From assembly GCA_947492955.1 (NCBI GenBank), contig CANLOV010000006.1, positions 124,001-188,000 of the forward strand: a stretch of DNA of 64,000 nucleotides. The letters run 5' to 3'. How positions within the stretch are numbered: position 1 is the first letter of the stretch; every line of letters starts with the position of its first letter. Below are positions 1 to 64,000 of the stretch, in pieces. The position numbers were made by a program, and so were the translations under genes. The notes beneath the pieces are model-generated. The model was given only the letters and a program-made list of their open reading frames with translations, was not told where the DNA came from and did no database searches. The DNA is from an uncultured Cellulophaga sp. GTDB taxonomy: Bacteria > Bacteroidota > Bacteroidia > Flavobacteriales > Flavobacteriaceae.

Positions 1-576
1 GTTGCCATAGATTTTAGCTTACCTAATGCTGCCTTTGGAAATATTACAAAGTGTATAGAAAATAATGTCCCTGTAATTTCTGGAACCACTGGTTGGTTAG
101 AAAACTACGATAATGCTGTAGCCTTATGCAAAGAAAAAAAAGGAGCCTTTATTTATGGATCTAACTTTAGCTTAGGTGTTAATTTATTTTTTGAGCTGAA
201 TGATTATTTGGCTAAGATGATGAGTAACTTAAAAGATTATAATGTTACCATGGAAGAAATTCATCATACCAAAAAATTAGATGCTCCAAGTGGTACTGCT
301 ATAAGTTTAGCAGAAGGGGTTATAAAAAACACAAATTATGAAGGTTGGAAATTAGATACAACCGAAAAAGCTACTGAAATACCAATAGTTGCTAAACGAA
401 TTGGAGATGTACCTGGCACACACACTGTTGCCTACAATAGTAGTGTAGATAGTATAGAAATTAAACACACTGCTCACAATAGAGAAGGCTTTGCTTTAGG
501 AGCTGTAGTTGCTGCAGAATGGATTATAGGAAAAACAGGTGTTTTCTCCATGAAAGATGTGTTAAACATTAATTAA
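1..576 (+). CDS. dapB: 4-hydroxy-tetrahydrodipicolinate reductase (C-terminal part)
   Basis: This enzyme reduces hydroxy-tetrahydrodipicolinate with NAD(P)H in the diaminopimelate/lysine pathway, supplying peptidoglycan and protein. The reading frame is open from base 1, so the N-terminal Rossmann nucleotide-binding part lies outside the window. Visible are GTTGW in the nucleotide-contact region, SNFSLGVN, and the active-site and substrate segment EIHHTKKLDAPSGTA, with the catalytic His-His and the conserved Lys, followed by the C-terminal helix. The first ATG inside the window (208) is internal and is not the start. lepB follows on the same strand after 93 bp. Family assignment is secure; the 5' truncation is an effect of the window edge. 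Confidence 0.95.
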   Translation, partial: VAIDFSLPNAAFGNITKCIENNVPVISGTTGWLENYDNAVALCKEKKGAFIYGSNFSLGVNLFFELNDYLAKMMSNLKDYNVTMEEIHHTKKLDAPSGTAISLAEGVIKNTNYEGWKLDTTEKATEIPIVAKRIGDVPGTHTVAYNSSVDSIEIKHTAHNREGFALGAVVAAEWIIGKTGVFSMKDVLNIN

Positions 577-669
577 AATAACATCACTTTACACAAAACA
601 AAGTAAGCTTTTAATATATTGCTGCCATTAAATAGCAAAAACCAAAAGCACTAATTAACAAATAAATAC

Positions 670-2364
670 ATGAACGGTACACAGTGGATGCTTTTTATAT
701 TACTAATACAAGTAATACACTTTTTAGGAACATGGAAATTGTATGTAAAAGCTGGTAGAAAAGCTTGGGAGGCAGCTATTCCTGTATATAATGCTATTGT
801 ATTAATGCAAATTATTAATAGACCTAAATGGTGGGTTATACTGCTATTTATCCCTATTATTAATCTTTTACTATTCCCCGTAATATGGGTAGAAACCATT
901 AGAAGTTTTGGTAAAAATTCTACTTTAGATACTTGGCTTGTTATTTTAACATTAGGATTCTACATATACTATGTAAATTACATGTTAGATGTAAAATATA
1001 TTGAAGATAGAAGTCTACAACCAAGAACAGCTCTAGGAGAATGGGTAAGCTCTATTGTTTTTGCTATTGTTGCTGCTACATTAGTACACACATACTTTAT
1101 TCAGCCTTATGTAATACCTACAGGCTCATTAGAAAAAACATTATTAATAGGAGACTTTCTTTTTGTTAGTAAATTCCACTATGGAGCAAGAACACCAATG
1201 ACCACAATTGCAGCTCCTATGGTTCATGACACCCTACCAATAATTAAAACAAAATCTTATTTAAGCAAACCTCAGTTACCTTATTTTAGACTTCCAGGGT
1301 TTCAAAAAGTAAAACGTAACGATATTGTTGTTTTTAGCTGGCCTACTGATACTGTACGTCAATTTTTTGTAAAAGAAAAAGGAGTTAGAAAACCTATTGA
1401 CAAAAAATCTAATTATGTAAAAAGATGTGTAGGTGTTCCTGGAGACTCCCTTTCTATTAGAGACGGATATGTATATATTAATGGGAAACAAACGGTATTA
1501 CCAGAAAGAGCAAGACCTCAATACACCTATGCTATTTATGCAAAAAAGGGGGTATCCTCTAAACTACTTACAGAAGCAGGCGTTACCGATTTTGATAGAA
1601 AATATATAGCACAATCTTTAACTCAAGAACAAGCAAATGCATTAAGTAAATATGTGTACGGTATATCTCCATCTAGTCCTCATACTATTATTACACCTGC
1701 CAAAGGTATTCCCAATAAAGTTATTCAAAGAAATAGACTTTCATTACGAGAAGTTATAGACAGGGAACGTACTGCAACTTTAACAGAGAAAGCTGCCACT
1801 GCTTTAGCTAAAAACAATGCAATAGATTCTGTTGTAAAAAGAATATCTGCTAAAGGAAATGTAGACAAAAACATATTTCCACGTAAAAGTCAATTTGCTT
1901 GGAATCAGGATAATTTTGGTAATATTTATATTCCCGAAGCAGGAAAAACAGTTGCTTTAAATCTAAATGTATTGCCTCTGTATAAAAAAATTATTAAAGA
2001 ATATGAAGGAAATACATTAAGTGTTAATGGTAATCAAATAAGTATTAACGGAAAAGTAACTAAATCTTATACCTTTAAACAAGATTATTATTGGATGATG
2101 GGAGACAACAGGCACAGGTCTGAAGATAGTCGTTTTTGGGGCTATGTACCCGCAGATCATATTGTTGGCAAGCCTGTATTTGTATGGATGAGTATAGATG
2201 GTATTAATGATGGTTTCTTAAATTGGAGACCTCGTTGGGATAGAGTTTTTACAACAGTACATGGAGACGGACAAACTACTTCTTACTTTAAATACTTTTT
2301 ACTGTTATTAGGAGCTTGGTTTGCTTTTGATTTCTTTAGGAAAAAGAAGGTGAAAAAAGAATAA
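670..2364 (+). CDS. lepB: Signal peptidase I, long Bacteroidota form
   Basis: A membrane-bound serine/lysine protease that removes signal peptides from exported proteins. Residues 1-110 form an extra N-terminal unit with about three membrane segments (DUF5684-like). A further transmembrane helix around 125-145 leads into the catalytic domain. The nucleophile is Ser153 in PTGSLEKTLL, the general-base Lys is Lys251 in YVKRCVGVPGDS, and the conserved box GDNRHRSEDSRFWG lies near residue 478. At 564 residues it is about twice the length of E. coli-type minimal cores because of the N-terminal domain and a long insertion (about 270-440) between the Lys motif and the last box. It sits between dapB and a WbqC-like gene 12 bp downstream, so probably co-transcribed with the latter. 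Confidence 0.95.
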   Translation: MNGTQWMLFILLIQVIHFLGTWKLYVKAGRKAWEAAIPVYNAIVLMQIINRPKWWVILLFIPIINLLLFPVIWVETIRSFGKNSTLDTWLVILTLGFYIYYVNYMLDVKYIEDRSLQPRTALGEWVSSIVFAIVAATLVHTYFIQPYVIPTGSLEKTLLIGDFLFVSKFHYGARTPMTTIAAPMVHDTLPIIKTKSYLSKPQLPYFRLPGFQKVKRNDIVVFSWPTDTVRQFFVKEKGVRKPIDKKSNYVKRCVGVPGDSLSIRDGYVYINGKQTVLPERARPQYTYAIYAKKGVSSKLLTEAGVTDFDRKYIAQSLTQEQANALSKYVYGISPSSPHTIITPAKGIPNKVIQRNRLSLREVIDRERTATLTEKAATALAKNNAIDSVVKRISAKGNVDKNIFPRKSQFAWNQDNFGNIYIPEAGKTVALNLNVLPLYKKIIKEYEGNTLSVNGNQISINGKVTKSYTFKQDYYWMMGDNRHRSEDSRFWGYVPADHIVGKPVFVWMSIDGINDGFLNWRPRWDRVFTTVHGDGQTTSYFKYFLLLLGAWFAFDFFRKKKVKKE

Positions 2365-2376
2365 TTTTTTAAACAA

Positions 2377-3003
2377 ATGAATCTTTTACTTCATCCTGGT
2401 TACTTCTTAAACATTATTAATTTTGCTGCTATAGTGCATAATGATGTTACTTGGGAAATAGAGGACAATTACCAAAAACAAACCTATAGAAACAGATGTT
2501 TTATAGCTACTGACAATGGTAAACATCTACTAAGTATACCCATACAACATGTTGGCAAAGAACAAGGCAAGCAAAAATATAAAGATGTTAAAGTAGATAA
2601 TTTTTATCCTTGGCAACGGCAACATTGGAGAACTCTAGAAACAGCATACCGCTCTTCTCCTTTTTTTGAATTTTACGAAGATGAAATACAACCTTTGTAC
2701 CTAAAAGAATACAAATACCTATTAGATTTTAATTTACAAACCATAGAAACAATCTGTAATTGTATACAGATTAAATTTCCAACACAAAAAACAACACAAT
2801 TTAACTTCTCTCCTACTAATGACCTAATTGAAGGGAGACATTTAATAAATGCTAAAAAAGATATTTTTACAGACCAAGATAAATATACCCAAGTATTTAG
2901 CGACAGGTATAAATTTATTCCTAATCTAAGTATTCTGGACCTTTTGTTTAACGAAGGCACAAATACGCTATCTTACCTTAAAAACATCAAAGTAACACCT
3001 TAA
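2377..3003 (+). CDS. WbqC family protein
   Basis: A 208-residue soluble protein of the WbqC family, whose members are often found near polysaccharide or O-antigen genes but whose biochemical role is not firmly known. The pattern seen is an N-terminal HPGYFLN segment, then YQKQTYRNRC, a Gly-Lys-containing strand leading to LSIPIQH, and the central WQRQHWRTLETAYRSSPFFEFY region, all typical of the family. It lies 12 bp after lepB and 1 bp before a small membrane-protein gene, so it is part of a lepB-led operon. The family assignment is good; function is not established. Confidence 0.85.
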   Translation: MNLLLHPGYFLNIINFAAIVHNDVTWEIEDNYQKQTYRNRCFIATDNGKHLLSIPIQHVGKEQGKQKYKDVKVDNFYPWQRQHWRTLETAYRSSPFFEFYEDEIQPLYLKEYKYLLDFNLQTIETICNCIQIKFPTQKTTQFNFSPTNDLIEGRHLINAKKDIFTDQDKYTQVFSDRYKFIPNLSILDLLFNEGTNTLSYLKNIKVTP

Positions 3004-3004
3004 A

Positions 3005-3322
3005 ATGCTTAGATTTTGCATTCATTATGGCATACATTTTATAATACCAATTGTTATAGGATATTTCTTTTTTAAAGACTACAGGTTAAAAGCTATAGTT
3101 ATATTATTATCTGCCATTATAATAGATGTGGACCATATTTTAGCCTCTCCTATTTTTGACCCAAACAGATGTAGTATTAATTTTCACCCTTTACATAGTT
3201 ATTGGGCTATTGGCATTTACTTTTCTTTTATTTTATTTAAAAAACTACGCATATATGGTATTGCTTTACTACTTCATATCATAGCAGATATAAGCGATTG
3301 CTTATTTATTCTTAAGTCTTAA
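3005..3322 (+). CDS. Small integral membrane protein (DUF6122-like)
   Basis: A 105-residue polytopic protein with about three or four hydrophobic helices and conserved polar residues inside them: HYGIHFIIP near the start, IDVDHILA in the middle, HPLHSYWA, and LLHIIADISDCL near the end. The His/Asp pattern inside membrane helices recalls metal-dependent membrane hydrolases, but no activity is established. It starts 1 bp after the WbqC-like stop codon, consistent with translational coupling. Its last 21 bases overlap the 3' end of the convergent EEP-family gene. Confidence 0.75.
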   Translation: MLRFCIHYGIHFIIPIVIGYFFFKDYRLKAIVILLSAIIIDVDHILASPIFDPNRCSINFHPLHSYWAIGIYFSFILFKKLRIYGIALLLHIIADISDCLFILKS

Positions 3323-4342
3323 AGTTGTCATAACCGGATAATGATCCGATAATTTTTCATTATAGTTTTGATGAGACAATACATCAAACCCTTGATCAAC
3401 TAAAATAAAATCTATACGCAATGGAATAAACTTAAATTCATAAGTACGCCCAAAACCATTTCCTTTCTCCATAAAAGTATCTTTCTTATCTCCTTTTATA
3501 GTACTATAGACACTAGAATATTGCGTATTATTAAAATCTCCACAAATAATTTTTTTATATGAAACCTCACGAGCATGAGCCACTAACAACTCTGCCTGTT
3601 CTTGTTGTTTTACAAAAGAATTTCCCAACCTCTTAAAAAGTTTTTCAGAATTTTCCTTTTTAATAGAACTCGGCCTCACCCTTAACGATTCTAGGTGAAT
3701 ATTATAGATTCTTATTGTATCCTTCTCTTTTTTTATATCAACAAAAATTGAATTATTTAAAGTTTTAGGAAACTCAAGCGAACCTCTATTTATTATGGGA
3801 AATTTAGAATATATACCCTGAATTACTCTTTTCCTATAAACATCATAATCAAAATTTATGTATTTATATGGATACATACTTAACTCTTTACTCTTTATTT
3901 TTTTATAATCAAACTCCTGAAAACATAATATATCTGGCTCTTGCTTCTCTACAAATTGTATTATTTCTTTATTTATTTCCTCTTTACTCTTACTAAAATC
4001 TCCATGAAATCCCTGAGAATTAAATGTTAATACTTTAATTGCATTATCATAGTTAATTTTAACTTCACTATCATCTTTAAAAACCACAAAAGAACCCAAA
4101 GAAAAATACCCAATTACAAGAATAATAAACGATAAAAGAAATTGCTTTTTAAAGCTTAGCAACCAATAAGCAAGAAAAATTCCATTTAAAATAACCAAAA
4201 CAGGTACTCCTAAACTAAAAACATATAAAAAAGGGAAGTGCTCTACAGATATATAAGGTACAATACAAGAAAACAATAATAGTAACGCAACAATTGAATT
4301 AAGAAAAAAAAGGATTTTATTAAAAAAGGATAATGTTTTCAC
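3302..4342 (-). CDS. Membrane-anchored endonuclease/exonuclease/phosphatase (EEP) family protein
   Basis: A predicted metal-dependent phosphoesterase of the DNase I-like fold. The N-terminus has two or three hydrophobic segments, so the catalytic domain is probably held at the cytoplasmic membrane. Catalytic signatures are FQEFDY (metal-binding Glu), the YNIHLES strand, CGDFNNTQ (Asp/Asn) and SDHYPVM (terminal Asp-His). The frame is open up to an ATG at 4402, but that start would overlap the upstream rhomboid gene by 53 bp and add a polar extension. A GTG at 4342 lies 7 bp after the rhomboid stop and gives VKTLSFFNKIL directly before the first membrane helix, so I prefer it. Substrate is unknown. 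Confidence 0.85.
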   Translation of the reverse strand: MKTLSFFNKILFFLNSIVALLLLFSCIVPYISVEHFPFLYVFSLGVPVLVILNGIFLAYWLLSFKKQFLLSFIILVIGYFSLGSFVVFKDDSEVKINYDNAIKVLTFNSQGFHGDFSKSKEEINKEIIQFVEKQEPDILCFQEFDYKKIKSKELSMYPYKYINFDYDVYRKRVIQGIYSKFPIINRGSLEFPKTLNNSIFVDIKKEKDTIRIYNIHLESLRVRPSSIKKENSEKLFKRLGNSFVKQQEQAELLVAHAREVSYKKIICGDFNNTQYSSVYSTIKGDKKDTFMEKGNGFGRTYEFKFIPLRIDFILVDQGFDVLSHQNYNEKLSDHYPVMTTLRLKNK

Positions 4343-4349
4343 GCTACTA

Positions 4350-5216
4350 TTATTTACCCGCTTTAAACAAGAAGTCCTTTTCTTCTTTGGAAAGACTCTC
4401 ATAGCCAGACTTACTTATTTTATCTAAAATAATATCTATTTTACGCTGATGACTATCTGTATTATTTACTTTTGTTTTCTTTGATGCAGTTTTTTTGTTG
4501 CGATACACTGTTTTTAATGGCGATTTCCTTTCTTTAGAAAACAAAGAAGTAATCCCTGTAATAAGTTTAGAAAACCATTCTCCAATATCATTTCCTTTTG
4601 CCACCTGCCTTGCATATAAATAGCCTAACAAAGCACCTCCTAAATGCGCTATATGACCTCCAGAATTACCACTATTAGGTATTTGCACTAAATCTACAAG
4701 TACAGAAAATGTACCTACATACCATAATTTTACATTAAAAATAAAAATACGAACCTCCTTATTAGGTATATAGGTACATATATATATTAAAACTGCAGTT
4801 ACACCTGCCGAAGCACCAATTAAAGCAGAGCTTATATTAGAAAAAACAGGAAAAATGTTATAACTTAATAAAAAGAATAATCCCCCAGCTATAACACCTA
4901 AAAAATAAACATTTATAAAACGCTGGTTTCCAAATAAATTTAATAGTATTCTACCCGAAAAATACAACAACAACATATTCCAAAAAATATGCCCTATACT
5001 ACCATGAAAAAAAGAGTAAGTAACAATAGACCAAGGCTGCTTAATATATGAGAATATATTCTCTGGAAGCTCAAACCAATCGATAATACTATCTGTTGGT
5101 AATTTTAATAAAAAAGTAAAAAGACCATTTACTATAAATACGAATACATTTATAGCAATAATTTTCTCAACTATGCTTAACCTTTTGTATTGGTATTTTA
5201 AATCTCCTGAATTCAT
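4350..5216 (-). CDS. Rhomboid family intramembrane serine protease (copy B)
   Basis: A polytopic protease that cleaves transmembrane substrates. The catalytic Ser is in LIGASAGVTAV and the catalytic His in GGHIAHLGGALLGY. HGSIGHIFWNMLLLYFSG is the conserved region around helix 2 that carries the oxyanion His/Asn. After the six-helix core there is a basic cytosolic tail of about 80 residues (KERKSPLKTVYRNKK and onwards) ending in a predicted helical segment. It begins 2 bp after the stop of the other rhomboid and is followed closely by the EEP gene, so three genes read as one unit with mutL upstream. Confidence 0.93.
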   Translation of the reverse strand: MNSGDLKYQYKRLSIVEKIIAINVFVFIVNGLFTFLLKLPTDSIIDWFELPENIFSYIKQPWSIVTYSFFHGSIGHIFWNMLLLYFSGRILLNLFGNQRFINVYFLGVIAGGLFFLLSYNIFPVFSNISSALIGASAGVTAVLIYICTYIPNKEVRIFIFNVKLWYVGTFSVLVDLVQIPNSGNSGGHIAHLGGALLGYLYARQVAKGNDIGEWFSKLITGITSLFSKERKSPLKTVYRNKKTASKKTKVNNTDSHQRKIDIILDKISKSGYESLSKEEKDFLFKAGK

Positions 5217-5218
5217 AC

Positions 5219-5962
5219 TTAATTCCAGCGGTTACCATTAAACTGATTCTTTTTCCAATACCACATCATTAAAAAACCAAATAATGCGCCACCAACATGA
5301 GCAAAATGAGCTATACCTCCACCAAATAAAGAAAATCCTGTTATTCCAGAAAATAAATCCATTGCTATTATTATTGGAATAAAGTATTTAGCTTTTACAG
5401 GAACTGGTACAAACATTAAAAATAGTTCTGTATTAGGGTAAGACATGCCAAAAGCTACTAAAACTCCATAAATAGCACCTGATGCACCTACTGCAGGCGT
5501 ATTATATGCACTAAGAAAATTATCGATTGTTCCTTTTGATGCAACATTATACCAATCTGGCATATAACGTCCACTAGAAATTAAATCTAAAATATCTTTT
5601 TTAGCAATGCCAGAATTTACAAGGGCATTTAATCCATCATTAAAATAATAATAATTAACTCCCGTGTGTATTAATGCTGCTCCTAAGCCTGCTGAAAAAT
5701 AAAAGAAAAAGAACTTATTTTTACCCCACATGCGTTCTAATGGAGAACCAAAAGCCCACAAGGCATACATATTAAACACAATATGCATTAAACCACCGTG
5801 CATAAACATATGCGATGCTATTTGCCACAACTGAAAATTTTCGTTCTTTGGAAACCAAAGCGAAAACCATTGATACATTTGATCTCCGTATAATTGTGTT
5901 GCCACAAAAAACAATACGTTAATAATAATCAAATGTTTTACTGCATCTGTTATTCTACCCAT
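5219..5962 (-). CDS. Rhomboid family intramembrane serine protease (copy A)
   Basis: A 247-residue rhomboid protease. The catalytic Ser lies in AVGASGAIYGVLVAFG and the His in AHFAHVGGALFGF. HGGLMHIVFNMYALWAFGSPLE is the helix-2 segment with the oxyanion residues. An extended loop (about residues 110-150) between two helices is longer than in minimal bacterial rhomboids. It starts directly after the mutL stop codon with no spacer, indicating coupling, and is followed after 2 bp by the second rhomboid. The two copies are clearly diverged, not a recent duplication. Confidence 0.93.
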   Translation of the reverse strand: MGRITDAVKHLIIINVLFFVATQLYGDQMYQWFSLWFPKNENFQLWQIASHMFMHGGLMHIVFNMYALWAFGSPLERMWGKNKFFFFYFSAGLGAALIHTGVNYYYFNDGLNALVNSGIAKKDILDLISSGRYMPDWYNVASKGTIDNFLSAYNTPAVGASGAIYGVLVAFGMSYPNTELFLMFVPVPVKAKYFIPIIIAMDLFSGITGFSLFGGGIAHFAHVGGALFGFLMMWYWKKNQFNGNRWN

Positions 5963-7825
5963 CTAAATAAATTTTTTATCAATATCGTTCTCCGTTATGG
6001 TAACATAAATTGTTTTATTAAACGGACTAACCATTGGTTCCTTACAAGCAAACAAATCGTTTACTAAAGCTAACTGAGAATCTTTATCTAGTACTTCTCC
6101 TGTTTTTACAGCAAGAGATTTACTTAATGTTTTTGCTAAAATATCGGTTTGAGAAAAACTATCACCAACAAAATCTTCTTGATAATCGGCTATTAACTGA
6201 TCTATTAATATTCCTACTTCACTTTCTGCTACTAATAAAGGAACACCTGTAATTTCTATTTCTTCTTCTTTTAATTTACTAAAAGCAAAACCTATATTTA
6301 TTAAACTCTCTTTTATTTCCTTTATAATATTCATATCTGTTTTAGAAAATGAAATTACTAATGGAAATAATAATTGCTGACTTACAGCTTCTTTTATTGT
6401 TATATCTTTTAAAAACTTCTCGTAAAGCACACGTTGATGCGCTCTACTTTGATCTATAACTATCATTCCAGATTTAATAGTTGTTACTACATATTTTCTT
6501 CTTAACTGAAATGTTGTTGTTGTAACTTCTACTGGCGCCGTATCTTCATCAAAAATAGAACTAGTAATACTATCGGACTCAAAAGTTACGCTGCTAAAAT
6601 TAGTATCTTTCCCTACCTTAGACTCTAAGCCTACATACATATTCTCCCATCCTTTTGTAGATGGTTTTTGATAATTTACAGAATTATTAGTGCTTACTTT
6701 TTTAGGCGTTGCAGTTTCTGCAAATGGATTAAAATTAGCATCTACTTCTACTTTGGGTAATTCTACCGCTTTTTTTTGATACTCATAAGGGGTATCTAAA
6801 TTTTGGTCTTGCTCAAAATCTAATGCCGGAATTACATTAAACTGCCCCAAACTGTGTTTTACAGCAGACCTAAGTATAGCGTACAAAGTATGCTCATCAT
6901 CAAACTTTATTTCTGTTTTAGTAGGATGAATGTTAATATCTACAGATGCAGGGTCTACTTCTAAATACAAAAAATACCCTGGAAAATGTCCTGGTTTTAT
7001 AAGTCCTTCAAAAGCTGATGTTATTGCATGATGCAGGTATGGACTTTTTATAAATCTATTATTTACAAAGAAAAACTGTTCTCCTCTACTCTTTTTAGTA
7101 AACTCTGGTTTACTTATGAATCCTTCTATCTTAACCACCTGCGTTTCTTCATTTACAGGTACTAATTTCTCGTTTGTTTTACCTCCAAAAATATTAACTA
7201 TTCGCTGTCTGTAATTAGACACAGGTAAATTAAACAACTCGTTTCCATTATTATAAAACTGAAATTGAATATTTGGATGTGCTAAGGCAACTCTATGAAA
7301 CTCATCGGTAATATGTCTTAATTCTACCTGATTAGATTTTAAAAAATTACGTCGGGCTGGTATATTAAAAAATAAATTTTTTACAGCAAAAGAAGTTCCC
7401 TTTGGTGTTACGGTTACATCTTGGGTTATTACTTTACTTCCTTCTATTTTTATATGGGTGCCAACATCCTCTGCTTCTGGCTTTGTTTGCAATTCTACAT
7501 GGGCAATAGCAGCAATAGAGGCTAAAGCTTCTCCTCTAAAACCCTTGGTATCTAAATTAAATAAATCTTCTGCATTTCTAATTTTAGATGTTGCATGGCG
7601 CTCAAAACTAATACGTGCATCAGTAGCACTCATACCCACACCATTATCAACTACCTGAATTAATAACTTGCCTCCTTCTTTAATAATTAATTTGATAGAC
7701 GATGCTTTTGCATCTATAGCATTCTCTATTAATTCTTTAACAACGGATGCTGGTCGCTGTACCACCTCCCCTGCTGCTATTTGGTTAGCAACATGATCTG
7801 GCAATAATTTTATAATATCTGCCAT
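5963..7825 (-). CDS. mutL: DNA mismatch repair protein MutL
   Basis: A dimeric GHKL ATPase that links MutS mismatch recognition to strand removal. The N-terminal ATPase motifs are complete: ELIENAIDAKA at 31-41 (Mg-binding Asn), DNGVGM at 60-65 and GFRGEA at 95-100. A poorly conserved linker (about 330-430) leads to the C-terminal dimerisation domain. There, around residue 456, the segment IDQSRAHQRVLYEKF stands where nicking MutL proteins have DQHA(X)2E(X)4E. The Asp and a later Glu remain but the His is Ser. Length (620) is normal. The gene lies between a small membrane-protein gene 3 bp upstream and rhomboid copy A immediately downstream. Confidence 0.97.
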   Translation of the reverse strand: MADIIKLLPDHVANQIAAGEVVQRPASVVKELIENAIDAKASSIKLIIKEGGKLLIQVVDNGVGMSATDARISFERHATSKIRNAEDLFNLDTKGFRGEALASIAAIAHVELQTKPEAEDVGTHIKIEGSKVITQDVTVTPKGTSFAVKNLFFNIPARRNFLKSNQVELRHITDEFHRVALAHPNIQFQFYNNGNELFNLPVSNYRQRIVNIFGGKTNEKLVPVNEETQVVKIEGFISKPEFTKKSRGEQFFFVNNRFIKSPYLHHAITSAFEGLIKPGHFPGYFLYLEVDPASVDINIHPTKTEIKFDDEHTLYAILRSAVKHSLGQFNVIPALDFEQDQNLDTPYEYQKKAVELPKVEVDANFNPFAETATPKKVSTNNSVNYQKPSTKGWENMYVGLESKVGKDTNFSSVTFESDSITSSIFDEDTAPVEVTTTTFQLRRKYVVTTIKSGMIVIDQSRAHQRVLYEKFLKDITIKEAVSQQLLFPLVISFSKTDMNIIKEIKESLINIGFAFSKLKEEEIEITGVPLLVAESEVGILIDQLIADYQEDFVGDSFSQTDILAKTLSKSLAVKTGEVLDKDSQLALVNDLFACKEPMVSPFNKTIYVTITENDIDKKFI

Positions 7826-7828
7826 TAA

Positions 7829-8128
7829 TTAAAACTGAGTAAAAATAGATAAATCAAAATCGATTATATAAAGGAAAATAAAAACTAAAATTGTAATAAT
7901 AATTCCTAACCTAATCTTTAAATTTCGGTCGGCTTTATTTTTTACATCATCTAAAACATTATTAATTTTTCCTTTTAAACCTCTGGTAGTATGTGCGGTA
8001 CTCCTATACCTATCTAACTTATGTTCTATCTTATACGGACTACCTTCTCCTTTATCATCATAAAAACGAGGAGAGTAATTAAACTCTTTGTTTTTTCTTA
8101 ACTTAGTAAACTTTCCTATAAAACCCAT
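7829..8128 (-). CDS. Small tail-anchored membrane protein, unknown function
   Basis: Ninety-nine residues: a basic, polar cytoplasmic part (to about residue 70) followed by a single C-terminal transmembrane helix (IRLGIIITILVFIFLYII). From memory, relatives in flavobacterial genomes are sometimes labelled riboflavin synthase beta subunit, apparently only because ribH lies next door. Nothing in the sequence resembles lumazine or riboflavin synthase. The gene is 3 bp upstream of mutL and 117 bp downstream of ribH, and is likely expressed with mutL. Confidence 0.75.
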   Translation of the reverse strand: MGFIGKFTKLRKNKEFNYSPRFYDDKGEGSPYKIEHKLDRYRSTAHTTRGLKGKINNVLDDVKNKADRNLKIRLGIIITILVFIFLYIIDFDLSIFTQF

Positions 8129-8183
8129 TATTTCAAAGTTACTTAAAATCAGAAAATATGCTACAAATAGTATGCTAAAATTG

Positions 8184-8216
8184 TTAACAATAAAAAATGT
8201 TCATTTTTATTGTTAA
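8184..8216 (-). terminator. Weak hairpin after ribH
   Basis: An inverted repeat of about 15 bp with one bulge (arms 8184-8199 and 8202-8216), rich in A/T, located 30 bp after the ribH stop. There is only a poor T-tract on the minus strand, so termination would be partial and read-through into the small membrane-protein/mutL unit is possible. Confidence 0.4.
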
Positions 8217-8245
8217 AACGGTATATTTATAAATGCTAACTACAA

Positions 8246-8725
8246 TTACCCTAGAGCAGCCATCTTAATTGCAGCTATAGCTGCCTCTGTTCCTTTATTA
8301 CCATGAACACCACCACTGCGATCTATAGCTTGCTGTATATTATTATCTGTTAGCACACAAAAAATAACAGGCGTATCTGTTTGCAAATTAAGGTCTTTTA
8401 TACCTTGTGCGGTTGCACTACAAACAAAATCGAAATGCTTTGTTTCTCCTTGTATTACACTCCCAATAACAATAACTGCATCTACTTTTTGTGTAGCAAT
8501 CATTTTTTTTGCTCCAAACACCAATTCAAAACTACCAGGAACATTCCAAGAAATAATATGCTCTTTACTAGCTCCACAATCTATTAAAGCACTAATAGCA
8601 CCATCGTAAAGTCCTTCCGTAATTTCTGTATTCCATTCAGATACAACAATCCCAAACCGAAAATCTTTCGCGCTTGGGATTGTTGTTTTATCGTAAACCG
8701 ATAAATTTTTATGAGCCGTAGCCAT
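8246..8725 (-). CDS. ribH: 6,7-dimethyl-8-ribityllumazine synthase
   Basis: Condenses the ribityl-aminopyrimidine with dihydroxybutanone phosphate in the penultimate step of riboflavin synthesis. The 159-residue chain shows FGIVVSEWN (substrate-binding aromatic), VPGSFELVFGAKK, the GSVIQGETKHFDFVC segment with the catalytic His, and GTEAAIAAIKMA at the end, all characteristic. It begins 15 bp after the TPR-protein stop, so the two form an operon. No FMN riboswitch is visible upstream. Confidence 0.97.
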   Translation of the reverse strand: MATAHKNLSVYDKTTIPSAKDFRFGIVVSEWNTEITEGLYDGAISALIDCGASKEHIISWNVPGSFELVFGAKKMIATQKVDAVIVIGSVIQGETKHFDFVCSATAQGIKDLNLQTDTPVIFCVLTDNNIQQAIDRSGGVHGNKGTEAAIAAIKMAALG

Positions 8726-8740
8726 AAGTATATATATATA

Positions 8741-9499
8741 TTATTTAGACATTCCTATAAAAACATCTATAGTTTTAGCTTCTTCAGATTTAGAGAACTC
8801 TTCTTTAATTCTTTCAAAAAACGCTAGCGCTTTCCCTTTATTTTCTAACTCTAATGCTACAACCCCTGCTTTGTATAAAAACTTAGGTGTAGTATAATCA
8901 TTTGTATTATGAGAAATAGCTTTTTCATAATATCCTAAAGCATCTTCTGGCTGGTTTAATTGTACAAAAGCATCTCCTATACCACCTTTTGCTAAAGCTC
9001 CTAAAATAGCATCATCCGAAGAAAAATCTTCTAAATAAGAAATTGCTTCTTGGTATTTCTGCATATTTAAATATGCCATTCCTGCAGAATAACTAGATAA
9101 ATTTGCTGCTTTAGTTCCGCTATACTCTTCTATAATATCTAAAAAGCCATATTTACCTTCTGCTCCGTTTAATGATAGTGTAAACAAAGAATCTTTCTCC
9201 GTTGCACTTTCTAAAGCTTGATTAAAATATTGCTGTGGATAATATAATTCGTTCTGTGCACTTATTTCTTTAGGTTTAGATACAAACTGGTTGTATGCTA
9301 AATAACCTAAAACGGCAACAGCTATAACACCAATAAAGCCAAGAATATAATTTTGATTTTGAGAAACCCACTCTTCGGATTTGGAAGCACTCTCGTCTAA
9401 AGTATTAAATACTTCTGCTGTTGTGCTCTCTTGCTCATCAACTATAATTTCTTCTTCTACGTTCTTTGGTTTATATCCTCGCTTCTTGTATGTTGCCAT
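8741..9499 (-). CDS. Membrane-anchored tetratricopeptide repeat protein (YfgM-like architecture)
   Basis: A 252-residue protein with a charged N-terminal segment, one transmembrane helix (about 50-70, YILGFIGVIAVAVLGYLAYN), and TPR-type helical repeats to the end (YLNMQKYQEAISYLEDF, AFVQLNQPEDALGYYEKAI, LYKAGVVALELENKGKALAFFERI). The topology, a short cytosolic tail with TPRs outside, matches YfgM-like periplasmic scaffold proteins. Partner and function cannot be read from the sequence. It is the first gene of the ribH operon and is divergent from recF. Confidence 0.8.
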   Translation of the reverse strand: MATYKKRGYKPKNVEEEIIVDEQESTTAEVFNTLDESASKSEEWVSQNQNYILGFIGVIAVAVLGYLAYNQFVSKPKEISAQNELYYPQQYFNQALESATEKDSLFTLSLNGAEGKYGFLDIIEEYSGTKAANLSSYSAGMAYLNMQKYQEAISYLEDFSSDDAILGALAKGGIGDAFVQLNQPEDALGYYEKAISHNTNDYTTPKFLYKAGVVALELENKGKALAFFERIKEEFSKSEEAKTIDVFIGMSK

Positions 9500-9519
9500 T
9501 TTTCATTTTATTAATCGCG

Positions 9520-9527
9520 CAAAAATA
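9520..9527 (-). promoter_or_regulatory. Putative -7 box for the TPR-protein/ribH operon
   Basis: On the minus strand the octamer TATTTTTG matches the Bacteroidota -7 element TAnnTTTG exactly and lies about 20 bp before the ATG at 9499. No convincing -33 TTTG is present at the right spacing. Confidence 0.5.
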
Positions 9528-9731
9528 AAGTTTTTATTGAATTTTGGAAGCTTATTTATTCGATATTTTTCGATATTTTGCACCTTATTAAGTAAAAAAG
9601 CTATTTCTAGGGCTTTTCTCTTACTTAAGAATATAATTATAAAGCTTAAAACAAATTAAATATTTTACATTTTATCTGCTTTACAAGTAAGATATTCAAA
9701 AATAAAATTCCATTTTTATCATTACCATAGA

Positions 9732-10811
9732 ATGTTTCTAAAAAAATTATCCCTATTAAATTATAAAAATTTTTCGTCTCAAGATTTTAATTTTGATGCT
9801 AAAATAAACTGCTTTGTGGGGAGCAATGGCATTGGAAAAACAAATATTTTAGATGCCATATACCACCTTTCTTTTAGCAAAAGTTATTTTAACCCTGTAG
9901 CAACACAAAATATTAAGCACGGAGAAGATTTTTTTGTGATTGATGGTGAGTTTGAAAAAAATGACAGGGCAGAAAAAATACTTTGTAGCTTAAAAAAGGG
10001 AATGAAAAAAGTGGTAAAACGCAATGGTAAGGCTTACGAAAAATTCTCGGACCATATTGGTTTTTTACCTTTAGTTATTATATCTCCTGCCGATAGCAAT
10101 TTAATTACAGAAGGCAGCGATACCCGTAGAAAATTTATTGATGGTGTTATTTCCCAATCCGATAAAGCTTACCTACAAACAATTATAAAGTATAATAAAA
10201 TACTATCGCAGCGTAATTCTTTATTAAAATATTTTGCGGCTAACCACACTTTCGACGCTACTACTTTAAGTGTATATAATGAACAATTAGAACAATTTGG
10301 TACAGAAATTTTTAATAAAAGAATAGCTTTTTTAGATACTTTTATCCCCATTTTTAAAGCGCAATACGCTGCAATATCTGGAGGTAAAGAAGAAGTAAAC
10401 ATTACCTATGACAGTAAATTATTAGATACCAATTTACTTACCTTGTTAGAGAATAATTTAGAAAAAGATAGGGCGCTACAATATACTAGTGTTGGTATAC
10501 ACAAAGACGACCTAAGTTTTAAAATAACCGAATACCCAGTTAAAAAATTTGGGAGCCAGGGACAACAAAAATCATTCTTAATAGCACTAAAATTAGCACA
10601 GTTTAATTTTATAAAAGAACAAGCAAAAACAACACCTATACTACTTCTAGATGATATTTTTGATAAGTTAGATGAAAACAGAGTAGCGCAAATTGTAACT
10701 TTGGTTGACAATGATAATTTTGGGCAAATTTTCATAAGCGATACACATGCAGAACGAACCGAAAATGTGGTAAAAACAATACATCAGTCTTATAAAATAT
10801 TTAAGTTATGA
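9732..10811 (+). CDS. recF: DNA replication and repair protein RecF
   Basis: An SMC-like ATPase that helps load RecA at gapped DNA. Walker A is GSNGIGKT at residues 30-37, the ABC signature is FGSQGQQKS around 272, and Walker B is [14 protein letters not shown] around 301. Length 359 is normal. Its last 4 bases overlap the start of a lipoprotein gene, which itself abuts a DUF721 gene. recF is not next to dnaN here, which lies 31 kb away. Confidence 0.97.
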
Positions 10812-11227
10812 AAAAGTATTTTTTTCTAATCTACATTTTAATAGTAAGCAGTTGTGCTTCTAAAATCTCTAAAGAAGATATTTCTTATTTAAATGGATAC
10901 TGGGAAATAAGTAAGGTTACTTTCCCCGACGGTTCTTCTAAAGACTACAAAGTTAACAGTAGTATAGACTATATTAAAGTTGATAATTTAAAAGGTTATA
11001 AAAAGAAAGTACAACCCACATTAAATGGTTCTTATATAACTACCAATGATGCCGAATGTTTTACTATCTTTATAAACGAATCTGTTTTTGAAATCTATTA
11101 CAAAAACAATTTAAGCGAATGGAAAGAACGCATTGTAAAACTTTCTAAAGACCATTTTGCCATTATGAATGAAGAGGGTATTATTTATGATTATAAAAAA
11201 TACATACCTATTAATGTAGAAAAGTAA
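10808..11227 (+). CDS. Small lipoprotein with lipocalin-like features
   Basis: A 139-residue predicted lipoprotein with the lipobox IVSSC at residues 12-16. The mature part is rich in beta strands and contains [15 protein letters not shown] near the front, the common first strand of lipocalin-like (DUF4488-type) domains, but I do not recognise a defined family. It overlaps the recF stop by 4 bp and shares its own last base with the ATG of the DUF721 gene, so translation of the three is coupled. Confidence 0.7.
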
Positions 11228-11523
11228 TGATTAAAAGAAAAAAAGAAAACATACCATTAAGCGAAGCTTTGCAAGATTTTATTACTGTAAATAAATTACA
11301 AAAAGGAATTGATAGTGTAAACGTAAAAGAAGCTTGGGTAAACATTATGGGAAAAGGTGTAAATAACTATACCACAGCTGTAGAATTACGAAGTAGCACA
11401 CTATTTATTTCCTTATCTTCTTCTGTTCTTAGAGAAGAGTTAAGTTATGGTAAATCTAAAATAATTACCATGCTTAACGAGGAATTAGGAAAAGAAGTTA
11501 TAACTAAAGTAGTATTGCGATAA
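11227..11523 (+). CDS. DUF721 domain protein (DciA-related)
   Basis: Ninety-eight residues of the DUF721 family. Members related to DciA help load the replicative helicase in bacteria that lack DnaC. The segment VNVKEAWVNIMGKGVNNYTTAVELRSSTLFISLSS is the conserved core. The protein contains only this domain and no extra DNA-binding tail. The position downstream of recF mirrors the dnaA-dnaN-recF-DUF721 order known in Actinobacteria. The replication role is inferred from the family. Confidence 0.85.
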   Translation: MIKRKKENIPLSEALQDFITVNKLQKGIDSVNVKEAWVNIMGKGVNNYTTAVELRSSTLFISLSSSVLREELSYGKSKIITMLNEELGKEVITKVVLR

Positions 11524-11527
11524 GCAA

Positions 11528-11559
11528 AAAACCTTCAAGAACAATATCTTGAAGGTTTT
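11528..11559. terminator. Bidirectional terminator between the DUF721 gene and ndk
   Basis: A perfect 13-bp stem (arms 11528-11540 and 11547-11559, loop of 6). Its ends are A- and T-runs, so it gives a T-tract in both directions. It sits between convergent genes that end at 11523 and 11581. Confidence 0.9.
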
Positions 11560-11580
11560 GCAAAACTATAATAATATTTT

Positions 11581-12000
11581 CTAGTATATTTCTCTACCTG
11601 AAAAATGAAAAGCTCCTTCTATCGCTGCATTTTCATCACTATCTGATCCGTGTACTGCATTTTCTCCTATTGATGTAGCATACAATTTACGAATAGTACC
11701 ATCTGCTGCTTCTGCTGGGTTTGTTGCACCAATTAATGCTCTAAAATCCTCCACAGCATTATCTTTTTCTAAAATAGCAGCAACAATAGGTCCCCTAGTC
11801 ATAAATTCAACTAAATCTCCATAAAAAGGGCGCTCTTTATGTACACTATAAAATTCTTGCGCATCTCTCTTACTAAGTTGCGTATATTTCATAGCAACAA
11901 TTTTAAATCCTGAAGCTGTAATTTTCTCTAAAATACCACCAATATGCCCATTTTCTACAGCATCTGGTTTAAGCATGGTAAACGTTCTATTTCCTGACAT
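11581..12000 (-). CDS. ndk: Nucleoside-diphosphate kinase
   Basis: Transfers the gamma-phosphate between nucleoside tri- and diphosphates. The 139-residue chain has [11 protein letters not shown] at the start, the catalytic His in [15 protein letters not shown], and the terminal segment [11 protein letters not shown]. It is monocistronic: a strong own promoter is present upstream and a hairpin follows. Confidence 0.98.
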
Positions 12001-12016
12001 TTATTTAATTTTTATG

Positions 12017-12047
12017 CAAAAGTACATTTTATTAATTAAGACACAAA
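12017..12047 (-). promoter_or_regulatory. ndk promoter
   Basis: On the minus strand TTTG (12044-12047) is followed by exactly 19 bp and then TACTTTTG (12017-12024), a full match to the Bacteroidota promoter TTTG-N19-TAnnTTTG. It lies just before the stop codon of the upstream PhoD-like gene (12050) and 17 bp from the ndk ATG. Confidence 0.85.
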
Positions 12048-12049
12048 GC

Positions 12050-13072
12050 CTAATAGTTTTGTTGTATTTTACTTAACATTTCTCCATTGTCTCCCATCAT
12101 CATAAAAGATATTTGTTTGTTCTTAAAATTAAATTGTAATACTCCAAAGCTCTTTTTAGAAACTACCTTACCTACCCTATATGGGTTATACTCACTAGAA
12201 AAACTAGAATAAGAATGTGTAAGTCCGCTACTTGTAAAATCTATTAAAGGATAAGACAAGTCTTCTACTTTTGTTTTAGAAAATTCTGAAATATGCCTAT
12301 CTCCAGAAATAATACTAACGCCTTTTGCTTTAGAATTTGTTATTAACTGCTTTAACTTATCTACCTCGTGCGGAAAATTACCCCAACACTCAAACCCATG
12401 TTTATTAGATAAAAACTGAATGCTACTTACCAATATATTAAAATCTGCCTTTGAGTTTTTTAATTCACTCGCCAGCCAATTCCATTGTTTTTCCCCTAAA
12501 ATTGTACCCTCTCCGTATGTATTTGGTTTATGTCTTTTTTTTGTTGCGGTATCTGGTGTAAGTGCTGTTCTAAAATATCGTGTATCTAAAACTATAACCT
12601 TTATTTTATTATCAGCGTAATTATGTGCCGCATATACTCCTTCCCTATCCCTCCTTACATCGTTTTTAGGTACCCCCATAAAGTTTAAGAATTCTTGCTG
12701 ACTTCCTTTTTTAAACTCAAATTCTTCTCCTCCATCATTTAAACCATAATCATGATCATCCCAGGTTCCTATTACAGGTATTTTACTTCTTAACCTTTTA
12801 TAAGCTTCCACTTCATTTTGAGCTGAATAGACATTTTGCAATTTTTTCATATTATCTGTATCAGCATAAACAATATCTCCTCCCCATATCCATACATCAG
12901 GGCTAGTAGCTAAAACATCATCCCACAAATTATTGGGTACATTATGCTTATTACAAGATCCAAAAGCGATTGTAAAATCTGAAGATGATAGATTTATATT
13001 ATCATTTTGTTTATAAGATTTACAACTTATAAATAAATAAAAAAGGAAACACCAAACACATACTCTTTTCAT
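12050..13072 (-). CDS. PhoD-like metallophosphoesterase lipoprotein
   Basis: A 340-residue enzyme of the alkaline phosphatase D family (metal-dependent phosphodiesterase/monoesterase). A lipobox FISC (Cys17) predicts a lipoprotein facing the periplasm or the outer membrane. Metal-binding motifs are FGSCNKH near 37, WIWGGDIVYAD around 60, TWDDHDYGLND around 104, and ISGDRHISEF around 256. It is shorter than classical PhoD because the N-terminal fibronectin-like domain is missing. It is divergent from the nrnA-like gene. Natural substrate unknown. Confidence 0.88.
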   Translation of the reverse strand: MKRVCVWCFLFYLFISCKSYKQNDNINLSSSDFTIAFGSCNKHNVPNNLWDDVLATSPDVWIWGGDIVYADTDNMKKLQNVYSAQNEVEAYKRLRSKIPVIGTWDDHDYGLNDGGEEFEFKKGSQQEFLNFMGVPKNDVRRDREGVYAAHNYADNKIKVIVLDTRYFRTALTPDTATKKRHKPNTYGEGTILGEKQWNWLASELKNSKADFNILVSSIQFLSNKHGFECWGNFPHEVDKLKQLITNSKAKGVSIISGDRHISEFSKTKVEDLSYPLIDFTSSGLTHSYSSFSSEYNPYRVGKVVSKKSFGVLQFNFKNKQISFMMMGDNGEMLSKIQQNY

Positions 13073-13096
13073 AAAAATTCATTAAATAATCAAACA

Positions 13097-13146
13097 CAAA
13101 AATAAAGCATTGTATTTTAAGTCTATGTTATAAAATTGTATATTCG
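13097..13146. promoter_or_regulatory. Divergent promoter region, PhoD-like gene / nrnA-like gene
   Basis: In the 79-bp spacer the minus strand carries an exact -7 octamer TATTTTTG (13097-13104) for the PhoD-like gene. The plus strand carries TATATTCG (13139-13146), one mismatch from TAnnTTTG, with TTTT 20 bp upstream, for the nrnA-like gene. The plus-strand 5' leader would be only a few bases long. Confidence 0.5.
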
Positions 13147-13151
13147 CTTGC

Positions 13152-14165
13152 ATGAATTTAGAAGACATTAAAGCAACGAAACAACTGCTTTCTATACCAC
13201 AAAAAATTGTAATAATACCTCATAAAAATCCAGATGGTGATGCTATCGGCTCTACTTTAGGCTTATTACATTATCTTAAAAATGAAGGCAAAGAAGCTGT
13301 TATTGTTGCCCCTAATGATTATCCAAAATTTTTAAAATGGATGCCTGGCAACGAATCTATTTTAAACTTTGAAAAAGATTTTACACCAGCAAGAAAAGCA
13401 ATACAAGAAGCTACTGTAATTTTTACCTTAGATTTTAATCATTTAGGAAGAGTAGATCATATGCAACCTTTCTTAGAGGAGGCTACGGCAACTTTTGTTA
13501 TGATAGACCACCACCAAGAACCAGCTGATTATGCTACTATAATGTATTCTGATGTTAGCATGAGTTCTACGTGTGAAATGGTGTATAATTTTATTAAAAA
13601 TATTGATACTACCGATAAAATAACTCCGGAAATTGCCAATTGTTTGTATACGGGTATAATGACAGATACTGGCTCTTTTAAATTTCCGTCTACAACCAGT
13701 ACAACCCACAGAATAATCGCAGACCTTATAGACAAAGGAGCAGAGAAAACTACTATTCATAATAGTATTTATGATAATAATACGCCAAGTAGATTACACC
13801 TATTAGGATGTGCTTTAAAAAACATGGTGATTCTAGAAAAATATAGTACTGTTTACATAACATTAAGTCAAGAAGAATTAGATACTAATAATTACAAAAA
13901 AGGAGATACCGAAGGTTTTGTTAATTACGGACTTACATTAGAAGGCATAAAATTTGCTGTAATTTTTATTGAAGATAAAGACCAAGGAATTATAAAAATA
14001 TCATTTAGGTCTCAAGGCGATTTTTCTGTGAATGAATTTGCTAGAACATATTTTGAAGGGGGCGGACACACAAATGCTTCCGGAGGAAAAAGCACTGTTA
14101 CATTAAAAGAAACTACCGATTACTTTGTATCCTTATTAGAAAAATGCCAAGATTTAAAAGCATGA
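13152..14165 (+). CDS. nrnA: DHH/DHHA1 phosphoesterase (NrnA-like oligoribonuclease)
   Basis: A bifunctional nanoRNase/pAp-phosphatase-type enzyme that removes 2-5-mer RNA and pAp. Mn-binding motifs are NPDGDAIGST (26-35), TLDFNHLGR around 96, the family-defining DHH in MIDHHQEP around 118, and a downstream TGIMTDTGSF with another metal Asp. The DHHA1 substrate motif GGGHTNASGG is at about 302. Length 337 fits NrnA. The stop TGA overlaps the ATG of gldI (ATGA), so translation is coupled. The symbol rests on family resemblance; RecJ-like relatives have extra domains that are absent here. Confidence 0.85.
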   Translation: MNLEDIKATKQLLSIPQKIVIIPHKNPDGDAIGSTLGLLHYLKNEGKEAVIVAPNDYPKFLKWMPGNESILNFEKDFTPARKAIQEATVIFTLDFNHLGRVDHMQPFLEEATATFVMIDHHQEPADYATIMYSDVSMSSTCEMVYNFIKNIDTTDKITPEIANCLYTGIMTDTGSFKFPSTTSTTHRIIADLIDKGAEKTTIHNSIYDNNTPSRLHLLGCALKNMVILEKYSTVYITLSQEELDTNNYKKGDTEGFVNYGLTLEGIKFAVIFIEDKDQGIIKISFRSQGDFSVNEFARTYFEGGGHTNASGGKSTVTLKETTDYFVSLLEKCQDLKA

Positions 14166-14713
14166 GATATTTAATTGTAATATTAATTATAATAGGTATA
14201 AGTAGCTGCGGAGAAGCAGAATCTAGAAAACCTATAAAAGTAAAAACAGGCAGTATTTTTAAAGAATCTATAGCCCGTAACAAAAAACTATTAGCAGAGG
14301 AAGAAAAATTAATTCAAAAAATAATTGCTAAAGATTCTGTAAACAATTATTTATTAAGTAATACTGGCTCATCTTACTATTATAACAGTAAAAATGATAC
14401 TGCAAGCTATTTACCCAAAACTGATGATTTAGTATCCTTTACCTATGATATAAAAAGTTTTACAAACGACACTATTTATTCAAAATCTGATATTGGAGTT
14501 ATTACGTATAAGGTAGATAAAGACAAATTATTCCCAGGTTTAAGAAGTAGTATTAAATTATTAAAAGAAAAAGAAATAGCAACTTTTTTATATCCTTCAT
14601 CTAGAGCATATGGCTATCATGGAGACAATAACAAAATTGGGCCTAACACACCAATAAAAGCAACTATAACAATATTAAAAATTAACAAAACTACGGACAG
14701 TATTCAAAATTAA
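14162..14713 (+). CDS. gldI: Gliding motility lipoprotein GldI (FKBP-type peptidyl-prolyl isomerase)
   Basis: A lipoprotein with lipobox IGISSC (Cys16) and a C-terminal FKBP domain (VSFTYDIKS, KLFPGLRSSIKLLKEKEIATFLYPSSRAYGYHG, TPIKATITILKI). GldI of Flavobacterium is a membrane lipoprotein isomerase thought to assist folding of gliding/T9SS components. The open frame reaches back to an ATG at 14144, but the ATG at 14162 gives a standard lipoprotein signal peptide and the ATGA overlap with the preceding gene, so I use it. Another isomerase gene follows after 14 bp. Confidence 0.85.
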   Translation: MRYLIVILIIIGISSCGEAESRKPIKVKTGSIFKESIARNKKLLAEEEKLIQKIIAKDSVNNYLLSNTGSSYYYNSKNDTASYLPKTDDLVSFTYDIKSFTNDTIYSKSDIGVITYKVDKDKLFPGLRSSIKLLKEKEIATFLYPSSRAYGYHGDNNKIGPNTPIKATITILKINKTTDSIQN

Positions 14714-14727
14714 AATCAATTTAAAAA

Positions 14728-15870
14728 ATGAAAAAAGTATACGTATTATTTTTAGCTATAACATTAGCATTAACCGCTTGTAAGTCTAGCAAACAAAAAG
14801 ATTTAGGTGATGGTATTTTTGCAGGTATAAAAACAAATAAAGGAGAAATTATTGTAAAATTAGAAAGCGAAAAAACACCTGTTACCGTTGCTAGTTTTGT
14901 ATCCTTAGCAGAAGGAAAAAGCCCTTTTGTTTCTGATGATTTTAAAGGAAAAAAATATTTCGACAGTCTTAGTTTCCATAGAATTATTAAAGACTTTATG
15001 ATACAGGGAGGAGACCCAACAGGTACTGGTTCTGGTAATCCTGGATATAAATTTAAAGATGAATTTCACGATTCTTTAACTCATAGCAAAGCAGGTATAT
15101 TATCTATGGCAAATTCTGGTCCTAGAACAAACGGAAGTCAGTTTTTTATAACACACAAAGAAACTCCTTTTCTAAATGGTAAACATACTGTTTTTGGAGA
15201 AGTAGTAAATGGATTAGAAGTAGTAGACTCTATCGCAAATGTTAAAACTGGACCTGGAGACAGACCAGAGTCTCCTATTATTATGGAAACCGTAGAGATT
15301 ATAAGAAATGGCAAAGAAGCAAGAAAGTTTGACGCCGTACAAATAATGACCGATTATTTTGCTGAAGAAGAAGTTAGGTTAAAAGAAGAGAAAAAGAAAG
15401 AAGCTGCAAGAGCCAAAAAACTAAAAGCTATTACTAGCCAATTTGTTGGTAATATTCCGCAACAAAAGAAAAAAGCAAAAACACTTGCTTCTGGCTTAAA
15501 GATATTTACGCTAAAAAAAGGTACAGGAGAAAAACCAAAAGTTGGCGATAAAGTAAATGTTTTTTATGCTGGATATTTAGAATCTGGTTCTCTTTTTGAT
15601 TCTAACGTAGAGGAAACATCAACGCTATACGGACAATTTAATCCTAGAAGAAAAGCTGGTGGCGGATACAATGCTTACCCAATGGATTACAGTCCTGATG
15701 CTGGTTTAATTGCTGGTTTTAAAGAAGGTTTATTAAATATGGCTGTAGGAGATAAAGTTCGCTTATTTATACCTGCACATTTAGGATATGGTTCTCAAGG
15801 ATCAGGAAGAACTATTCCTCCTAATTCTGATTTAGTATTTGATTTAGAAATCACAGGAATTGCTAAATAA
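14728..15870 (+). CDS. Lipoprotein with fused cyclophilin and FKBP peptidyl-prolyl isomerase domains
   Basis: A 380-residue protein with lipobox ALTACKSS (Cys18). Residues about 35-195 are a cyclophilin domain (FHRIIKDFMIQGGDPTGTGSG, GILSMANSGPRTNGSQFFIT, NGKHTVFGEVV). A Lys/Glu-rich helix (about 215-240) links it to an FKBP domain, about 255-380 (VNVFYAGYLESGSLFDSN, AGFKEGLLNMAVGDKVRLFIPAHLGYG, NSDLVFDLEI). Two unrelated isomerase folds on one lipid-anchored chain suggest an envelope folding factor working beside GldI. The gene is followed by a hairpin that lies inside the neighbouring insertion sequence. Confidence 0.93.
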   Translation: MKKVYVLFLAITLALTACKSSKQKDLGDGIFAGIKTNKGEIIVKLESEKTPVTVASFVSLAEGKSPFVSDDFKGKKYFDSLSFHRIIKDFMIQGGDPTGTGSGNPGYKFKDEFHDSLTHSKAGILSMANSGPRTNGSQFFITHKETPFLNGKHTVFGEVVNGLEVVDSIANVKTGPGDRPESPIIMETVEIIRNGKEARKFDAVQIMTDYFAEEEVRLKEEKKKEAARAKKLKAITSQFVGNIPQQKKKAKTLASGLKIFTLKKGTGEKPKVGDKVNVFYAGYLESGSLFDSNVEETSTLYGQFNPRRKAGGGYNAYPMDYSPDAGLIAGFKEGLLNMAVGDKVRLFIPAHLGYGSQGSGRTIPPNSDLVFDLEITGIAK

Positions 15871-15880
15871 TTATATGAAA

Positions 15881-15906
15881 TGTCTAGTCCTAAATAACCG
15901 ATACAG
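15881..15906 (+). repeat. IS left terminal inverted repeat
   Basis: Imperfect partner of 17432-17457. The shared core is GTCCTAAA, with the conserved outer TG and inner ACAG typical of IS3-family ends. Confidence 0.75.
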
Positions 15907-15931
15907 ATTATTAAAGAATTAAATTTATTAC

Positions 15932-16840
15932 TTAAAGTTCAACGATGCTAGCATCGTTGAACTTTTTTGATTTATATATTGTTCTTTTGAGTTTATCTTG
16001 TTTATGCATATGTAAAGGTGTTAGTATATGATTTGATATATGCGGTCTTTTATTATTGTAAATTTTGATTGAATTTATAATCAGCTGTTTTTTAATATCT
16101 ATGTTTTCAATATTTTTATCGATATCAAACTCTTGTTTTAATATTCCATTGATTCTTTCAGCTATCGCATTCTCATAAGAATCATACTTTTCTGTCATAC
16201 TAGACTTTATATTGTTTTGGCTTAATAATTTTTGATATTCATTGGAACAGTATTATAACCCCCTGTCAGAATGATCTATTAACGGTTGAACCTTATCGTT
16301 TCTGTTATTTAATGCCATTTCAAGAGCTCTTAAAGAACCGTCCAATGCAAGAGTATTAGATACATCATATCCCATTATTTTCTTAGAATAAGCATCTGTA
16401 ATCAAAGCTAGATATGAGGGATTATTTCTAGTTCCTACATAAGTAATATCACTAACCCAAATTTGCTCTGGACACACTATATCTAAGTTACTTACTATAT
16501 TCTTGTGCTTTCTAAATCTATGATGTGAGTCCGTAGTAATATGGTAGCTTCTCTTAGGTCTTATAAGCATATGATTTGCTTTGAGTATTCTAAAAAGCTA
16601 TCCCTACCTATTTTTAAAAAGCTTAGCTCTTCTTTCAAAATATGATATAGTTTTCTGGTTCCCAACTTAGGCATAAGATTCCGCACTCCTTTTACTAATC
16701 TTATGACTTTTTTTACTACGGACTGTTTGTATATTCTTGACTTAATAGAACGATAGTATACCTGCCTATCAAGCCCAAGTAAATTACAGGTAGAAACTAT
16801 TGTTTCTTTGTGTTCTTCTTTGAAGATTTTGATAACTCGG
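15932..16840 (-). pseudogene. IS3-family transposase orfB (DDE integrase), two inactivating mutations
   Basis: The conceptual product starts in the -1 frame overlapping the end of orfA (VIKIFKEEHKETIVSTCNLLGL and onwards). A one-base deletion near 16588 shifts the frame just before the segment LKANHMLIRPKRSYH. Further on, an in-frame TAA at 16253-16255 replaces the Gln expected in DHSDRG-x-QYCS. The two visible open parts are 16253-16570 and 15932-16198. Catalytic residues are otherwise present: Asp in WVSDITYVG, Asp in LALITDAYSK and Glu in NAIAERINGILKQEF. The last ten codons lie in a perfect 30-bp palindrome. Confidence 0.88.
15935..15964. terminator. Perfect 30-bp palindrome at the IS left end, terminator-like
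   Basis: The arms 15935-15949 and 15950-15964 are exactly complementary, and a run of six T follows on the plus strand. The palindrome begins at the base next to the orfB stop codon and encodes its last residues. On the plus strand it would end transcripts from the gldI/PPIase operon. Confidence 0.7.
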
Positions 16841-17231
16841 GCTTGTAATTTTTTCTGATTTCAATATCATATTCCTTCTCTGCCATATTAACAAGCATAT
16901 CAAAAATGATTACTTTCTTGTCTGCTCGCTCGGCTAGATATTCTGCTCGAGCTTTTTGTTTCTCCAAAAGTTTGACTTTTGCCTCAAGTTCTACTATTCT
17001 TTGTTCTGGAGTCTTGTCTATTGAAGCTATATTAAGATTTTCCCAATCAAAATTACCATATTTTCGCAACCAAGAGCTAATAGTACTTCTGGCTTGAATA
17101 TCATATTTAAGATGAGCTGAAAGCCTATCTAGTTCTCCTGATTCAATTTGTTCTACTACTTGAAGCTTAAAAGAAAGCGAATAGTCTTTTTGGATTCTTT
17201 TTACATAACCAATCTTTACGGGTGTTTTCAT
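16797..17231 (-). CDS. IS3-family transposase orfA (helix-turn-helix protein)
   Basis: A 144-residue DNA-binding subunit. Residues about 12-55 are the HTH (FKLQVVEQIESGELDRLSAHLKYDIQARSTISSWLRKYG). A heptad-type coiled coil follows around 68-95 (PEQRIVELEAKVKLLEKQKARAEYLAERADKK), used for multimerisation. The frame is intact. orfB overlaps its end in the -1 frame. With orfB dead, orfA alone might still bind the IS ends but cannot transpose. Confidence 0.9.
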   Translation of the reverse strand: MKTPVKIGYVKRIQKDYSLSFKLQVVEQIESGELDRLSAHLKYDIQARSTISSWLRKYGNFDWENLNIASIDKTPEQRIVELEAKVKLLEKQKARAEYLAERADKKVIIFDMLVNMAEKEYDIEIRKNYKPELSKSSKKNTKKQ

Positions 17232-17384
17232 TACTCTAAAATTTTAGTGTATCGCTATTTCAGAACGGGATATTCTAAAATATTAAAAAAATTTAGATGA
17301 TAAACCTATAAAATAGCGAAGCCTTTAAAACATGACCATACTTGAGTCTTAATTAGAAAATACATAATTTTATACACAACAAAA

Positions 17385-17412
17385 AATCCAGCGAACCTAA
17401 CTTCGCTGGATT
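17385..17412 (-). terminator. Terminator hairpin inside the IS right end
   Basis: An 11-bp perfect stem (17385-17395 and 17402-17412, 6-base loop) with six T downstream on the minus strand. It lies 54 bp after the carB stop, upstream of orfA and inside the terminal repeats. It therefore ends carB transcripts and shields the transposase genes from read-through. Confidence 0.85.
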
Positions 17413-17431
17413 GATTTGATTATTTAATAAA

Positions 17432-17457
17432 CTGTCAACCTATTTTAGGACGACTCA
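17432..17457 (-). repeat. IS right terminal inverted repeat
   Basis: Read on the minus strand this begins TGAGTCGTCCTAAAATAGG and ends GACAG. It aligns with the left end with one gap and scattered mismatches, and it lies upstream of orfA, as expected for the left-hand (orfA-proximal) end of an IS3 element. Confidence 0.75.
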
Positions 17458-17466
17458 ATATTCAAT

Positions 17467-20319
17467 TTATTTGCTCAAATACATTTTACGTCTTGCATAT
17501 AAATTGTAAAAATCATCATCTTTAAGATTATCTATAAACAAGATGCTTTCTCCTGTACTCTTCATTTCTGGTCCTAAATTTTTATTTACATTAGGAAATT
17601 TATTAAAAGAGAAAACAGGTTGCTTAATAGCGTATCCTTCTAACTGTGGATTAAAATTAAAGTCTTTTAATTTTTTATCTCCAAGCATCACCTTTGTGGC
17701 ATAGTTTACATAAGGCTCTTTGTATGCTTTTGCAATGAAAGGAACTGTTCTAGATGCTCTTGGGTTTGCTTCTATAATATATACCGTATCATCTTTAACT
17801 GCAAACTGAATATTTATAAGTCCTACCGTGTTTAAAGCTAAAGCTATTTTCTTGGTATGGTCTTTTATTTGCTGCATTACAAATTCTCCTAAATTAAAAG
17901 GTGGCAATGTAGAATTACTATCACCAGAGTGTACACCACAAGGCTCTATGTGCTCCATAATTCCTATGATATATACATCTTCACCATCACATATAGCATC
18001 TGCTTCTGCTTCTATTGCACCATCTAAATAATGATCTAATAATAATTTATTACCAGGGATAGACTTTAGTAAATTAACTACATGCTCTTCTAACTCTTGC
18101 TTGTTAATTACAATTTTCATTCCCTGCCCACCTAATACATAAGAAGGTCTAATTAATAAAGGAAAATCTAATTGGTCTGCTAATTCAGAAGCTTCATCTG
18201 CTGTTTCTGCAATTCCAAACTTAGGGAAAGGAATATCTAATTCTGTTAATAAGTCTGAAAAACGTCCTCTATCCTCTGCTAAATCAAGTGCATCAAAACT
18301 AGTACCGATAATTTTTATTCCGTATTTATCTAATTTCTCTGCTAATTTTAAAGCTGTTTGTCCTCCTAATTGAACAATAACACCTTCTGGCTTTTCATGA
18401 CGAATTATATCATAAATATGCTCCCAGAATACCGGCTCAAAATATAATTTATCTGCAGTATCAAAATCTGTAGAAACCGTTTCTGGATTACAGTTAATCA
18501 TTACTGTTTCGTAACCACTTTCTGCAGCAGCTAATACACCGTGTACACAACAATAATCGAACTCTATTCCTTGTCCAATTCTGTTTGGTCCAGAACCTAG
18601 AACTACAATTTTCTTTTTTTCGGTAACAACACTATCATTAGCAACATAACGTTGCCCGTCTGGTGTTTCTATTTCTTCTTCGAAAGTAGAATAGTAATAA
18701 GGCGTCTTTGCTTCAAATTCTGCCGCACATGTATCTACTAACTTATAAACTCTGTTAATTCCTAAAGCAGAACGTTTATTATACACTTCGCTTTCATAAC
18801 AATCTAGCATATGCGCTATTTGTCTGTCTGCAAATCCTTTTTGTTTTGCTTCTAACAATAAATCTTTTGTTAGCGTTTCTACGGTGTAGGTACTTATTTC
18901 TTTTTCTAAGAAATGTAATTCCTCGTATTGCTTTAAGAACCACATATCAATCTTAGTGATTTCGTGTATTCTACTCAATGGAATTCCTAACTGAATGGCA
19001 TCGTAAATTACAAACACTCTATCCCAACTTGGGATTGTAAGTTTACTTATAATTTTATCGTAATCTTTATATCCTTTTCCGTCTGCTCCTAGGCCATTTC
19101 TCTTAATTTCTAGAGATTGCGTAGCCTTGTGTAATGCTTCTTGGAAAGAACGTCCAATTCCCATTACTTCTCCAACAGATTTCATTTGTAATCCTAAAGT
19201 TCTGTCCGAACCTTCGAATTTATCAAAATTCCAACGAGGTATTTTTACAATAACATAATCTAATGTTGGCTCAAATAATGCCGAAGTAGATTTTGTTATT
19301 TGGTTGTCTAACTCATCTAATGAATATCCAATAGCTAATTTAGTTGCTATTTTTGCAATAGGATATCCTGTTGCTTTAGATGCCAATGCAGATGAACGAG
19401 ATACTCTAGGGTTAATTTCAATTGCAATAATATCTTCTTGATCATCTGGACTTACTGCAAACTGCACATTACATCCTCCTTCGAAATCTCCAATACTACG
19501 CATCATATGAATAGCCATATCACGCATTTTTTGGTACGTTCTATCAGATAATGTCATTGCCGGTGCTACTGTAATAGAATCTCCTGTATGTATCCCCATT
19601 GGATCCATATTTTCTATAGCACAAATAATAACTACGTTATCGTTTTTATCTCTAAGCAACTCTAACTCGTACTCTTTCCAGCCCATTAAGGCTTTATCTA
19701 TCATTACCTCATGTATAGGAGATATTTCTAATCCATGACTTAATAATGCATCAAAATCTTCTGGTTTGTATACAATTGCTGCTCCTGCACCACCTAATGT
19801 ATAAGAGGCTCTAATCACTAAAGGGAATCCAAATTCTTGTGCAATTTCTTTTCCTTTTAAGAATGATGTAGCTGTTGCTTGCGGAGCCATACCTACTCCT
19901 ATTTTTAGCATTAACTCACGGAATTTCTCTCTATCTTCCGTAATATTAATAGCGTCTATATCTACACCTATAAGCTCTACATTAAAATCTTCCCAAATAC
20001 CTTTTTCATCTGCTTCAATCGCTAAATTTAATGCTGTCTGCCCTCCCATAGTTGGTAGTACGGCATCTATATTTGGATGTTTTTTTAGTATTTCTATTAT
20101 AGACTTGGTGTTCAATGGCTTTAAATAAATATGATCAGCCATCGATGGATCTGTCATAATTGTTGCTGGGTTACTATTAATTAAAATAGTTTCTATCCCA
20201 TCTTCACGAAGTGAACGCAATGATTGTGAACCAGAGTAGTCGAATTCACAGGCTTGTCCAATTACTATTGGGCCTGAACCAATAATTAAAACCGATTTTA
20301 GATCTTTTCTTTTTGGCAT
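17467..20319 (-). CDS. carB: Carbamoyl-phosphate synthase, large subunit
   Basis: Makes carbamoyl phosphate from ammonia (delivered by CarA), bicarbonate and two ATP, feeding pyrimidine and arginine synthesis. Two homologous ATP-grasp halves are evident: KSVLIIGSGPIVIGQACEFDYSG starts the first and KIVVLGSGPNRIGQGIEFDY, around residue 560, the second. ATP-site loops YTLGGAGAAIV and YVLGGQGMKIV and metal-site segments IEINPRVSRSSAL and IEANPRASRTVPF are present. The chain ends at residue 950, shortly after PEMKSTGE. The C-terminal allosteric (MGS-like) domain of the about 1073-residue E. coli enzyme is therefore missing. carA is not in the window. Confidence 0.97.
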   Translation of the reverse strand: MPKRKDLKSVLIIGSGPIVIGQACEFDYSGSQSLRSLREDGIETILINSNPATIMTDPSMADHIYLKPLNTKSIIEILKKHPNIDAVLPTMGGQTALNLAIEADEKGIWEDFNVELIGVDIDAINITEDREKFRELMLKIGVGMAPQATATSFLKGKEIAQEFGFPLVIRASYTLGGAGAAIVYKPEDFDALLSHGLEISPIHEVMIDKALMGWKEYELELLRDKNDNVVIICAIENMDPMGIHTGDSITVAPAMTLSDRTYQKMRDMAIHMMRSIGDFEGGCNVQFAVSPDDQEDIIAIEINPRVSRSSALASKATGYPIAKIATKLAIGYSLDELDNQITKSTSALFEPTLDYVIVKIPRWNFDKFEGSDRTLGLQMKSVGEVMGIGRSFQEALHKATQSLEIKRNGLGADGKGYKDYDKIISKLTIPSWDRVFVIYDAIQLGIPLSRIHEITKIDMWFLKQYEELHFLEKEISTYTVETLTKDLLLEAKQKGFADRQIAHMLDCYESEVYNKRSALGINRVYKLVDTCAAEFEAKTPYYYSTFEEEIETPDGQRYVANDSVVTEKKKIVVLGSGPNRIGQGIEFDYCCVHGVLAAAESGYETVMINCNPETVSTDFDTADKLYFEPVFWEHIYDIIRHEKPEGVIVQLGGQTALKLAEKLDKYGIKIIGTSFDALDLAEDRGRFSDLLTELDIPFPKFGIAETADEASELADQLDFPLLIRPSYVLGGQGMKIVINKQELEEHVVNLLKSIPGNKLLLDHYLDGAIEAEADAICDGEDVYIIGIMEHIEPCGVHSGDSNSTLPPFNLGEFVMQQIKDHTKKIALALNTVGLINIQFAVKDDTVYIIEANPRASRTVPFIAKAYKEPYVNYATKVMLGDKKLKDFNFNPQLEGYAIKQPVFSFNKFPNVNKNLGPEMKSTGESILFIDNLKDDDFYNLYARRKMYLSK

Positions 20320-20361
20320 TTTCTTTTTTGTATTTATATTTTTTTATTATGGGCTAAAAAA

Positions 20362-20390
20362 AAGGTGTTACTTTAAAAAAGCAACACCTT
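20362..20390 (-). terminator. rpmH terminator
   Basis: An 8-bp perfect stem (20362-20369 with 20383-20390), extendable through one mismatch, and a run of eight T after it on the minus strand. It lies 28 bp after the rpmH stop and upstream of carB. carB has no clear own -7 box in the remaining 40 bp, so partial read-through may supply carB. Confidence 0.85.
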
Positions 20391-20417
20391 AATATATTTT
20401 ATAAAACTAATATCTCA

Positions 20418-20579
20418 TTATTTTTTATGTCTCAATTCAGAAGATACTGATAATTTTTTTCTTCCTTTAGCTCTTCTTCTAGCAAGAACCTTTCTTCCAT
20501 TGGCACTAGCCATGCGTTCTCTAAAACCATGTTTGTTTCTTCTCTTCCTTTTAGATGGTTGAAATGTTCTTTTACTCAT
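20418..20579 (-). CDS. rpmH: 50S ribosomal protein L34
   Basis: A 53-residue basic protein of the large ribosomal subunit: starts [19 protein letters not shown], contains [22 protein letters not shown] and ends SELRHKK. This is the canonical L34 pattern with a short C-terminal extension. It is flanked by its own promoter and terminator. In many bacteria rpmH is next to rnpA and dnaA near oriC; neither neighbour is present here. Confidence 0.98.
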
Positions 20580-20650
20580 TTGAGAATATTTTTAAAAATC
20601 AGTGTTATCTTTTTGTAAATGTTTTGCCATACTTATGCAAAATCTGGGCG

Positions 20651-20681
20651 CAAATATACAAAGAGTTTTTGCTTTAACAAA
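20651..20681 (-). promoter_or_regulatory. rpmH promoter
   Basis: On the minus strand TTTG (20678-20681), 19 bp, then TATATTTG (20651-20658): a full consensus Bacteroidota promoter, as expected for a ribosomal gene. The predicted 5' leader is about 65 nt. Confidence 0.87.
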
Positions 20682-20714
20682 TCTAATTATAAAAATATTT
20701 TAGATTGTTTTTAT

Positions 20715-20722
20715 TACTTTTG
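20715..20722 (+). promoter_or_regulatory. Putative -7 box for the TPR-like membrane protein gene
   Basis: TACTTTTG matches TAnnTTTG exactly and lies 87 bp before the ATG at 20810. No good -33 element is seen. Confidence 0.45.
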
Positions 20723-20809
20723 CATTCGTCTTATTTTTTTAAGGCAAATTAATTCGATTTATACACCAACAGCGCTATATATAGCCTACAATTAACTAAC
20801 GTATTAAGC

Positions 20810-21388
20810 ATGTTCAACAAAAATATTAAACTTATTATAGCCATAGCAATTATTGGTTACGCTATTTATCAATTTATAGAAGGTAATATTGGTAATGGTA
20901 TCTCTTTAATATTATTATCTCTTATATTTATATTCTTATACTTTAGAAACGAAATAATTTTACTTGCTTTCTTAAAAATGAGAAAACAAGATTTAGAAGG
21001 CACACAAAACTGGCTTAATAAAATAAAAAATCCTGAAGCTGCTCTTATTAAGAAACAACAAGGGTATTACAATTATTTACATGGTATTATACTTTCTCAG
21101 ACTAATTTAACTAAAGCTGAAAAACATTTTAAGAAAGCCCTTACTCTTGGGTTAACAATGGATTATGATGTTGCCATGACAAAATTAAGCCTTGCTGGTA
21201 TAGCCATGCAAAAGCGTAGAAAAAGAGAAGCTACAATCTTATTAAACGAAGCTACTAAATTAGATAAGCAAGGTATGTTGGCTGATCAGATAAAAATGAT
21301 GAAACAAAACATGAAGCAAGCTACTGGTCCAAACCAACATTATGGTGCTGGTGGTTCTATAAGAGCACAAAAAAGACAATCTAGATAA
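20810..21388 (+). CDS. Membrane protein with TPR-like helices, unknown function
   Basis: A 192-residue protein. Residues about 6-50 are two closely spaced transmembrane helices. The rest is helical, with TPR-like pairs (LHGIILSQTNLTKAEKHFKKALTLG, AMTKLSLAGIAMQKRRKREATILLNEATKLD) and a basic Gly/Gln-rich tail. It stands alone, divergent from rpmH. I know no function for it. Short two-helix membrane proteins with a cytosolic TPR are usually scaffolds, which is only inference here. Confidence 0.7.
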   Translation: MFNKNIKLIIAIAIIGYAIYQFIEGNIGNGISLILLSLIFIFLYFRNEIILLAFLKMRKQDLEGTQNWLNKIKNPEAALIKKQQGYYNYLHGIILSQTNLTKAEKHFKKALTLGLTMDYDVAMTKLSLAGIAMQKRRKREATILLNEATKLDKQGMLADQIKMMKQNMKQATGPNQHYGAGGSIRAQKRQSR

Positions 21389-21416
21389 ATTTACCTAAAT
21401 TGTCTTATTCTCCTTT

Positions 21417-22361
21417 TTACTCTTTTATTTTATAATACCCTTTGTTTGGTATTTCTATAGTATATTTTTTTCTTGAGCTATTGTTTAAGTGAGGCTCTCT
21501 TAACCAAGGATTATGCCTTTTTAAGACTTTATAATTTATCTCATACAACTTAGCAAAATCTGCAAAATTTAAAACAGGTTCATCTACTTCTACACTAAAA
21601 GTAGGTACTGCTTTGTATAAATCTTCTTTATCCACATCAAAACCATATTTTTCTGGGTGAGATACTATTTCTTTTATGGCTAAAATTCTAAATACATAAC
21701 GTCCTGTCTCTTGCCCTAGCAATAAATCATAATAATTATCTACTTTCTGAGTTTTCAGAAACTTTTTTATACCATAAGGCCCTGCATTGTATGATGCTGC
21801 AGCTAAAGTCCAATTACCAAATCTTTCTTTTGATTTTTTTAAGTATCTACATGCTACTTCTGTTGATTTTTCTAAATGATAACGCTCATCTACATTATCG
21901 TTTACCTCTAAGCCGTATTCTCTACCAGTAGTTTTCATTATTTGCCAAAAACCTGTTGCCCCCGCAGGAGAAACTAAATTTTGCAATCCGCTCTCTGCAA
22001 CTGCTAAATATTTAAAATCGTCTGGAATTCCGTTTTTAGCTAAAATAGGCTCAATAATTGGAAAATATTTATGCGCTCTCTTCATTAACAACAAGGCATT
22101 AGACTGCCAATAAGTATTCACCAAAAACTCCCTATCTACTCTTTCTATAACTTCTGGGTCATCTATTGGAACTAATTCCCCTGCAAAATTTAAATCACTA
22201 GGAATTTCTACCGATGAAACTTTATATTCTTCTGTAACAACCTCTTCTTTAACCGCTTCTTTATTAATAAAAGAATTATCCTTATCCTGAAATGCAAATA
22301 TTAATGTACTTAATACAAAACATCCTCCTAAAAACATTAAAACACCTTTTAAAAACTTCAT
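21417..22361 (-). CDS. Lytic transglycosylase (SLT domain, MltD-like)
   Basis: Cleaves the glycan strands of peptidoglycan. The 314-residue chain has an N-terminal signal or anchor segment (residues 5-24), a family-1 SLT domain at about 90-240 with the catalytic Glu123 in VAESGLQNLVSP, followed by ATGFWQIMKTTGREYGL and AAASYNAGPYGIKKFL. The C-terminal 60 residues (VLNFADFAKLYEINYKVLKRHNPWL) resemble a LysM-like wall-binding unit. It is 45 bp downstream of an alpha/beta-hydrolase gene on the same strand. Confidence 0.92.
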   Translation of the reverse strand: MKFLKGVLMFLGGCFVLSTLIFAFQDKDNSFINKEAVKEEVVTEEYKVSSVEIPSDLNFAGELVPIDDPEVIERVDREFLVNTYWQSNALLLMKRAHKYFPIIEPILAKNGIPDDFKYLAVAESGLQNLVSPAGATGFWQIMKTTGREYGLEVNDNVDERYHLEKSTEVACRYLKKSKERFGNWTLAAASYNAGPYGIKKFLKTQKVDNYYDLLLGQETGRYVFRILAIKEIVSHPEKYGFDVDKEDLYKAVPTFSVEVDEPVLNFADFAKLYEINYKVLKRHNPWLREPHLNNSSRKKYTIEIPNKGYYKIKE

Positions 22362-22406
22362 ATATCAATTTTAAATTATAATATAAATGTATTAAATAGA
22401 ACTTCT

Positions 22407-23057
22407 TTATTCTAAAATAATTGCAGGTAAATGCTCATTAAACCATTTATACCTATTAATAATCATAATATGTGTGCCATTTTTAACTGTTACACAATTT
22501 TTAATATTCTGAATAGGAAAAACAGCGTCTTTATCTCCATGTATTTGCACATAATTAGCCGTACATTTTTCTTGTTGCCAATTAATAATTTGATCCAAAG
22601 ACCAATCTATATAATATTTATCTTTAACAGATAAATATTGCTCATACAAGTCTAATCGTTTTGTTACTGTTTCGCCAAAGGCATATTTAGCTATTAACTC
22701 TACATTATTTACTAAACCTGTTGGTAATATTTTATGCACATTTGTATACTTAGCAAACAGCATACGTTTAGGCAACTGCTTATTAGATGTTACACTAGAA
22801 ATTACGATTAGCTTTTTTACGGTAATATGCTTTGCCATTTCTTGCACCAGTATACCTCCAAAAGACACTCCTACTAAAATAACATTATTATGTGCTATTT
22901 TCATGCTCATTTTTTTAGCATAATCCGATAAACTCATTCCTTTTTCAGGAACAAACCATTCTAGATAATGACTTTTAAACTTATCTTCTGGTAATTTTAT
23001 ATCCTTAAAAATTGATGGATTTGCAGCCATACCTGGCATAAAATATACTTGTATCAT
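22407..23057 (-). CDS. Alpha/beta-hydrolase fold protein
   Basis: A 216-residue hydrolase-like protein. The nucleophile elbow is GVSFGG (Ser65) and the His is in NGTHIMIINRYKWF near the end. The lid is short, and HGDKDAVFPI supplies the likely acid residue. There is no signal peptide, so it is cytosolic. Substrate unknown; the family includes esterases and acyl hydrolases. Confidence 0.82.
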   Translation of the reverse strand: MIQVYFMPGMAANPSIFKDIKLPEDKFKSHYLEWFVPEKGMSLSDYAKKMSMKIAHNNVILVGVSFGGILVQEMAKHITVKKLIVISSVTSNKQLPKRMLFAKYTNVHKILPTGLVNNVELIAKYAFGETVTKRLDLYEQYLSVKDKYYIDWSLDQIINWQQEKCTANYVQIHGDKDAVFPIQNIKNCVTVKNGTHIMIINRYKWFNEHLPAIILE

Positions 23058-23102
23058 ATTGATTACTATTGATATACGTTAGGATATTAGTTGTTTTTTG
23101 TG

Positions 23103-23110
23103 TATTTTTG
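23103..23110 (+). promoter_or_regulatory. Putative -7 box for the GNAT-like gene
   Basis: TATTTTTG matches TAnnTTTG exactly. It would give an unusually long leader of about 110 nt before the ATG at 23226. The -33 region is not convincing. Confidence 0.45.
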
Positions 23111-23225
23111 TCCTCCCACACATTTTTTTACGTGTAAGAAATACATTTAATAGTATGTGGTAAATCGGTTTTGAGAACACTCGGTTTTTTATTAAAAGTA
23201 ATTATTTTAAAAATCTATATCTAAT

Positions 23226-23519
23226 ATGAATGAAGTTGAAATTAAAGATAATAGTTTTCTACGTCAATTTGAAACAACTATTAATGGACATTTAGCTAAG
23301 ATTGAATACTCTTCACAAGAACGTAAAGTTTTTTTAACTAAATTAATTATTCCTGAAGAAATAACAGAAGAAGGTTTTAAAGAAGATTTTATTAAATCTG
23401 TATTAAATAATATTCAAGAAAAAAACCTAAGAGTAGTACCTACTAGCCCACAAATAGCTGGTTTCCTTAGAAAAAACAGACAATACAAAGAGATGCTTCC
23501 TGTTGGAATACGTATCTAA
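23226..23519 (+). CDS. Small GNAT-type N-acetyltransferase (YjdJ-like)
   Basis: Ninety-seven residues forming the minimal GNAT fold found in YjdJ/GTLF3B-type proteins: FETTINGHLAKIEYS strands at the front, LTKLIIPEEITEEGF, a helix, then LRVVPTSPQIAGFLRKNRQY. The last segment corresponds to the acetyl-CoA and C-terminal helix region. Substrate unknown. The gene stands alone between two hairpin-bounded units. Confidence 0.82.
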   Translation: MNEVEIKDNSFLRQFETTINGHLAKIEYSSQERKVFLTKLIIPEEITEEGFKEDFIKSVLNNIQEKNLRVVPTSPQIAGFLRKNRQYKEMLPVGIRI

Positions 23520-23530
23520 TTACAATCAAT

Positions 23531-23560
23531 AAAAAAAGCCTTCTTAAGAAGGCTTTTTTT
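23531..23560. terminator. Bidirectional terminator (perfect 30-bp palindrome)
   Basis: Arms 23531-23545 and 23546-23560 are exactly complementary, with A7 and T7 at the ends. It lies between the convergent GNAT-like gene (ends 23519) and mtaB (ends 23577), so it serves both. Confidence 0.9.
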
Positions 23561-23576
23561 ATATTTCAAATTTTTT

Positions 23577-24890
23577 TTAAGTAAAAGAAAATCTTACTAT
23601 CCCATCTTCATCTATTTCTGTGAGTTTTACATTGTGTAATGTATTAACTAAAGCTGGGTTCCATGAAGCCTTTACTTTTACATAATTCTCTGTAAAACCG
23701 TAAATATATCCTTCTTTATTTTCACTCTCAAATAACACTGTTCTCTTAGTTCCAAGCTGACTTTCATAAAAAGCACGTCTTTTTTTAACAGACAAACCTC
23801 TTAACATTTTACTTCGTTTAGCCCTTACATTTTTAGGAACAACGCCTTCCATATTAGCAGCAGCAGTATTCTCTCTTTCCGAATATGTAAACACATGTAA
23901 ATAAGAAATATCTAAATCATTTAAAAAATGATAGGTTTCTAAAAAATGTTCTTCTGTTTCCCCTGGGAAACCAACAATAACATCTACTCCTATACATGCA
24001 TGTGGCATTACTGTTTTTATCTTACGAACTCTATCTATATATAAATTGGTAAGATACCTTCTACGCATTAATTTTAAAACTTCATCGCTTCCACTTTGTA
24101 ACGGAATATGAAAATGTGGCACAAATGAATTGCTTTGCGCTACAAAATCAATAGTTTCATTTTTTAACAGATTAGGCTCTATAGATGATATTCGAAGCCT
24201 ATGGATACCTTCTACAGTATCTAGTGCTTTTACTAAATCTAAAAAGGTATGCTCGTGCTTTTTATTACCAAACTCACCTTTACCATAATCTCCTATATTA
24301 ACCCCTGTTAATACAATTTCCTTTATATCTTTAGATGCTATCTCCGCGGCATTATCTAGAACATTCTGCAGCTTATCACTCCTAGAAATTCCACGAGCTA
24401 AAGGTATGGTACAATAGGTACATTTATAATCGCAACCATCTTGCACTTTTAAAAAAGCACGTGTACGGTCTCCAATAGCATAACTCCCTACATAAAAATC
24501 TGCATCCTCTATTTCACAAGAGTGTACTTCTCCAAAATCATTCTTAGAAAGGTCGTTTATATAGTCTGTGATTTTAAATTTTTCTGTAGCTCCTAAAACT
24601 AAATCCACACCATCTACAGCTGCTAATTCTTCTGGTTTTAACTGTGCATAACACCCTACTGCAGCCACAAAAGCCTTTTCGTTAGCCTTTTGCGCTTGTT
24701 TTACAATAGTTTTAAAACGCTTGTCTGCATTTTCTGTTACAGAACAAGTATTAATAACATACATATCTGCTACTTCAGAAAAATCTACACGCTCAAATCC
24801 TTCTTCCACAAAACTTCTTGCTATAGTAGAGGTTTCAGAAAAATTAAGCTTGCAACCTAAGGTATAAAATGCGACTTTCTTTTTGTCCAT
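23577..24890 (-). CDS. mtaB: tRNA (t6A37) methylthiotransferase MtaB-type
   Basis: A radical-SAM methylthiotransferase that converts t6A37 to ms2t6A37 in tRNAs reading ANN codons. The N-terminal domain carries three cluster cysteines (TLGCKLNFSE, VINTCSVTENAD, AVGCYAQ). The radical-SAM cluster motif is CDYKCTYC, and a C-terminal TRAM-like domain follows. The frame extends to a TTG at 24902, but the ATG at 24890 (MDKKKVAFYTLGC) places the first Cys at the usual distance, so I prefer it. A minus-strand -7 box TATATTTG lies at 24915-24922. Confidence 0.93.
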   Translation of the reverse strand: MDKKKVAFYTLGCKLNFSETSTIARSFVEEGFERVDFSEVADMYVINTCSVTENADKRFKTIVKQAQKANEKAFVAAVGCYAQLKPEELAAVDGVDLVLGATEKFKITDYINDLSKNDFGEVHSCEIEDADFYVGSYAIGDRTRAFLKVQDGCDYKCTYCTIPLARGISRSDKLQNVLDNAAEIASKDIKEIVLTGVNIGDYGKGEFGNKKHEHTFLDLVKALDTVEGIHRLRISSIEPNLLKNETIDFVAQSNSFVPHFHIPLQSGSDEVLKLMRRRYLTNLYIDRVRKIKTVMPHACIGVDVIVGFPGETEEHFLETYHFLNDLDISYLHVFTYSERENTAAANMEGVVPKNVRAKRSKMLRGLSVKKRRAFYESQLGTKRTVLFESENKEGYIYGFTENYVKVKASWNPALVNTLHNVKLTEIDEDGIVRFSFT

Positions 24891-24914
24891 TTTTTTAATC
24901 AAATTTTAAGACTA

Positions 24915-24922
24915 CAAATATA
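24915..24922 (-). promoter_or_regulatory. Putative mtaB -7 box
   Basis: TATATTTG on the minus strand is an exact TAnnTTTG match, 25 bp before the preferred ATG at 24890. It also makes the TTG start at 24902 less likely, because that would fall close to the transcription start. Confidence 0.5.
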
Positions 24923-24981
24923 CTACGTAATAAAAGAGTTTTATATTTCCGCTTAAGTAAAGCGCACTATATTACAAATAT

Positions 24982-26157
24982 TTACTCTTTACGCCATTTT
25001 TTAGTTTCTTCAAAAACATGGTCTAAAATTGCTTCTTCTTGCTCATCGAACTCCACTTTTCTACGAGACATCATTACTTTTGCTGTTTCGTATGCTTTTT
25101 TAGTTAAATAAGTTGTGTAACCAGATGCTCCTCCCCAACTAAAACTTGGGACAAAATTTCTTGGAAATCCACTACCAAAAATATTAGCACTTACCCCCAC
25201 TACTGTACCTGTGTTAAACATAGTATTTATTCCACATTTACTGTGGTCTCCCATCATTAAGCCACAAAACTGAAGTCCTGTTTTAGCAAAGCCTTCAGTA
25301 TCATAATCCCACAATCTAACTTGTGCATAATTATTTTTTAAGTTAGAATTATTAGTATCTGCGCCCAAATTACACCATTCTCCTAATACTGAATTCCCTA
25401 AAAACCCATCGTGCCCTTTGTTTGAGTATGCAAATAATACCGAATTATTAACTTCTCCACCTAATCTACAATGCGGCCCAGCTGTTGTAGGACCATATAT
25501 TTTAGCTCCCATTTTTACTTGCGCATGGTTACACAATGCAAAAGCTCCTCTAATAATACTCCCTTCCATAATTTCACTATCTACCCCAAGGTAAATAGGT
25601 CCTGCCGAGGCATTTAAAATACTACATTCTACTTTTGCTCCTTCTTCTAGAAATATATTTTCTGGATTAATTACTGTATTAGTTTTAGAAATTGGCTTAC
25701 TTTTTCTTCCTGCTGTTAAAAGTTCAAAATCTGCTTGTATAGCCGCTCCATTTTTAGAAAAAATATCCCATGTATGCTCTATTCGTAATACTTCCTCTTT
25801 ATATTCAATAGCTGTATATGTAGAAAAATCTACTTCTTCTTGTGTTTCTTTTGTATAGAAAGCAATAATTTCATCATTATACAATACTAATTCGTTCTCC
25901 TTTAAATTTTCTATAATAGCAACCAAAGCTTTATTAGGAAAAAAAGATGCATTTATTAATACATTTTGCTCCATCTCTACCATTGGGTATTTCTCTGATA
26001 AATATTCTTCGGTAATAGTAGTGGTGGTAATTCCCAAATATTTCTCCCATTTTTCTCTAATGGTTAAAATCCCTACTCTAATATCTGCAACAGGCCTTGT
26101 GTATGTAAATGGTAATAATGCATTCCTAACAGTACCATCAAAAAGAATATAATTCAT
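24982..26157 (-). CDS. GlmU-like putative sugar-nucleotidyltransferase
   Basis: A 391-residue protein with an N-terminal domain resembling a nucleotidyltransferase (ILFDGTVRNALLPFTYTRPVADIRVGILTIREKWE) and a C-terminal left-handed beta-helix made of hexapeptide-type repeats (EGAKVECSILNASAGPIYLG, IMEGSIIRGAFALCNHAQVKMGAKI and others). It is related to GlmU but lacks the usual N-terminal signature for UTP binding (GxGTRM). Similar proteins are conserved in Bacteroidota as putative sugar nucleotidyltransferases with unproven activity. It lies downstream of rpmE2 behind a strong hairpin. Confidence 0.82.
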   Translation of the reverse strand: MNYILFDGTVRNALLPFTYTRPVADIRVGILTIREKWEKYLGITTTTITEEYLSEKYPMVEMEQNVLINASFFPNKALVAIIENLKENELVLYNDEIIAFYTKETQEEVDFSTYTAIEYKEEVLRIEHTWDIFSKNGAAIQADFELLTAGRKSKPISKTNTVINPENIFLEEGAKVECSILNASAGPIYLGVDSEIMEGSIIRGAFALCNHAQVKMGAKIYGPTTAGPHCRLGGEVNNSVLFAYSNKGHDGFLGNSVLGEWCNLGADTNNSNLKNNYAQVRLWDYDTEGFAKTGLQFCGLMMGDHSKCGINTMFNTGTVVGVSANIFGSGFPRNFVPSFSWGGASGYTTYLTKKAYETAKVMMSRRKVEFDEQEEAILDHVFEETKKWRKE

Positions 26158-26184
26158 AGAATTGTTTTTTTTGTAAAAATAAAA

Positions 26185-26220
26185 AAAGTCACGTTTCGAT
26201 GACTATCGAAACGTGACTTT
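26185..26220 (-). terminator. rpmE2 terminator, perfect 16-bp stem
   Basis: Arms 26185-26200 and 26205-26220 match over 16 bp with a 4-base loop. A T-run of seven follows on the minus strand. It lies 25 bp downstream of the rpmE2 stop. Confidence 0.92.
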
Positions 26221-26244
26221 AATAATTTAATATCGTTTAAGAAA

Positions 26245-26496
26245 TTATTTGCTAAACTTCTTGTATTTGTTTTTGAATTTATCAATACGTCCAGCCGTAT
26301 CAATTAATTTAGACTTACCAGTATAAAAAGGATGAGATGTTCTTGAAATTTCCAATTTAATTAATGGGTATTCAACACCATCTACTTCTAAAGTCTCTTT
26401 TGTATTTGCTGTAGATTTTGTAATAAAAACATCATCATTAGACATGTCTTTAAATGCTACTAATCTATAGTTTTCTGGGTGTATATCTTTTCTCAT
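26245..26496 (-). CDS. rpmE2: 50S ribosomal protein L31 type B
   Basis: An 83-residue ribosomal protein starting [19 protein letters not shown] and containing [28 protein letters not shown]. There is no Cys at all, so this is the Zn-free (type B) form, which in organisms with both forms replaces the Zn-binding one under zinc limitation. No Zur-like dyad is evident upstream. A minus-strand -7 box TAAATTTG lies at 26536-26543. Confidence 0.97.
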
Positions 26497-26535
26497 CTTT
26501 ATAATAAACTTTAAATACTCTAAATTTTAGAGCTG

Positions 26536-26543
26536 CAAATTTA
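26536..26543 (-). promoter_or_regulatory. Putative rpmE2 -7 box
   Basis: TAAATTTG on the minus strand is an exact TAnnTTTG match, about 40 bp from the ATG. The -33 element is poor. Confidence 0.5.
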
Positions 26544-26666
26544 CAACTTTTTATCAAATTTACTATTAAATACTAAAAAATATTAAAAAAATATTTCATT
26601 ATTTGTGTAACATTTTTTAAGAAATGGTAACTAACAAGTTAACCACTAAATAAAAACAAAAAAATA

Positions 26667-27188
26667 ATGGAAGAAAACACACCAAAAACAGGAAAGTACG
26701 CTTTAAATTTTGGACTTATACTTGGGGCTGCGGGTTTAATCTTTGGATTAATGTTATATTCTATGGATATGCATTATGACAGAAGTTGGCCTATTCAAGT
26801 TGTAAACTATGTACTTATGGCTGCAGTAATAATTATTGCTATTGCTCAGTTTAAAAAAGCAAACACTAATTTTCTAAAAATAGGAGAAGCTTTAAAAATA
26901 GGAGCAGGAGTTGCTTTAATTGCTGGTATTATAGGGCTTATTTATTTTTTCGTTTTATCAAACATCATAGAACCAGATTATATGGATAAAATGTATGAAC
27001 TTGGAAAAGTGGAAGCAATGGAAAAAAACCCAAATTTAACTGAAGCTCAAATAAATCAAGGGATTGAAATGCAGAAGAATTTTGCCTGGGTTTTCTACCC
27101 AATAGGTTTAATTGTAAATATAATTATAGGGTTAGTTTTTGGGTTAATTGGTGGTCTAATTATGCAAAAACAAAAACCAGCATATTAA
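26667..27188 (+). CDS. DUF4199-family membrane protein
   Basis: A 173-residue protein with four predicted transmembrane helices (about 13-32, 45-60, 75-100 and 140-165) and a charged loop between helices 3 and 4 (EPDYMDKMYELGKVEAMEKNPNLTEAQINQGIEMQ). This is the Bacteroidota DUF4199 arrangement. Function unknown. A glycosyltransferase gene follows on the same strand after 40 bp, an order common in flavobacteria. Confidence 0.85.
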   Translation: MEENTPKTGKYALNFGLILGAAGLIFGLMLYSMDMHYDRSWPIQVVNYVLMAAVIIIAIAQFKKANTNFLKIGEALKIGAGVALIAGIIGLIYFFVLSNIIEPDYMDKMYELGKVEAMEKNPNLTEAQINQGIEMQKNFAWVFYPIGLIVNIIIGLVFGLIGGLIMQKQKPAY

Positions 27189-27199
27189 TATGTAATTTG

Positions 27200-27207
27200 T
27201 ACTTTTG
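27200..27207 (+). promoter_or_regulatory. Putative -7 box for the glycosyltransferase gene
   Basis: TACTTTTG matches TAnnTTTG exactly, 22 bp before the ATG at 27229. It overlaps the TTG at 27205, so that TTG cannot be the start if this promoter is used. Confidence 0.5.
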
Positions 27208-27228
27208 AATATATTTCAGAAGTGCACT

Positions 27229-28194
27229 ATGAATTTATCAATAGTAATTCCTTTACTAAACGAAGAAGAATCACTAATAGAACTACATGATTGGATTGTA
27301 AAAGTTATGCAATCCAATCATTTTTCTTATGAAATCATTTTTATAGATGATGGTAGTAATGATAGCTCTTGGGAAATTATTTCAGAACTATCTGTAAAAA
27401 ACTCCAACGTAAAAGGAATTCGTTTTCTAAAAAACTTTGGAAAGTCACAAGCTCTACATGCTGGTTTTAAAAAAGCCGAAGGAGAAGTAATTATAACTAT
27501 GGATGCTGACCTCCAAGATAATCCTGAGGAAATTCCTGAACTATATACTCTAATTAAAAACCAAAATTTAGATTTAGTATCTGGCTGGAAGAAAAAAAGA
27601 TACGATTCTATAATTACAAAAAATATTCCTTCAAAACTTTTTAATTGGGCAGCTAGGAAAACCTCTGGCGTAAAATTAAACGATTTTAATTGCGGACTAA
27701 AAGCTTATAAAAATAAGGTTGTAAAAAGCATAGAAGTATCAGGAGAAATGCACCGCTACATTCCTGTTTTAGCCAAAAATGCTGGTTTTTCTAAAATAGA
27801 GGAAAAAATAGTACAACACCAAGCCAGAAAATATGGCAAAACCAAATTTGGCATGGAACGTTTTATTAATGGTTTTCTAGATTTAATTACCATATGGTTT
27901 GTTTCTAAATTTGGAAAGCGCCCTATGCATTTATTTGGAGCCATGGGAGTTCTTATGTTTATCATTGGTTTTGGATTTGCTTTGTACTTAGGGATAGATA
28001 AATTGATTATAAACAAAACAGGGCGTTTAATTACAGATAGGCCTCAATTTTATATATCTCTAACTTCCATGGTTTTAGGAACACAATTATTTTTAGCTGG
28101 TTTTTTAGGTGAAATAATAGTACGTTCCAGAAAAAACGAAACTAGATATACTATTGCTGAAGAATTAAATATTTCTAATAAACCTGCTTTGTAA
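27229..28194 (+). CDS. Family 2 glycosyltransferase, membrane-associated (dolichyl-phosphate-mannose-synthase-like)
   Basis: Transfers a sugar from a nucleotide donor, probably to a polyprenyl phosphate. The GT2 domain starts at once with SIVIPLLNEEESL, has the metal-binding motif TMDADLQDNPEEI around 85, and continues with FNCGLKAYK and RYIPVLAKNAGF. Two C-terminal transmembrane helices (about 235-260 and 280-305) anchor it. The frame begins at a TTG (27205), but the ATG at 27229 gives the standard N-terminus. It is followed by phosphohexomutase and MsbA-like genes, consistent with a cell-surface glycan or lipid function. Confidence 0.9.
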   Translation: MNLSIVIPLLNEEESLIELHDWIVKVMQSNHFSYEIIFIDDGSNDSSWEIISELSVKNSNVKGIRFLKNFGKSQALHAGFKKAEGEVIITMDADLQDNPEEIPELYTLIKNQNLDLVSGWKKKRYDSIITKNIPSKLFNWAARKTSGVKLNDFNCGLKAYKNKVVKSIEVSGEMHRYIPVLAKNAGFSKIEEKIVQHQARKYGKTKFGMERFINGFLDLITIWFVSKFGKRPMHLFGAMGVLMFIIGFGFALYLGIDKLIINKTGRLITDRPQFYISLTSMVLGTQLFLAGFLGEIIVRSRKNETRYTIAEELNISNKPAL

Positions 28195-28326
28195 AAACAA
28201 GTTAAAGCATAAAAAACTATAACATATTATTTATTCATAATAAGTGCTCTAATATTAATATCATTAATTAGATTAAAACAATATTCTTTGTAATTTTACG
28301 CACTTAAATCTATAAGCCTAAAATAA

Positions 28327-30036
28327 ATGAGTACTTTTTTACTTACCGCTAAAAGTTGGTTAACTGATACCTTTGATACTTCAACCAAATCAGAGATTGA
28401 AAACTTAATACAAAACGATCAAGAAGAACTAAAAGATAGATTTTACAAAAATCTAGAATTTGGTACTGGTGGTATGCGTGGTGTTATGGGTGTAGGTACA
28501 AATAGAATTAACAAATATACACTTGGAAAAAACACCCAAGGTCTTAGCAATTATTTAAAAAAGGTTTACAGTAACGAAGATATTAAAGTCGTTATTGCGT
28601 ATGATTGCCGTAATAATAGTGATACATTAGCCAAAACAGTAGCAGAAGTATTTGCTGCAAATGGAATTAAAGTTTTCTTATTTTCAGAATTAAGAACCAC
28701 TCCTGCATTATCTTTCGCTGTAAAACATTTAAACTGTCATGCTGGTATTGTTTTAACAGCATCTCATAACCCTCCTGAATATAATGGATATAAGGTATAT
28801 TGGACAGATGGTGGACAAATTGTTCCTCCAGAAGATGGAGCAATTATTGCAGAAATAAACAACCTTGAGTTTAAGGATATTAATTTTAATGCTGATGAAA
28901 GTTTAATAGAATTAATTGATACTGAAGTTGATGAAGCTTTTATAAATACTTCTGTTAAAAACGGAAGCTTTAATGCAAAAGGAAAAGACGATTTTAAAAT
29001 AGTTTTTACTTCATTGCATGGTACCTCTATAACTGCTATTCCAGAGGTATTAAAACGTGCTGGTTACAATAATGTTACCATCATAGAAGAACAAGCTAAG
29101 CCAGATGGTAACTTCCCAACTGTTGTTTCTCCAAACCCTGAAGAACCAGAAGCGCTTACCTTAGCAATAAAAAAAGCAGAAGAAATTGGAGCCGACATGG
29201 TTGTAGGTACCGACCCTGATAGTGATCGTTTAGGAATTGCCGTTAGAAATCCAGAAGGAAAAATAGAATTATTAAATGGTAACCAAACCATGATATTAAT
29301 GACTAAATTTCTTTTAGACCAACGCAAACAAAAAGGTTTTAAAGGCAACGAGTTTATTGCAAGTACAATTGTTTCTACACCAATGATGAGCCAATTAGCT
29401 AAAGCTTATGGCGTAGAGTGCAAAACTTCTTTAACTGGCTTTAAATGGATTGGTAAAATGATTAAAGATTTCCCTAATCAAGATTTTGTTGGTGGTGGTG
29501 AAGAAAGTTTTGGTTTTATGGTAGGCGATTTTGTACGAGATAAAGATGCAGTAACCTCTACCCTATTAGCATGTGAAATTGCTGCTAATGCAAAAGCAAA
29601 TGAAAGCTCTTTCTATAAAGATTTAATTGCTTGTTATGCAGATTATGGTTTATATAAAGAAAAATTAATTTCGATTACCAAAAAAGGAATGTCTGGAGCA
29701 GAAGAAATTAAACAAATGCTAATAGACTTTAAAGAAAACCCAGTTGCATCTATTGCTGGTTCTAAAGTAAAATGGATAGAAGATTACAATACATCTATTG
29801 CTAAAAATATAATTTCTGGTGAAGAAAAAACAATTGATTTACCAAAATCTAATGTACTTATTTACGAAACAGAAGATGGTACAAGAGTAGCTGCAAGACC
29901 TAGTGGTACTGAACCAAAAATAAAATTTTATATAAGCACCAATACTACTTTAGATAATGTTAGTAACTTTAAAACTATTGAAGCACAAGTAGACGCTAAA
30001 ATTGATACCATTTTAGCCGAATTGAAATTAAATTAA
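28327..30036 (+). CDS. Phospho-sugar mutase (phosphoglucomutase/phosphomannomutase family)
   Basis: Interconverts hexose 1- and 6-phosphates through a phosphoserine. The active-site loop TASHNPPEYNGYK (Ser near residue 146) follows the long PGM2-like N-terminal region with FGTGGMRGVMG. The metal loop is GTDPDSDRLG around 295, the sugar-binding loop GGGEESFGFM around 390, and the phosphate-binding RPSGTEPKIKFY near 530. The 569-residue length is typical of the PGM2/PgcA-like branch. Its stop codon overlaps the ATG of the ABC transporter gene (TAATG), so they are co-translated. Confidence 0.93.
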   Translation: MSTFLLTAKSWLTDTFDTSTKSEIENLIQNDQEELKDRFYKNLEFGTGGMRGVMGVGTNRINKYTLGKNTQGLSNYLKKVYSNEDIKVVIAYDCRNNSDTLAKTVAEVFAANGIKVFLFSELRTTPALSFAVKHLNCHAGIVLTASHNPPEYNGYKVYWTDGGQIVPPEDGAIIAEINNLEFKDINFNADESLIELIDTEVDEAFINTSVKNGSFNAKGKDDFKIVFTSLHGTSITAIPEVLKRAGYNNVTIIEEQAKPDGNFPTVVSPNPEEPEALTLAIKKAEEIGADMVVGTDPDSDRLGIAVRNPEGKIELLNGNQTMILMTKFLLDQRKQKGFKGNEFIASTIVSTPMMSQLAKAYGVECKTSLTGFKWIGKMIKDFPNQDFVGGGEESFGFMVGDFVRDKDAVTSTLLACEIAANAKANESSFYKDLIACYADYGLYKEKLISITKKGMSGAEEIKQMLIDFKENPVASIAGSKVKWIEDYNTSIAKNIISGEEKTIDLPKSNVLIYETEDGTRVAARPSGTEPKIKFYISTNTTLDNVSNFKTIEAQVDAKIDTILAELKLN

Positions 30037-31862
30037 TGGAGTATTTTAAAAAAATTCTTCGTTTTGCTAAGCCTTATAAAGGGTATGCAATCCTAAATAT
30101 TATTGCAAACATTTTTTATGCTCTGTTTGCTACACTAGCAATGGTTTCTCTATTTCCTATGCTAGCAGTTTTATTTAAACAAACAGAGCCTGTTTATGTT
30201 AAACCTATTTGGGAAGGTTTTGTACATGCGAAAGATTATATTTTAGAATATTTAAACTACTTTGTTACCGCAAAATCCAAAGAAGATAATGGAAATCCAT
30301 TAGTTTTTATGGTAGGACTAGTAATATCTATGTTCTTTCTTAAGAATTTATTTAGCTATTTAGCTATGTACTTTATTACATTTTTACGTAATGGTGTATT
30401 AAAAGATTTAAGAAATGCTTTATATAAAAAAACAGTTAACCTGCCGTTATCATATTATTCTGAAAAAAGAAAAGGAGACACTATTGCCAGAATTACTACA
30501 GATGTTTTAGAAATTCAACATTCTTTTCTTTCTATTTTAGAATTAATTGTTAGAGAACCCTTAACAATTATTTTTACACTTATAGCTATGCTTTCTATAA
30601 GTGTTAAGCTAACGGTTTTTGTTTTTATTTTTTTACCTATATCTGGTTTTTTAATTTCATTAATTGGCAAATCCTTAAAAAGAAAATCTGATAAAGTTCA
30701 AAAAGAACAAGGTACATTTTTATCTATATTAGATGAAACATTAGGAGGCTTACGAGTTATTAAAGCTTTTAATGCTGAATCTAAATTTGATACTACATTT
30801 AAGAATTCTACACATCGCTTTTTTAAATTTTCTAATAGTTTACTAAACCGACAAAATTTAGCATCGCCAACTAGTGAGTTTTTTGGTATTGCTGCTATTG
30901 GTATTATTCTATGGTTTGGAGGGCAGATGGTTTTAGTAGAAAAAAGCCTAAAACCCGAATTATTTATTACATACATGGGGCTAGCCTACCAAATTTTAAC
31001 TCCTGCAAAAGCAATTAGTAAAGCTTCTTATGGTGTAAAAAAAGGAAATGCAGCAGCAGAACGTGTTTTAGAAATATTAGAAACTGAAAATCCAATCTCG
31101 GAAAAAGAAAATGCCCTTAATAAAGATACTTTCGAGACTAACATCGTATTAAACAACATATCTTTTAAATACCAAGATGATTATGTTTTACAGGACTTTA
31201 GTTTAACTGTCCCTAAAGGACATACTGTTGCTTTAGTTGGGCAATCTGGTAGTGGAAAAAGCACTATAGCAAACCTAGTAACTCGTTTTTACGATGTTAA
31301 CAAAGGAGAAATACAAATAGATGGCGAAAATATTAAAGACCTTACTAAAAAATCGCTTCGCGGTTTAATGGGGTTAGTTACGCAAGATTCTATTTTATTT
31401 AACAATACTGTAAAAAACAATATTGGCTTAGGAAAGGAAAATGCTTCAGAAGAAGAAATTATAGCTGCTGCAAAAATTGCCAATGCCCATGAGTTTATTA
31501 CAAATTTACCAGATGGATATAATACTAACATTGGGGATAGTGGTAACAAATTAAGTGGCGGACAAAAACAACGTTTATCTATCGCTAGAGCTGTATTAAA
31601 AAACCCTCCTATTATGATTTTAGACGAGGCAACCTCAGCATTAGATACAGAAAGTGAACGTTTAGTACAAGATGCACTAGAAAAAATGATGCAAAACAGA
31701 ACATCTATTGTTATTGCCCATAGATTATCTACTATACAAACCGCTGATACTATTGTAGTATTACAAAAGGGTAAAATTGTAGAACAAGGTTCTCACAACG
31801 AACTTTTAGCTAGTAATGGCGTCTACAAAAAGCTAGTAAACATGCAGTCTTTTGAAACTTAA
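30036..31862 (+). CDS. ABC exporter, fused permease-ATPase (MsbA-like)
   Basis: A 608-residue half-transporter: six transmembrane helices in residues about 15-330, then a nucleotide-binding domain with Walker A GQSGSGKST around 402, Q-loop VTQDSILF, signature LSGGQKQRLSIARA around 505, Walker B MILDEATSALD around 527 and the switch His in IVIAHRLSTI. The insertion near residues 50-95, before the second helix, is common in Bacteroidota homologues. Lipid A core flippase (MsbA) is the nearest known role; the exact cargo is inference. Confidence 0.93.
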   Translation: MEYFKKILRFAKPYKGYAILNIIANIFYALFATLAMVSLFPMLAVLFKQTEPVYVKPIWEGFVHAKDYILEYLNYFVTAKSKEDNGNPLVFMVGLVISMFFLKNLFSYLAMYFITFLRNGVLKDLRNALYKKTVNLPLSYYSEKRKGDTIARITTDVLEIQHSFLSILELIVREPLTIIFTLIAMLSISVKLTVFVFIFLPISGFLISLIGKSLKRKSDKVQKEQGTFLSILDETLGGLRVIKAFNAESKFDTTFKNSTHRFFKFSNSLLNRQNLASPTSEFFGIAAIGIILWFGGQMVLVEKSLKPELFITYMGLAYQILTPAKAISKASYGVKKGNAAAERVLEILETENPISEKENALNKDTFETNIVLNNISFKYQDDYVLQDFSLTVPKGHTVALVGQSGSGKSTIANLVTRFYDVNKGEIQIDGENIKDLTKKSLRGLMGLVTQDSILFNNTVKNNIGLGKENASEEEIIAAAKIANAHEFITNLPDGYNTNIGDSGNKLSGGQKQRLSIARAVLKNPPIMILDEATSALDTESERLVQDALEKMMQNRTSIVIAHRLSTIQTADTIVVLQKGKIVEQGSHNELLASNGVYKKLVNMQSFET

Positions 31863-31979
31863 AGTCTAATTTCTAAAAAAAGACAATTCTTTTAAATCCA
31901 TAAGTTAAATTCATACGTAATTTTATTATAATATTTACGTTATATATAATTCAATCAATAATATCTAATTTGAAAAATT

Positions 31980-33002
31980 ATGAAAAAAATCCTTTTAAGT
32001 CTATCATTTATTGCACTTCTATTTTCTTGTAGTTCAAATGATAGCGATGAATCCAAAAATAACAATGAAGATTTAAACGCTGTTGTTGTAGAAAAATCTA
32101 TAAATATAGAAGGAGCAACAAAAAAAACAGGAACTCCTCCTGCTTCTAATGGAGATTTAAGTTTTTCAACTAAAGCATCTGTGGCAAATGTAGAAGAAGG
32201 TTTTTTTATTGAAATAGATACTCAAGATGATATTGATGGAGTATACATTCAATTATTAGATGAAAACAAAAACCCTGTAGACAACTATATTGATGTTCCT
32301 GCTACTAGTTTTGTAAATACTGATGGTATTATAGAACCAAACTTTGGTGCTGGCGCTACTAATAAAACTAAAAAAGTTGATGATGATGCTGATTTAATAG
32401 ATGTAGATTTTGATATTGATTTAGCTCCAGGTGAATTTTGTTATTTTATCTGTGTTTATGATGAAGAAACTGGTTATGTAAGTGCCCCTACAGAAATTTG
32501 TGTTACAGTAATAGATTGGGGTGGAAATAATGATTTTGCTGGGACATGGATTCCTAACCCAGATGAAGATGGCAACGATTTTTCTGATAATTGTATAGAG
32601 TTTAATGAATTTTACCCAGCAATAGAATGTAATAATGGTACAGAATTTCAGCCTGAAGGTGAAATATGTTTTAATTATTTATTTGAATTAGATTTAGAAA
32701 CATCAGGTGATTTTGTTTATGATATTGCTTGGGATTACAAAACACTAGATATTATTAATTCTCAAGAACAGTGTACTACTGTTTTTGAAAATATTAACTA
32801 TGACTTTTCTTATCATGGAAAATGGTCTTACGATGCTTCTACTAAAATATTAACTTTAGTTCTTAATGCAATAACTTTTGAAGGAGAAACAATACCTTAC
32901 GAAGAAGGTCTATTATTATACTCTGATATAGCAACTGTAGAAGACGGAGAATTAGTTCTTGGAGACGATGATTTTATAAATCAGTATTTCATTAGAAAAT
33001 AA
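31980..33002 (+). CDS. Acidic lipoprotein, unknown function
   Basis: A 340-residue lipoprotein with lipobox ALLFSCSS (Cys17). A low-complexity acidic spacer follows (SNDSDESKNNNEDLN). The mature chain is strongly acidic and predicted all-beta. Its second half contains paired Cys residues (FCYFICVYD, NCIEFNEFYPAIECNN, EQCTTVF), which would suit disulfides in an extracytoplasmic domain. I do not recognise a family, though the lipocalin-like C-terminus (FAGTWIP, HGKWSYDASTKILTLV) is suggestive. A clear terminator follows. Confidence 0.75.
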   Translation: MKKILLSLSFIALLFSCSSNDSDESKNNNEDLNAVVVEKSINIEGATKKTGTPPASNGDLSFSTKASVANVEEGFFIEIDTQDDIDGVYIQLLDENKNPVDNYIDVPATSFVNTDGIIEPNFGAGATNKTKKVDDDADLIDVDFDIDLAPGEFCYFICVYDEETGYVSAPTEICVTVIDWGGNNDFAGTWIPNPDEDGNDFSDNCIEFNEFYPAIECNNGTEFQPEGEICFNYLFELDLETSGDFVYDIAWDYKTLDIINSQEQCTTVFENINYDFSYHGKWSYDASTKILTLVLNAITFEGETIPYEEGLLLYSDIATVEDGELVLGDDDFINQYFIRK

Positions 33003-33022
33003 ACAAATACTAAATAATTATG

Positions 33023-33050
33023 AAAGCCGAAACGTTAGTGTTTCGGCTTT
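33023..33050 (+). terminator. Terminator after the acidic lipoprotein gene
   Basis: An 11-bp perfect stem (33023-33033 with 33040-33050, 6-base loop), then further T to give a run of about ten. It separates the lipoprotein from the sigma-factor operon. Confidence 0.92.
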
Positions 33051-33142
33051 TTTTTTGTTTTTAACCTTAATTATTAAATAAAGAACAATTAAACCTTTTC
33101 TTTTTACTAAAGTCTTACCTTTAAATTAAATAGCATCTTAAT

Positions 33143-33685
33143 TTGTTTAACGAAGACAACTTAGTACAACAATTAAAAACAAAAGAAACTCAGGCTAAAG
33201 CTTTTGAAGTGCTTATAAACACTTATAAAGAACGCTTATACTGGCATGTACGTAGAATTGTACTAAATCATAACGATGCAGACGATGTATTACAAAACAC
33301 GTTTATTAAAATATATAGAAATATAGATAAATTTAAAGGCGACAGTAAGCTATATTCTTGGATGTATCGTATTGCTACTAATGAATCCCTAACTTTTTTA
33401 AAAGTAAAATCTAAAAAGCTAGGTATAAACAGTGAAGAATTACAAATTAAAATAGCTCATAATTTACAAGCAGATATCTATTTTGAGGGAGATGAGATTC
33501 AGTTAAAATTACAAAAAGCGATTGCTACATTGCCCGAAAAACAAAAACTAGTATTTAACATGAAATATTTTAATGAAATGAAGTATGAAGAAATATCAGA
33601 AGTGTTAGAGACAAGTGTAGGCGCTCTAAAAGCATCCTATCATATAGCAGCAAAAAAAATAGAAACGTATTTAAAAACAAATTAA
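33143..33685 (+). CDS. ECF-type RNA polymerase sigma factor
   Basis: A 180-residue sigma factor with region 2 (ERLYWHVRRIVLNHNDADDVLQNTFIKIYRNIDKFKGDSKLYSWMYRIATNESL) and region 4 (LPEKQKLVFNMKYFNEMKYEEISEVLETSVGALKASYHIAAKKIE). The only start available is TTG at 33143, because the frame has a stop directly upstream. A TACCTTTA element at 33116-33123 is close to the -7 consensus, so transcription would begin just before the start codon. It leads a three-gene operon with a membrane protein and a Spy-like protein. Confidence 0.93.
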   Translation: MFNEDNLVQQLKTKETQAKAFEVLINTYKERLYWHVRRIVLNHNDADDVLQNTFIKIYRNIDKFKGDSKLYSWMYRIATNESLTFLKVKSKKLGINSEELQIKIAHNLQADIYFEGDEIQLKLQKAIATLPEKQKLVFNMKYFNEMKYEEISEVLETSVGALKASYHIAAKKIETYLKTN

Positions 33686-33718
33686 ACCTTTTAAAACACT
33701 GATAGTCAAACTATAGTA

Positions 33719-34240
33719 ATGAAAAAGACAAGTAAACATAAAGATTTTAAGGTACCTAAAGATTACTTTAACAGTTTTACTTCTAAGTTATTTAATAAAA
33801 TAGCTGAAGAAGAAACTATTAGCATACCAAAAAATAATAGTTTTAAAACTCCTGAAGACTACTTTACAAATTTAGACAGCTCTATTTTAAAAAAGATAGC
33901 TGATGTTGAAAAAACTAAAGTAATTCCCTTAAAATCTTATAAAAAATATTATTATGCGGCTATTGGCATTGCTGCTTGTGTATTACTCTTAGTTAAATTT
34001 AATTTAAATAAGAGTACAACTATTACTTTTGATGCGGTTACTAATTCTGAAATAGAAACCTATTTTGATATTAATGATGTTGGTTTAACCTCATACGAAA
34101 TAGCAGAAGTTATACCTGTACATGAATTAGATATGAATGATATTTTATCAAAAAATTTAAAAGAAGAAAACATCCTAGATTATTTAGATAATAATATGGA
34201 AGATTATGAAGAATTAAACTTACAATACAATGAATATTAA
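33719..34240 (+). CDS. Single-pass membrane protein, candidate anti-sigma factor
   Basis: A 173-residue protein whose N-terminal cytosolic part has two copies of a short motif, FKVPKDYFNSF...KLFNKIAEEE at about 9-35 and FKTPEDYFTNL...SILKKIADVE at about 42-66. A transmembrane helix follows (about 78-96, YYYAAIGIAACVLLLVKF) and then an acidic outer part. Its place, 33 bp after an ECF sigma gene, and its topology fit an anti-sigma factor, though it has no recognised ZAS domain or His-Cys zinc motif. The downstream gene overlaps it by 11 bp. Confidence 0.75.
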   Translation: MKKTSKHKDFKVPKDYFNSFTSKLFNKIAEEETISIPKNNSFKTPEDYFTNLDSSILKKIADVEKTKVIPLKSYKKYYYAAIGIAACVLLLVKFNLNKSTTITFDAVTNSEIETYFDINDVGLTSYEIAEVIPVHELDMNDILSKNLKEENILDYLDNNMEDYEELNLQYNEY

Positions 34241-34682
34241 AAATATACTCGCCACACTACTACTCGTATTATGTAGCATACCTATAATTGCACAACATAA
34301 ACCCAATAGAGAAAAAATAAAAACCCTAAAAACAGCTTTTATAACAGAGCGTATAAACTTATCTAGTAAAGAAGCTGAAGCTTTTTGGCCTATTTATAAT
34401 GTATATGAAGATAAAAGGAATGCCTTACACAAAAAAGAGCGTAAAAATATTCATAGTAAACTAAAAGATATCGCTATAATTTCTGAAGAAGAAGCTAGTG
34501 GTTTACTTGTAAAGCACGCTAACTTACAAGAAGAAAAACATAAATTAAACAGTCTATTTATTAAAGAAATAAGCACTGTAATTTCTGCAAAAAAAACAAT
34601 ACAATTATTAAAAGCAGAAAAAGATTTTAGAAGAGAATTAATTAAAATACACCGAGAAAGAAGAATGGGAGAAAGAAAGTAG
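34230..34682 (+). CDS. Spy/CpxP-like exported protein (sensor of ECF sigma, putative)
   Basis: A 150-residue protein with a cleavable signal peptide (cut likely after IIAQ, residue 20 or 21). The mature chain is entirely helical and very basic, with the pattern LKTAFITERINLSSKEAEAFWPIYNVYEDKR that resembles the LTxxQ-containing Spy/CpxP family used in envelope stress sensing. It closes the sigma operon, so a feedback or sensing role for the sigma/anti-sigma pair is inferred. Confidence 0.75.
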   Translation: MNIKNILATLLLVLCSIPIIAQHKPNREKIKTLKTAFITERINLSSKEAEAFWPIYNVYEDKRNALHKKERKNIHSKLKDIAIISEEEASGLLVKHANLQEEKHKLNSLFIKEISTVISAKKTIQLLKAEKDFRRELIKIHRERRMGERK

Positions 34683-34693
34683 TAATCGCGTTC

Positions 34694-35443
34694 TTAATAG
34701 TCTAGCGCTTTTAGTATTGTATTAGCAATTATATTGTGTCCTTTTTTATTAGGGTGTATAGGGTCTTTATCGTAAGCTACACTTCTATTATTAGATAATG
34801 GCGTGTATATATCTATTATTTTACCAACACTAGAATGCCTTGTCTGTTCTATTATTGTTTTAAACTTAGTAATTACTTCTTTATCGTAATTAGGATAAGG
34901 TTGTTGCCATGTGTATGGTAAACTCTTGTCTCTTTCCTTTGAGTTATATGATATAAATGCTAATGGAGGTGGCGTTAATAATATTGCTTTTGCTTTATAT
35001 TTAGTTACTGCATCTAAAAAACGAAGAATTCCTTTCTTATACAAAGTATCATTCTCAGGATTAGGGGCTTGGTAAATTCCACAATTTATACCGTATGAAA
35101 AAAAGTATATATCTGCTCTTGTTTTTTGTAAAACAGCATCTAACCTAGAGAAAAGAAAAGGCCTTGGCCCTGGATGTGTTTCTTCGGTTAAACCAGTAAT
35201 AGTTTCTCCGCTTAATCCAAGATTTACAAATTTAAGAGCCAAATCTGGATAATTTTCATCAAAATAAGCTTGTAACTTTTCTACATACCCATTTTTACCA
35301 GCGTGTGTAATACTATCTCCTATACAGCCTACAACCTGACCTTTTTTAAATCTAAACACACTAGAAGAGCTACAAGATGGCATTAAACTGATTCCTATAG
35401 AACCTAATAACACCCCTTTTATAAAATCTCTCCTTTTATTCAT
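34694..35443 (-). CDS. SGNH/GDSL hydrolase, exported
   Basis: A 249-residue esterase-like protein. Block I is VVGCIGDSITHAG with the catalytic Ser near residue 44, the Gly block is around LGLSGETITG, the Asn is in FFSYGINCGIY, and DPIHPNKKGH near the end holds the Asp and His. The N-terminus reads MNKRRDFIKGVLLGS, a twin-arginine-type signal, followed by a lipobox-like LMPSC, so it may be a Tat-exported lipoprotein. It starts 6 bp after the purC stop. Substrate may be a carbohydrate ester, unproven. Confidence 0.87.
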   Translation of the reverse strand: MNKRRDFIKGVLLGSIGISLMPSCSSSSVFRFKKGQVVGCIGDSITHAGKNGYVEKLQAYFDENYPDLALKFVNLGLSGETITGLTEETHPGPRPFLFSRLDAVLQKTRADIYFFSYGINCGIYQAPNPENDTLYKKGILRFLDAVTKYKAKAILLTPPPLAFISYNSKERDKSLPYTWQQPYPNYDKEVITKFKTIIEQTRHSSVGKIIDIYTPLSNNRSVAYDKDPIHPNKKGHNIIANTILKALDY

Positions 35444-35449
35444 TTAAAT

Positions 35450-36409
35450 TTACTTTTGACTTTCCAAATAAGCAACAACGTTCTTTTCTATTCGTTCTTC
35501 TATATTAGAAATATCGGCTTTTACAAAAGTTTCTCCTGTAATATTTTCATATAATTCTATATACCTATCAGATACTGTTGTAATATATTCATCGGTCATT
35601 TCTGGCACCGTTTGCCCTTCTAAACCTTGAAAATTATTACTTATTAACCATTGGCGCACAAACTCTTTAGAAAGTTGTTTTTGCGCCTCTCCTTTATCTT
35701 GCCTCTCTTGGTAACCTTCAGCATAAAAATAACGAGACGAATCTGGAGTATGGATTTCATCAATCAATACAATTTTACCGTCTTTTGTTTTTCCAAATTC
35801 ATACTTTGTATCTACTAATATTAAACCTTGTTTAGCAGCAATCTCTGTACCTCTTTGAAACAAAGCCTTTGTATATTTTTCTAATACGATATAATCTTCT
35901 TTTGATACAATTCCTTTAGCTAAAATATCTTCTCTAGAAATATCCTCATCATGGTCTCCCATTTCTGCTTTAGTTGCCGGAGTAATAATTGGTGCCGGAA
36001 ATTTATCGTTCTCTTTCATCCCCTCTGGCATGGCAACACCACACAACATTCTTTTCCCTGCTTTATACTCTCTAGCTGCATGACCAGACATATAACCACG
36101 TATAACCATTTCTACCTTAAACGGTTCACAAGCATAACCAACCGCTACACTAGGGTCTGGCGTAGCTAACAACCAATTAGGCACAATATCTTCTGTTGCT
36201 GCCATCATTTTTGTGGCAATCTGATTTAATATTTGTCCTTTATACGGAATTCCTTTTGGCATTACTACATCAAATGCAGAAAGCCTATCTGTTGCTATCA
36301 TTACTAAAATATCATTTTCTAAATGATATACAGCTCTTACTTTTCCTTTATAAACACTTTTTTGCCCTGGAAAATTAAAATTGGTAGATATAATGGTATT
36401 ATTACTCAT
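35450..36409 (-). CDS. purC: Phosphoribosylaminoimidazole-succinocarboxamide synthase
   Basis: Joins aspartate to CAIR in purine synthesis. The 319-residue form has the ATP-binding start [57 protein letters not shown], and [31 protein letters not shown]. It is longer than the about 240-residue E. coli type and matches the longer eukaryote/Bacteroidota type. It lies 16 bp after phoH and 6 bp before the SGNH hydrolase in one operon. Confidence 0.97.
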
Positions 36410-36425
36410 GCTTTTACTGCTATTC

Positions 36426-37379
36426 TTAATTTTGATGTTCTATATTTTTATACGCTTCAATTACTTTCTTTACTAACTTATGTCTAATAACATCTTTATC
36501 ATCTAGGTAAATAATTTCTATACCCGGAACATCTTTTAGTATTAATAAAGCTTCTTTTAAACCAGATACTGTACGCCTAGGCAAATCTATTTGCCCTGGG
36601 TCTCCTGTTAATAAAAACTTTGCATTTTTACCCATACGGGTTAAAAACATTTTCATTTGGGCGTGTGTTGTATTTTGAGCTTCATCCAATATTACAAAGG
36701 CATTATCTAAGGTTCTACCTCGCATAAATGCCATAGGTGCAATTTGTATAGTTCCGTTTTCTATGTACTGTGTTAAACGTTCCCCAGGAATCATATCTCG
36801 TAATGCATCATACAAAGGCTGCATATATGGATCTAGCTTTTCTTGTAAATCTCCAGGTAAAAAACCTAAGTTCTCCCCTGCTTCTACTGCCGGCCTTGTT
36901 AAAATAATACGCTTTACTTGTTTTTCTTTTAAGGCCTTATAAGCTAAGGCTACTCCCGTATAGGTTTTTCCTGTACCTGCAGGTCCTATAGCAAAAACCA
37001 TATCGTTATTAAGAGCTGCGTCTACTAATTTACGCTGGTTAACGGTTTGCGCTTTTATAAGCTTACCATTAACACCATGCACTAAAACCTCTCCGCTATT
37101 TGCAGAAGAAGCATAATCTGCCTCGCTATTACTAGTTAATATACGTTCTATACTATTCTCATCTAACTTATTATATTTTGCAAAATGAGCCGTAATCATT
37201 TCAAAACGCTTGTCAAACTCTTCTAAAAGCTCTTCATCTCCATAAGCCTTTAACTTACTTCCACGAGCAACAATCTTAAGCTTTGGAAAATATTTTTTTA
37301 ATAAATCTATGTTTTCGTTCTGACTGCCAAAAAAATCTCTTGGGCTAATATCTGTAAGTTCTATAATAAGTTCGTTCAA
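36426..37379 (-). CDS. phoH: PhoH family ATPase
   Basis: A P-loop ATPase of the PhoH branch, proposed to act in RNA processing. Walker A is [14 protein letters not shown] around 130, Walker B is [25 protein letters not shown] around 227, and [13 protein letters not shown] is the sensor loop. The N-terminal region (to about 110) is KH-like. The start codon is TTG at 37379: no ATG lies upstream in a sensible place, and [18 protein letters not shown] is the family's usual N-terminus. It heads the phoH-purC-SGNH operon and is divergent from a SAM-hydroxide adenosyltransferase-like gene. Confidence 0.93.
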
Positions 37380-37440
37380 AGAATATGGGTATTAAATGGT
37401 TCGTTATTAAAGATAAATTTTTCGTCGCTATTTTTTTATG

Positions 37441-37448
37441 TAGCTTTG
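37441..37448 (+). promoter_or_regulatory. Putative promoter for the SAM-hydroxide adenosyltransferase-like gene
   Basis: TAGCTTTG is an exact TAnnTTTG match. A TTTT at 37418-37421 lies 19 bp upstream, one base off the -33 consensus. The leader would be about 55 nt. Confidence 0.55.
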
Positions 37449-37506
37449 TTTAACAAACATAATTAAAATTCGGTTTACATAACCAAAAACATATCAACAG
37501 TGTTGC

Positions 37507-38337
37507 ATGGCAATCATTACTTTAACTACTGATTTTGGATACAAAGACCATTTTGTTGGCGCTATAAAAGGAACTATCCATAGTGAATTAGAGAATGCTA
37601 AAATTGTTGATATTTCGCATGCTATAAATCCTTTTAACATTCAAGAATGCGCTTATATTCTTAAAAACTCTTACAAAAGCTTTCCTAAAGGCACCATACA
37701 TATTGTGGGGGTAGATTCTGAGCAAACACCAGAAAACCAACATATTATTGTGTTAATAGATGGTCATTATTTTATTATTGCAAACAATGGTGTAATGTGT
37801 TTAATAACCGCAGAAATACAACCAGAAAAAATTGTGATAATAGATATGCCTAATGCAACACAAGGTTCTTTTCCTTTAATGGATATTTTTGTGAAAGCAG
37901 CTTGCCATATTGCTCGTGGTGGCACATTAGAAGTTGTTGGTAAACCATTTAGTAATTTAAAAGAACTAAAAGAATTTGCACCTAGAGTTACCGATAATGG
38001 AAAAACTATTGTTGGCAGTGTAATTTATATAGATAATTATGGTAATGTTGTAACGAACATTCAGAAAAGTTTGTTTGAAGCTTATAGAAATGGTCGCAAT
38101 TTTGAATTAAGTGCTCGGAATAAAAAAATTACAAAAATTCATCATAAATACAGTGATATTATAAATTTTGATTTAGAAAAAAGTCAGCGCAAAGGCCCAG
38201 GAGATTTAGTTGCCCTTTTTAACTCTTCTGATTATGTAGAATTAGCTATTTATAAGAGTGATTTAAATACTGTTGGTGGCGCATCATCTTTATTAGGACT
38301 AGATTACAGAGATACTATTATGATTAATTTTATTTAA
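37507..38337 (+). CDS. S-adenosyl-L-methionine hydroxide adenosyltransferase (DUF62) family protein
   Basis: This family cleaves SAM with water or hydroxide to adenosine and methionine; the rare fluorinase and chlorinase branches use halide instead. The 276-residue chain has ITLTTDFGYKDHFVGAIKGTI, the Asp/Asn-rich HAINPFNIQECAYIL segment, GVDSEQTPENQHIIV, and the C-terminal VGSVIYIDNYGNVVTNI typical of hydrolytic members. The long loop that marks fluorinase is not evident. It is divergent from phoH, a pairing I associate with flavobacterial genomes. Confidence 0.9.
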   Translation: MAIITLTTDFGYKDHFVGAIKGTIHSELENAKIVDISHAINPFNIQECAYILKNSYKSFPKGTIHIVGVDSEQTPENQHIIVLIDGHYFIIANNGVMCLITAEIQPEKIVIIDMPNATQGSFPLMDIFVKAACHIARGGTLEVVGKPFSNLKELKEFAPRVTDNGKTIVGSVIYIDNYGNVVTNIQKSLFEAYRNGRNFELSARNKKITKIHHKYSDIINFDLEKSQRKGPGDLVALFNSSDYVELAIYKSDLNTVGGASSLLGLDYRDTIMINFI

Positions 38338-38358
38338 AAATACACTTTAAAATATTAA

Positions 38359-38796
38359 ATGACAAAAAATAGTCCCAAAAGCAAATCAAACAAATACATA
38401 TTTTATAGCTTAATTTCTATATCGGTATTTTTATTATGTATTTATGTTTACAAACAAATACGAAATTTAAAATTTGATGAAGGTTCTTTTAAATCCTACG
38501 GAATGGTTGAAAAAATAGATACCAATGTGTTTGATGGAAAAACAGCTAAAAAAGATATCGTATATTTTTTTTTCGTAAAAAACGATACCGTATTTAACAA
38601 AATAAAACATTTGCCTAATGGAAGTATTAAAAAACATAATATTAATTTAAAAGACTGTTTTGAATTAACTATTGCAAAATCTGACTATAGTATTTTTAAT
38701 ATTGATTTTGAAAAGAAAAAAGATACTGTGCTAAAAAAAAGCAACTATACAAACCAACATTATACCTCTAATGCGCATAAAAAATTATTAGAATAA
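38359..38796 (+). CDS. Single-pass membrane protein, unknown function
   Basis: A 145-residue protein: a basic N-terminus, one transmembrane helix (about 13-30, YIFYSLISISVFLLCIYVY), then a Lys/Asp-rich outer part of probable beta structure with no Cys pattern and no family I recognise. It starts 21 bp after the preceding gene and is likely co-transcribed with it. Confidence 0.65.
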   Translation: MTKNSPKSKSNKYIFYSLISISVFLLCIYVYKQIRNLKFDEGSFKSYGMVEKIDTNVFDGKTAKKDIVYFFFVKNDTVFNKIKHLPNGSIKKHNINLKDCFELTIAKSDYSIFNIDFEKKKDTVLKKSNYTNQHYTSNAHKKLLE

Positions 38797-38854
38797 AACA
38801 CGTAAGTAAGTTATAGGTTAAAATATATAGATATTTAAACACAAGTATTAATAA

Positions 38855-38885
38855 CTTGGTATAAACTTAAAGAACATTAATTTTG
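38855..38885 (+). promoter_or_regulatory. gldFG promoter
   Basis: TAATTTTG (38878-38885) is an exact -7 match and CTTG (38855-38858) lies 19 bp upstream, one base off TTTG. The distance to the gldF ATG is 27 bp. Confidence 0.7.
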
Positions 38886-38912
38886 TATACCGCAACCAAA
38901 AATTAAAAAAGT

Positions 38913-39644
38913 ATGCTTGCCATATTTAAACGAGAAATACAATCATTTTTTACATCGCCCATTGGATATTTAATTATTGGGCTTTTCCTTATTTTAAACG
39001 GATTATTTTTATGGGTTTTTAAAGGAGAATTTAACATTTTTGAATATGGCTTTGCAGATTTAAGTAAGTTCTTTTTATTAGCGCCCTGGGTGTTTCTATT
39101 TCTTATACCAGCAATTACCATGAAAAGTTTTTCCGAAGAAAAAAAGCTAGGAACCTTAGAACTTTTATTTATAAAGCCATTAAGCACTTGGGAAACCGTT
39201 TTAGGTAAATTTACAGGTACATTAGTACTTGCTTTAATCGCCATTATACCTACATTTTTATATGTGTATTGTATTTCCGAATTGGGTACAGAAACTGGCA
39301 ATTTAGATTTGGGTTTAGTTATTGGCTCTTATTTTGGCTTATTATTATTAATTGCTAGCTATACTTCGGTGGGCTTGTTTGCATCTACCTTAACAGAAAA
39401 TCAAATTGTAGCTTTTATCATTAGTATTGCTCTCTGTTTTGCACTTTATTATGGCTTTAATAGTATAGCAACTTTATTTTCGAACGGAAACATAGCTATC
39501 TTTATTCAAAGCTTAGGAATGAAAGCTCATTTTAACAGTATTGCTAGAGGTGTTATAGATACTAAAGACGTTATTTATTTCGGAAGTATTACTGCTTTCT
39601 TTTTGTTTTTAACTGTTGTACAACTAAAAACAATGAACGCATAA
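38913..39644 (+). CDS. gldF: Gliding motility ABC transporter permease GldF
   Basis: A 243-residue six-helix permease of the ABC-2 type. The start MLAIFKREIQSFFTSPIGYLIIGLFLILNG and the segment FLFLIPAITMKSFSEEKKLGTLELLFIKPLS are typical. In Flavobacterium, GldA (ATPase), GldF and GldG form a transporter whose mutants fail to glide. gldG follows with a 1-bp overlap; gldA is not in the window. Confidence 0.92.
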   Translation: MLAIFKREIQSFFTSPIGYLIIGLFLILNGLFLWVFKGEFNIFEYGFADLSKFFLLAPWVFLFLIPAITMKSFSEEKKLGTLELLFIKPLSTWETVLGKFTGTLVLALIAIIPTFLYVYCISELGTETGNLDLGLVIGSYFGLLLLIASYTSVGLFASTLTENQIVAFIISIALCFALYYGFNSIATLFSNGNIAIFIQSLGMKAHFNSIARGVIDTKDVIYFGSITAFFLFLTVVQLKTMNA

Positions 39645-41308
39645 TGAAAAATAAAATAATAACCATAGCTAAAGCTTTTATTGCGCTATTATTAGTAAAT
39701 GTAGTTGCAAATTACTTATATACTAGATTTGATTTAACAGAAGACAAAAGGTATACCTTATCTAAGCCTGCAATAAATTCAGTAGATAAATTCTATAGCC
39801 CTGTTATCATTGATGTGTTGTTAGACGGTAACCTTCCGGCAGAATTTGCCAAGTTAAAAATAGAAGCAAAACAGTTATTAGAAGAGTTTGCTTCTGAAAA
39901 CAAATTGATAAAATTTAATTTTGTTAATCCTTTAGGTGATGGTAGTAATACCGAAAAAGTAATGGCAGAATTACAAGGCTTAGGATTAAAACCTGCCAAT
40001 ATTACAGTAGAAGACAATGGTAAAGTATCTCAGGAAATAGTATTTCCTTGGGCTATGGTAAACCATAATAATAAAACCGTAAAAGTTCCTTTGCTTAAAA
40101 ATAAGTTAGGCGCATCTACAGAAGAACGTGTTACCAACTCTATACAACATTTAGAATATGCTTTTGCCGATGCCTTTAATAAACTAAACATTAAAGAAAA
40201 AAAGCGTGTAGCAGTAATTAAGGGTAATGGAGAGTTAGCCGATATAGAAATAGCCGATTTCTTAACCTCTATTCGTGAATATTATAATATTGGTGCTATT
40301 ACATTAGACTCTGTAGCTAGTAACCCGCAAAAAGTACTAGACCAATTAAAAGCTTATGATTTAGCTCTTATTGCAAAGCCTACCGAAGCTTTTACAGATA
40401 AAGAAAAATATGTTTTAGATCAGTATATTGTAAATGGCGGAAAATCTATTTGGCTAATAGATCAAGTAGCCATAGAATTAGAAAATTTGTTTAATGAAAA
40501 AGGAAGCGCTTTGGCTTTTCCTAGAGATTTAAATTTAAATGATTTTTTCTTTAAATATGGAGTACGTATTAATCCTGTGCTAGTAAACGATATGTATTTT
40601 ACCCAAATTGTTTTAGCAGATGGTGAAGGAAATAATTCGCAATACAATCCTGTTCCTTGGTTATACAATCCTATGGTTTTCTCTAGAAACAATCATTCTA
40701 TAAACAACAATTTAGAAGCGGTACGTTTTCAGTTTGCAAATACTATAGATACCCTAGCAAACAGTAATAAAAAAACAGTGTTGTACTGGAGTTCTCCTTT
40801 ATCTAAAACAGAGGGAACACCTAAAGAAATTAATTTAAATAGTATTAATACCCCTCCTAAAAAAGAGTTATTTAATAAAGGAAACAACCCTTTAGCCGTT
40901 TTAATAGAAGGAGAATTTAACTCTGCTTTTACCAACAGAGTTAAACCCCTTACTTTAAACGGACAAAAAGAAAAAGGAACTGCTAACAAAATGTTAGTAA
41001 TTGCAGATGGAGATGTTATAAAAAACCAAACTAAAAATGGTAGACCTTTAGAATTAGGCTATGATAAGTGGACAAATAACTTTTACGGTAACAAAGAATT
41101 TTTAATAAATAGCATTAATTACCTTTTAGACGATAAAGGACTTATAAACATTCGTACAAAAAAAGTAAGCATTCCATTTTTAGACGCAAAAAAAATAACA
41201 GCACATAAAACTAAATGGCAGCTTGTTAATATTGGGCTTCCCGTAATATTAACGCTTCTATTCGGATTCGTTTTTTATTACTTTAGAAAGAAAAAATATG
41301 GTGCATAG
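39644..41308 (+). CDS. gldG: Gliding motility ABC transporter substrate-binding protein GldG
   Basis: A 554-residue auxiliary ABC protein anchored at both ends: an N-terminal helix (about 8-25) and a C-terminal helix (about 528-546, VNIGLPVILTLLFGFVFYYF). The large middle part is outside and includes the ABC-transporter auxiliary (GldG/Gld_sub) domain with ITLDSVASNPQKVLDQLKAYDLALIAKPTEAF. It overlaps gldF by 1 bp, as expected for stoichiometric production. Confidence 0.92.
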   Translation: MKNKIITIAKAFIALLLVNVVANYLYTRFDLTEDKRYTLSKPAINSVDKFYSPVIIDVLLDGNLPAEFAKLKIEAKQLLEEFASENKLIKFNFVNPLGDGSNTEKVMAELQGLGLKPANITVEDNGKVSQEIVFPWAMVNHNNKTVKVPLLKNKLGASTEERVTNSIQHLEYAFADAFNKLNIKEKKRVAVIKGNGELADIEIADFLTSIREYYNIGAITLDSVASNPQKVLDQLKAYDLALIAKPTEAFTDKEKYVLDQYIVNGGKSIWLIDQVAIELENLFNEKGSALAFPRDLNLNDFFFKYGVRINPVLVNDMYFTQIVLADGEGNNSQYNPVPWLYNPMVFSRNNHSINNNLEAVRFQFANTIDTLANSNKKTVLYWSSPLSKTEGTPKEINLNSINTPPKKELFNKGNNPLAVLIEGEFNSAFTNRVKPLTLNGQKEKGTANKMLVIADGDVIKNQTKNGRPLELGYDKWTNNFYGNKEFLINSINYLLDDKGLINIRTKKVSIPFLDAKKITAHKTKWQLVNIGLPVILTLLFGFVFYYFRKKKYGA

Positions 41309-41323
41309 CTGTTAATAAGTTTG

Positions 41324-41355
41324 TTTTCTTAAAAAGGACTTTTAAAATACCTTTG
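41324..41355 (+). promoter_or_regulatory. dnaN promoter (probable)
   Basis: TACCTTTG (41348-41355) matches the -7 consensus exactly, with TTTT (41324-41327) 20 bp upstream. It implies a leader of about 100 nt, longer than others in this window, with no clear structure in it. Confidence 0.55.
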
Positions 41356-41462
41356 TTAGTATGTGATTGTTCTATTTTGTAATATTGAATATTGAACAAT
41401 TATACATTCATTTTTACGGAAACAAATAGCAAAAAGAAATACGATATAAAACTATACGAATA

Positions 41463-42581
41463 ATGAAATTCATAGTATCTAGTACTTATTTATTAAAACA
41501 ATTACAAGTTTTAGGAGGCGTTATTAATAACAGTAATACACTTCCTATTCTTGATAATTTTCTTTTCGATTTACAACAAAACAAACTTACCGTTTCTGCT
41601 TCTGATTTAGAGACAACAATGAGTTCTGTATTAGATGTAGAATCTGATAACGAAGGAGTGATTGCTGTTCCTGCAAAGCTTTTATTAGAAACATTAAAAA
41701 CATTTCCGGAACAACCTTTAACATTTGTTGTAGAAGAAAACAATACGGTAGAGATTAGTTCTAACCACGGTAAATACGCATTAGCATATGCTGATGGTGC
41801 TGAATTTCCAAAGGCAGTAGAATTATCTAACCCTAGTTCTACTACTATCCTTGGTGATATTTTTGCTACTGCTATTAACAAAACAATTTTTGCTGCTGGT
41901 AACGACGATTTAAGACCAGTAATGAGTGGTGTTTTCTTTCAGTTTTCTCCAGAGAGCTTAACTTTTGTTGCTACAGATGCACATAAACTAGTAAAATACC
42001 AACGTACAGATATTACTGCATCGCAAGTAGCTGAATTTATAATGCCAAAAAAACCTTTAAATTTATTAAAGGGAATTTTAGCAGGTAGCGAGTCTGACGT
42101 TACTATTGAATATAATGAAAGTAATGCTAAGTTTAGTTTTGAAAGTACAGAACTTATATGCAGGCTTATAGATGGTAAGTACCCTAACTATGATGCTGTT
42201 ATCCCAAAAGAGAATCCAAACGTATTATCAATTGCTAGAAATCAGTTTTTAAGCTCTGTAAAACGTGTTTCTATATTCTCTAATAAAACAACACACCAAA
42301 TACGATTAAAAATTGCGGGTGCAGAACTAAATATATCTGCCGAAGATTTAGATTATAGCAACAAAGCAGAAGAACGTTTAACTTGTTCTTATCAAGGAGA
42401 CGATATGCAAATTGGATTTAACTCTCGTTTTTTAACAGAAATGCTTAATAACCTTAATTGCGACGATATTTCTTTAGAAATGAGTTTACCTAATAGAGCT
42501 GGTATTTTAACTCCTATAGATGGTTTAGATGAAGGTGAGCACGTAACAATGTTAGTAATGCCAGTTATGCTGAATAGCTAA
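41463..42581 (+). CDS. dnaN: DNA polymerase III beta subunit (sliding clamp)
   Basis: The ring-shaped processivity clamp. The 372 residues form three repeated clamp domains. Signatures are NTLPILDNFLF at the start, LRPVMSGVFFQF and VATDAHKLVKY in the second domain, ICRLIDGKYPNYDAVIP, and the C-terminal VTMLVMPVML that lines the client-binding pocket. It is monocistronic, between its own promoter and a terminator, and is not adjacent to dnaA or recF. Confidence 0.98.
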   Translation: MKFIVSSTYLLKQLQVLGGVINNSNTLPILDNFLFDLQQNKLTVSASDLETTMSSVLDVESDNEGVIAVPAKLLLETLKTFPEQPLTFVVEENNTVEISSNHGKYALAYADGAEFPKAVELSNPSSTTILGDIFATAINKTIFAAGNDDLRPVMSGVFFQFSPESLTFVATDAHKLVKYQRTDITASQVAEFIMPKKPLNLLKGILAGSESDVTIEYNESNAKFSFESTELICRLIDGKYPNYDAVIPKENPNVLSIARNQFLSSVKRVSIFSNKTTHQIRLKIAGAELNISAEDLDYSNKAEERLTCSYQGDDMQIGFNSRFLTEMLNNLNCDDISLEMSLPNRAGILTPIDGLDEGEHVTMLVMPVMLNS

Positions 42582-42617
42582 AAAGTATATTTAGAAACAT
42601 ATTACTTTAGATATAAT

Positions 42618-42656
42618 AAAAATCCGAGATTTGATATATTCATTTCTCGGATTTTT
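42618..42656 (+). terminator. dnaN terminator
   Basis: A 12-bp perfect stem (42618-42629 with 42645-42656, 15-base loop) followed by further T-rich sequence, 36 bp after the stop. Confidence 0.82.
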
Positions 42657-42761
42657 GTTTTTTTGATATTTAGTATCAATACTTTTTAGCTTTAATTTAC
42701 ATTCCCAACGCAGAACATTTTTTTAAACATACATAGTTGTAATAATTAAAAAATATCATTT

Positions 42762-42798
42762 ATTCTTTTACAAGCATTAGGAATGCTTGTAAAAGAAT
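42762..42798. repeat. Perfect 16-bp inverted repeat without a T-tract
   Basis: Arms 42762-42777 and 42783-42798 are exact, with a 5-base loop. It lies 10 bp after the stop of the large secreted-protein gene (minus strand). Only scattered T follow on that strand, so it may act as an mRNA 3'-stabilising hairpin or a weak terminator. Confidence 0.75.
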
Positions 42799-42808
42799 AG
42801 TGTTTATA

Positions 42809-45800
42809 TTACTTATCATCTAATTTTTTTATAATTCTCTTATAATAAGTAATACCATTAATATCCATAACCTGTAAAGAATATATTCCTGACATTAAAT
42901 AATCTACATCAATGCTGTAAGAAGTTTGTCCGCCTTTTATTGTATTTGGATTAAATGTTTCTATCAACTTTCCACTACTATCAAAAATTAAAACTCTTTT
43001 TAACACAACTGATGAATTAAAGCTAATAGTAACCTCATTATTTATTATTGGGTTTGGGTATACCTTCATTATTGGAGCCTTAACCTCTATACCTTTAGCT
43101 AATAAAGAGGTAGATACGGGAGTATCTATAATTGTAAAATCTACCGATAAGCCTACTCCTTGATCACCTGCCAAAGATTTCCTCGAAAATGCTTGTGAAT
43201 TTATTGTATACTCTCCTGCTAAAAAATCACCACCTCCATAATTGGTTCCTCTGTTCATATCTCCAAACAATGCATAAGGTGCAAAGTTTTCTGTTTTATT
43301 TATCGTCAATGGTCCTGTAAGGTTCATAGATACACTTTCTGTACTTTCGGTAACTTCTGCTCTTATACTTAAATTTAAAGTTGGCAAACTTTCTATTGCT
43401 ATTTCCATACCATCAGTAATTGTAAACAAATCAATATCCGAATCAGCATCTATTAAAACATAACTTGTGACAGCTATTGTTTCCGACTCAGAAGGCTCCA
43501 AAATTTTAAAATCTACCGATAAACCTGTTCCTTGATCACCTGTTAAAGATTTTCCCGAAAATGCTTGTGAATTTATAGTATAATCTCCAATTAAAAAATC
43601 ACCTCCTATATAATTAGCACCTTTATTTGCATCCCCAAATAAAGCATAAGGAGAAAAATTCTCTGTTCTATTTACTGTCAATGGTCCTGTAAGGTTCATA
43701 GATACACTTTCCGTACTTTCAGTAACCTCTGCTCTTATACTTAAATTTAAAGTTGGTAAGCTTTCTATTGCTATTTCCATACCATTAGTAATTGTAAACA
43801 AATCAATATCCGAATCAGCATCTATTAAAACATAACTTGTAACAGCTACTGTAGGATTAGGAATTACCACAATTTCTTCAATAGTCCAAGTAAAACTTAT
43901 TGTTTTAGCATCCAAAATATTTGAATCACTATCACCTACTGTAACTATAACATTGTATGGCTCATTTACAATAGCATCTAATGCTATTTCTCCTCCTATT
44001 TGGCCATTGGTTGACTCTATAAATACACCACTAGGTAGACCAACAGCGCTAAAACTTAAATTCCCATCCCCTCCAGTTGCCATTGCTACTAAACTACCGT
44101 TTAATATATCTCCTATAGTACTAACTTGGTTATCTATTGCTACAACTTCAATTTCATTCTCTTGAATAGTCCATGTGAAGCTTGCTCTTTTGGCATCTTC
44201 TTTATTGGTATCATTATCGTCTACTGTAACAATAACATTATAAGGTTCACTTGTAATAACATCTAGTGCTATTTCCCCTCCTATTTGACCATTGGTTGGC
44301 TCTATAAATACACCACTAGGAAGACCAACAGCACTAAAACTTAAATTACCATCTCCTCCTATCGCAACTACTGCTAAACTACCATCTAAAATATCTCCTA
44401 CAGTATTAAATTGATTATCTATTGCTGTAACTTCAATTGTATTTTCAATACTATTATCAATTATTTCTATCCCATTAATTAAAGGATTTTCTACACCGTG
44501 AATAAATGAAATATCTATAATTCCATCTGAGACTGTAACTACATTACTAATAACTGTTCCTACTTGATGACCATAAGTTCTGGATAAATCTATATTATCT
44601 AATTCTGTAAAAACTTGACCTTCTATCACTACATCAAAAATTCGTTCTCCAACATTTGATGTACCAGAAAATCCATTGCCCATATACAAACGAACTTCAT
44701 ACTTACCAGATTGCTCAACAGGAAAAGAATAGGTCATATTTGATGTTCCTTTTCCTGTCCATCTTTCTGTGTTATATATACTCTCAGGAGTTTTATTTAA
44801 ATCTACATTAGGAGTATAATCTCCCATGGAGAAACTTGCAGTTGAATTCGTTCCTGCATCTATTAAATAAATAGAATTATCACTAATAGTATCTGCATCC
44901 CAATCAATTTCTCCATCTATAGCTGAAATTTTAGCCCCTCCTGTATTAACACGATATAAAACCTCTTCACTTTTTGCTATTAAACCATTTCCTGTAACAT
45001 TCAAAAAATCCCATGTACCTTCCAATTCAACTCTTTCTTGATTTGATGTTCCTATAAGTCCTACAATTAATTCTTTACTATTTTGCTGTATTGCCTCTAA
45101 AACAGTTCCTTCTGCTTGTATAACTCCTAAAATTTCTCGTGGTTCATTATCAAATACATATTCTAAACTAACTTCTCCTGTACTAGTGCTTATTTCAAAG
45201 AAAAACTGAATTTCTCCGTTAGGCCTTTCTCCTGTGGTAATTAAAGTTTCTATTGCTATTTGGGGTATATCATCTATTTCTTGTAATGCAATTATCTTAG
45301 ATGGATGTATCACAAATTTTATGTAATTACTTTGCGTTCCATCTCCAATAAAAAAACCTAATTCTCCTTCAGGCGTAGCTGTATTACCGTATAATTGCAA
45401 TGGTGCATTAAAATTAATTATACCACCAGAAACTGTAATATCACCAAAATTTTGATTTAATTGAACTCCATACTGAAAAGCTTTTTCCTGTGTATTAGCA
45501 GTCCCAAAAGCCGTTCCTGAAGTCATTTGCATGGTCATAGCCCCAATAGCTCCTCCTAAAACATCATTAGGATTAGGATCTTCTGGATTATCTCTCTTAT
45601 CTAACCAATTTAACCAATTTAAATTTGCATCACCATTATTCATCATTCCTGTAAAACCTAAACCTAAATAACCTCCAAGAGTTGTATCTGAAAATAATTC
45701 ATTGGTAACAGGAATTACAAATGCATCATTTAATGAAGTAATATTACCAAGTTGTAATACATCATCCTTATCTAAAATCCCATCATTATCATCATCATTA

Positions 45801-47662
45801 TCATTTAAATCAGATAACAATATTCCTCCAGCTACTTTATCAAAATCATTAGGTTGTGAGCCTCCATTACATGCATCTGTTCCATTATTCTCTTCATCTT
45901 CATTTGTATAACCGTCTTGATCATAATCTGCTGATGAATCATAATCAGGTTCTCCTTTTAAAATACATTCTAAAAAATCTTGAGGTTCTAATACAACAAT
46001 TGTATTATTAAAAGGTGCAACCCATATTGTACCTGGAAAAATATCTATATCACTATTACATGTAACTCCTAAAGCATTACCTCCTATACCAGAAGCAAAA
46101 GATTCTGTGAGAGTTTCTAAACTACCATCATCCTTTAACTCAACCCTTCGTAAAATCCCTCCATTTTTTCCTGCAATAAGATCACCTTGCATTGCTCCAT
46201 TGAAATTCGTAGCGGTATATTCATCAATACCATTTGTGTTGGTTCCCCATATTGTTACAAGAACATCATTTGGGCCATCTGGATTTTCCATACCAGGACC
46301 ACGCCAATCACCTTCTATCGGATTTGCATTAGCATCAGAAATTGGTGGCCAATTAGCTGGCAAAGCTATACTAGAATCTGTAGTTGAATTTGGAGTAGAA
46401 CCATCAGGATCATATACTAATGTTCTAAAAACAGTAGTTTCTCCATTTCTAGTATATAAACCCGCATTTAATGGGTTTGCTCTTACTGGATTTGGATGAC
46501 CAGCATAAAAACTACCAAAGGTATAATTCTGAATATCAGTAGTAACTAATGACAAATGATCCGTATTATTTACTCTTTCCCCATTTATTATTGAGCTACT
46601 TCCTGGTTCATTAGGATTATACTCATTAGTCACATTTCCACCTCCTTCATTCTCTGGAAAACCTCCCCAACCTCCATTAGCTCCATTATCAGTAACATAT
46701 ACAGCTCCACTTTCTGTTATTACAAAGTCATAAGAATGTCTAAAACCTGGAGCAAAAATTTGTACAGGTCCATTAGGGTCCAAAATTGCTTGATTTAAAC
46801 CGTCATTACCCCCAAAAGGGTCATTAATATCTATTCCATTATAATTATCATCATTACGATCAGTTATACCATTTACATTAGCTCTTGTAGGATCATCTAA
46901 AGTAGGTAAATCATATAAATAATTTCTTCCATTATCATTTAAAACTGGTAAAGTTTCTAACTGCGTAAGGTTAACAGAAAGTAATGCTGCAGTTAAAGCA
47001 TATTCTGTAGTTCTTGCAAAATTATTAGATGGTGCTCCCGCATTAGTATTTCCTCCTTGTGTTACAATTAAATAATCAACATTATTTATAGTTCTAAATT
47101 CTAGTCCGCATGGAGAATGATTTTCTTCCGATCTAGGCAACCCTCTTACTATATCTACCACATCCCATGAACTACCATTCCTGGTAAAACGAGTTATCGT
47201 ACCAGAATTAGTATCTATACCTTTATCCCTATCTGTTGCTCCTCCTCCTCCTCCTCCAATTCTTATATCACTAGAGGTAGCATAAATAACAGGGTTGTCA
47301 GCTGTTCCTACAATTGTTATGCCTAACAATTGTCTGGTACTAAGTGATATTAATGAACCATCATCATTATGATTTTGAATTTCTTGAATATCCGATAACA
47401 CCTCAGATGCTATAACTTTATAATCCCCTAATTCTGTACGTTCTATTGTATATATTTTTATCTTCCCGCTACGTTCTGCTACATATAATCTATCATCTGG
47501 ACCATACATAATAGAAGTACCCATATTTACAATATCAAAACCATTAAAATCTAAATTTCTTTGAACAAAATTCTGTGCTCTTAACTCACTAAAATATAAG
47601 GATAGTAAAAAACAAATTAATATCTTAAACATTAATTTGTTAATAGTATAAAATTGCTTCAT
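42809..47662 (-). CDS. Giant T9SS-secreted multidomain carbohydrate-related protein
   Basis: A 1617-residue secreted protein. Signal peptide at about 1-30 (ending SELRAQ). Residues about 35-560 look like a six-bladed propeller of the sorbosone/glucose-dehydrogenase (PQQ-like) type, with GPDDRLYVAERSGKIKIY, GFRHSYDFVITESGAVYVTDNG and an Asn/Asp-rich centre. About 565-635 is an Asp-rich, thrombospondin-3-like Ca-binding run. About 945-1070 is malectin-like (SGKYEVRLYMGNGF). Two Ig-like (He_PIG) repeats follow at about 1075-1265 and two near-identical 115-residue repeats at about 1272-1510. The last 80 residues (MKVYPNPI to YYKRIIKK) are a type A T9SS sorting domain. Probably a surface or secreted glycan-binding/oxidising protein. 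Confidence 0.87.
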   Translation of the reverse strand: MKQFYTINKLMFKILICFLLSLYFSELRAQNFVQRNLDFNGFDIVNMGTSIMYGPDDRLYVAERSGKIKIYTIERTELGDYKVIASEVLSDIQEIQNHNDDGSLISLSTRQLLGITIVGTADNPVIYATSSDIRIGGGGGGATDRDKGIDTNSGTITRFTRNGSSWDVVDIVRGLPRSEENHSPCGLEFRTINNVDYLIVTQGGNTNAGAPSNNFARTTEYALTAALLSVNLTQLETLPVLNDNGRNYLYDLPTLDDPTRANVNGITDRNDDNYNGIDINDPFGGNDGLNQAILDPNGPVQIFAPGFRHSYDFVITESGAVYVTDNGANGGWGGFPENEGGGNVTNEYNPNEPGSSSIINGERVNNTDHLSLVTTDIQNYTFGSFYAGHPNPVRANPLNAGLYTRNGETTVFRTLVYDPDGSTPNSTTDSSIALPANWPPISDANANPIEGDWRGPGMENPDGPNDVLVTIWGTNTNGIDEYTATNFNGAMQGDLIAGKNGGILRRVELKDDGSLETLTESFASGIGGNALGVTCNSDIDIFPGTIWVAPFNNTIVVLEPQDFLECILKGEPDYDSSADYDQDGYTNEDEENNGTDACNGGSQPNDFDKVAGGILLSDLNDNDDDNDGILDKDDVLQLGNITSLNDAFVIPVTNELFSDTTLGGYLGLGFTGMMNNGDANLNWLNWLDKRDNPEDPNPNDVLGGAIGAMTMQMTSGTAFGTANTQEKAFQYGVQLNQNFGDITVSGGIINFNAPLQLYGNTATPEGELGFFIGDGTQSNYIKFVIHPSKIIALQEIDDIPQIAIETLITTGERPNGEIQFFFEISTSTGEVSLEYVFDNEPREILGVIQAEGTVLEAIQQNSKELIVGLIGTSNQERVELEGTWDFLNVTGNGLIAKSEEVLYRVNTGGAKISAIDGEIDWDADTISDNSIYLIDAGTNSTASFSMGDYTPNVDLNKTPESIYNTERWTGKGTSNMTYSFPVEQSGKYEVRLYMGNGFSGTSNVGERIFDVVIEGQVFTELDNIDLSRTYGHQVGTVISNVVTVSDGIIDISFIHGVENPLINGIEIIDNSIENTIEVTAIDNQFNTVGDILDGSLAVVAIGGDGNLSFSAVGLPSGVFIEPTNGQIGGEIALDVITSEPYNVIVTVDDNDTNKEDAKRASFTWTIQENEIEVVAIDNQVSTIGDILNGSLVAMATGGDGNLSFSAVGLPSGVFIESTNGQIGGEIALDAIVNEPYNVIVTVGDSDSNILDAKTISFTWTIEEIVVIPNPTVAVTSYVLIDADSDIDLFTITNGMEIAIESLPTLNLSIRAEVTESTESVSMNLTGPLTVNRTENFSPYALFGDANKGANYIGGDFLIGDYTINSQAFSGKSLTGDQGTGLSVDFKILEPSESETIAVTSYVLIDADSDIDLFTITDGMEIAIESLPTLNLSIRAEVTESTESVSMNLTGPLTINKTENFAPYALFGDMNRGTNYGGGDFLAGEYTINSQAFSRKSLAGDQGVGLSVDFTIIDTPVSTSLLAKGIEVKAPIMKVYPNPIINNEVTISFNSSVVLKRVLIFDSSGKLIETFNPNTIKGGQTSYSIDVDYLMSGIYSLQVMDINGITYYKRIIKKLDDK
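43126..43470 (-). repeat. Duplicated 115-residue module, copy 2
   Basis: Encodes VTSYVLIDADSDIDLFTITD through GLSVDFTI. Nearly identical to 43500-43845 at the protein level and highly similar in DNA, so a fairly recent internal duplication. Confidence 0.85.
43500..43845 (-). repeat. Duplicated 115-residue module, copy 1
   Basis: Encodes VTSYVLIDADSDIDLFTITN through GLSVDFKI. It differs from copy 2 at only about a dozen residues, grouped around PYALFGD and the GDFL segment. Confidence 0.85.
43872..44157 (-). repeat. Ig-like (He_PIG) repeat, copy B
   Basis: Encodes a 95-residue unit with GNLSFSAVGLPSGVFIE and GGEIALDA...NEPYNVIVTV, paired with copy A at 44158-44437. Confidence 0.8.
44158..44437 (-). 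repeat. Ig-like (He_PIG) repeat, copy A
   Basis: Encodes a 95-residue unit with the same GNLSFSAVGLPSGVFIE core as copy B. The two diverge mainly in the Asp-rich loop before FTWTI. Confidence 0.8.
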
Positions 47663-47737
47663 AAAAAAAACATTATTGATTGTTAATTATAACAAAAAGA
47701 ATTGGTTAAAATGATAATAATTTGGTGCGTTACACAG

Positions 47738-47745
47738 CAAATATA
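47738..47745 (-). promoter_or_regulatory. Putative -7 box for the T9SS protein gene
   Basis: TATATTTG on the minus strand is an exact TAnnTTTG match about 76 bp before the ATG. The -33 match is poor. The rest of 47663-47941 shows only the hairpin at 47880-47908. Confidence 0.5.
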
Positions 47746-47879
47746 TCACCATATTTTACGCCTAAATACAAGGTTTTTAAAGATTCGATTAAGTATACTA
47801 TATTCTCGTTAAATGGTTTATAACAATACATCTGTTTTTTTATTCTTATTTAAATTTTAATGAATTACTATAAAACGTA

Positions 47880-47908
47880 AAAAAGGTTCGCTAATAGCGA
47901 ACCTTTTT
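47880..47908 (-). terminator. Terminator after the DUF4870-like gene
   Basis: A 13-bp stem (47880-47892 with 47896-47908, 3-base loop) whose left arm supplies a T6 run on the minus strand. It lies 33 bp after the stop at 47942. Confidence 0.87.
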
Positions 47909-47941
47909 ATTGACAAATAACAATACAAACCAATTTATATC

Positions 47942-48307
47942 TTAAGATATAAACCTAAACGTTCCAAAATAACTAGGAGCCTCTCCATTACTTGCTTTAA
48001 CAGCATTTACAATAGGCATAACTAAAGCTAATACCGCTGCAAAGCCTAAAACTAAAAAACCAAGTCCTAAAAGTAATATAGTAGGTATTCCTATAATTAA
48101 ATATGCTATTAGGCTTAGCTGAAAATTAATAACAGCTTTACCATGTTCGTTCATTCCTATAACCGAGTCTTTAGTTGATAACCATATAACTAAAGGCACT
48201 ATAAGGCCGCCAAAACCAGTTACATAATCTAAATACTGAGTTAAGTGTGTTATTACTAACAACTGTTTATCTTCTCTTTTTGCAATGTGATGATTTACTA
48301 TTTCCAT
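47942..48307 (-). CDS. DUF4870-family small membrane protein
   Basis: A 121-residue protein with three predicted transmembrane helices. It shows LLVITHLTQYLDYVTGFGGLIVPLVIWLSTKD, NEHGKAVINFQLSLIAYLI and a C-terminal hydrophobic stretch ending near NAVKASNGEAPSYFGTFRFI, as in DUF4870 (Tic20-like) proteins. The frame is open to an ATG at 48361, but the ATG at 48307 (MEIVNHHIAKREDKQ) gives the standard cytosolic N-terminus. Function unknown. Confidence 0.82.
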   Translation of the reverse strand: MEIVNHHIAKREDKQLLVITHLTQYLDYVTGFGGLIVPLVIWLSTKDSVIGMNEHGKAVINFQLSLIAYLIIGIPTILLLGLGFLVLGFAAVLALVMPIVNAVKASNGEAPSYFGTFRFIS

Positions 48308-48393
48308 GTCTTTTGATTGTTTTAATGATGAATAACTACCTATAAGACACAGAACTCTCATTTTTGTTACAAAAACAAAAAAATATATGATTA

Positions 48394-48819
48394 CTACTTC
48401 TTCAGTAATTTTGCCAGTTTAGCTTTATTTTTTATAATTAATTCGTTTGCCTTAGCAATTTTACTATTAATTTTTGCTACAGCTACAGGAGATAAAGTTC
48501 CTTTACTTTGTCCTTTTAGCAATTTACTCTTAAGCTTAACTATTTTGTTTTCTGTTTTGGCAATAGTAGAATTTTTAGCTGCTATTAAGTTCTTTATTTT
48601 CTGTTCTTTTCTCGCTATTTTCTCTGCATTTTTTACTTCTTTAGCTTCTTTTTTTGCTCTTTCTGCTTCTGCTTCAATTTCCTTTAAACGTTCTTTTTGC
48701 TCTTCTGCTTCTTGCTCTGTAATAATTGTTTCTACCTCTGCGGTTACGGTTTCTTGTGCATATAAAGTGCTTCCACTTAAGAATACTCCAAAAACCATCG
48801 CTCTAAAAAATAATTTCAT
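48394..48819 (-). CDS. Exported coiled-coil protein, unknown function
   Basis: A 141-residue protein: signal peptide at 1-21 (cut after TLYA), then a continuous Glu/Lys/Ala-rich helix (about 28-75, EEQKERLKEIEAEAERAKKEAKEV) followed by a Lys-rich helix. It should form a rod in the periplasm. Composition prevents confident family assignment. Similar small coiled-coil proteins are common in flavobacteria. Confidence 0.65.
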   Translation of the reverse strand: MKLFFRAMVFGVFLSGSTLYAQETVTAEVETIITEQEAEEQKERLKEIEAEAERAKKEAKEVKNAEKIARKEQKIKNLIAAKNSTIAKTENKIVKLKSKLLKGQSKGTLSPVAVAKINSKIAKANELIIKNKAKLAKLLKK

Positions 48820-48932
48820 ATCAATTTAATTTTCTCATTAATTATATATTAAGACACAGTAGTATTAAAAAAAGTCACACTTAAATATTTTTAATTACCA
48901 ACAGAATAAAAAAATACTCTATTCATTTTGTC

Positions 48933-48940
48933 TATTTTTG
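48933..48940 (+). promoter_or_regulatory. mnmE promoter -7 box
   Basis: TATTTTTG is an exact TAnnTTTG match 17 bp before the mnmE ATG, leaving a leader of roughly 12 nt. Confidence 0.55.
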
Positions 48941-48957
48941 CAAGCAAATAAAATACT

Positions 48958-50352
48958 ATGATTACGAATAACAATATTATTGCCTTAGCTACTCCTTCTG
49001 GTGCGGGAGCAATTGCTGTAATTCGTGTTTCTGGTAAAGATGCTATTAAATTAACTTCTCCTCTATTTAAATCTATACATGGAAAAGATTTAACAAAACA
49101 AAAAACACATACCATACATTTAGGGCATATTGTAGATAAAGAACGAGTATTAGATGAGGTATTAGTTTCTGTTTTTAAAGGACCTAACTCTTATACTGGA
49201 GAAAATGTAGTAGAAATATCTTGCCATGGTTCTGCCTACATACAACAACAAATAATTCAGTTATTCTTAAGAAATGGTTGTAAAATGGCAGATGCCGGTG
49301 AATTTACTTTGCGTGCTTTTTTAAATGGTAAATTAGATTTAAGCCAAGCAGAAGCCGTAGCAGATTTAATAGCTTCGGATAATGAAGCTAGCCACCAAAT
49401 AGCCATGCAACAAATGCGTGGTGGTTTTAGTAATGAAATTAAAAAGTTGCGAGAAGAACTTATGAATTTCGCCTCTTTAATAGAATTAGAACTAGATTTT
49501 TCTGAGGAAGATGTTGAGTTTGCAGACCGAAGTCAGTTTAAAGCATTATTAGTACGTATACAAGAAGTGTTAAAAAGGTTAATAGATTCTTTTGCTGTTG
49601 GTAATGTAATTAAAAATGGTATTCCGGTAGCTATTGTAGGTGAGCCTAATGTGGGGAAGTCTACCTTACTAAATGCATTATTAAATGAAGAGCGTGCTAT
49701 TGTAAGTGATATTGCAGGTACTACACGAGATACTATTGAAGATGAAATTGCCATTGGCGGTATTGGTTTCCGATTTATAGATACAGCAGGTATACGAGAA
49801 ACTAAAGATGTTGTAGAAAGTATTGGTATAAAAAAGACGTTTGAAAAAATAGATCAGGCACAAGTAGTTCTTTTTTTAGTAGACGGTACTAAATTAGCAG
49901 CAACTACTATTATTGATGCCTTAAAAGTTGAAATTGAAAAAATTAAAAACAAATATCCGCTTAAACCAACTGTTCTCTTAATAAACAAAGCAGACACTTT
50001 AACTAAAGAAGATAAAGAAAGTATTGATAAGCAATTAACAGATATTAATTACCTATCTGCTAAAACAGGAGAAGGTATAGAAAATCTTAAAAAACAACTT
50101 CTAAATTTTGTAAACACTGGTGCATTGCGTAATAACGAAACAATTGTTACCAATACCAGACATTACGATTCTTTATTAAAAGCCTTAGAAGAAATAGAAA
50201 AAGTACAGTTTGGTATAGAAAACGGAGTATCTGGAGACTTACTTGCTATAGATATTCGCCAAGCGCTCTTCCACTTTGGTGAAATTACCGGAGAAATATC
50301 TTCCGATGATTTATTAGGTAATATTTTTGCTAATTTCTGTATTGGAAAGTAA
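48958..50352 (+). CDS. mnmE: tRNA modification GTPase MnmE (TrmE)
   Basis: With MnmG, installs the carboxymethylaminomethyl group on wobble U34 of tRNA. The N-terminal folate-binding domain has IIALATPSGAGAIAVIRVSG and GSAYIQQQIIQLFLRNGCKMADAGEFTLRAFLNGK. The inserted G domain has G1 GEPNVGKSTLL around 227, G3 DTAGIRET and G4 NKAD. The C-terminus FCIGK includes the catalytic Cys. Length 464 is normal. It converges with the giant ATPase gene at a 23-bp gap. Confidence 0.98.
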   Translation: MITNNNIIALATPSGAGAIAVIRVSGKDAIKLTSPLFKSIHGKDLTKQKTHTIHLGHIVDKERVLDEVLVSVFKGPNSYTGENVVEISCHGSAYIQQQIIQLFLRNGCKMADAGEFTLRAFLNGKLDLSQAEAVADLIASDNEASHQIAMQQMRGGFSNEIKKLREELMNFASLIELELDFSEEDVEFADRSQFKALLVRIQEVLKRLIDSFAVGNVIKNGIPVAIVGEPNVGKSTLLNALLNEERAIVSDIAGTTRDTIEDEIAIGGIGFRFIDTAGIRETKDVVESIGIKKTFEKIDQAQVVLFLVDGTKLAATTIIDALKVEIEKIKNKYPLKPTVLLINKADTLTKEDKESIDKQLTDINYLSAKTGEGIENLKKQLLNFVNTGALRNNETIVTNTRHYDSLLKALEEIEKVQFGIENGVSGDLLAIDIRQALFHFGEITGEISSDDLLGNIFANFCIGK

Positions 50353-50375
50353 TCCTCAATTTCTTTTACTTTAAA

Positions 50376-53300
50376 TTACCCATTATCTAAGCCTTTTTTT
50401 AATACATCCTGAATACCTTGTAGGTTTTCACTAAAAGCCATCATTTGTGCTAAAACTTGTGTCATTTCATTTTGCTTCCCTAAACCTTTTAGTTTATTGT
50501 TTTTAGAATAAGTAGTTTTAATTTTACTCCATCTTTCTACTTCTTCATTATCAAGAGTACCTACTAGTTCTTTATACTTTAACAAGTTAGCTTCTGCTGC
50601 ACTGGTTAATGTTTGCGATTCATTTTCGTAATGCGATAACAACAAGGTTTGTAATTCCGAACTATTCATGATAGGAACTACTTTGGCTACCAATTTATTC
50701 ATATCACGGTACGACCCTTGTAGCTTAAAAGAAGGCTCAGTACGATAAGCATCTTCCATTGCTGCCGATTTAATATAGGTCTCGTTTACTTTTAATACCG
50801 TGTCTCTAATCATTAATACTTTCTCTAAGACGGATTTGTATTCTGAAATTTCTTGATTGGTATGATTTCCTTTTAAAGAAAGAGTGTCTGAATTCTTTTG
50901 CGCTATAGCATCTATTAAAGTATACAAATCATCAAAGTTTTTACTACTTAATTGTTGTAAAACAGGATTAGATGTTAAAGCATTTTCTATTAAACTTAGT
51001 TTAAACAAGTCCGCAGTGTCCCCAATAATATCTCCTAAATTATATATATCTGCACGGTTGGCTAACATATCTGGAATCTGAAATTTATCTCCGCTTTCCG
51101 TATACGGGTTTCCTGCCATAATTACGCAAAACTTTTTACTTCTGAGATCATAGGTTTTCGGTTTTCCTTCGAATACTCCTTCTATCTTTCTAGTTCCATC
51201 GGCTAGCGAAATAAATTTTTGTAAAAACTCTGGATTACAATGCTGAATATCGTCTAGGTATAACATTACATTATTTCCCATTTCAAACGCTAAATTCAGT
51301 TTTTTAAGTTCTTGTTTGGCTGCCGAATTATTAGCTGTCATTGGGTCTACAGAAGTTACTTCATGACCAATAGCAGGACCATTAATTTTCATAAAAATTA
51401 AACCTAAACGGTTCGCCATATATTCCATTAAGGTTGTTTTACCATACCCTGGCGGAGAAATTAACAAAAGCATACCCATACGATCCGTACGCTTTTGGTC
51501 TCCTACCGTTCCCAATTGTTTAGCCAAATTATCTCCAAATAAGGGTAAATAAACCTGGTCTATTAACTTATTACGTACAAAAGAAGAAAGTACTCTTGGT
51601 TTAAATTCGTTTAGTTTTAAGGCCTCTTTTAATTCTTCGGTAACCGTATGTTTAGCTTCTCCATAAGCTTTAAATGCAGGAACATCTACATTTACATATT
51701 GTTCTAATTGTTGAATAAACTCATGGTAATTAAAATTAAAAACTCCCTCTTTAATAGAAGCATGCGAGCCTTTTATGGCTGTTACAAGCTGGTTGGGAGA
51801 AACATTAACAATTTCGCTTGTTGTAGATGCATATAATAATAGATAAACCACATCTAAAGTATAGTTTAATTGCTTGGGGTGTTCTTGGCCTAAAAAAGCA
51901 GATATCCATTGGGTTGCTAAACTAATTTTTTGCGCGCTATTCTTATCTTTCAGTGAATTGGTAAAGGTTGTTTTGGCTTTAGATTTTTTAAGATATTCTT
52001 CAAAAGCTATTTTTAATTTATTAGTTTCTTTACTTACTATAAAATCATCTCCAAATCCTAATACTTTATATAAAAATTGACTTCCTTTCTTTATAAATGA
52101 ATTGTTTTCTGTTTCTTTAACAGGAAATACTTCTTCTAAATCTTGCCCTAAAAGTATCAACTCATTTTTACTAGAAATGCCTTGCGGAAATAATTTATAT
52201 ATTTCGCCAAGGTGTTTTAATTTTGATTTCCAATCGCTCTGCTTTTCTTCTGAAAGCTGTTTCCATGCTAATTGTGCCCAACCTCTAATTTCTGGAGCAA
52301 AACTTAAAGTACCTAAATCATTGTACTTATCTAATAAAACTTCTGCAATAGCTATAGCATCAGTATCGTGAACTCCTTTTACATAGCCCGATGCATAGTC
52401 TTTACTACACTTTTCTTTTACTTTTGCTGCCAAGTCTGCTTTACTAATTGCAGCTTTGTCTTCTATTTCTTTAAAAACGGAATATGCTAAATAACAAGAA
52501 CGATAAATTTGTTCGTTTTCTGATATTAATTCTTGATTCCAATATTTTTTTGAACTTGTTAATATTTTATTCTGAATAGGTTGATAAAAATCTGTTCCTA
52601 TTAAGTGGTATTGTAACACCTCATCTTTAAACAGAATGGTTAAATCTAAATTTTGCTGATTAACTGCAAACTTATGCTTTCCAAGTTTTATTATATTTTC
52701 ACCATCCTCGTATAAATCTTGTTTATCTTTTAGTTTACGAATAGCATCTTCTTTAGCAACTTTAATGGATGTTTCTATGATTTCTGCTTTCCCAATATCA
52801 TCAAGACCTTTTAATTGATCTACAATATCTCGTAGCTTATTCAGCATTAAATCTCCTGCAAAATATCCATTGATATCATTAAGCTCTGTAAAACTTAGTG
52901 CTTTTTTAGATACTCCTTTTAAAATACGCTTTGCAGCATTTTCTAATGCCAATGCTTTTTTATTACGAGCCTCTACTAAACTATTTTTTCTGGCTTCAAA
53001 AGCATTGTATACTTCCTCTCGCTTTTCTATAATTTGAACAATAAACGTGTCAAAATCTGCAAAACGAGCTTCTAAATCTTCTAACTGAACCGCTACTTTA
53101 TTTAGTAATTCATCTGTCTTTTCTGGAGAGCTAGATATATCTAAATAATTAATGATGCTTTGATCTACTAATTTTAATTGTGCAACAAAATCTGCCTGTG
53201 CTTCTTCCTTACCAAGACTAGAAACCGTATTTTTTAATCCTGCTTTTAATTCATTTAACGATGAAAAAATTAAAGAAATCCTATCTATTATTTGCGTGGA

Positions 53301-55214
53301 ATGCGAAGTATCCTCGATTTCTAAATTGGAAACAATCTCTATAAGCATCTCTAAATCTTGAGCTATTTGAGTAATTTCTTCTTCTAGTTTTTTACCTTCT
53401 ATTACTTTTTTAATACCAGAAAGTGATTTTTTCTTTTCATGAACTCTTTCATGATAAGGTTGTAATGCTTTCTCATCTAACAAAAACTGTACACAGCGAT
53501 TGGATATTTTATCACTGTACGCTACAATTTCTTTTTCTATATCTTCTATAAAACTTGTATCTACATAACGTACTTCGTTTAAACCAATTACCTCTCCTCT
53601 TAAGGTTCTTAGCTGCGATAAAATAGCTACAAAATCATTAATAGATTTAAACGAACTACTCTTTATTTTTCCAAAAATAGCAGATGCCTTACTTTCTGTG
53701 TCTTGCGTAATACGCTGTGCATTTTTTCGTAACTGTACTACTTTTTCAAACTCATCAATTGCCGCATTGGCTGCATTGTTTATTTCTTGTAAAGGCTCAT
53801 CTAAACGATGCGTATCTGGTTCTTTTATCCAATAATAACTATTGATAATATCATTTGAAAACTTAGATAAATCATCATATAAACCATCATAGCTATCTTC
53901 CTTATTCAGTAAAGTCACTAAACCTTGACATTCTGCCATGGCTTTTACTATGGATTTGTTTCCAATTTTATAAATTAGAGTATCTGTATGTTCCGAAGGT
54001 ATGGTATCTCCTTTTATAAATGGCGTTTGCCAAACTTGAATTACATGATGCCTAGTTTGTTCGTTTTCAGTAGAAAAATAGCATAATGAACCATCCGAAA
54101 AAATAGTATATCCATTACAGACAATAGGAGTTTGTACTTCTTGAGCGATAACATTATACCCCATTAAAATAAAAAGTCCTTGCTTACTTTCATAAAAAAC
54201 ATACAGGTAATCTTCTCCATTTGGAGAAACTACAGTTTTCTTAAAGTTAACATTCTCTAATGACTGATCATACTTTTTAAAAGCTCCTGATTGTAAATAA
54301 TAGCCATCTGCAAAAATAATCCCCTGATCATCTGGTAATTGAATACAGGCATCACCAATACTTTCTATTTTTTTTACATCATGAATTTTATGATTGTATA
54401 CAAAATAGCGACTTGCTTCTTGAAAGGGTTTTATTTCTATAGCTATTAAATTCCCTAAAGCTGCATATTTATATTGACCATCATCTAAAGTTTGATCCTT
54501 ATGTTCTACTGGCTCATTATAGATTCCTTTTCCGTCATCCGTGTTGTCTTCTATCTTTATAGTTAAATCACCTCCAATGGTTTCTACAAAGACTTTATCT
54601 AGAATAGAGATATGCGCATGTGTTCCGTAACGATGTTGATCACGACCAACCTCTACCCACTGAAAATCGTGCTGATCAGGAAATTTAAATTCGTGCTCGC
54701 TACGGTTATCTATATAGCGTAATTCTTCATCTGCAATTAACCACTTAAAGGTTTTTATATCTGTTACACTTTCGCTCAATTGAAATACCAAATGCAAATA
54801 ATTACCTATAATTGCGAACTTAGAAAAAATAGTATTTCTGTAATATTTATACAAATTTGTAAAATCTGAAGCAAAAGTAGCATCTTCAAAAATTGCTAAT
54901 GATTGTAGAACAAACTGCCCTTCCTCAAATTTATAAACACTAAAAACATCTTCTAACTTTATTTCTGTTCGTAATCCAAAATGTACATTATATCCAAAAA
55001 TACAATGTTCACCAATGGTTACAATATCTCTGGCAATACAGCTATTTTCGGTGTTGATGCGATTATTAGCAATTAACTTAGTCTCTACACTACCAAAAAC
55101 TTCTTTTCTTGAAGTATTTAACTGAGATAAACGGTCTAAGAGCGCTGTTTTATGTTTTTGTAAACGGTTCTGAATAATTTCATAGGTACCGCTTTCTAGT
55201 TTGTTTTGTTCCAT
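50376..55214 (-). CDS. Giant coiled-coil MoxR-like AAA+ ATPase (DUF3686-type, named DNA repair ATPase in databases)
   Basis: A 1612-residue cytosolic protein. Residues about 50-430 are beta-rich and propeller-like (VSPNGEDYLYVFYES, GYTIFSDGSLCYFS). About 450-850 is helical coiled coil (LEEEITQIAQDLEMLIEIVSNLE, VAVQLEDLEARFADFDTFIVQIIEKREEVYNAF). About 850-1200 is mixed. A single AAA+ domain follows: Walker A LLISPPGYGKTTLMEY around 1255, Walker B NVMLYLDDIQHCNPE around 1316, and MAGNPYTESGDKFQIPDMLANRAD around 1368, close to MoxR proteins. There is no nuclease, helicase or DNA-binding motif, so the database name is probably misleading. The nearest upstream gene on the same strand is the flotillin, 249 bp away. 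I infer a remodelling machine for the PspA/flotillin module. Confidence 0.85.
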   Translation of the reverse strand: MEQNKLESGTYEIIQNRLQKHKTALLDRLSQLNTSRKEVFGSVETKLIANNRINTENSCIARDIVTIGEHCIFGYNVHFGLRTEIKLEDVFSVYKFEEGQFVLQSLAIFEDATFASDFTNLYKYYRNTIFSKFAIIGNYLHLVFQLSESVTDIKTFKWLIADEELRYIDNRSEHEFKFPDQHDFQWVEVGRDQHRYGTHAHISILDKVFVETIGGDLTIKIEDNTDDGKGIYNEPVEHKDQTLDDGQYKYAALGNLIAIEIKPFQEASRYFVYNHKIHDVKKIESIGDACIQLPDDQGIIFADGYYLQSGAFKKYDQSLENVNFKKTVVSPNGEDYLYVFYESKQGLFILMGYNVIAQEVQTPIVCNGYTIFSDGSLCYFSTENEQTRHHVIQVWQTPFIKGDTIPSEHTDTLIYKIGNKSIVKAMAECQGLVTLLNKEDSYDGLYDDLSKFSNDIINSYYWIKEPDTHRLDEPLQEINNAANAAIDEFEKVVQLRKNAQRITQDTESKASAIFGKIKSSSFKSINDFVAILSQLRTLRGEVIGLNEVRYVDTSFIEDIEKEIVAYSDKISNRCVQFLLDEKALQPYHERVHEKKKSLSGIKKVIEGKKLEEEITQIAQDLEMLIEIVSNLEIEDTSHSTQIIDRISLIFSSLNELKAGLKNTVSSLGKEEAQADFVAQLKLVDQSIINYLDISSSPEKTDELLNKVAVQLEDLEARFADFDTFIVQIIEKREEVYNAFEARKNSLVEARNKKALALENAAKRILKGVSKKALSFTELNDINGYFAGDLMLNKLRDIVDQLKGLDDIGKAEIIETSIKVAKEDAIRKLKDKQDLYEDGENIIKLGKHKFAVNQQNLDLTILFKDEVLQYHLIGTDFYQPIQNKILTSSKKYWNQELISENEQIYRSCYLAYSVFKEIEDKAAISKADLAAKVKEKCSKDYASGYVKGVHDTDAIAIAEVLLDKYNDLGTLSFAPEIRGWAQLAWKQLSEEKQSDWKSKLKHLGEIYKLFPQGISSKNELILLGQDLEEVFPVKETENNSFIKKGSQFLYKVLGFGDDFIVSKETNKLKIAFEEYLKKSKAKTTFTNSLKDKNSAQKISLATQWISAFLGQEHPKQLNYTLDVVYLLLYASTTSEIVNVSPNQLVTAIKGSHASIKEGVFNFNYHEFIQQLEQYVNVDVPAFKAYGEAKHTVTEELKEALKLNEFKPRVLSSFVRNKLIDQVYLPLFGDNLAKQLGTVGDQKRTDRMGMLLLISPPGYGKTTLMEYMANRLGLIFMKINGPAIGHEVTSVDPMTANNSAAKQELKKLNLAFEMGNNVMLYLDDIQHCNPEFLQKFISLADGTRKIEGVFEGKPKTYDLRSKKFCVIMAGNPYTESGDKFQIPDMLANRADIYNLGDIIGDTADLFKLSLIENALTSNPVLQQLSSKNFDDLYTLIDAIAQKNSDTLSLKGNHTNQEISEYKSVLEKVLMIRDTVLKVNETYIKSAAMEDAYRTEPSFKLQGSYRDMNKLVAKVVPIMNSSELQTLLLSHYENESQTLTSAAEANLLKYKELVGTLDNEEVERWSKIKTTYSKNNKLKGLGKQNEMTQVLAQMMAFSENLQGIQDVLKKGLDNG

Positions 55215-55463
55215 TAGTTATTTTGTAACTATTGTCTTCTCTTATTTTAAAATTCTAGACTTATATTATTGAAGAAAATTAATGATGGTATTAATTAAAA
55301 AATACCCAAACAAAAATTCTCTCCAATACTATTAATAAGTTAAATACTTGTTCTTTTGAGCTTGCCTTTTGAAAAATTTATATACAGAATTTATTTTCTC
55401 TATTTTTTATTTCAAAATCAATACTAACAACCCTATTACTACACTTAAAATTAACGTAGACAT

Positions 55464-57590
55464 TTACTTTAATTTTTGTTTATCTATACCTAATCCTTTT
55501 GCTAAATTAGATAGGTTAGAGAATAAATTACTATCGTCACTACTCGTTGCTTTAGACTTTAAATCCATTAGTAAATTAGCAATAGTTAAGTTCTTTATAT
55601 CTTCTGAAGAAATACCATATTTATCGGCAAAACCTTTTACTCTTTCTAACAGATTTCCTTTTACATCATCACTTCCTAAAATGGCATCTTTTACTTCTTG
55701 AATATTGTCTGAATGTTTTACCAAACGATCAATTCCTTTAGACTTAGTAATTTGACCAACAATCTGATCAAAGAACATCGTTTCGCCCCCAACAATATCT
55801 ATATTAGCAGCTTTTAACGCTTCTCCAATTACTGAAGCTTGTGCATCGGCAATTTCTTTATGAACATTAATTTCTGCCAATTCTACTTGTAATTCTTTTT
55901 CTAAACGTAGCTTAAATTCTTCGTGCTCCTTACCTACTCCATCTAACTTTTTCATAGCTTCTGCCTTTTCTTCGATACCAACAGCTTCTGCCAATGCAAT
56001 TTCTTTATCTCCTGCGGCTTTTGCTAAGGCCTTTTCTTTAATTACTTCTGCTTCTGCAATACCTTGCTCTTTACTAGCTTCTGCTTTTGCTAAAATTCCT
56101 GCAGCTTCTGCTTGCGCCTTTTTCTCAATAACTGTTGCTTCTACCATTCCTTCTCGTTCACTAGCTTCTGCTTTTGCATGCATTACTTGCGCCTCAGACA
56201 TACCAAGCGTAGCTTCTTCTTTGGCTTTTGCTTCTGCTAATGTTTTACGTGCGTCTGCCTCTTTAATACTAGCTTCTTTTTGTGCTTGCGCTTCTATATT
56301 AATTTCTTCTGCCTTCTGCTTTGCCGCTTCTTTCTGTGCTTCTGCTTCTTTTATTGTTTTAATAAGTTGCTCTTCTGCATTTGCTTCAGCGGTCGTAATT
56401 TTTACCTGCTTATCTCTATCTGCGGTTTTAAAAGCTTCTATATCCTTAATGTTTTCTTGTTCTTCTACCACACCTTTTTCTAACATTACACGATCACGAA
56501 TTACATCTTGTATGTTCTTTTTCTCTACCTCTACTACTTTTTCTTTCTCTATCTGTGCTAAGGTTACAATACGTTCTCTCTCTGTAGCTTCTAGCATACG
56601 GTCTTTCTCTACTCTTTCTGTTTCTACAGCATCGGTACGCTCTTTATTTTTTGCCGCAACAATAATTTGTCTTGCCATATTTTCCTCTGCTACTTTTACT
56701 TTTTCTTCAGTAACAAGTCTGGCAGTTTCAGACTTTAAACGTTCTTCTTCTGCTACTTTTAAAATTTCTGCTCCTTCTCGTGCTTCAATATTCGCTATTT
56801 CACGTTTTTGTTGTTCTTCCTTTTCTGCTAACTGCTTGTCTAATTCTAAAATAGCCTCACGCGCTTCTACATCTTGCTTACGAATAACTTTCTCTTCATC
56901 GCGCTTAATTAGATTCGACTTTACATTTTGATTTGCTGTTAACTCCGTAATCTTTTTAATACCCTCTGCATCTAAAATATTATCGGGCTTTAAAAAGGAA
57001 ACAGGCGTTTGTTCTAAATAATCAATAGCACAATCTTCTAGCGTATACCCGTTAAGGTCACGACCAATTTCATTTACAATTTTATCTCTGAACTCAGCTC
57101 TAGATTCATATAGTTCTATAAATTGAAATTGTTTTCCTACCGTTTTTAATCCTTCAGAAAATTTAGCTTCAAATAAATCATTTAAAGTATCTAAGGTAGA
57201 AGCTCTTTCACAACCAATAGTTTGTGCAACTTCGATAATTGCTTCCTTAGATTTGTTAACCCTTACAAAGAATGCTACTTTGATATCTGCACGCATATTA
57301 TCTTTACAGATTAAGCCATCTTCTCCGATACGCTGAATTTCAATCTTTTTTACTGATATGTCCATAATCTCTACCTTATGAAGTACAGGAATTACATACA
57401 TTCCTTTATCAAAAGCTACGGCTGTACCACCAAAACCTGTTTTTACCAAGGCTTCTCCTTGTGGTATTTTTTTATAAAAAAGAGCAATAAAAATTACAAA
57501 TAGTACGATTAAAGAGGCTAGTCCTCCTACAACTATTCCAATAATAGTAGCTGTGTTAATTGGTGCAAGCGTAATTAAGAGTGTGTTCAT
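55464..57590 (-). CDS. Flotillin family (SPFH/band 7) membrane scaffold protein, YqiK-like
   Basis: A 708-residue protein. A short outer N-terminus and one transmembrane helix (about 15-42, IIGIVVGGLASLIVLFVIFIALFY) lead into the SPFH domain (about 45-230: PQGEALVKTGFGGTAVAFDKGMYVIPVLHKVEIMDIS, DIKVAFFVRVNKSKEAII). A very long Glu/Ala/Lys helical flotillin region (about 235-560) has AEA- and EAEA-type repeats, followed by a helical C-terminus (about 570-708) probably for oligomerisation. Longer than typical 500-560-residue bacterial flotillins. It lies 8 bp after the NfeD-like gene, its usual partner. Confidence 0.93.
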   Translation of the reverse strand: MNTLLITLAPINTATIIGIVVGGLASLIVLFVIFIALFYKKIPQGEALVKTGFGGTAVAFDKGMYVIPVLHKVEIMDISVKKIEIQRIGEDGLICKDNMRADIKVAFFVRVNKSKEAIIEVAQTIGCERASTLDTLNDLFEAKFSEGLKTVGKQFQFIELYESRAEFRDKIVNEIGRDLNGYTLEDCAIDYLEQTPVSFLKPDNILDAEGIKKITELTANQNVKSNLIKRDEEKVIRKQDVEAREAILELDKQLAEKEEQQKREIANIEAREGAEILKVAEEERLKSETARLVTEEKVKVAEENMARQIIVAAKNKERTDAVETERVEKDRMLEATERERIVTLAQIEKEKVVEVEKKNIQDVIRDRVMLEKGVVEEQENIKDIEAFKTADRDKQVKITTAEANAEEQLIKTIKEAEAQKEAAKQKAEEINIEAQAQKEASIKEADARKTLAEAKAKEEATLGMSEAQVMHAKAEASEREGMVEATVIEKKAQAEAAGILAKAEASKEQGIAEAEVIKEKALAKAAGDKEIALAEAVGIEEKAEAMKKLDGVGKEHEEFKLRLEKELQVELAEINVHKEIADAQASVIGEALKAANIDIVGGETMFFDQIVGQITKSKGIDRLVKHSDNIQEVKDAILGSDDVKGNLLERVKGFADKYGISSEDIKNLTIANLLMDLKSKATSSDDSNLFSNLSNLAKGLGIDKQKLK

Positions 57591-57598
57591 GTTGTTTG

Positions 57599-58327
57599 TT
57601 ATTTATACGATTTTATATAATAGAATTTTTTGTCTTGTGATTCTTTAATAATTAATATTTCTTCTCCCGATATCATAGACTCACCATCTAATGATTTTAC
57701 ATAGATATTTATAGGGTCATTTTCTACAAAAAGCTTGACACTTCCTAGTTTTTCTCCAGAAATATTAGAAAGTAATATTCCTTTTCTCCCTAATAAGTCC
57801 AATGCATCTACGCCTTTGCGTTCCAATTTTCTAAAAAAAGCTTTAAAAGGAGTGGTAAAGATTTTATTCAGAATTAATGCTGGAATAATTGCCGCAAAAA
57901 ATATAGTTAAACCAAATTTATTGTCATAACTTCCTGTGTAATACGTTCCGATGATTGTAATAGCCCACCAGAAAAATATCCATGATGTAAAAGTGAACAT
58001 AAAGGGTAATTCTGAAAAATTGAAGTAGATTAGAAACACCTGCCACCATCTTAGTCTCTTTGGTCGTTTACCTACAATAGTTTCGTTTTTTAGCTCCACA
58101 TTAGATACATCTTCAAGGTCTATTGCGGTAGCATCTAATGAAGTTCCTGTATCAAAATCTGTATCCACATCAATATCTGCATCTACATCAAAATCGAAGT
58201 CAAAATCGAAGTCAAAATCTAGGTCTAGACCTACAATCATCGTTAGTATTCGATAAGCCCCTAAAACAATCAATAATACTGTAAGAGGCGTGTTTATTGA
58301 GGAAAAAGCTAAGTCTATTAATGTCAT
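57599..58327 (-). CDS. NfeD-like/YqiJ-like membrane protein with OB-fold and Asp-rich repeat
   Basis: A 242-residue protein: transmembrane helix at about 10-30, then a striking alternating Asp/hydrophobic run (residues about 34-60, DLDFDFDFDFDFDVDADIDVD), two further helices in about 95-165, and a C-terminal OB-fold (about 175-242: LLGRKGILLSNISGEKLGSVKLFVENDPINIYVKSLDGESMISGEEILII). OB-fold NfeD-like proteins pair with flotillins in many bacteria, as here. An inverted repeat sits in the 97-bp gap upstream of its gene, between it and pspA. Confidence 0.88.
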   Translation of the reverse strand: MTLIDLAFSSINTPLTVLLIVLGAYRILTMIVGLDLDFDFDFDFDFDVDADIDVDTDFDTGTSLDATAIDLEDVSNVELKNETIVGKRPKRLRWWQVFLIYFNFSELPFMFTFTSWIFFWWAITIIGTYYTGSYDNKFGLTIFFAAIIPALILNKIFTTPFKAFFRKLERKGVDALDLLGRKGILLSNISGEKLGSVKLFVENDPINIYVKSLDGESMISGEEILIIKESQDKKFYYIKSYK

Positions 58328-58344
58328 TTAGTTGGTTTGTAAGT

Positions 58345-58420
58345 GTTATTGGTTATCTTTTTTTGTTCCCCCTTAGTAATAACTATAAAATAACAAAACT
58401 GACAACGGATAACCAATAAC
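58345..58420. repeat. Perfect 13-bp inverted repeat between pspA and the NfeD-like gene
   Basis: Arms GTTATTGGTTATC (58345-58357) and GATAACCAATAAC (58408-58420) are exactly complementary with 50 bp between them. The spacing is long for a terminator, so it could be an internal operator, an attenuator or an mRNA-processing structure inside the operon. Confidence 0.7.
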
Positions 58421-58424
58421 TATT

Positions 58425-59132
58425 TTAACTATTTTTTTGTTTTAACTGGTCTTTTAATCTTGCCAGTTCAGCATCTGCTGACTCGGCTGTTACATCCACT
58501 GCTTTATCAATTTCCTCATCTATAGTTTTACTAACATTCGCTATATCTCCATAAGCTTCTGCTAAAGCCTCGTCCTGTGCAACCTTCTCTTTCATACGTT
58601 CTAACATACTCACCGTACTAGAACTATCAATTTCTGCTAACTGTTTGTTTAAATTTTTGGTAGCATCAGAAACTTTTACACGAGCTTTTAGCGTTTTTAG
58701 CTCATTTTCCCATTTGCTAATATTTTGCTTTATTTCTTGTACATTTTTCTCTAACTGTGCCACAGAGTTATCAAATCGAGTTGTTTCTGCTGTTGTACGC
58801 TCTAAGTGTTTGGCATTTTCTTCCTTTTTAATTAAGGCTTCTTTTGCTAAACGATCTGCCTCTTCTACTTCCAAATCTCCGTTATGTGCTTTCTTTAAAA
58901 TCAACATTGCTTTTTGTTGATAATCATCTGCTTTTGCCGCAAATTCTTCTGCATCATTTTTAGCACGTATAGCCAATGCTTTTACTTGTGCCAAAGATTC
59001 TAGACTTTTGCTTAAATCTCCTTTCATATCTCTAATTCCCTGCTCAGTAAGCTTAATAGGGTCTTCCATTTTATCTAAAGCTGCATTCGCTTCAGCTTCG
59101 CCAATTTTAAATAGTCTCTTAAAAAAGTTCAT
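58425..59132 (-). CDS. pspA: PspA/IM30 family membrane-coat protein
   Basis: A 235-residue helical protein of the ESCRT-III-like PspA/Vipp1 family that coats and repairs damaged inner membrane. It starts MNFFKRLFKIGEAEANAALDKMEDPIKLTEQGIRDM, matching the family's amphipathic helix 0/1 and the DP motif. A continuous coiled coil follows (LAQVKALAIRAKNDAEEFAAKADDYQQKA, NVQEIKQNISKWENELKTLKARVKV) and then a Glu/Asp-rich C-terminal helix. No pspB, pspC or pspF is present. It follows the YjfI-like gene by 12 bp. E. coli yjfI-yjfJ has the same pairing. Confidence 0.93.
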   Translation of the reverse strand: MNFFKRLFKIGEAEANAALDKMEDPIKLTEQGIRDMKGDLSKSLESLAQVKALAIRAKNDAEEFAAKADDYQQKAMLILKKAHNGDLEVEEADRLAKEALIKKEENAKHLERTTAETTRFDNSVAQLEKNVQEIKQNISKWENELKTLKARVKVSDATKNLNKQLAEIDSSSTVSMLERMKEKVAQDEALAEAYGDIANVSKTIDEEIDKAVDVTAESADAELARLKDQLKQKNS

Positions 59133-59144
59133 ATCTCTTGTATT

Positions 59145-59537
59145 TTATTTTGAATAATTAATTATCTGTTCTGAGTATTCACTCAGTAATAACCCTAAAG
59201 AATTTAAGCTAGCTTCAAATTCATTAAGATCTAAATTTTCTATTTGTAACGTATCTCTAAAAATTACTTTTTCACCACTTTCATCAAGAACAAAAGCTCC
59301 GTGTACCATATCACGACTCTTTTTTAATAGGTTTTTATATAGTTCTAAACTTGGTGTTTTAATATCAAAAATGTGCTGTTCAATAATAAGTATTGGAGAT
59401 GCTATTCCGAGTATTAAATTATTTATCCCTTCACTTTCTCGATCAACAACAATAATGCTATCTTTTCTATTCTCATAAGAGATGGTAATGTTCAGTTCCA
59501 TAACATAGGACTTCACTAAATCAAAATGGTCGTTCAT
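59145..59537 (-). CDS. YjfI-like / Tir-chaperone (CesT-fold) small protein
   Basis: A 130-residue acidic protein. Conserved-looking core: NNLILGIASPILIIEQHIFDIK, LYKNLLKKSRDMVHGAFVLDESGEKVIFRDTLQIENLDLNEFEASL. The alternating strand/helix pattern and the VHGAF...FRDTL...NLDLNE segment fit the DUF2170/YjfI-type proteins that accompany PspA, which are often annotated as molecular chaperone Tir. It is the first gene of the operon, with a leader of about 160 nt from the divergent promoter. I infer a PspA-binding adaptor or chaperone. Confidence 0.75.
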   Translation of the reverse strand: MNDHFDLVKSYVMELNITISYENRKDSIIVVDRESEGINNLILGIASPILIIEQHIFDIKTPSLELYKNLLKKSRDMVHGAFVLDESGEKVIFRDTLQIENLDLNEFEASLNSLGLLLSEYSEQIINYSK

Positions 59538-59669
59538 ATTTTTATGGTATTTAGGTTTGTTGTTTTGTTTATCGTTACATCACTTCAATTATACTAAAAT
59601 AGTATGAGTTAAAACTACACTAAAAACAAACATTTCGTTACTATTATTAGCAATAATTGACAATTATTT

Positions 59670-59698
59670 TAGCAATTCATTTCATTTTACTATTTTTG
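59670..59698 (+). promoter_or_regulatory. XRE regulator promoter
   Basis: TATTTTTG (59691-59698) is an exact -7 match with a TTTT (59667-59670) 20 bp upstream. It lies 53 bp before the ATG at 59752. Confidence 0.6.
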
Positions 59699-59704
59699 TT
59701 AGCA

Positions 59705-59735
59705 CAAATATAGCATCTATTTTTAGATTTGCAAA
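59705..59735 (-). promoter_or_regulatory. pspA-operon promoter
   Basis: On the minus strand TTTG (59732-59735), exactly 19 bp, then TATATTTG (59705-59712): a full Bacteroidota consensus, identical in both boxes to the rpmH promoter in this window. Transcription would start near 59699, beside a TTAGCA motif. Confidence 0.82.
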
Positions 59736-59751
59736 TAAAATTAGCAAAAAA

Positions 59752-60510
59752 ATGTCATCAATAGGAAAAAATATTAAAAAGATAAGAAGTGTTAAAGGGT
59801 TGAGTCAACAAGCTTTTGCTGATATTTTTAATCTAAAACGTGCTACAATGGGGGCTTACGAGGAAGAACGTAGCGAACCAAAAATTGAGACCGTTATAAA
59901 AATAGCTAATTATTTTAGCATTTCTATAGATGATTTGCTAACAAAAGAGCTTACTGTTAACTCTTTGGTACAGTTTAAAGATGAATTTACCACTGCTACC
60001 TTAAGTAAAACTAAAAACAACTTACCTAATATTCCTTGTATTACCATAGCATATAATGAACAATACACAACTGAAATTAACAATAATAAGTTTATAGACG
60101 GACTTCCTAAATTGTCTTTACCCATAAATCCAGATAAAAAATTTAGAGCTTTTGAAGTCACTAATTTAGAGATGACTACGCATGACAGGGGTTTTTATCC
60201 TAAAGATATTGTGGTAGGTGAATTTGTTCCTAAATCTGTAATTCCTAAGTTAAATAATGGAACTTTAGTATTCTGTGTTTTTGGTAACCAAATTATTTTT
60301 AGAAGATTGTATATCACTAAAAATAACTTAGTACTACGAGCAGACCATATAAATATTAAAGATATTGAAATTACTAACAATGATGTTCTTGAGCTTTGGC
60401 GCGTACGTTATGTGTTTTGTAGAAGAATCCCAGATTTTTCTAATCATTTAGAAGACCAACTTGTATTACTGCACCATGAAATTAGTCAGATTAAAGAGAA
60501 ATTAGGCTAA
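59752..60510 (+). CDS. XRE-family regulator with S24/LexA-like C-terminal domain
   Basis: A 252-residue regulator. Residues 5-65 are a Cro/CI-type HTH (NIKKIRSVKGLSQQAFADIFNLKRATMGAYEEERSEPKIETVIKIANYF). About 100-235 resembles the S24 peptidase/CI fold (FRAFEVTNLEMTTHDRGFYPKDIVVGEFV, TLVFCVFGNQIIFRRLYI). The Ser expected after the Met-containing turn is not evident, and the usual Lys-Arg pair is Arg-Arg, so self-cleavage is unlikely. It is divergent from the pspA operon, so I infer it controls that operon. Its last 9 bases overlap the convergent helicase gene. Confidence 0.87.
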   Translation: MSSIGKNIKKIRSVKGLSQQAFADIFNLKRATMGAYEEERSEPKIETVIKIANYFSISIDDLLTKELTVNSLVQFKDEFTTATLSKTKNNLPNIPCITIAYNEQYTTEINNNKFIDGLPKLSLPINPDKKFRAFEVTNLEMTTHDRGFYPKDIVVGEFVPKSVIPKLNNGTLVFCVFGNQIIFRRLYITKNNLVLRADHINIKDIEITNNDVLELWRVRYVFCRRIPDFSNHLEDQLVLLHHEISQIKEKLG

Positions 60511-63201
60511 TAATTTTTCAAGCCTATTAATAACTAAAATAGGTCGTGTTTTCCAAAGAGAATACAGTATCGGAAAACTTAACACCCCAATTCTTGCAAA
60601 AGTTTTATAGCGTTCTAAACTAAAGTGATTTGCAAAATCCCCCTCATCTCCTATTAAGTCTATAAAAACTTTAACATCATTTTTTACGACTAGTAAATCT
60701 AAGATTTGCCCTCCTAAAGGATAATTAGCTATAATATCATCATAATCTTTTTTCTTTAAGGCATCATACACCTCTTTTTGAAAATGATGTGTGGGTTTTT
60801 CATAGGTAATATCAATTTCTTGGTCTTCTAGAAAATGTAAATACTCATACAAAAGAGAAGAAGATTCTAATTTATTAACATCTAGGGAATGGAATATTTG
60901 CTGGTATTGTTTTGCCCTAGTTATAGCTACATTTAGCACATCTGGCCTATTTATATACCGAAAAGCACTATGATGAGATTCATTATCAATGCAAAATGAT
61001 AGTAGCATAATATCTCTTTCATTCCCTTGAAAATGATAGGGTGTTCCACACAAGACATCAAACTTTTTAAGTATTTCTAAGGTATATCTACTTTTTAATT
61101 CTTTTTTTAGATAATTAACCTGATCTCCAAAAATGGACAATATGCCAATACTACAAGGCTTCTTCGCATGTTTAGAAATTAATTCATCTAAAGTCAATAA
61201 TAAAAGCTGTCCTTCTATTTCATTTTGTCCTTTATCTTCTCTTTTTGCTCCAGCTCCAGTGCATTTACACACCATTGTTTTTAGCTCTTTGTGTACATCT
61301 GGAGTTGCTTTTAATACCTGTAACTGATTATCATAAAACTTCTTGTTGCTAAAGCCAATAATTTTTGGAGACGACCTAAAATGCTCTCTTAAAAAAGAAA
61401 CCTGGTCTTGATGTTGAATATGCTCTAAATAAACATCAAGTATACTTTTATCTCTATAGTTAAATAGCGAATTATCTGGTAAAGAAAGTTTCTTTCTAAA
61501 TTGTTGTTGTTGCTTTTTTGAAATAAATGAATAATGCTTTAATTGTTTTGGATCACCAGCAATAACTACTTTTTTAGCTCTATAAATAGCAGGAAGTACA
61601 GAAGCAATATCACATTGAGTTGCTTCATCTATAATCACAACATCAAACAATTCTTTATGTGTAGGTAATACCGCATTTAACTCAGATAAATGAGCTAACC
61701 AAAGTGGAAAAGCTTTAAAAATATGATCAAAATTTAAGGTATCTACTTTTCGCTTATACTCTGAGAAATTTTCGCTTTGTAACGCATCATTATAAGCAAC
61801 TAGACTCAATCGTTGATTAGTAACTGCATTTTTAACATTATAATCTATACGCTCTAGTACATATTTCTTTAAGTTATTTGTTAAGGATTTATTTCTGTTT
61901 TCTATTTCAAACAATAAATCCCATATGGTTTCATCCAGATATATAAAAAGTTTAATATATAACTTTTTAAAAATATCGCTAGCTCTTATTTCCTTTCTAT
62001 TATTTATTTCTCCTAAGTCCACCTCAGCTCCAGCTCTTTTCAGGAATTCTTTTTCTGCCTTATGTAGATTATCTATATCATTGTTATACTTATTATATGC
62101 TTCTTCTAACCAATTAGGCCCATATACCCCTCCTAAAAGTCGCGTTAATTTGGCTTCTAAACTTTTTTTATAACTATGACCAGAAGTATGAATTATATAC
62201 CTTTTAAGACGATAATCGTTAATTAACATATTGTGCAACACCTCTACTGCGGACTTTGTTTTAGAAACAATAAGTACGGATTGACCTCTAAGAATACAAT
62301 CTACCGTAACAGCGCAAATAGTATATGACTTTCCTGTTCCTGGAGGACCAACGATAACACTATTATGATATTTCTGCACATTTTGCAATGCTTTAAATTG
62401 ATCACTATTAAGTTGATGTTTTAATACGCTATCAACATCTTGTTCCAATATTTTGGACTGTTTATTAAGTAATTCAGTTATTGGCTTACCAAAATAAGGT
62501 TGTTCTTCTATTTTTTTAAGGTCTGTAATTACCTTTAGAGCATTATTTATTTTTGGAACTAAGCTGACTAAGGCACCAGGGATAATTTTAAATATGCCTT
62601 TTTGATTTGAATTTCTTAAATACTTTGTGATTTTAGCTTGAGACCAAACCTTAGGAAAATACATTAATTCTTCTGCATCCACATTTTTAAAATACTTTTC
62701 TAAAGATCGCTTTAGTAAAAAAGCGTCTGTTATATCTTCATAAAAAAAACGTTCACAATCGTTTATAAAACCTTCAATACTAGATTTTATAGAATAAGGC
62801 AGAAACTTGTTTAGTACTAACCTATTTACAATACCTTCTTGTTTATTAATCCTTATATAACTTGTGTTGTCCTCTCCCTTTTCTATTGTAGCTGGATATA
62901 ATATTAAAGGAGCAAAAAGATTTTTATTTTTTGATAATGTATTTTCATTAACGCCAAGTACAAAAAAGGTTGCATAATACAGTTGTTTTTCTAGCTTATA
63001 TAAAGTTATATCTGCTAGTAATTCTTCTTCCTTTTTATGAAAAAGAGGAAGTATAGGATATTGCCCAGTAAGCAGTTCTTCTTTCTCCTTTATAAAATGT
63101 TTGTATTGGTATTTAGCTTGCCCTAGATTCTCTACAGAAAATCGATTATTATCTATTTCATAACATTTTCTAAAATATTCATGAAAAGCTTTTGGTTCCA
63201 T
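60502..63201 (-). CDS. Superfamily 1 helicase (DNA2/NAM7-like) with degenerate REase-like C-terminus
   Basis: An 899-residue protein. The N-terminal region (to about 265) has LFAPLILYPATIEKGEDNTSYIRINKQEG, typical of helicases of this branch. Walker A is VIVGPPGTGKSYTICAV around 285, the Ia-like segment VLIVSKTKSAVEVL follows, and Walker B is VVIIDEATQCD with IAGDPKQLKHYSF around 535-560. The C-terminal helicase core has FLREHFRSSPKIIGFSN, GTPYHFQGNERDIMLLSFC and DVLNVAITRAK (motif VI). The last 120 residues (FQKEVYDALKKKDYD, QILDLLVVKNDVKVFIDLIGD, LERYKTFARIGVLSFPI) resemble DUF559/Vsr-type nucleases, but the catalytic Glu-x-Lys is not intact. It may act in DNA repair or defence. Confidence 0.85.
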   Translation of the reverse strand: MEPKAFHEYFRKCYEIDNNRFSVENLGQAKYQYKHFIKEKEELLTGQYPILPLFHKKEEELLADITLYKLEKQLYYATFFVLGVNENTLSKNKNLFAPLILYPATIEKGEDNTSYIRINKQEGIVNRLVLNKFLPYSIKSSIEGFINDCERFFYEDITDAFLLKRSLEKYFKNVDAEELMYFPKVWSQAKITKYLRNSNQKGIFKIIPGALVSLVPKINNALKVITDLKKIEEQPYFGKPITELLNKQSKILEQDVDSVLKHQLNSDQFKALQNVQKYHNSVIVGPPGTGKSYTICAVTVDCILRGQSVLIVSKTKSAVEVLHNMLINDYRLKRYIIHTSGHSYKKSLEAKLTRLLGGVYGPNWLEEAYNKYNNDIDNLHKAEKEFLKRAGAEVDLGEINNRKEIRASDIFKKLYIKLFIYLDETIWDLLFEIENRNKSLTNNLKKYVLERIDYNVKNAVTNQRLSLVAYNDALQSENFSEYKRKVDTLNFDHIFKAFPLWLAHLSELNAVLPTHKELFDVVIIDEATQCDIASVLPAIYRAKKVVIAGDPKQLKHYSFISKKQQQQFRKKLSLPDNSLFNYRDKSILDVYLEHIQHQDQVSFLREHFRSSPKIIGFSNKKFYDNQLQVLKATPDVHKELKTMVCKCTGAGAKREDKGQNEIEGQLLLLTLDELISKHAKKPCSIGILSIFGDQVNYLKKELKSRYTLEILKKFDVLCGTPYHFQGNERDIMLLSFCIDNESHHSAFRYINRPDVLNVAITRAKQYQQIFHSLDVNKLESSSLLYEYLHFLEDQEIDITYEKPTHHFQKEVYDALKKKDYDDIIANYPLGGQILDLLVVKNDVKVFIDLIGDEGDFANHFSLERYKTFARIGVLSFPILYSLWKTRPILVINRLEKLLA

Positions 63202-63413
63202 CGATAAACAGTCGTAGGTTATGGTATAAGTAATTAGTTGATAAATATAACTTTTATATTAAGGTTTTACACTAAAACTTAAAATCGATTTTAAAAATCA
63301 CCTGAAAACCAATTATTTTATCAAAACGAATAGAATTTATTTTCTCATATATGGCTAATACATTAAGGAGGATTAAATTTACCGGTATGTAAAACTTTTA
63401 TATTGAAAAACAA

Positions 63414-63755
63414 GTGACAAAAGAAGACTTAATAGGCACATATAACATAATGGGTAGCAACCAAGATGCAGAAGAAAATAAATACAAAGGAACACTTACG
63501 TTATCTTTAGATACAAACAATAGGTTTTTAGCTAAATGGCGTATAAATAATGAACAAGAGCAACTGGGCGAAGGTTTCTTTAAGAATAATATTCTAGTCC
63601 TAAATTTCAAATACATTGGTCACGATAAGCAAACCTACAAAGGTATTGTTGTATACAAATGCTTAACTAAAAATATTCTAGAAGGTTTTTGGTCCGAAGA
63701 ACACGGAAACCCTTTATTCCTAGGAGAAGAAAATTGTTTTAGAATTCAAATTTAG
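63414..63755 (+). CDS. Small cytosolic lipocalin-like protein, unknown function
   Basis: A 113-residue protein starting at a GTG; no ATG is available upstream in frame. It is all-beta in appearance: LIGTYNIMGSNQDAEENKYKGTLTLSLDTNNRFLAKWRI, LGEGFFKNNILVLNFKYIG, YKGIVVYKCLTKNILEGFWSE. The order resembles a half or short lipocalin/fatty-acid-binding fold. There is no signal peptide. It stands alone after a 212-bp spacer in which I see only one purine-rich AAGGAGG at about 63365 and no clear promoter. Confidence 0.65.
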   Translation: MTKEDLIGTYNIMGSNQDAEENKYKGTLTLSLDTNNRFLAKWRINNEQEQLGEGFFKNNILVLNFKYIGHDKQTYKGIVVYKCLTKNILEGFWSEEHGNPLFLGEENCFRIQI

Positions 63756-63798
63756 TAGTATTTTACTAAGCACCTTAATATATCTTTCTATTAATCTG

Positions 63799-64000
63799 TT
63801 ATTGTTTTTTTTTAAACTGATTGTATATAAACTGTATTTCTTCAATAGTAAACTCTTTAGCTTCAAACCAATCGTGAGCTTCTATTTTAGCATTTTCTAT
63901 TTGAGCGTTTCTAATTGCGTTTATAGAAACTAAATGCCAATGTGTACTTTTATCTCTATTTACCGAGTAGCCAACATCACTCATTATATAAGATTCTTTA
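63799..64000 (-). CDS. Unidentified protein, C-terminal part at window edge
   Basis: An open frame reads from the window end through an ATG at 63984 to a stop at 63799, with residues such as STHWHLVSINAIRNAQIENAKIEAHDWFEAKEFTIEEIQFIYNQFKKKQ. No stop lies between the window edge and the ATG, so the gene may continue beyond 64000. Composition looks coding (helical, charged, no low complexity), but I recognise no family. The start cannot be decided. Confidence 0.45.
   Translation of the reverse strand, partial: KESYIMSDVGYSVNRDKSTHWHLVSINAIRNAQIENAKIEAHDWFEAKEFTIEEIQFIYNQFKKKQ

Follow-up and report, generated by a model that had tools for sequence, protein, structure and literature searches.

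The classical Psp system comprises PspF, PspB and PspC together with PspA. ESCRT-III filaments are disassembled in an ATP-driven manner by Vps4, which carries N-terminal MIT and Vps4 C-terminal domains; the prohibitin–AAA protease pair combines an SPFH scaffold with an AAA+ ATPase, and AAA+ ATPases of the MoxR type typically, although not universally, have a VWA partner protein. An SPFH scaffold with an AAA+ ATPase is also described for HflKC–FtsH (PMC13220708), SPFH genes are paired with NfeD-like genes in YqiK–YqiJ, YuaG–YuaF and QmcA–YbbJ (PMC2636767), B. subtilis PspA works with the SPFH protein YdjI at the membrane (PMC8581546), and target remodelling and metal insertion are attributed to MoxR proteins (PMC13036017). 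Closest to the locus studied here is the operon type in section 19 of Ravi et al. (2024, mSystems; PMC11237479), which joins CesT/Tir–PspA to a TM–band-7–coil flotillin, a novel coiled-coil/propeller AAA+ protein and a 3TM YqiJ/YuaF-type protein; shorter operons without PspA, perhaps working with PspA elsewhere, and ESCRT-like roles proposed for PspA-linked ATPases are also reported there.

The window, by which we mean the whole 64,000-nucleotide stretch of DNA analysed (uncultured Cellulophaga sp., contig CANLOV010000006.1), carries the same gene set, with a putative counterpart of the YqiJ/YuaF-type protein, and its cassette is a real operon and a further member of the described class. A preliminary description had held that the five-part set deserved description; with the operon type already in print (PMC11237479, section 19), this no longer applies, and a reading of the locus as an undescribed operon was ruled out. 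What is new here is the build of the cassette: a clearer division into two modules, a regulator dedicated to it and a more precise placing of the ATPase. The main text of Ravi et al. does not contain the term XRE, and section 19 names no regulator for the group and gives no counts of the two operon forms, no operator, no promoter and no MoxR assignment. An ORF check of the window placed all five genes on the minus strand from 59537 to 50376, and the spacings of 12, 97, 8 and 249 bp claimed in the preliminary description proved exact on recheck. Between the ends of the ATPase gene and mnmE lie 23 bp, and 214 bp separate cesT from the start of the divergent XRE regulator. The features are as follows.

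50376..55214, minus strand: ATPase, 1612 aa, with DUF3686 at residues 25–461, a coiled coil with DUF7902 at 582–663, a helical linker and a predicted C-terminal MoxR-class AAA+ domain at about residues 1200–1550 (ORF, Pfam, models, fold comparison)
51099..51470, minus strand: AAA+ P-loop core, ATPase residues 1249–1372 (AAA_5 match, invariant columns)
55464..57590, minus strand: flotillin-type SPFH protein, 708 aa, with an N-terminal hydrophobic stretch, Band_7 and a long coiled coil (ORF, Band_7)
57599..58327, minus strand: putative NfeD-like/DUF1449-type membrane protein, 242 aa, with an Asp-rich (DxDxD) loop past the first hydrophobic segment (ORF, alignment, weak YuaF match, annotation of the Hymenobacter orthologue)
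58425..59132, minus strand: PspA/IM30 (ESCRT-III superfamily), 235 aa (PF04012, PDB PspA/Vipp1 matches)
59145..59537, minus strand: CesT/Tir-like chaperone (CesT_Tir_1), 130 aa (PF22550)
59647..59653, plus strand: third TTAGCWA site (motif scan)
59669..59675, plus strand: TTAGCWA site lying downstream of the promoter predicted for cesT (motif scan)
59705..59735, minus strand: predicted promoter toward cesT (Bacteroidota consensus match)
59741..59747, plus strand: TTAGCWA operator-like site beside the regulator gene start (motif scan)
59752..60510, plus strand: divergent XRE regulator, 252 aa, with an S24/LexA-like C-terminal half without the Ser-Lys dyad (Pfam, alignments)

The 235-aa protein matched PspA_IM30 (PF04012) in Pfam at E 3e-42 and PspA/Vipp1 in the PDB, and is the sole PspA match in the genome at E 0.001. 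The 130-aa protein matched CesT_Tir_1 (PF22550) at E 2e-53 and, with the two genes 12 bp apart, forms the CesT–PspA dyad that marks the class of Ravi et al. PspF, PspB and PspC were not among the cassette genes by Pfam. For the flotillin, Band_7 was matched over residues 1–200 (E 3e-16); Pfam gave neither a match for the full-length protein nor a separate flotillin C-terminal domain, the hydrophobic N-terminus and coiled coil were read off the sequence, and the SPFH profile (A6) found no match among PDB sequences. The identity of the 242-aa protein as an OB-fold NfeD-like protein, as first proposed, is plausible but weak: nothing exceeded the cut-off in Pfam, nothing was matched in NCBIfam, the one hit of the family profile, YuaF (2k14), fell short of significance (E 0.17), and the Hymenobacter orthologue is annotated DUF1449. 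With this weak assignment, the locus shows the SPFH–NfeD pairing known from the systems above, to which it adds the giant AAA+ protein as a regular member.

Pfam matches on the 1612-aa protein were DUF3686 (E 1e-179), DUF7902 (1e-25) and AAA_5 (1e-8). The N-terminal DUF3686 region was propeller-like in the model by fold comparison, and the protein thus has the N-terminal propeller and coiled coil that Ravi et al. give for the AAA+ member. Assignment of the predicted AAA+ fold to the MoxR class, already suggested in the preliminary description, is well supported, with CbbQ and NorQ the closest folds among the matches listed. The 50 fold matches listed included no Vps4 chains, which excludes nothing on Vps4 likeness. 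PPGYGKTT, a Walker B with terminal DD, N1369, R1387 and R1503 were invariant across 54 aligned members, R1387 and R1503 lying past the P-loop core (residues 1249–1372). AAA_3, the MoxR-type model, scored 12.7 bits on the ATPase, below its cut-off of 27, and AAA_5 passed its own. No VWA match was obtained in the five products by Pfam, and the Pfam matches of the cassette included no protease domain and, at E 0.1, no MIT or Vps4 C-terminal domain. An HExxH motif occurs once in the ATPase, at residue 588; the five other proteins in the alignment do not conserve it. DUF3686 proteins bear the Pfam/NCBI name 'DNA repair ATPase', which nothing among the present results backs, and a full-text literature search found no mention of 'DUF3686'.

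Set against the known ATPases, the protein shares its predicted fold with CbbQ and NorQ, but is a single chain with propeller and coiled coil, has no VWA partner in the cassette and falls below the AAA_3 cut-off. It resembles HflKC–FtsH and the prohibitin–AAA protease in the pairing of SPFH with AAA+, but lacks a Pfam protease domain and a conserved HExxH. With Vps4–ESCRT-III it has in common the notion that ESCRT-III-like filaments are the target of an ATPase, but neither MIT nor the Vps4 C-terminal domain was matched and the ATPase is not tied to PspA. SPFH and PspA occur together here as in PspA–YdjI, for which the abstract and outline of PMC8581546 name no comparable ATPase.

A sample of 238 Bacteroidota genomes contained DUF3686 in 6, and all six loci (the window and five that were fetched) held the six-gene set. 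A scan with one genome per species then gave at least 547 ATPase relatives, the best 80 of which were analysed with locus profiles built from the six cassettes; the counts that follow refer to these 80. Upstream gene content could be assessed in 66, defined by over 4 kb between the start of the locus and flotillin, and 14 loci were set aside (L014, L019, L024, L049, L052, L056, L058, L068, L076, L081, L082, L083, L088 and L089). The full order XRE regulator–CesT–PspA–NfeD-like–flotillin–ATPase was present in 39 of the 66, the PspA match of one (L055) being weak at 66 bits; the remaining 27 held NfeD-like–flotillin–ATPase alone, and there were no intermediates (0/66). The linkage of the five genes and their possession of a divergent regulator, as first described, are supported, and repetition of the order of all six genes in 39 loci is beyond chance, these loci being related and not independent. 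Flotillin was present in 74 of the 80 loci, or 74 of 75 assessable ones: five of the six loci without it had less than 2.3 kb of sequence upstream of the ATPase, and L068 has 10 kb there but no flotillin. The NfeD-like gene accompanied flotillin in 71 of 74 loci, and in the other three (L014, L081 and L089) the contig ends just before its place. All 39 full loci were from Bacteroidota; judging by record titles, core-only loci occur in Planctomycetota, Kiritimatiellota, Desulfobacterales, Calditrichia, Saprospiraceae and Pontibacter, among others. In two genomes the XRE–CesT–PspA block and the core were found at separate places (L093 with L088; L094 with L054). In several genera the flanks of the locus were common to species, pointing to vertical descent there.

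Twelve records of a plasmid collection, in which large replicons are also filed, were retrieved at E 1e-20 and 11 were read, a second Proteus record (H4) being left out. These span Pseudomonadota, Actinomycetota, Deinococcota and Bacteroidota; flotillin–ATPase was present in 11/11, the NfeD-like gene in 10/11 (one weak, at 33 bits) and PspA upstream in 2/11. A Hymenobacter plasmid carries the full cassette, and pQBR103 encodes on one strand PspA, a rhomboid protein, DUF2491, DUF350, DUF1190, a glutathionylspermidine-synthase-family protein, the NfeD-like protein, SPFH and the ATPase. Pairwise distances in 36 cassettes (all but L055, L063 and L092) correlated with those of the ATPase at 0.89 for flotillin, 0.83 for PspA, 0.89 for XRE and 0.71 for the NfeD-like protein, so that the unit mostly descends together. 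Gene content, and which genes travel together, are settled.

The divergent gene encodes an XRE-type protein (HTH_19, 1e-10) that also matched S24, though below threshold (E 0.005). Found in 39/39 full loci and 0/27 core-only loci, it belongs to the PspA block. When six regulators were aligned the HTH half was kept, and three (L010–L012) had a shorter, barely alignable C-terminal part. With the positions of the catalytic dyad set by the LexA/S24 motif, the Ser-Lys pair of autocleaving repressors was not found in 39 rows: where a row kept the next Met, its Ser position held E, D, T or A, and the Lys position was mostly R, with K in L065 and no alignment there in L063, L075 and L092. With these catalytic positions replaced, self-cleavage of the regulator appears unlikely.

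The motif TTAGCWA occurred 96 times in 10,909 bp of 42 regulator–cesT regions (8.8 per kb; shuffles, mean 7.2 and maximum 23), a density that is partly circular because the motif was chosen by k-mer enrichment in the same regions, its positions and other regions serving as controls. Between flotillin and ATPase (25,360 bp) it occurred 10 times, and between PspA and the NfeD-like gene (5,478 bp) not once; the 9,300 bp ahead of core-only NfeD genes had 3 copies, and the 958,753 bp of whole loci had 560. Sites lay 2–4 bases from the regulator start in 26/42 regions and 55–58 bases from it in 22/42, with 8 further regions, mostly those with a longer regulator ORF, having a site at 35–36 bases; 6/42 regions, five of them outside Flavobacteriaceae, had none. 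In the window the sites are 4, 76 and 98 bases from the regulator start, and the usual site at about 57 is absent. The window promoter consists of TTTG (59735–59732), a 19-nt spacer and TATATTTG (59712–59705), and fits the Bacteroidota consensus TTTG/TANNTTTG (PMC6847099). An element of the form TTTG-N18-21-TAHHTTT[AG] pointed toward cesT in 28/42 regions (shuffles 0.86, maximum 5), at position 14–16 in 24 of the 28, and toward the regulator in 2/42; the strict form with final G was present in 11/42 regions, the window among them. A sigma-70-type scan gave no excess over shuffles, as expected for Bacteroidota, and perfect palindromes in the regulator–cesT region differed from locus to locus. 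A shared regulatory region, with TTAGCWA and a promoter at set positions before cesT, is thus well supported by sequence comparison for most Flavobacteriaceae loci, and the geometry of sites and promoter suggests that the XRE protein is probably a repressor of cesT–pspA.

The dependence of the ATPase on PspA was examined in the 32 genomes with an ATPase and no adjacent PspA (the 27 core-only loci plus L068, L076, L082, L083 and L088). PspA was found over the cut-off elsewhere in 20 and not over the cut-off in 12, some of which may be gaps, as metagenome-assembled genomes of unstated completeness are included; titled strains among the 12 are Hyunsoonleella pacifica, two Pontibacter and Rhodopirellula baltica BR-MGV. 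In the Bacteroidota sample, PspA accompanied DUF3686 in 6/6 genomes, there as part of the cassette, against 87/232 others (Fisher p 0.003). In Planctomycetota it was over the cut-off in 17/23 DUF3686 genomes against 25/126 without DUF3686 (p 8e-7); the DUF3686 genomes are larger, and shuffling within size bins, with kinship ignored, gave 12.1 expected against the 17 seen (p 0.002). Of these planctomycete genomes 2/23 had PspA within 10 kb of the ATPase, one locus reading PspA–PspA–NfeD–flotillin–ATPase–PspA and the other having a weakly matching PspA 6 kb upstream of the ATPase. PspA genes thus precede the core in two lineages besides the Bacteroidota cassette (pQBR103 and the planctomycete), without the XRE–CesT parts. 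Based on the 12 genomes without PspA, the linkage in other lineages and the planctomycete co-occurrence, PspA appears to be neither required by the ATPase nor random, but a recurrent partner. In the PspA tree, 43 cassette-type rows fell on one side of a branch (96/95) and the planctomycete and pQBR103 rows on the other, the placement of these outsiders being unsure because the pQBR103, planctomycete and L055 rows have long branches; independence of the PspA lineages therefore also leans on gene order and low profile scores. Eleven CesT–PspA pairs from loci without flotillin or ATPase fell among the cassette-type rows. Retention of flotillin with the ATPase in 74/75 loci, together with the genomes that lack PspA, suggests that the ATPase belongs first to flotillin, PspA being an optional, recurrent partner. 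The linkage first proposed, which would have failed had the ATPase stood without PspA or flotillin in most genomes, accordingly held for flotillin and was partly contradicted for PspA, missing beside the ATPase in 27/66 loci.

The explanation that we tentatively prefer, at somewhat under even confidence, is that two modules are joined, a flotillin/NfeD/ATPase machine and a regulated CesT–PspA unit, with PspA or the CesT complex as one client; it is less secure in that 6/42 regions have no operator-like site at all and the window is without the second one found in most relatives' usual arrangement. The NfeD-like protein, flotillin and DUF3686 ATPase would constitute a widespread membrane machine, in which flotillin and the NfeD-like protein may form an SPFH scaffold at the inner membrane, the ATPase may dock on it via propeller and coiled coil, and the MoxR-type ring may remodel client proteins, as NorQ and CbbQ do on bound partners. 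The XRE regulator, CesT-like chaperone and PspA would make up a regulated membrane-protection unit, whose regulator, probably a repressor answering to an inducing signal, would act on sites around one promoter driving cesT–pspA and the genes behind. In the Bacteroidota cassette the CesT–PspA pair would supply the flotillin scaffold with ESCRT-III-like filaments, and PspA, by itself or in its complex with CesT, may be one client of the ATPase there, a role allowed by the linkage in two other lineages and the co-occurrence in Planctomycetota. A wider proposal, which we regard as doubtful, is that this is a further SPFH–AAA+ machine beside HflKC–FtsH, with a non-proteolytic MoxR-type ATPase on flotillin–NfeD scaffolds into which several lineages plugged PspA independently, the flotillin domain being the site of ATP-driven ESCRT-III turnover and the XRE switch a Bacteroidota feature. 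At stake are turnover of PspA, the bacterial ESCRT-III, without Vps4 and possible ATP use by flotillin scaffolds; one gene run joins SPFH scaffold, ATPase and PspA. The comparison points to ATPase–flotillin as the first pair, the ATPase genomes without detectable PspA are natural controls, and the operator-like sites and promoter offer a handle for finding the inducing stress by reporter.

The preliminary description had cast the ATPase as a dedicated Vps4 for PspA, extracting subunits from filaments on flotillin domains. This idea is demoted, and we consider it unlikely: PspA does lie upstream in the same run in 39/66 loci and before the core in two other lineages, co-occurs positively in Planctomycetota and is present in all six DUF3686 genomes of the Bacteroidota sample, though as part of the same cassette, but Vps4-like turnover as the main job is at odds with the 27/66 loci and 12/32 genomes noted above and with the near-constant flotillin. 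Moreover, the Pfam matches are without an MIT or Vps4 domain, the fold is closest to MoxR, and ATP is bound and hydrolysed by PspA rods themselves according to PMC11746142. Presence of the ATPase without detectable PspA in those 12 genomes would suit a MoxR-like maturation chaperone that activates or metallates a membrane enzyme in flotillin domains, with PspA merely guarding the same membrane; NorQ and CbbQ as closest folds among the matches listed, and the remodelling and metal insertion reported for MoxR proteins (PMC13036017), speak for it. No cassette product matched VWA, however, and by clustering no neighbour family beyond the six occurred in more than 11 of the 80 loci (best 80 of at least 547), and this reading is rather unlikely. 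Under co-regulation only, a single promoter in Bacteroidota would serve two stress modules that are independent and make no physical contact. This reading draws on the clean separation of the modules and their lying apart in two genomes; it is made quite improbable by PspA ahead of the core, with the XRE–CesT parts missing, in two more lineages and by planctomycete co-occurrence beyond genome size, kinship ignored.

A role as anti-phage or mobile-island cargo, with the cassette as a defence system, seems very improbable. It would account for the patchy spread (6/238 genomes, and DUF3686 ATPase absent from 17/17 other congener species searched, with DUF3686 genome G445 left out of the reading), the variable site at mnmE and an adjoining helicase similar to defence helicases. 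No PADLOC system fits the five products, however, which gave only weak single matches (ATPase with IetA at 0.002; PspA with JetC and LmuB), and the defence candidate was not supported; the shared flanks in several genera also point to vertical descent there. Left of mnmE, three genes matched in 10/10 congeners examined, and to its right, within about 9 kb, the cassette proteins and the helicase were unmatched in 10/10 and ORF sizes differed among all 10. In a search for an island boundary marked by a copy of the mnmE end, the last 18 bases of mnmE, with up to 2 mismatches, were not repeated in the window or the 39.8 kb to its right; its last 15 bases recurred as two 2-mismatch copies, 37 kb away.

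The NfeD-like protein of the core carries an Asp-rich stretch after its first hydrophobic segment:

58157-58225, minus strand, Asp-rich DFDFDFDFDVD stretch of the NfeD-like protein

A similar DxD pattern was seen by alignment in many members of the NfeD-like family, and the stretch may bind cations. When the neighboring flotillin (55464-57590, minus strand) was searched at full length, no Pfam match was returned; searching with its first 200 residues gave Band_7 at 3e-16, so automatic annotation may miss SPFH proteins that have extended coiled-coil regions.

Among the compared loci holding relatives of the window ATPase, many from outside Bacteroidota (L053, L061, L062, L074, L077, L084 and similar) encode longer ATPases of about 1690-1910 amino acids, the added length being mainly an extra C-terminal stretch. 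Additional ORFs lie between the flotillin and ATPase genes in L013-L018, L042, L059 and L086, chiefly from Aquimarina. On plasmid pQBR103 (L123), a single run comprises PspA, rhomboid, DUF2491, DUF350, DUF1190, a glutathionylspermidine synthase family gene, NfeD-like, SPFH and ATPase. In a planctomycete locus (L134), two PspA genes precede NfeD–flotillin–ATPase and a third follows it; no CesT or XRE match was found within this stretch.

The 3' side of mnmE (48958-50352 and rightward), whose end adjoins that of the ATPase gene, looks like a variable site, since all 10 of the 10 congeners retained the left-hand genes and had different ORF sizes to the right. At the other end of the cassette, a helicase gene overlaps the end of the divergent XRE regulator gene by 9 bp:

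60502-63201, minus strand, SF1 helicase, 899 amino acids

This helicase showed partial likeness to the defence helicases PDC-S37, MkoC and Hhe, and its C-terminal nuclease match was sub-threshold. Elsewhere in the window, 42809-47662 (minus strand) encodes a 1617-amino acid protein whose translation shows internal repeats.
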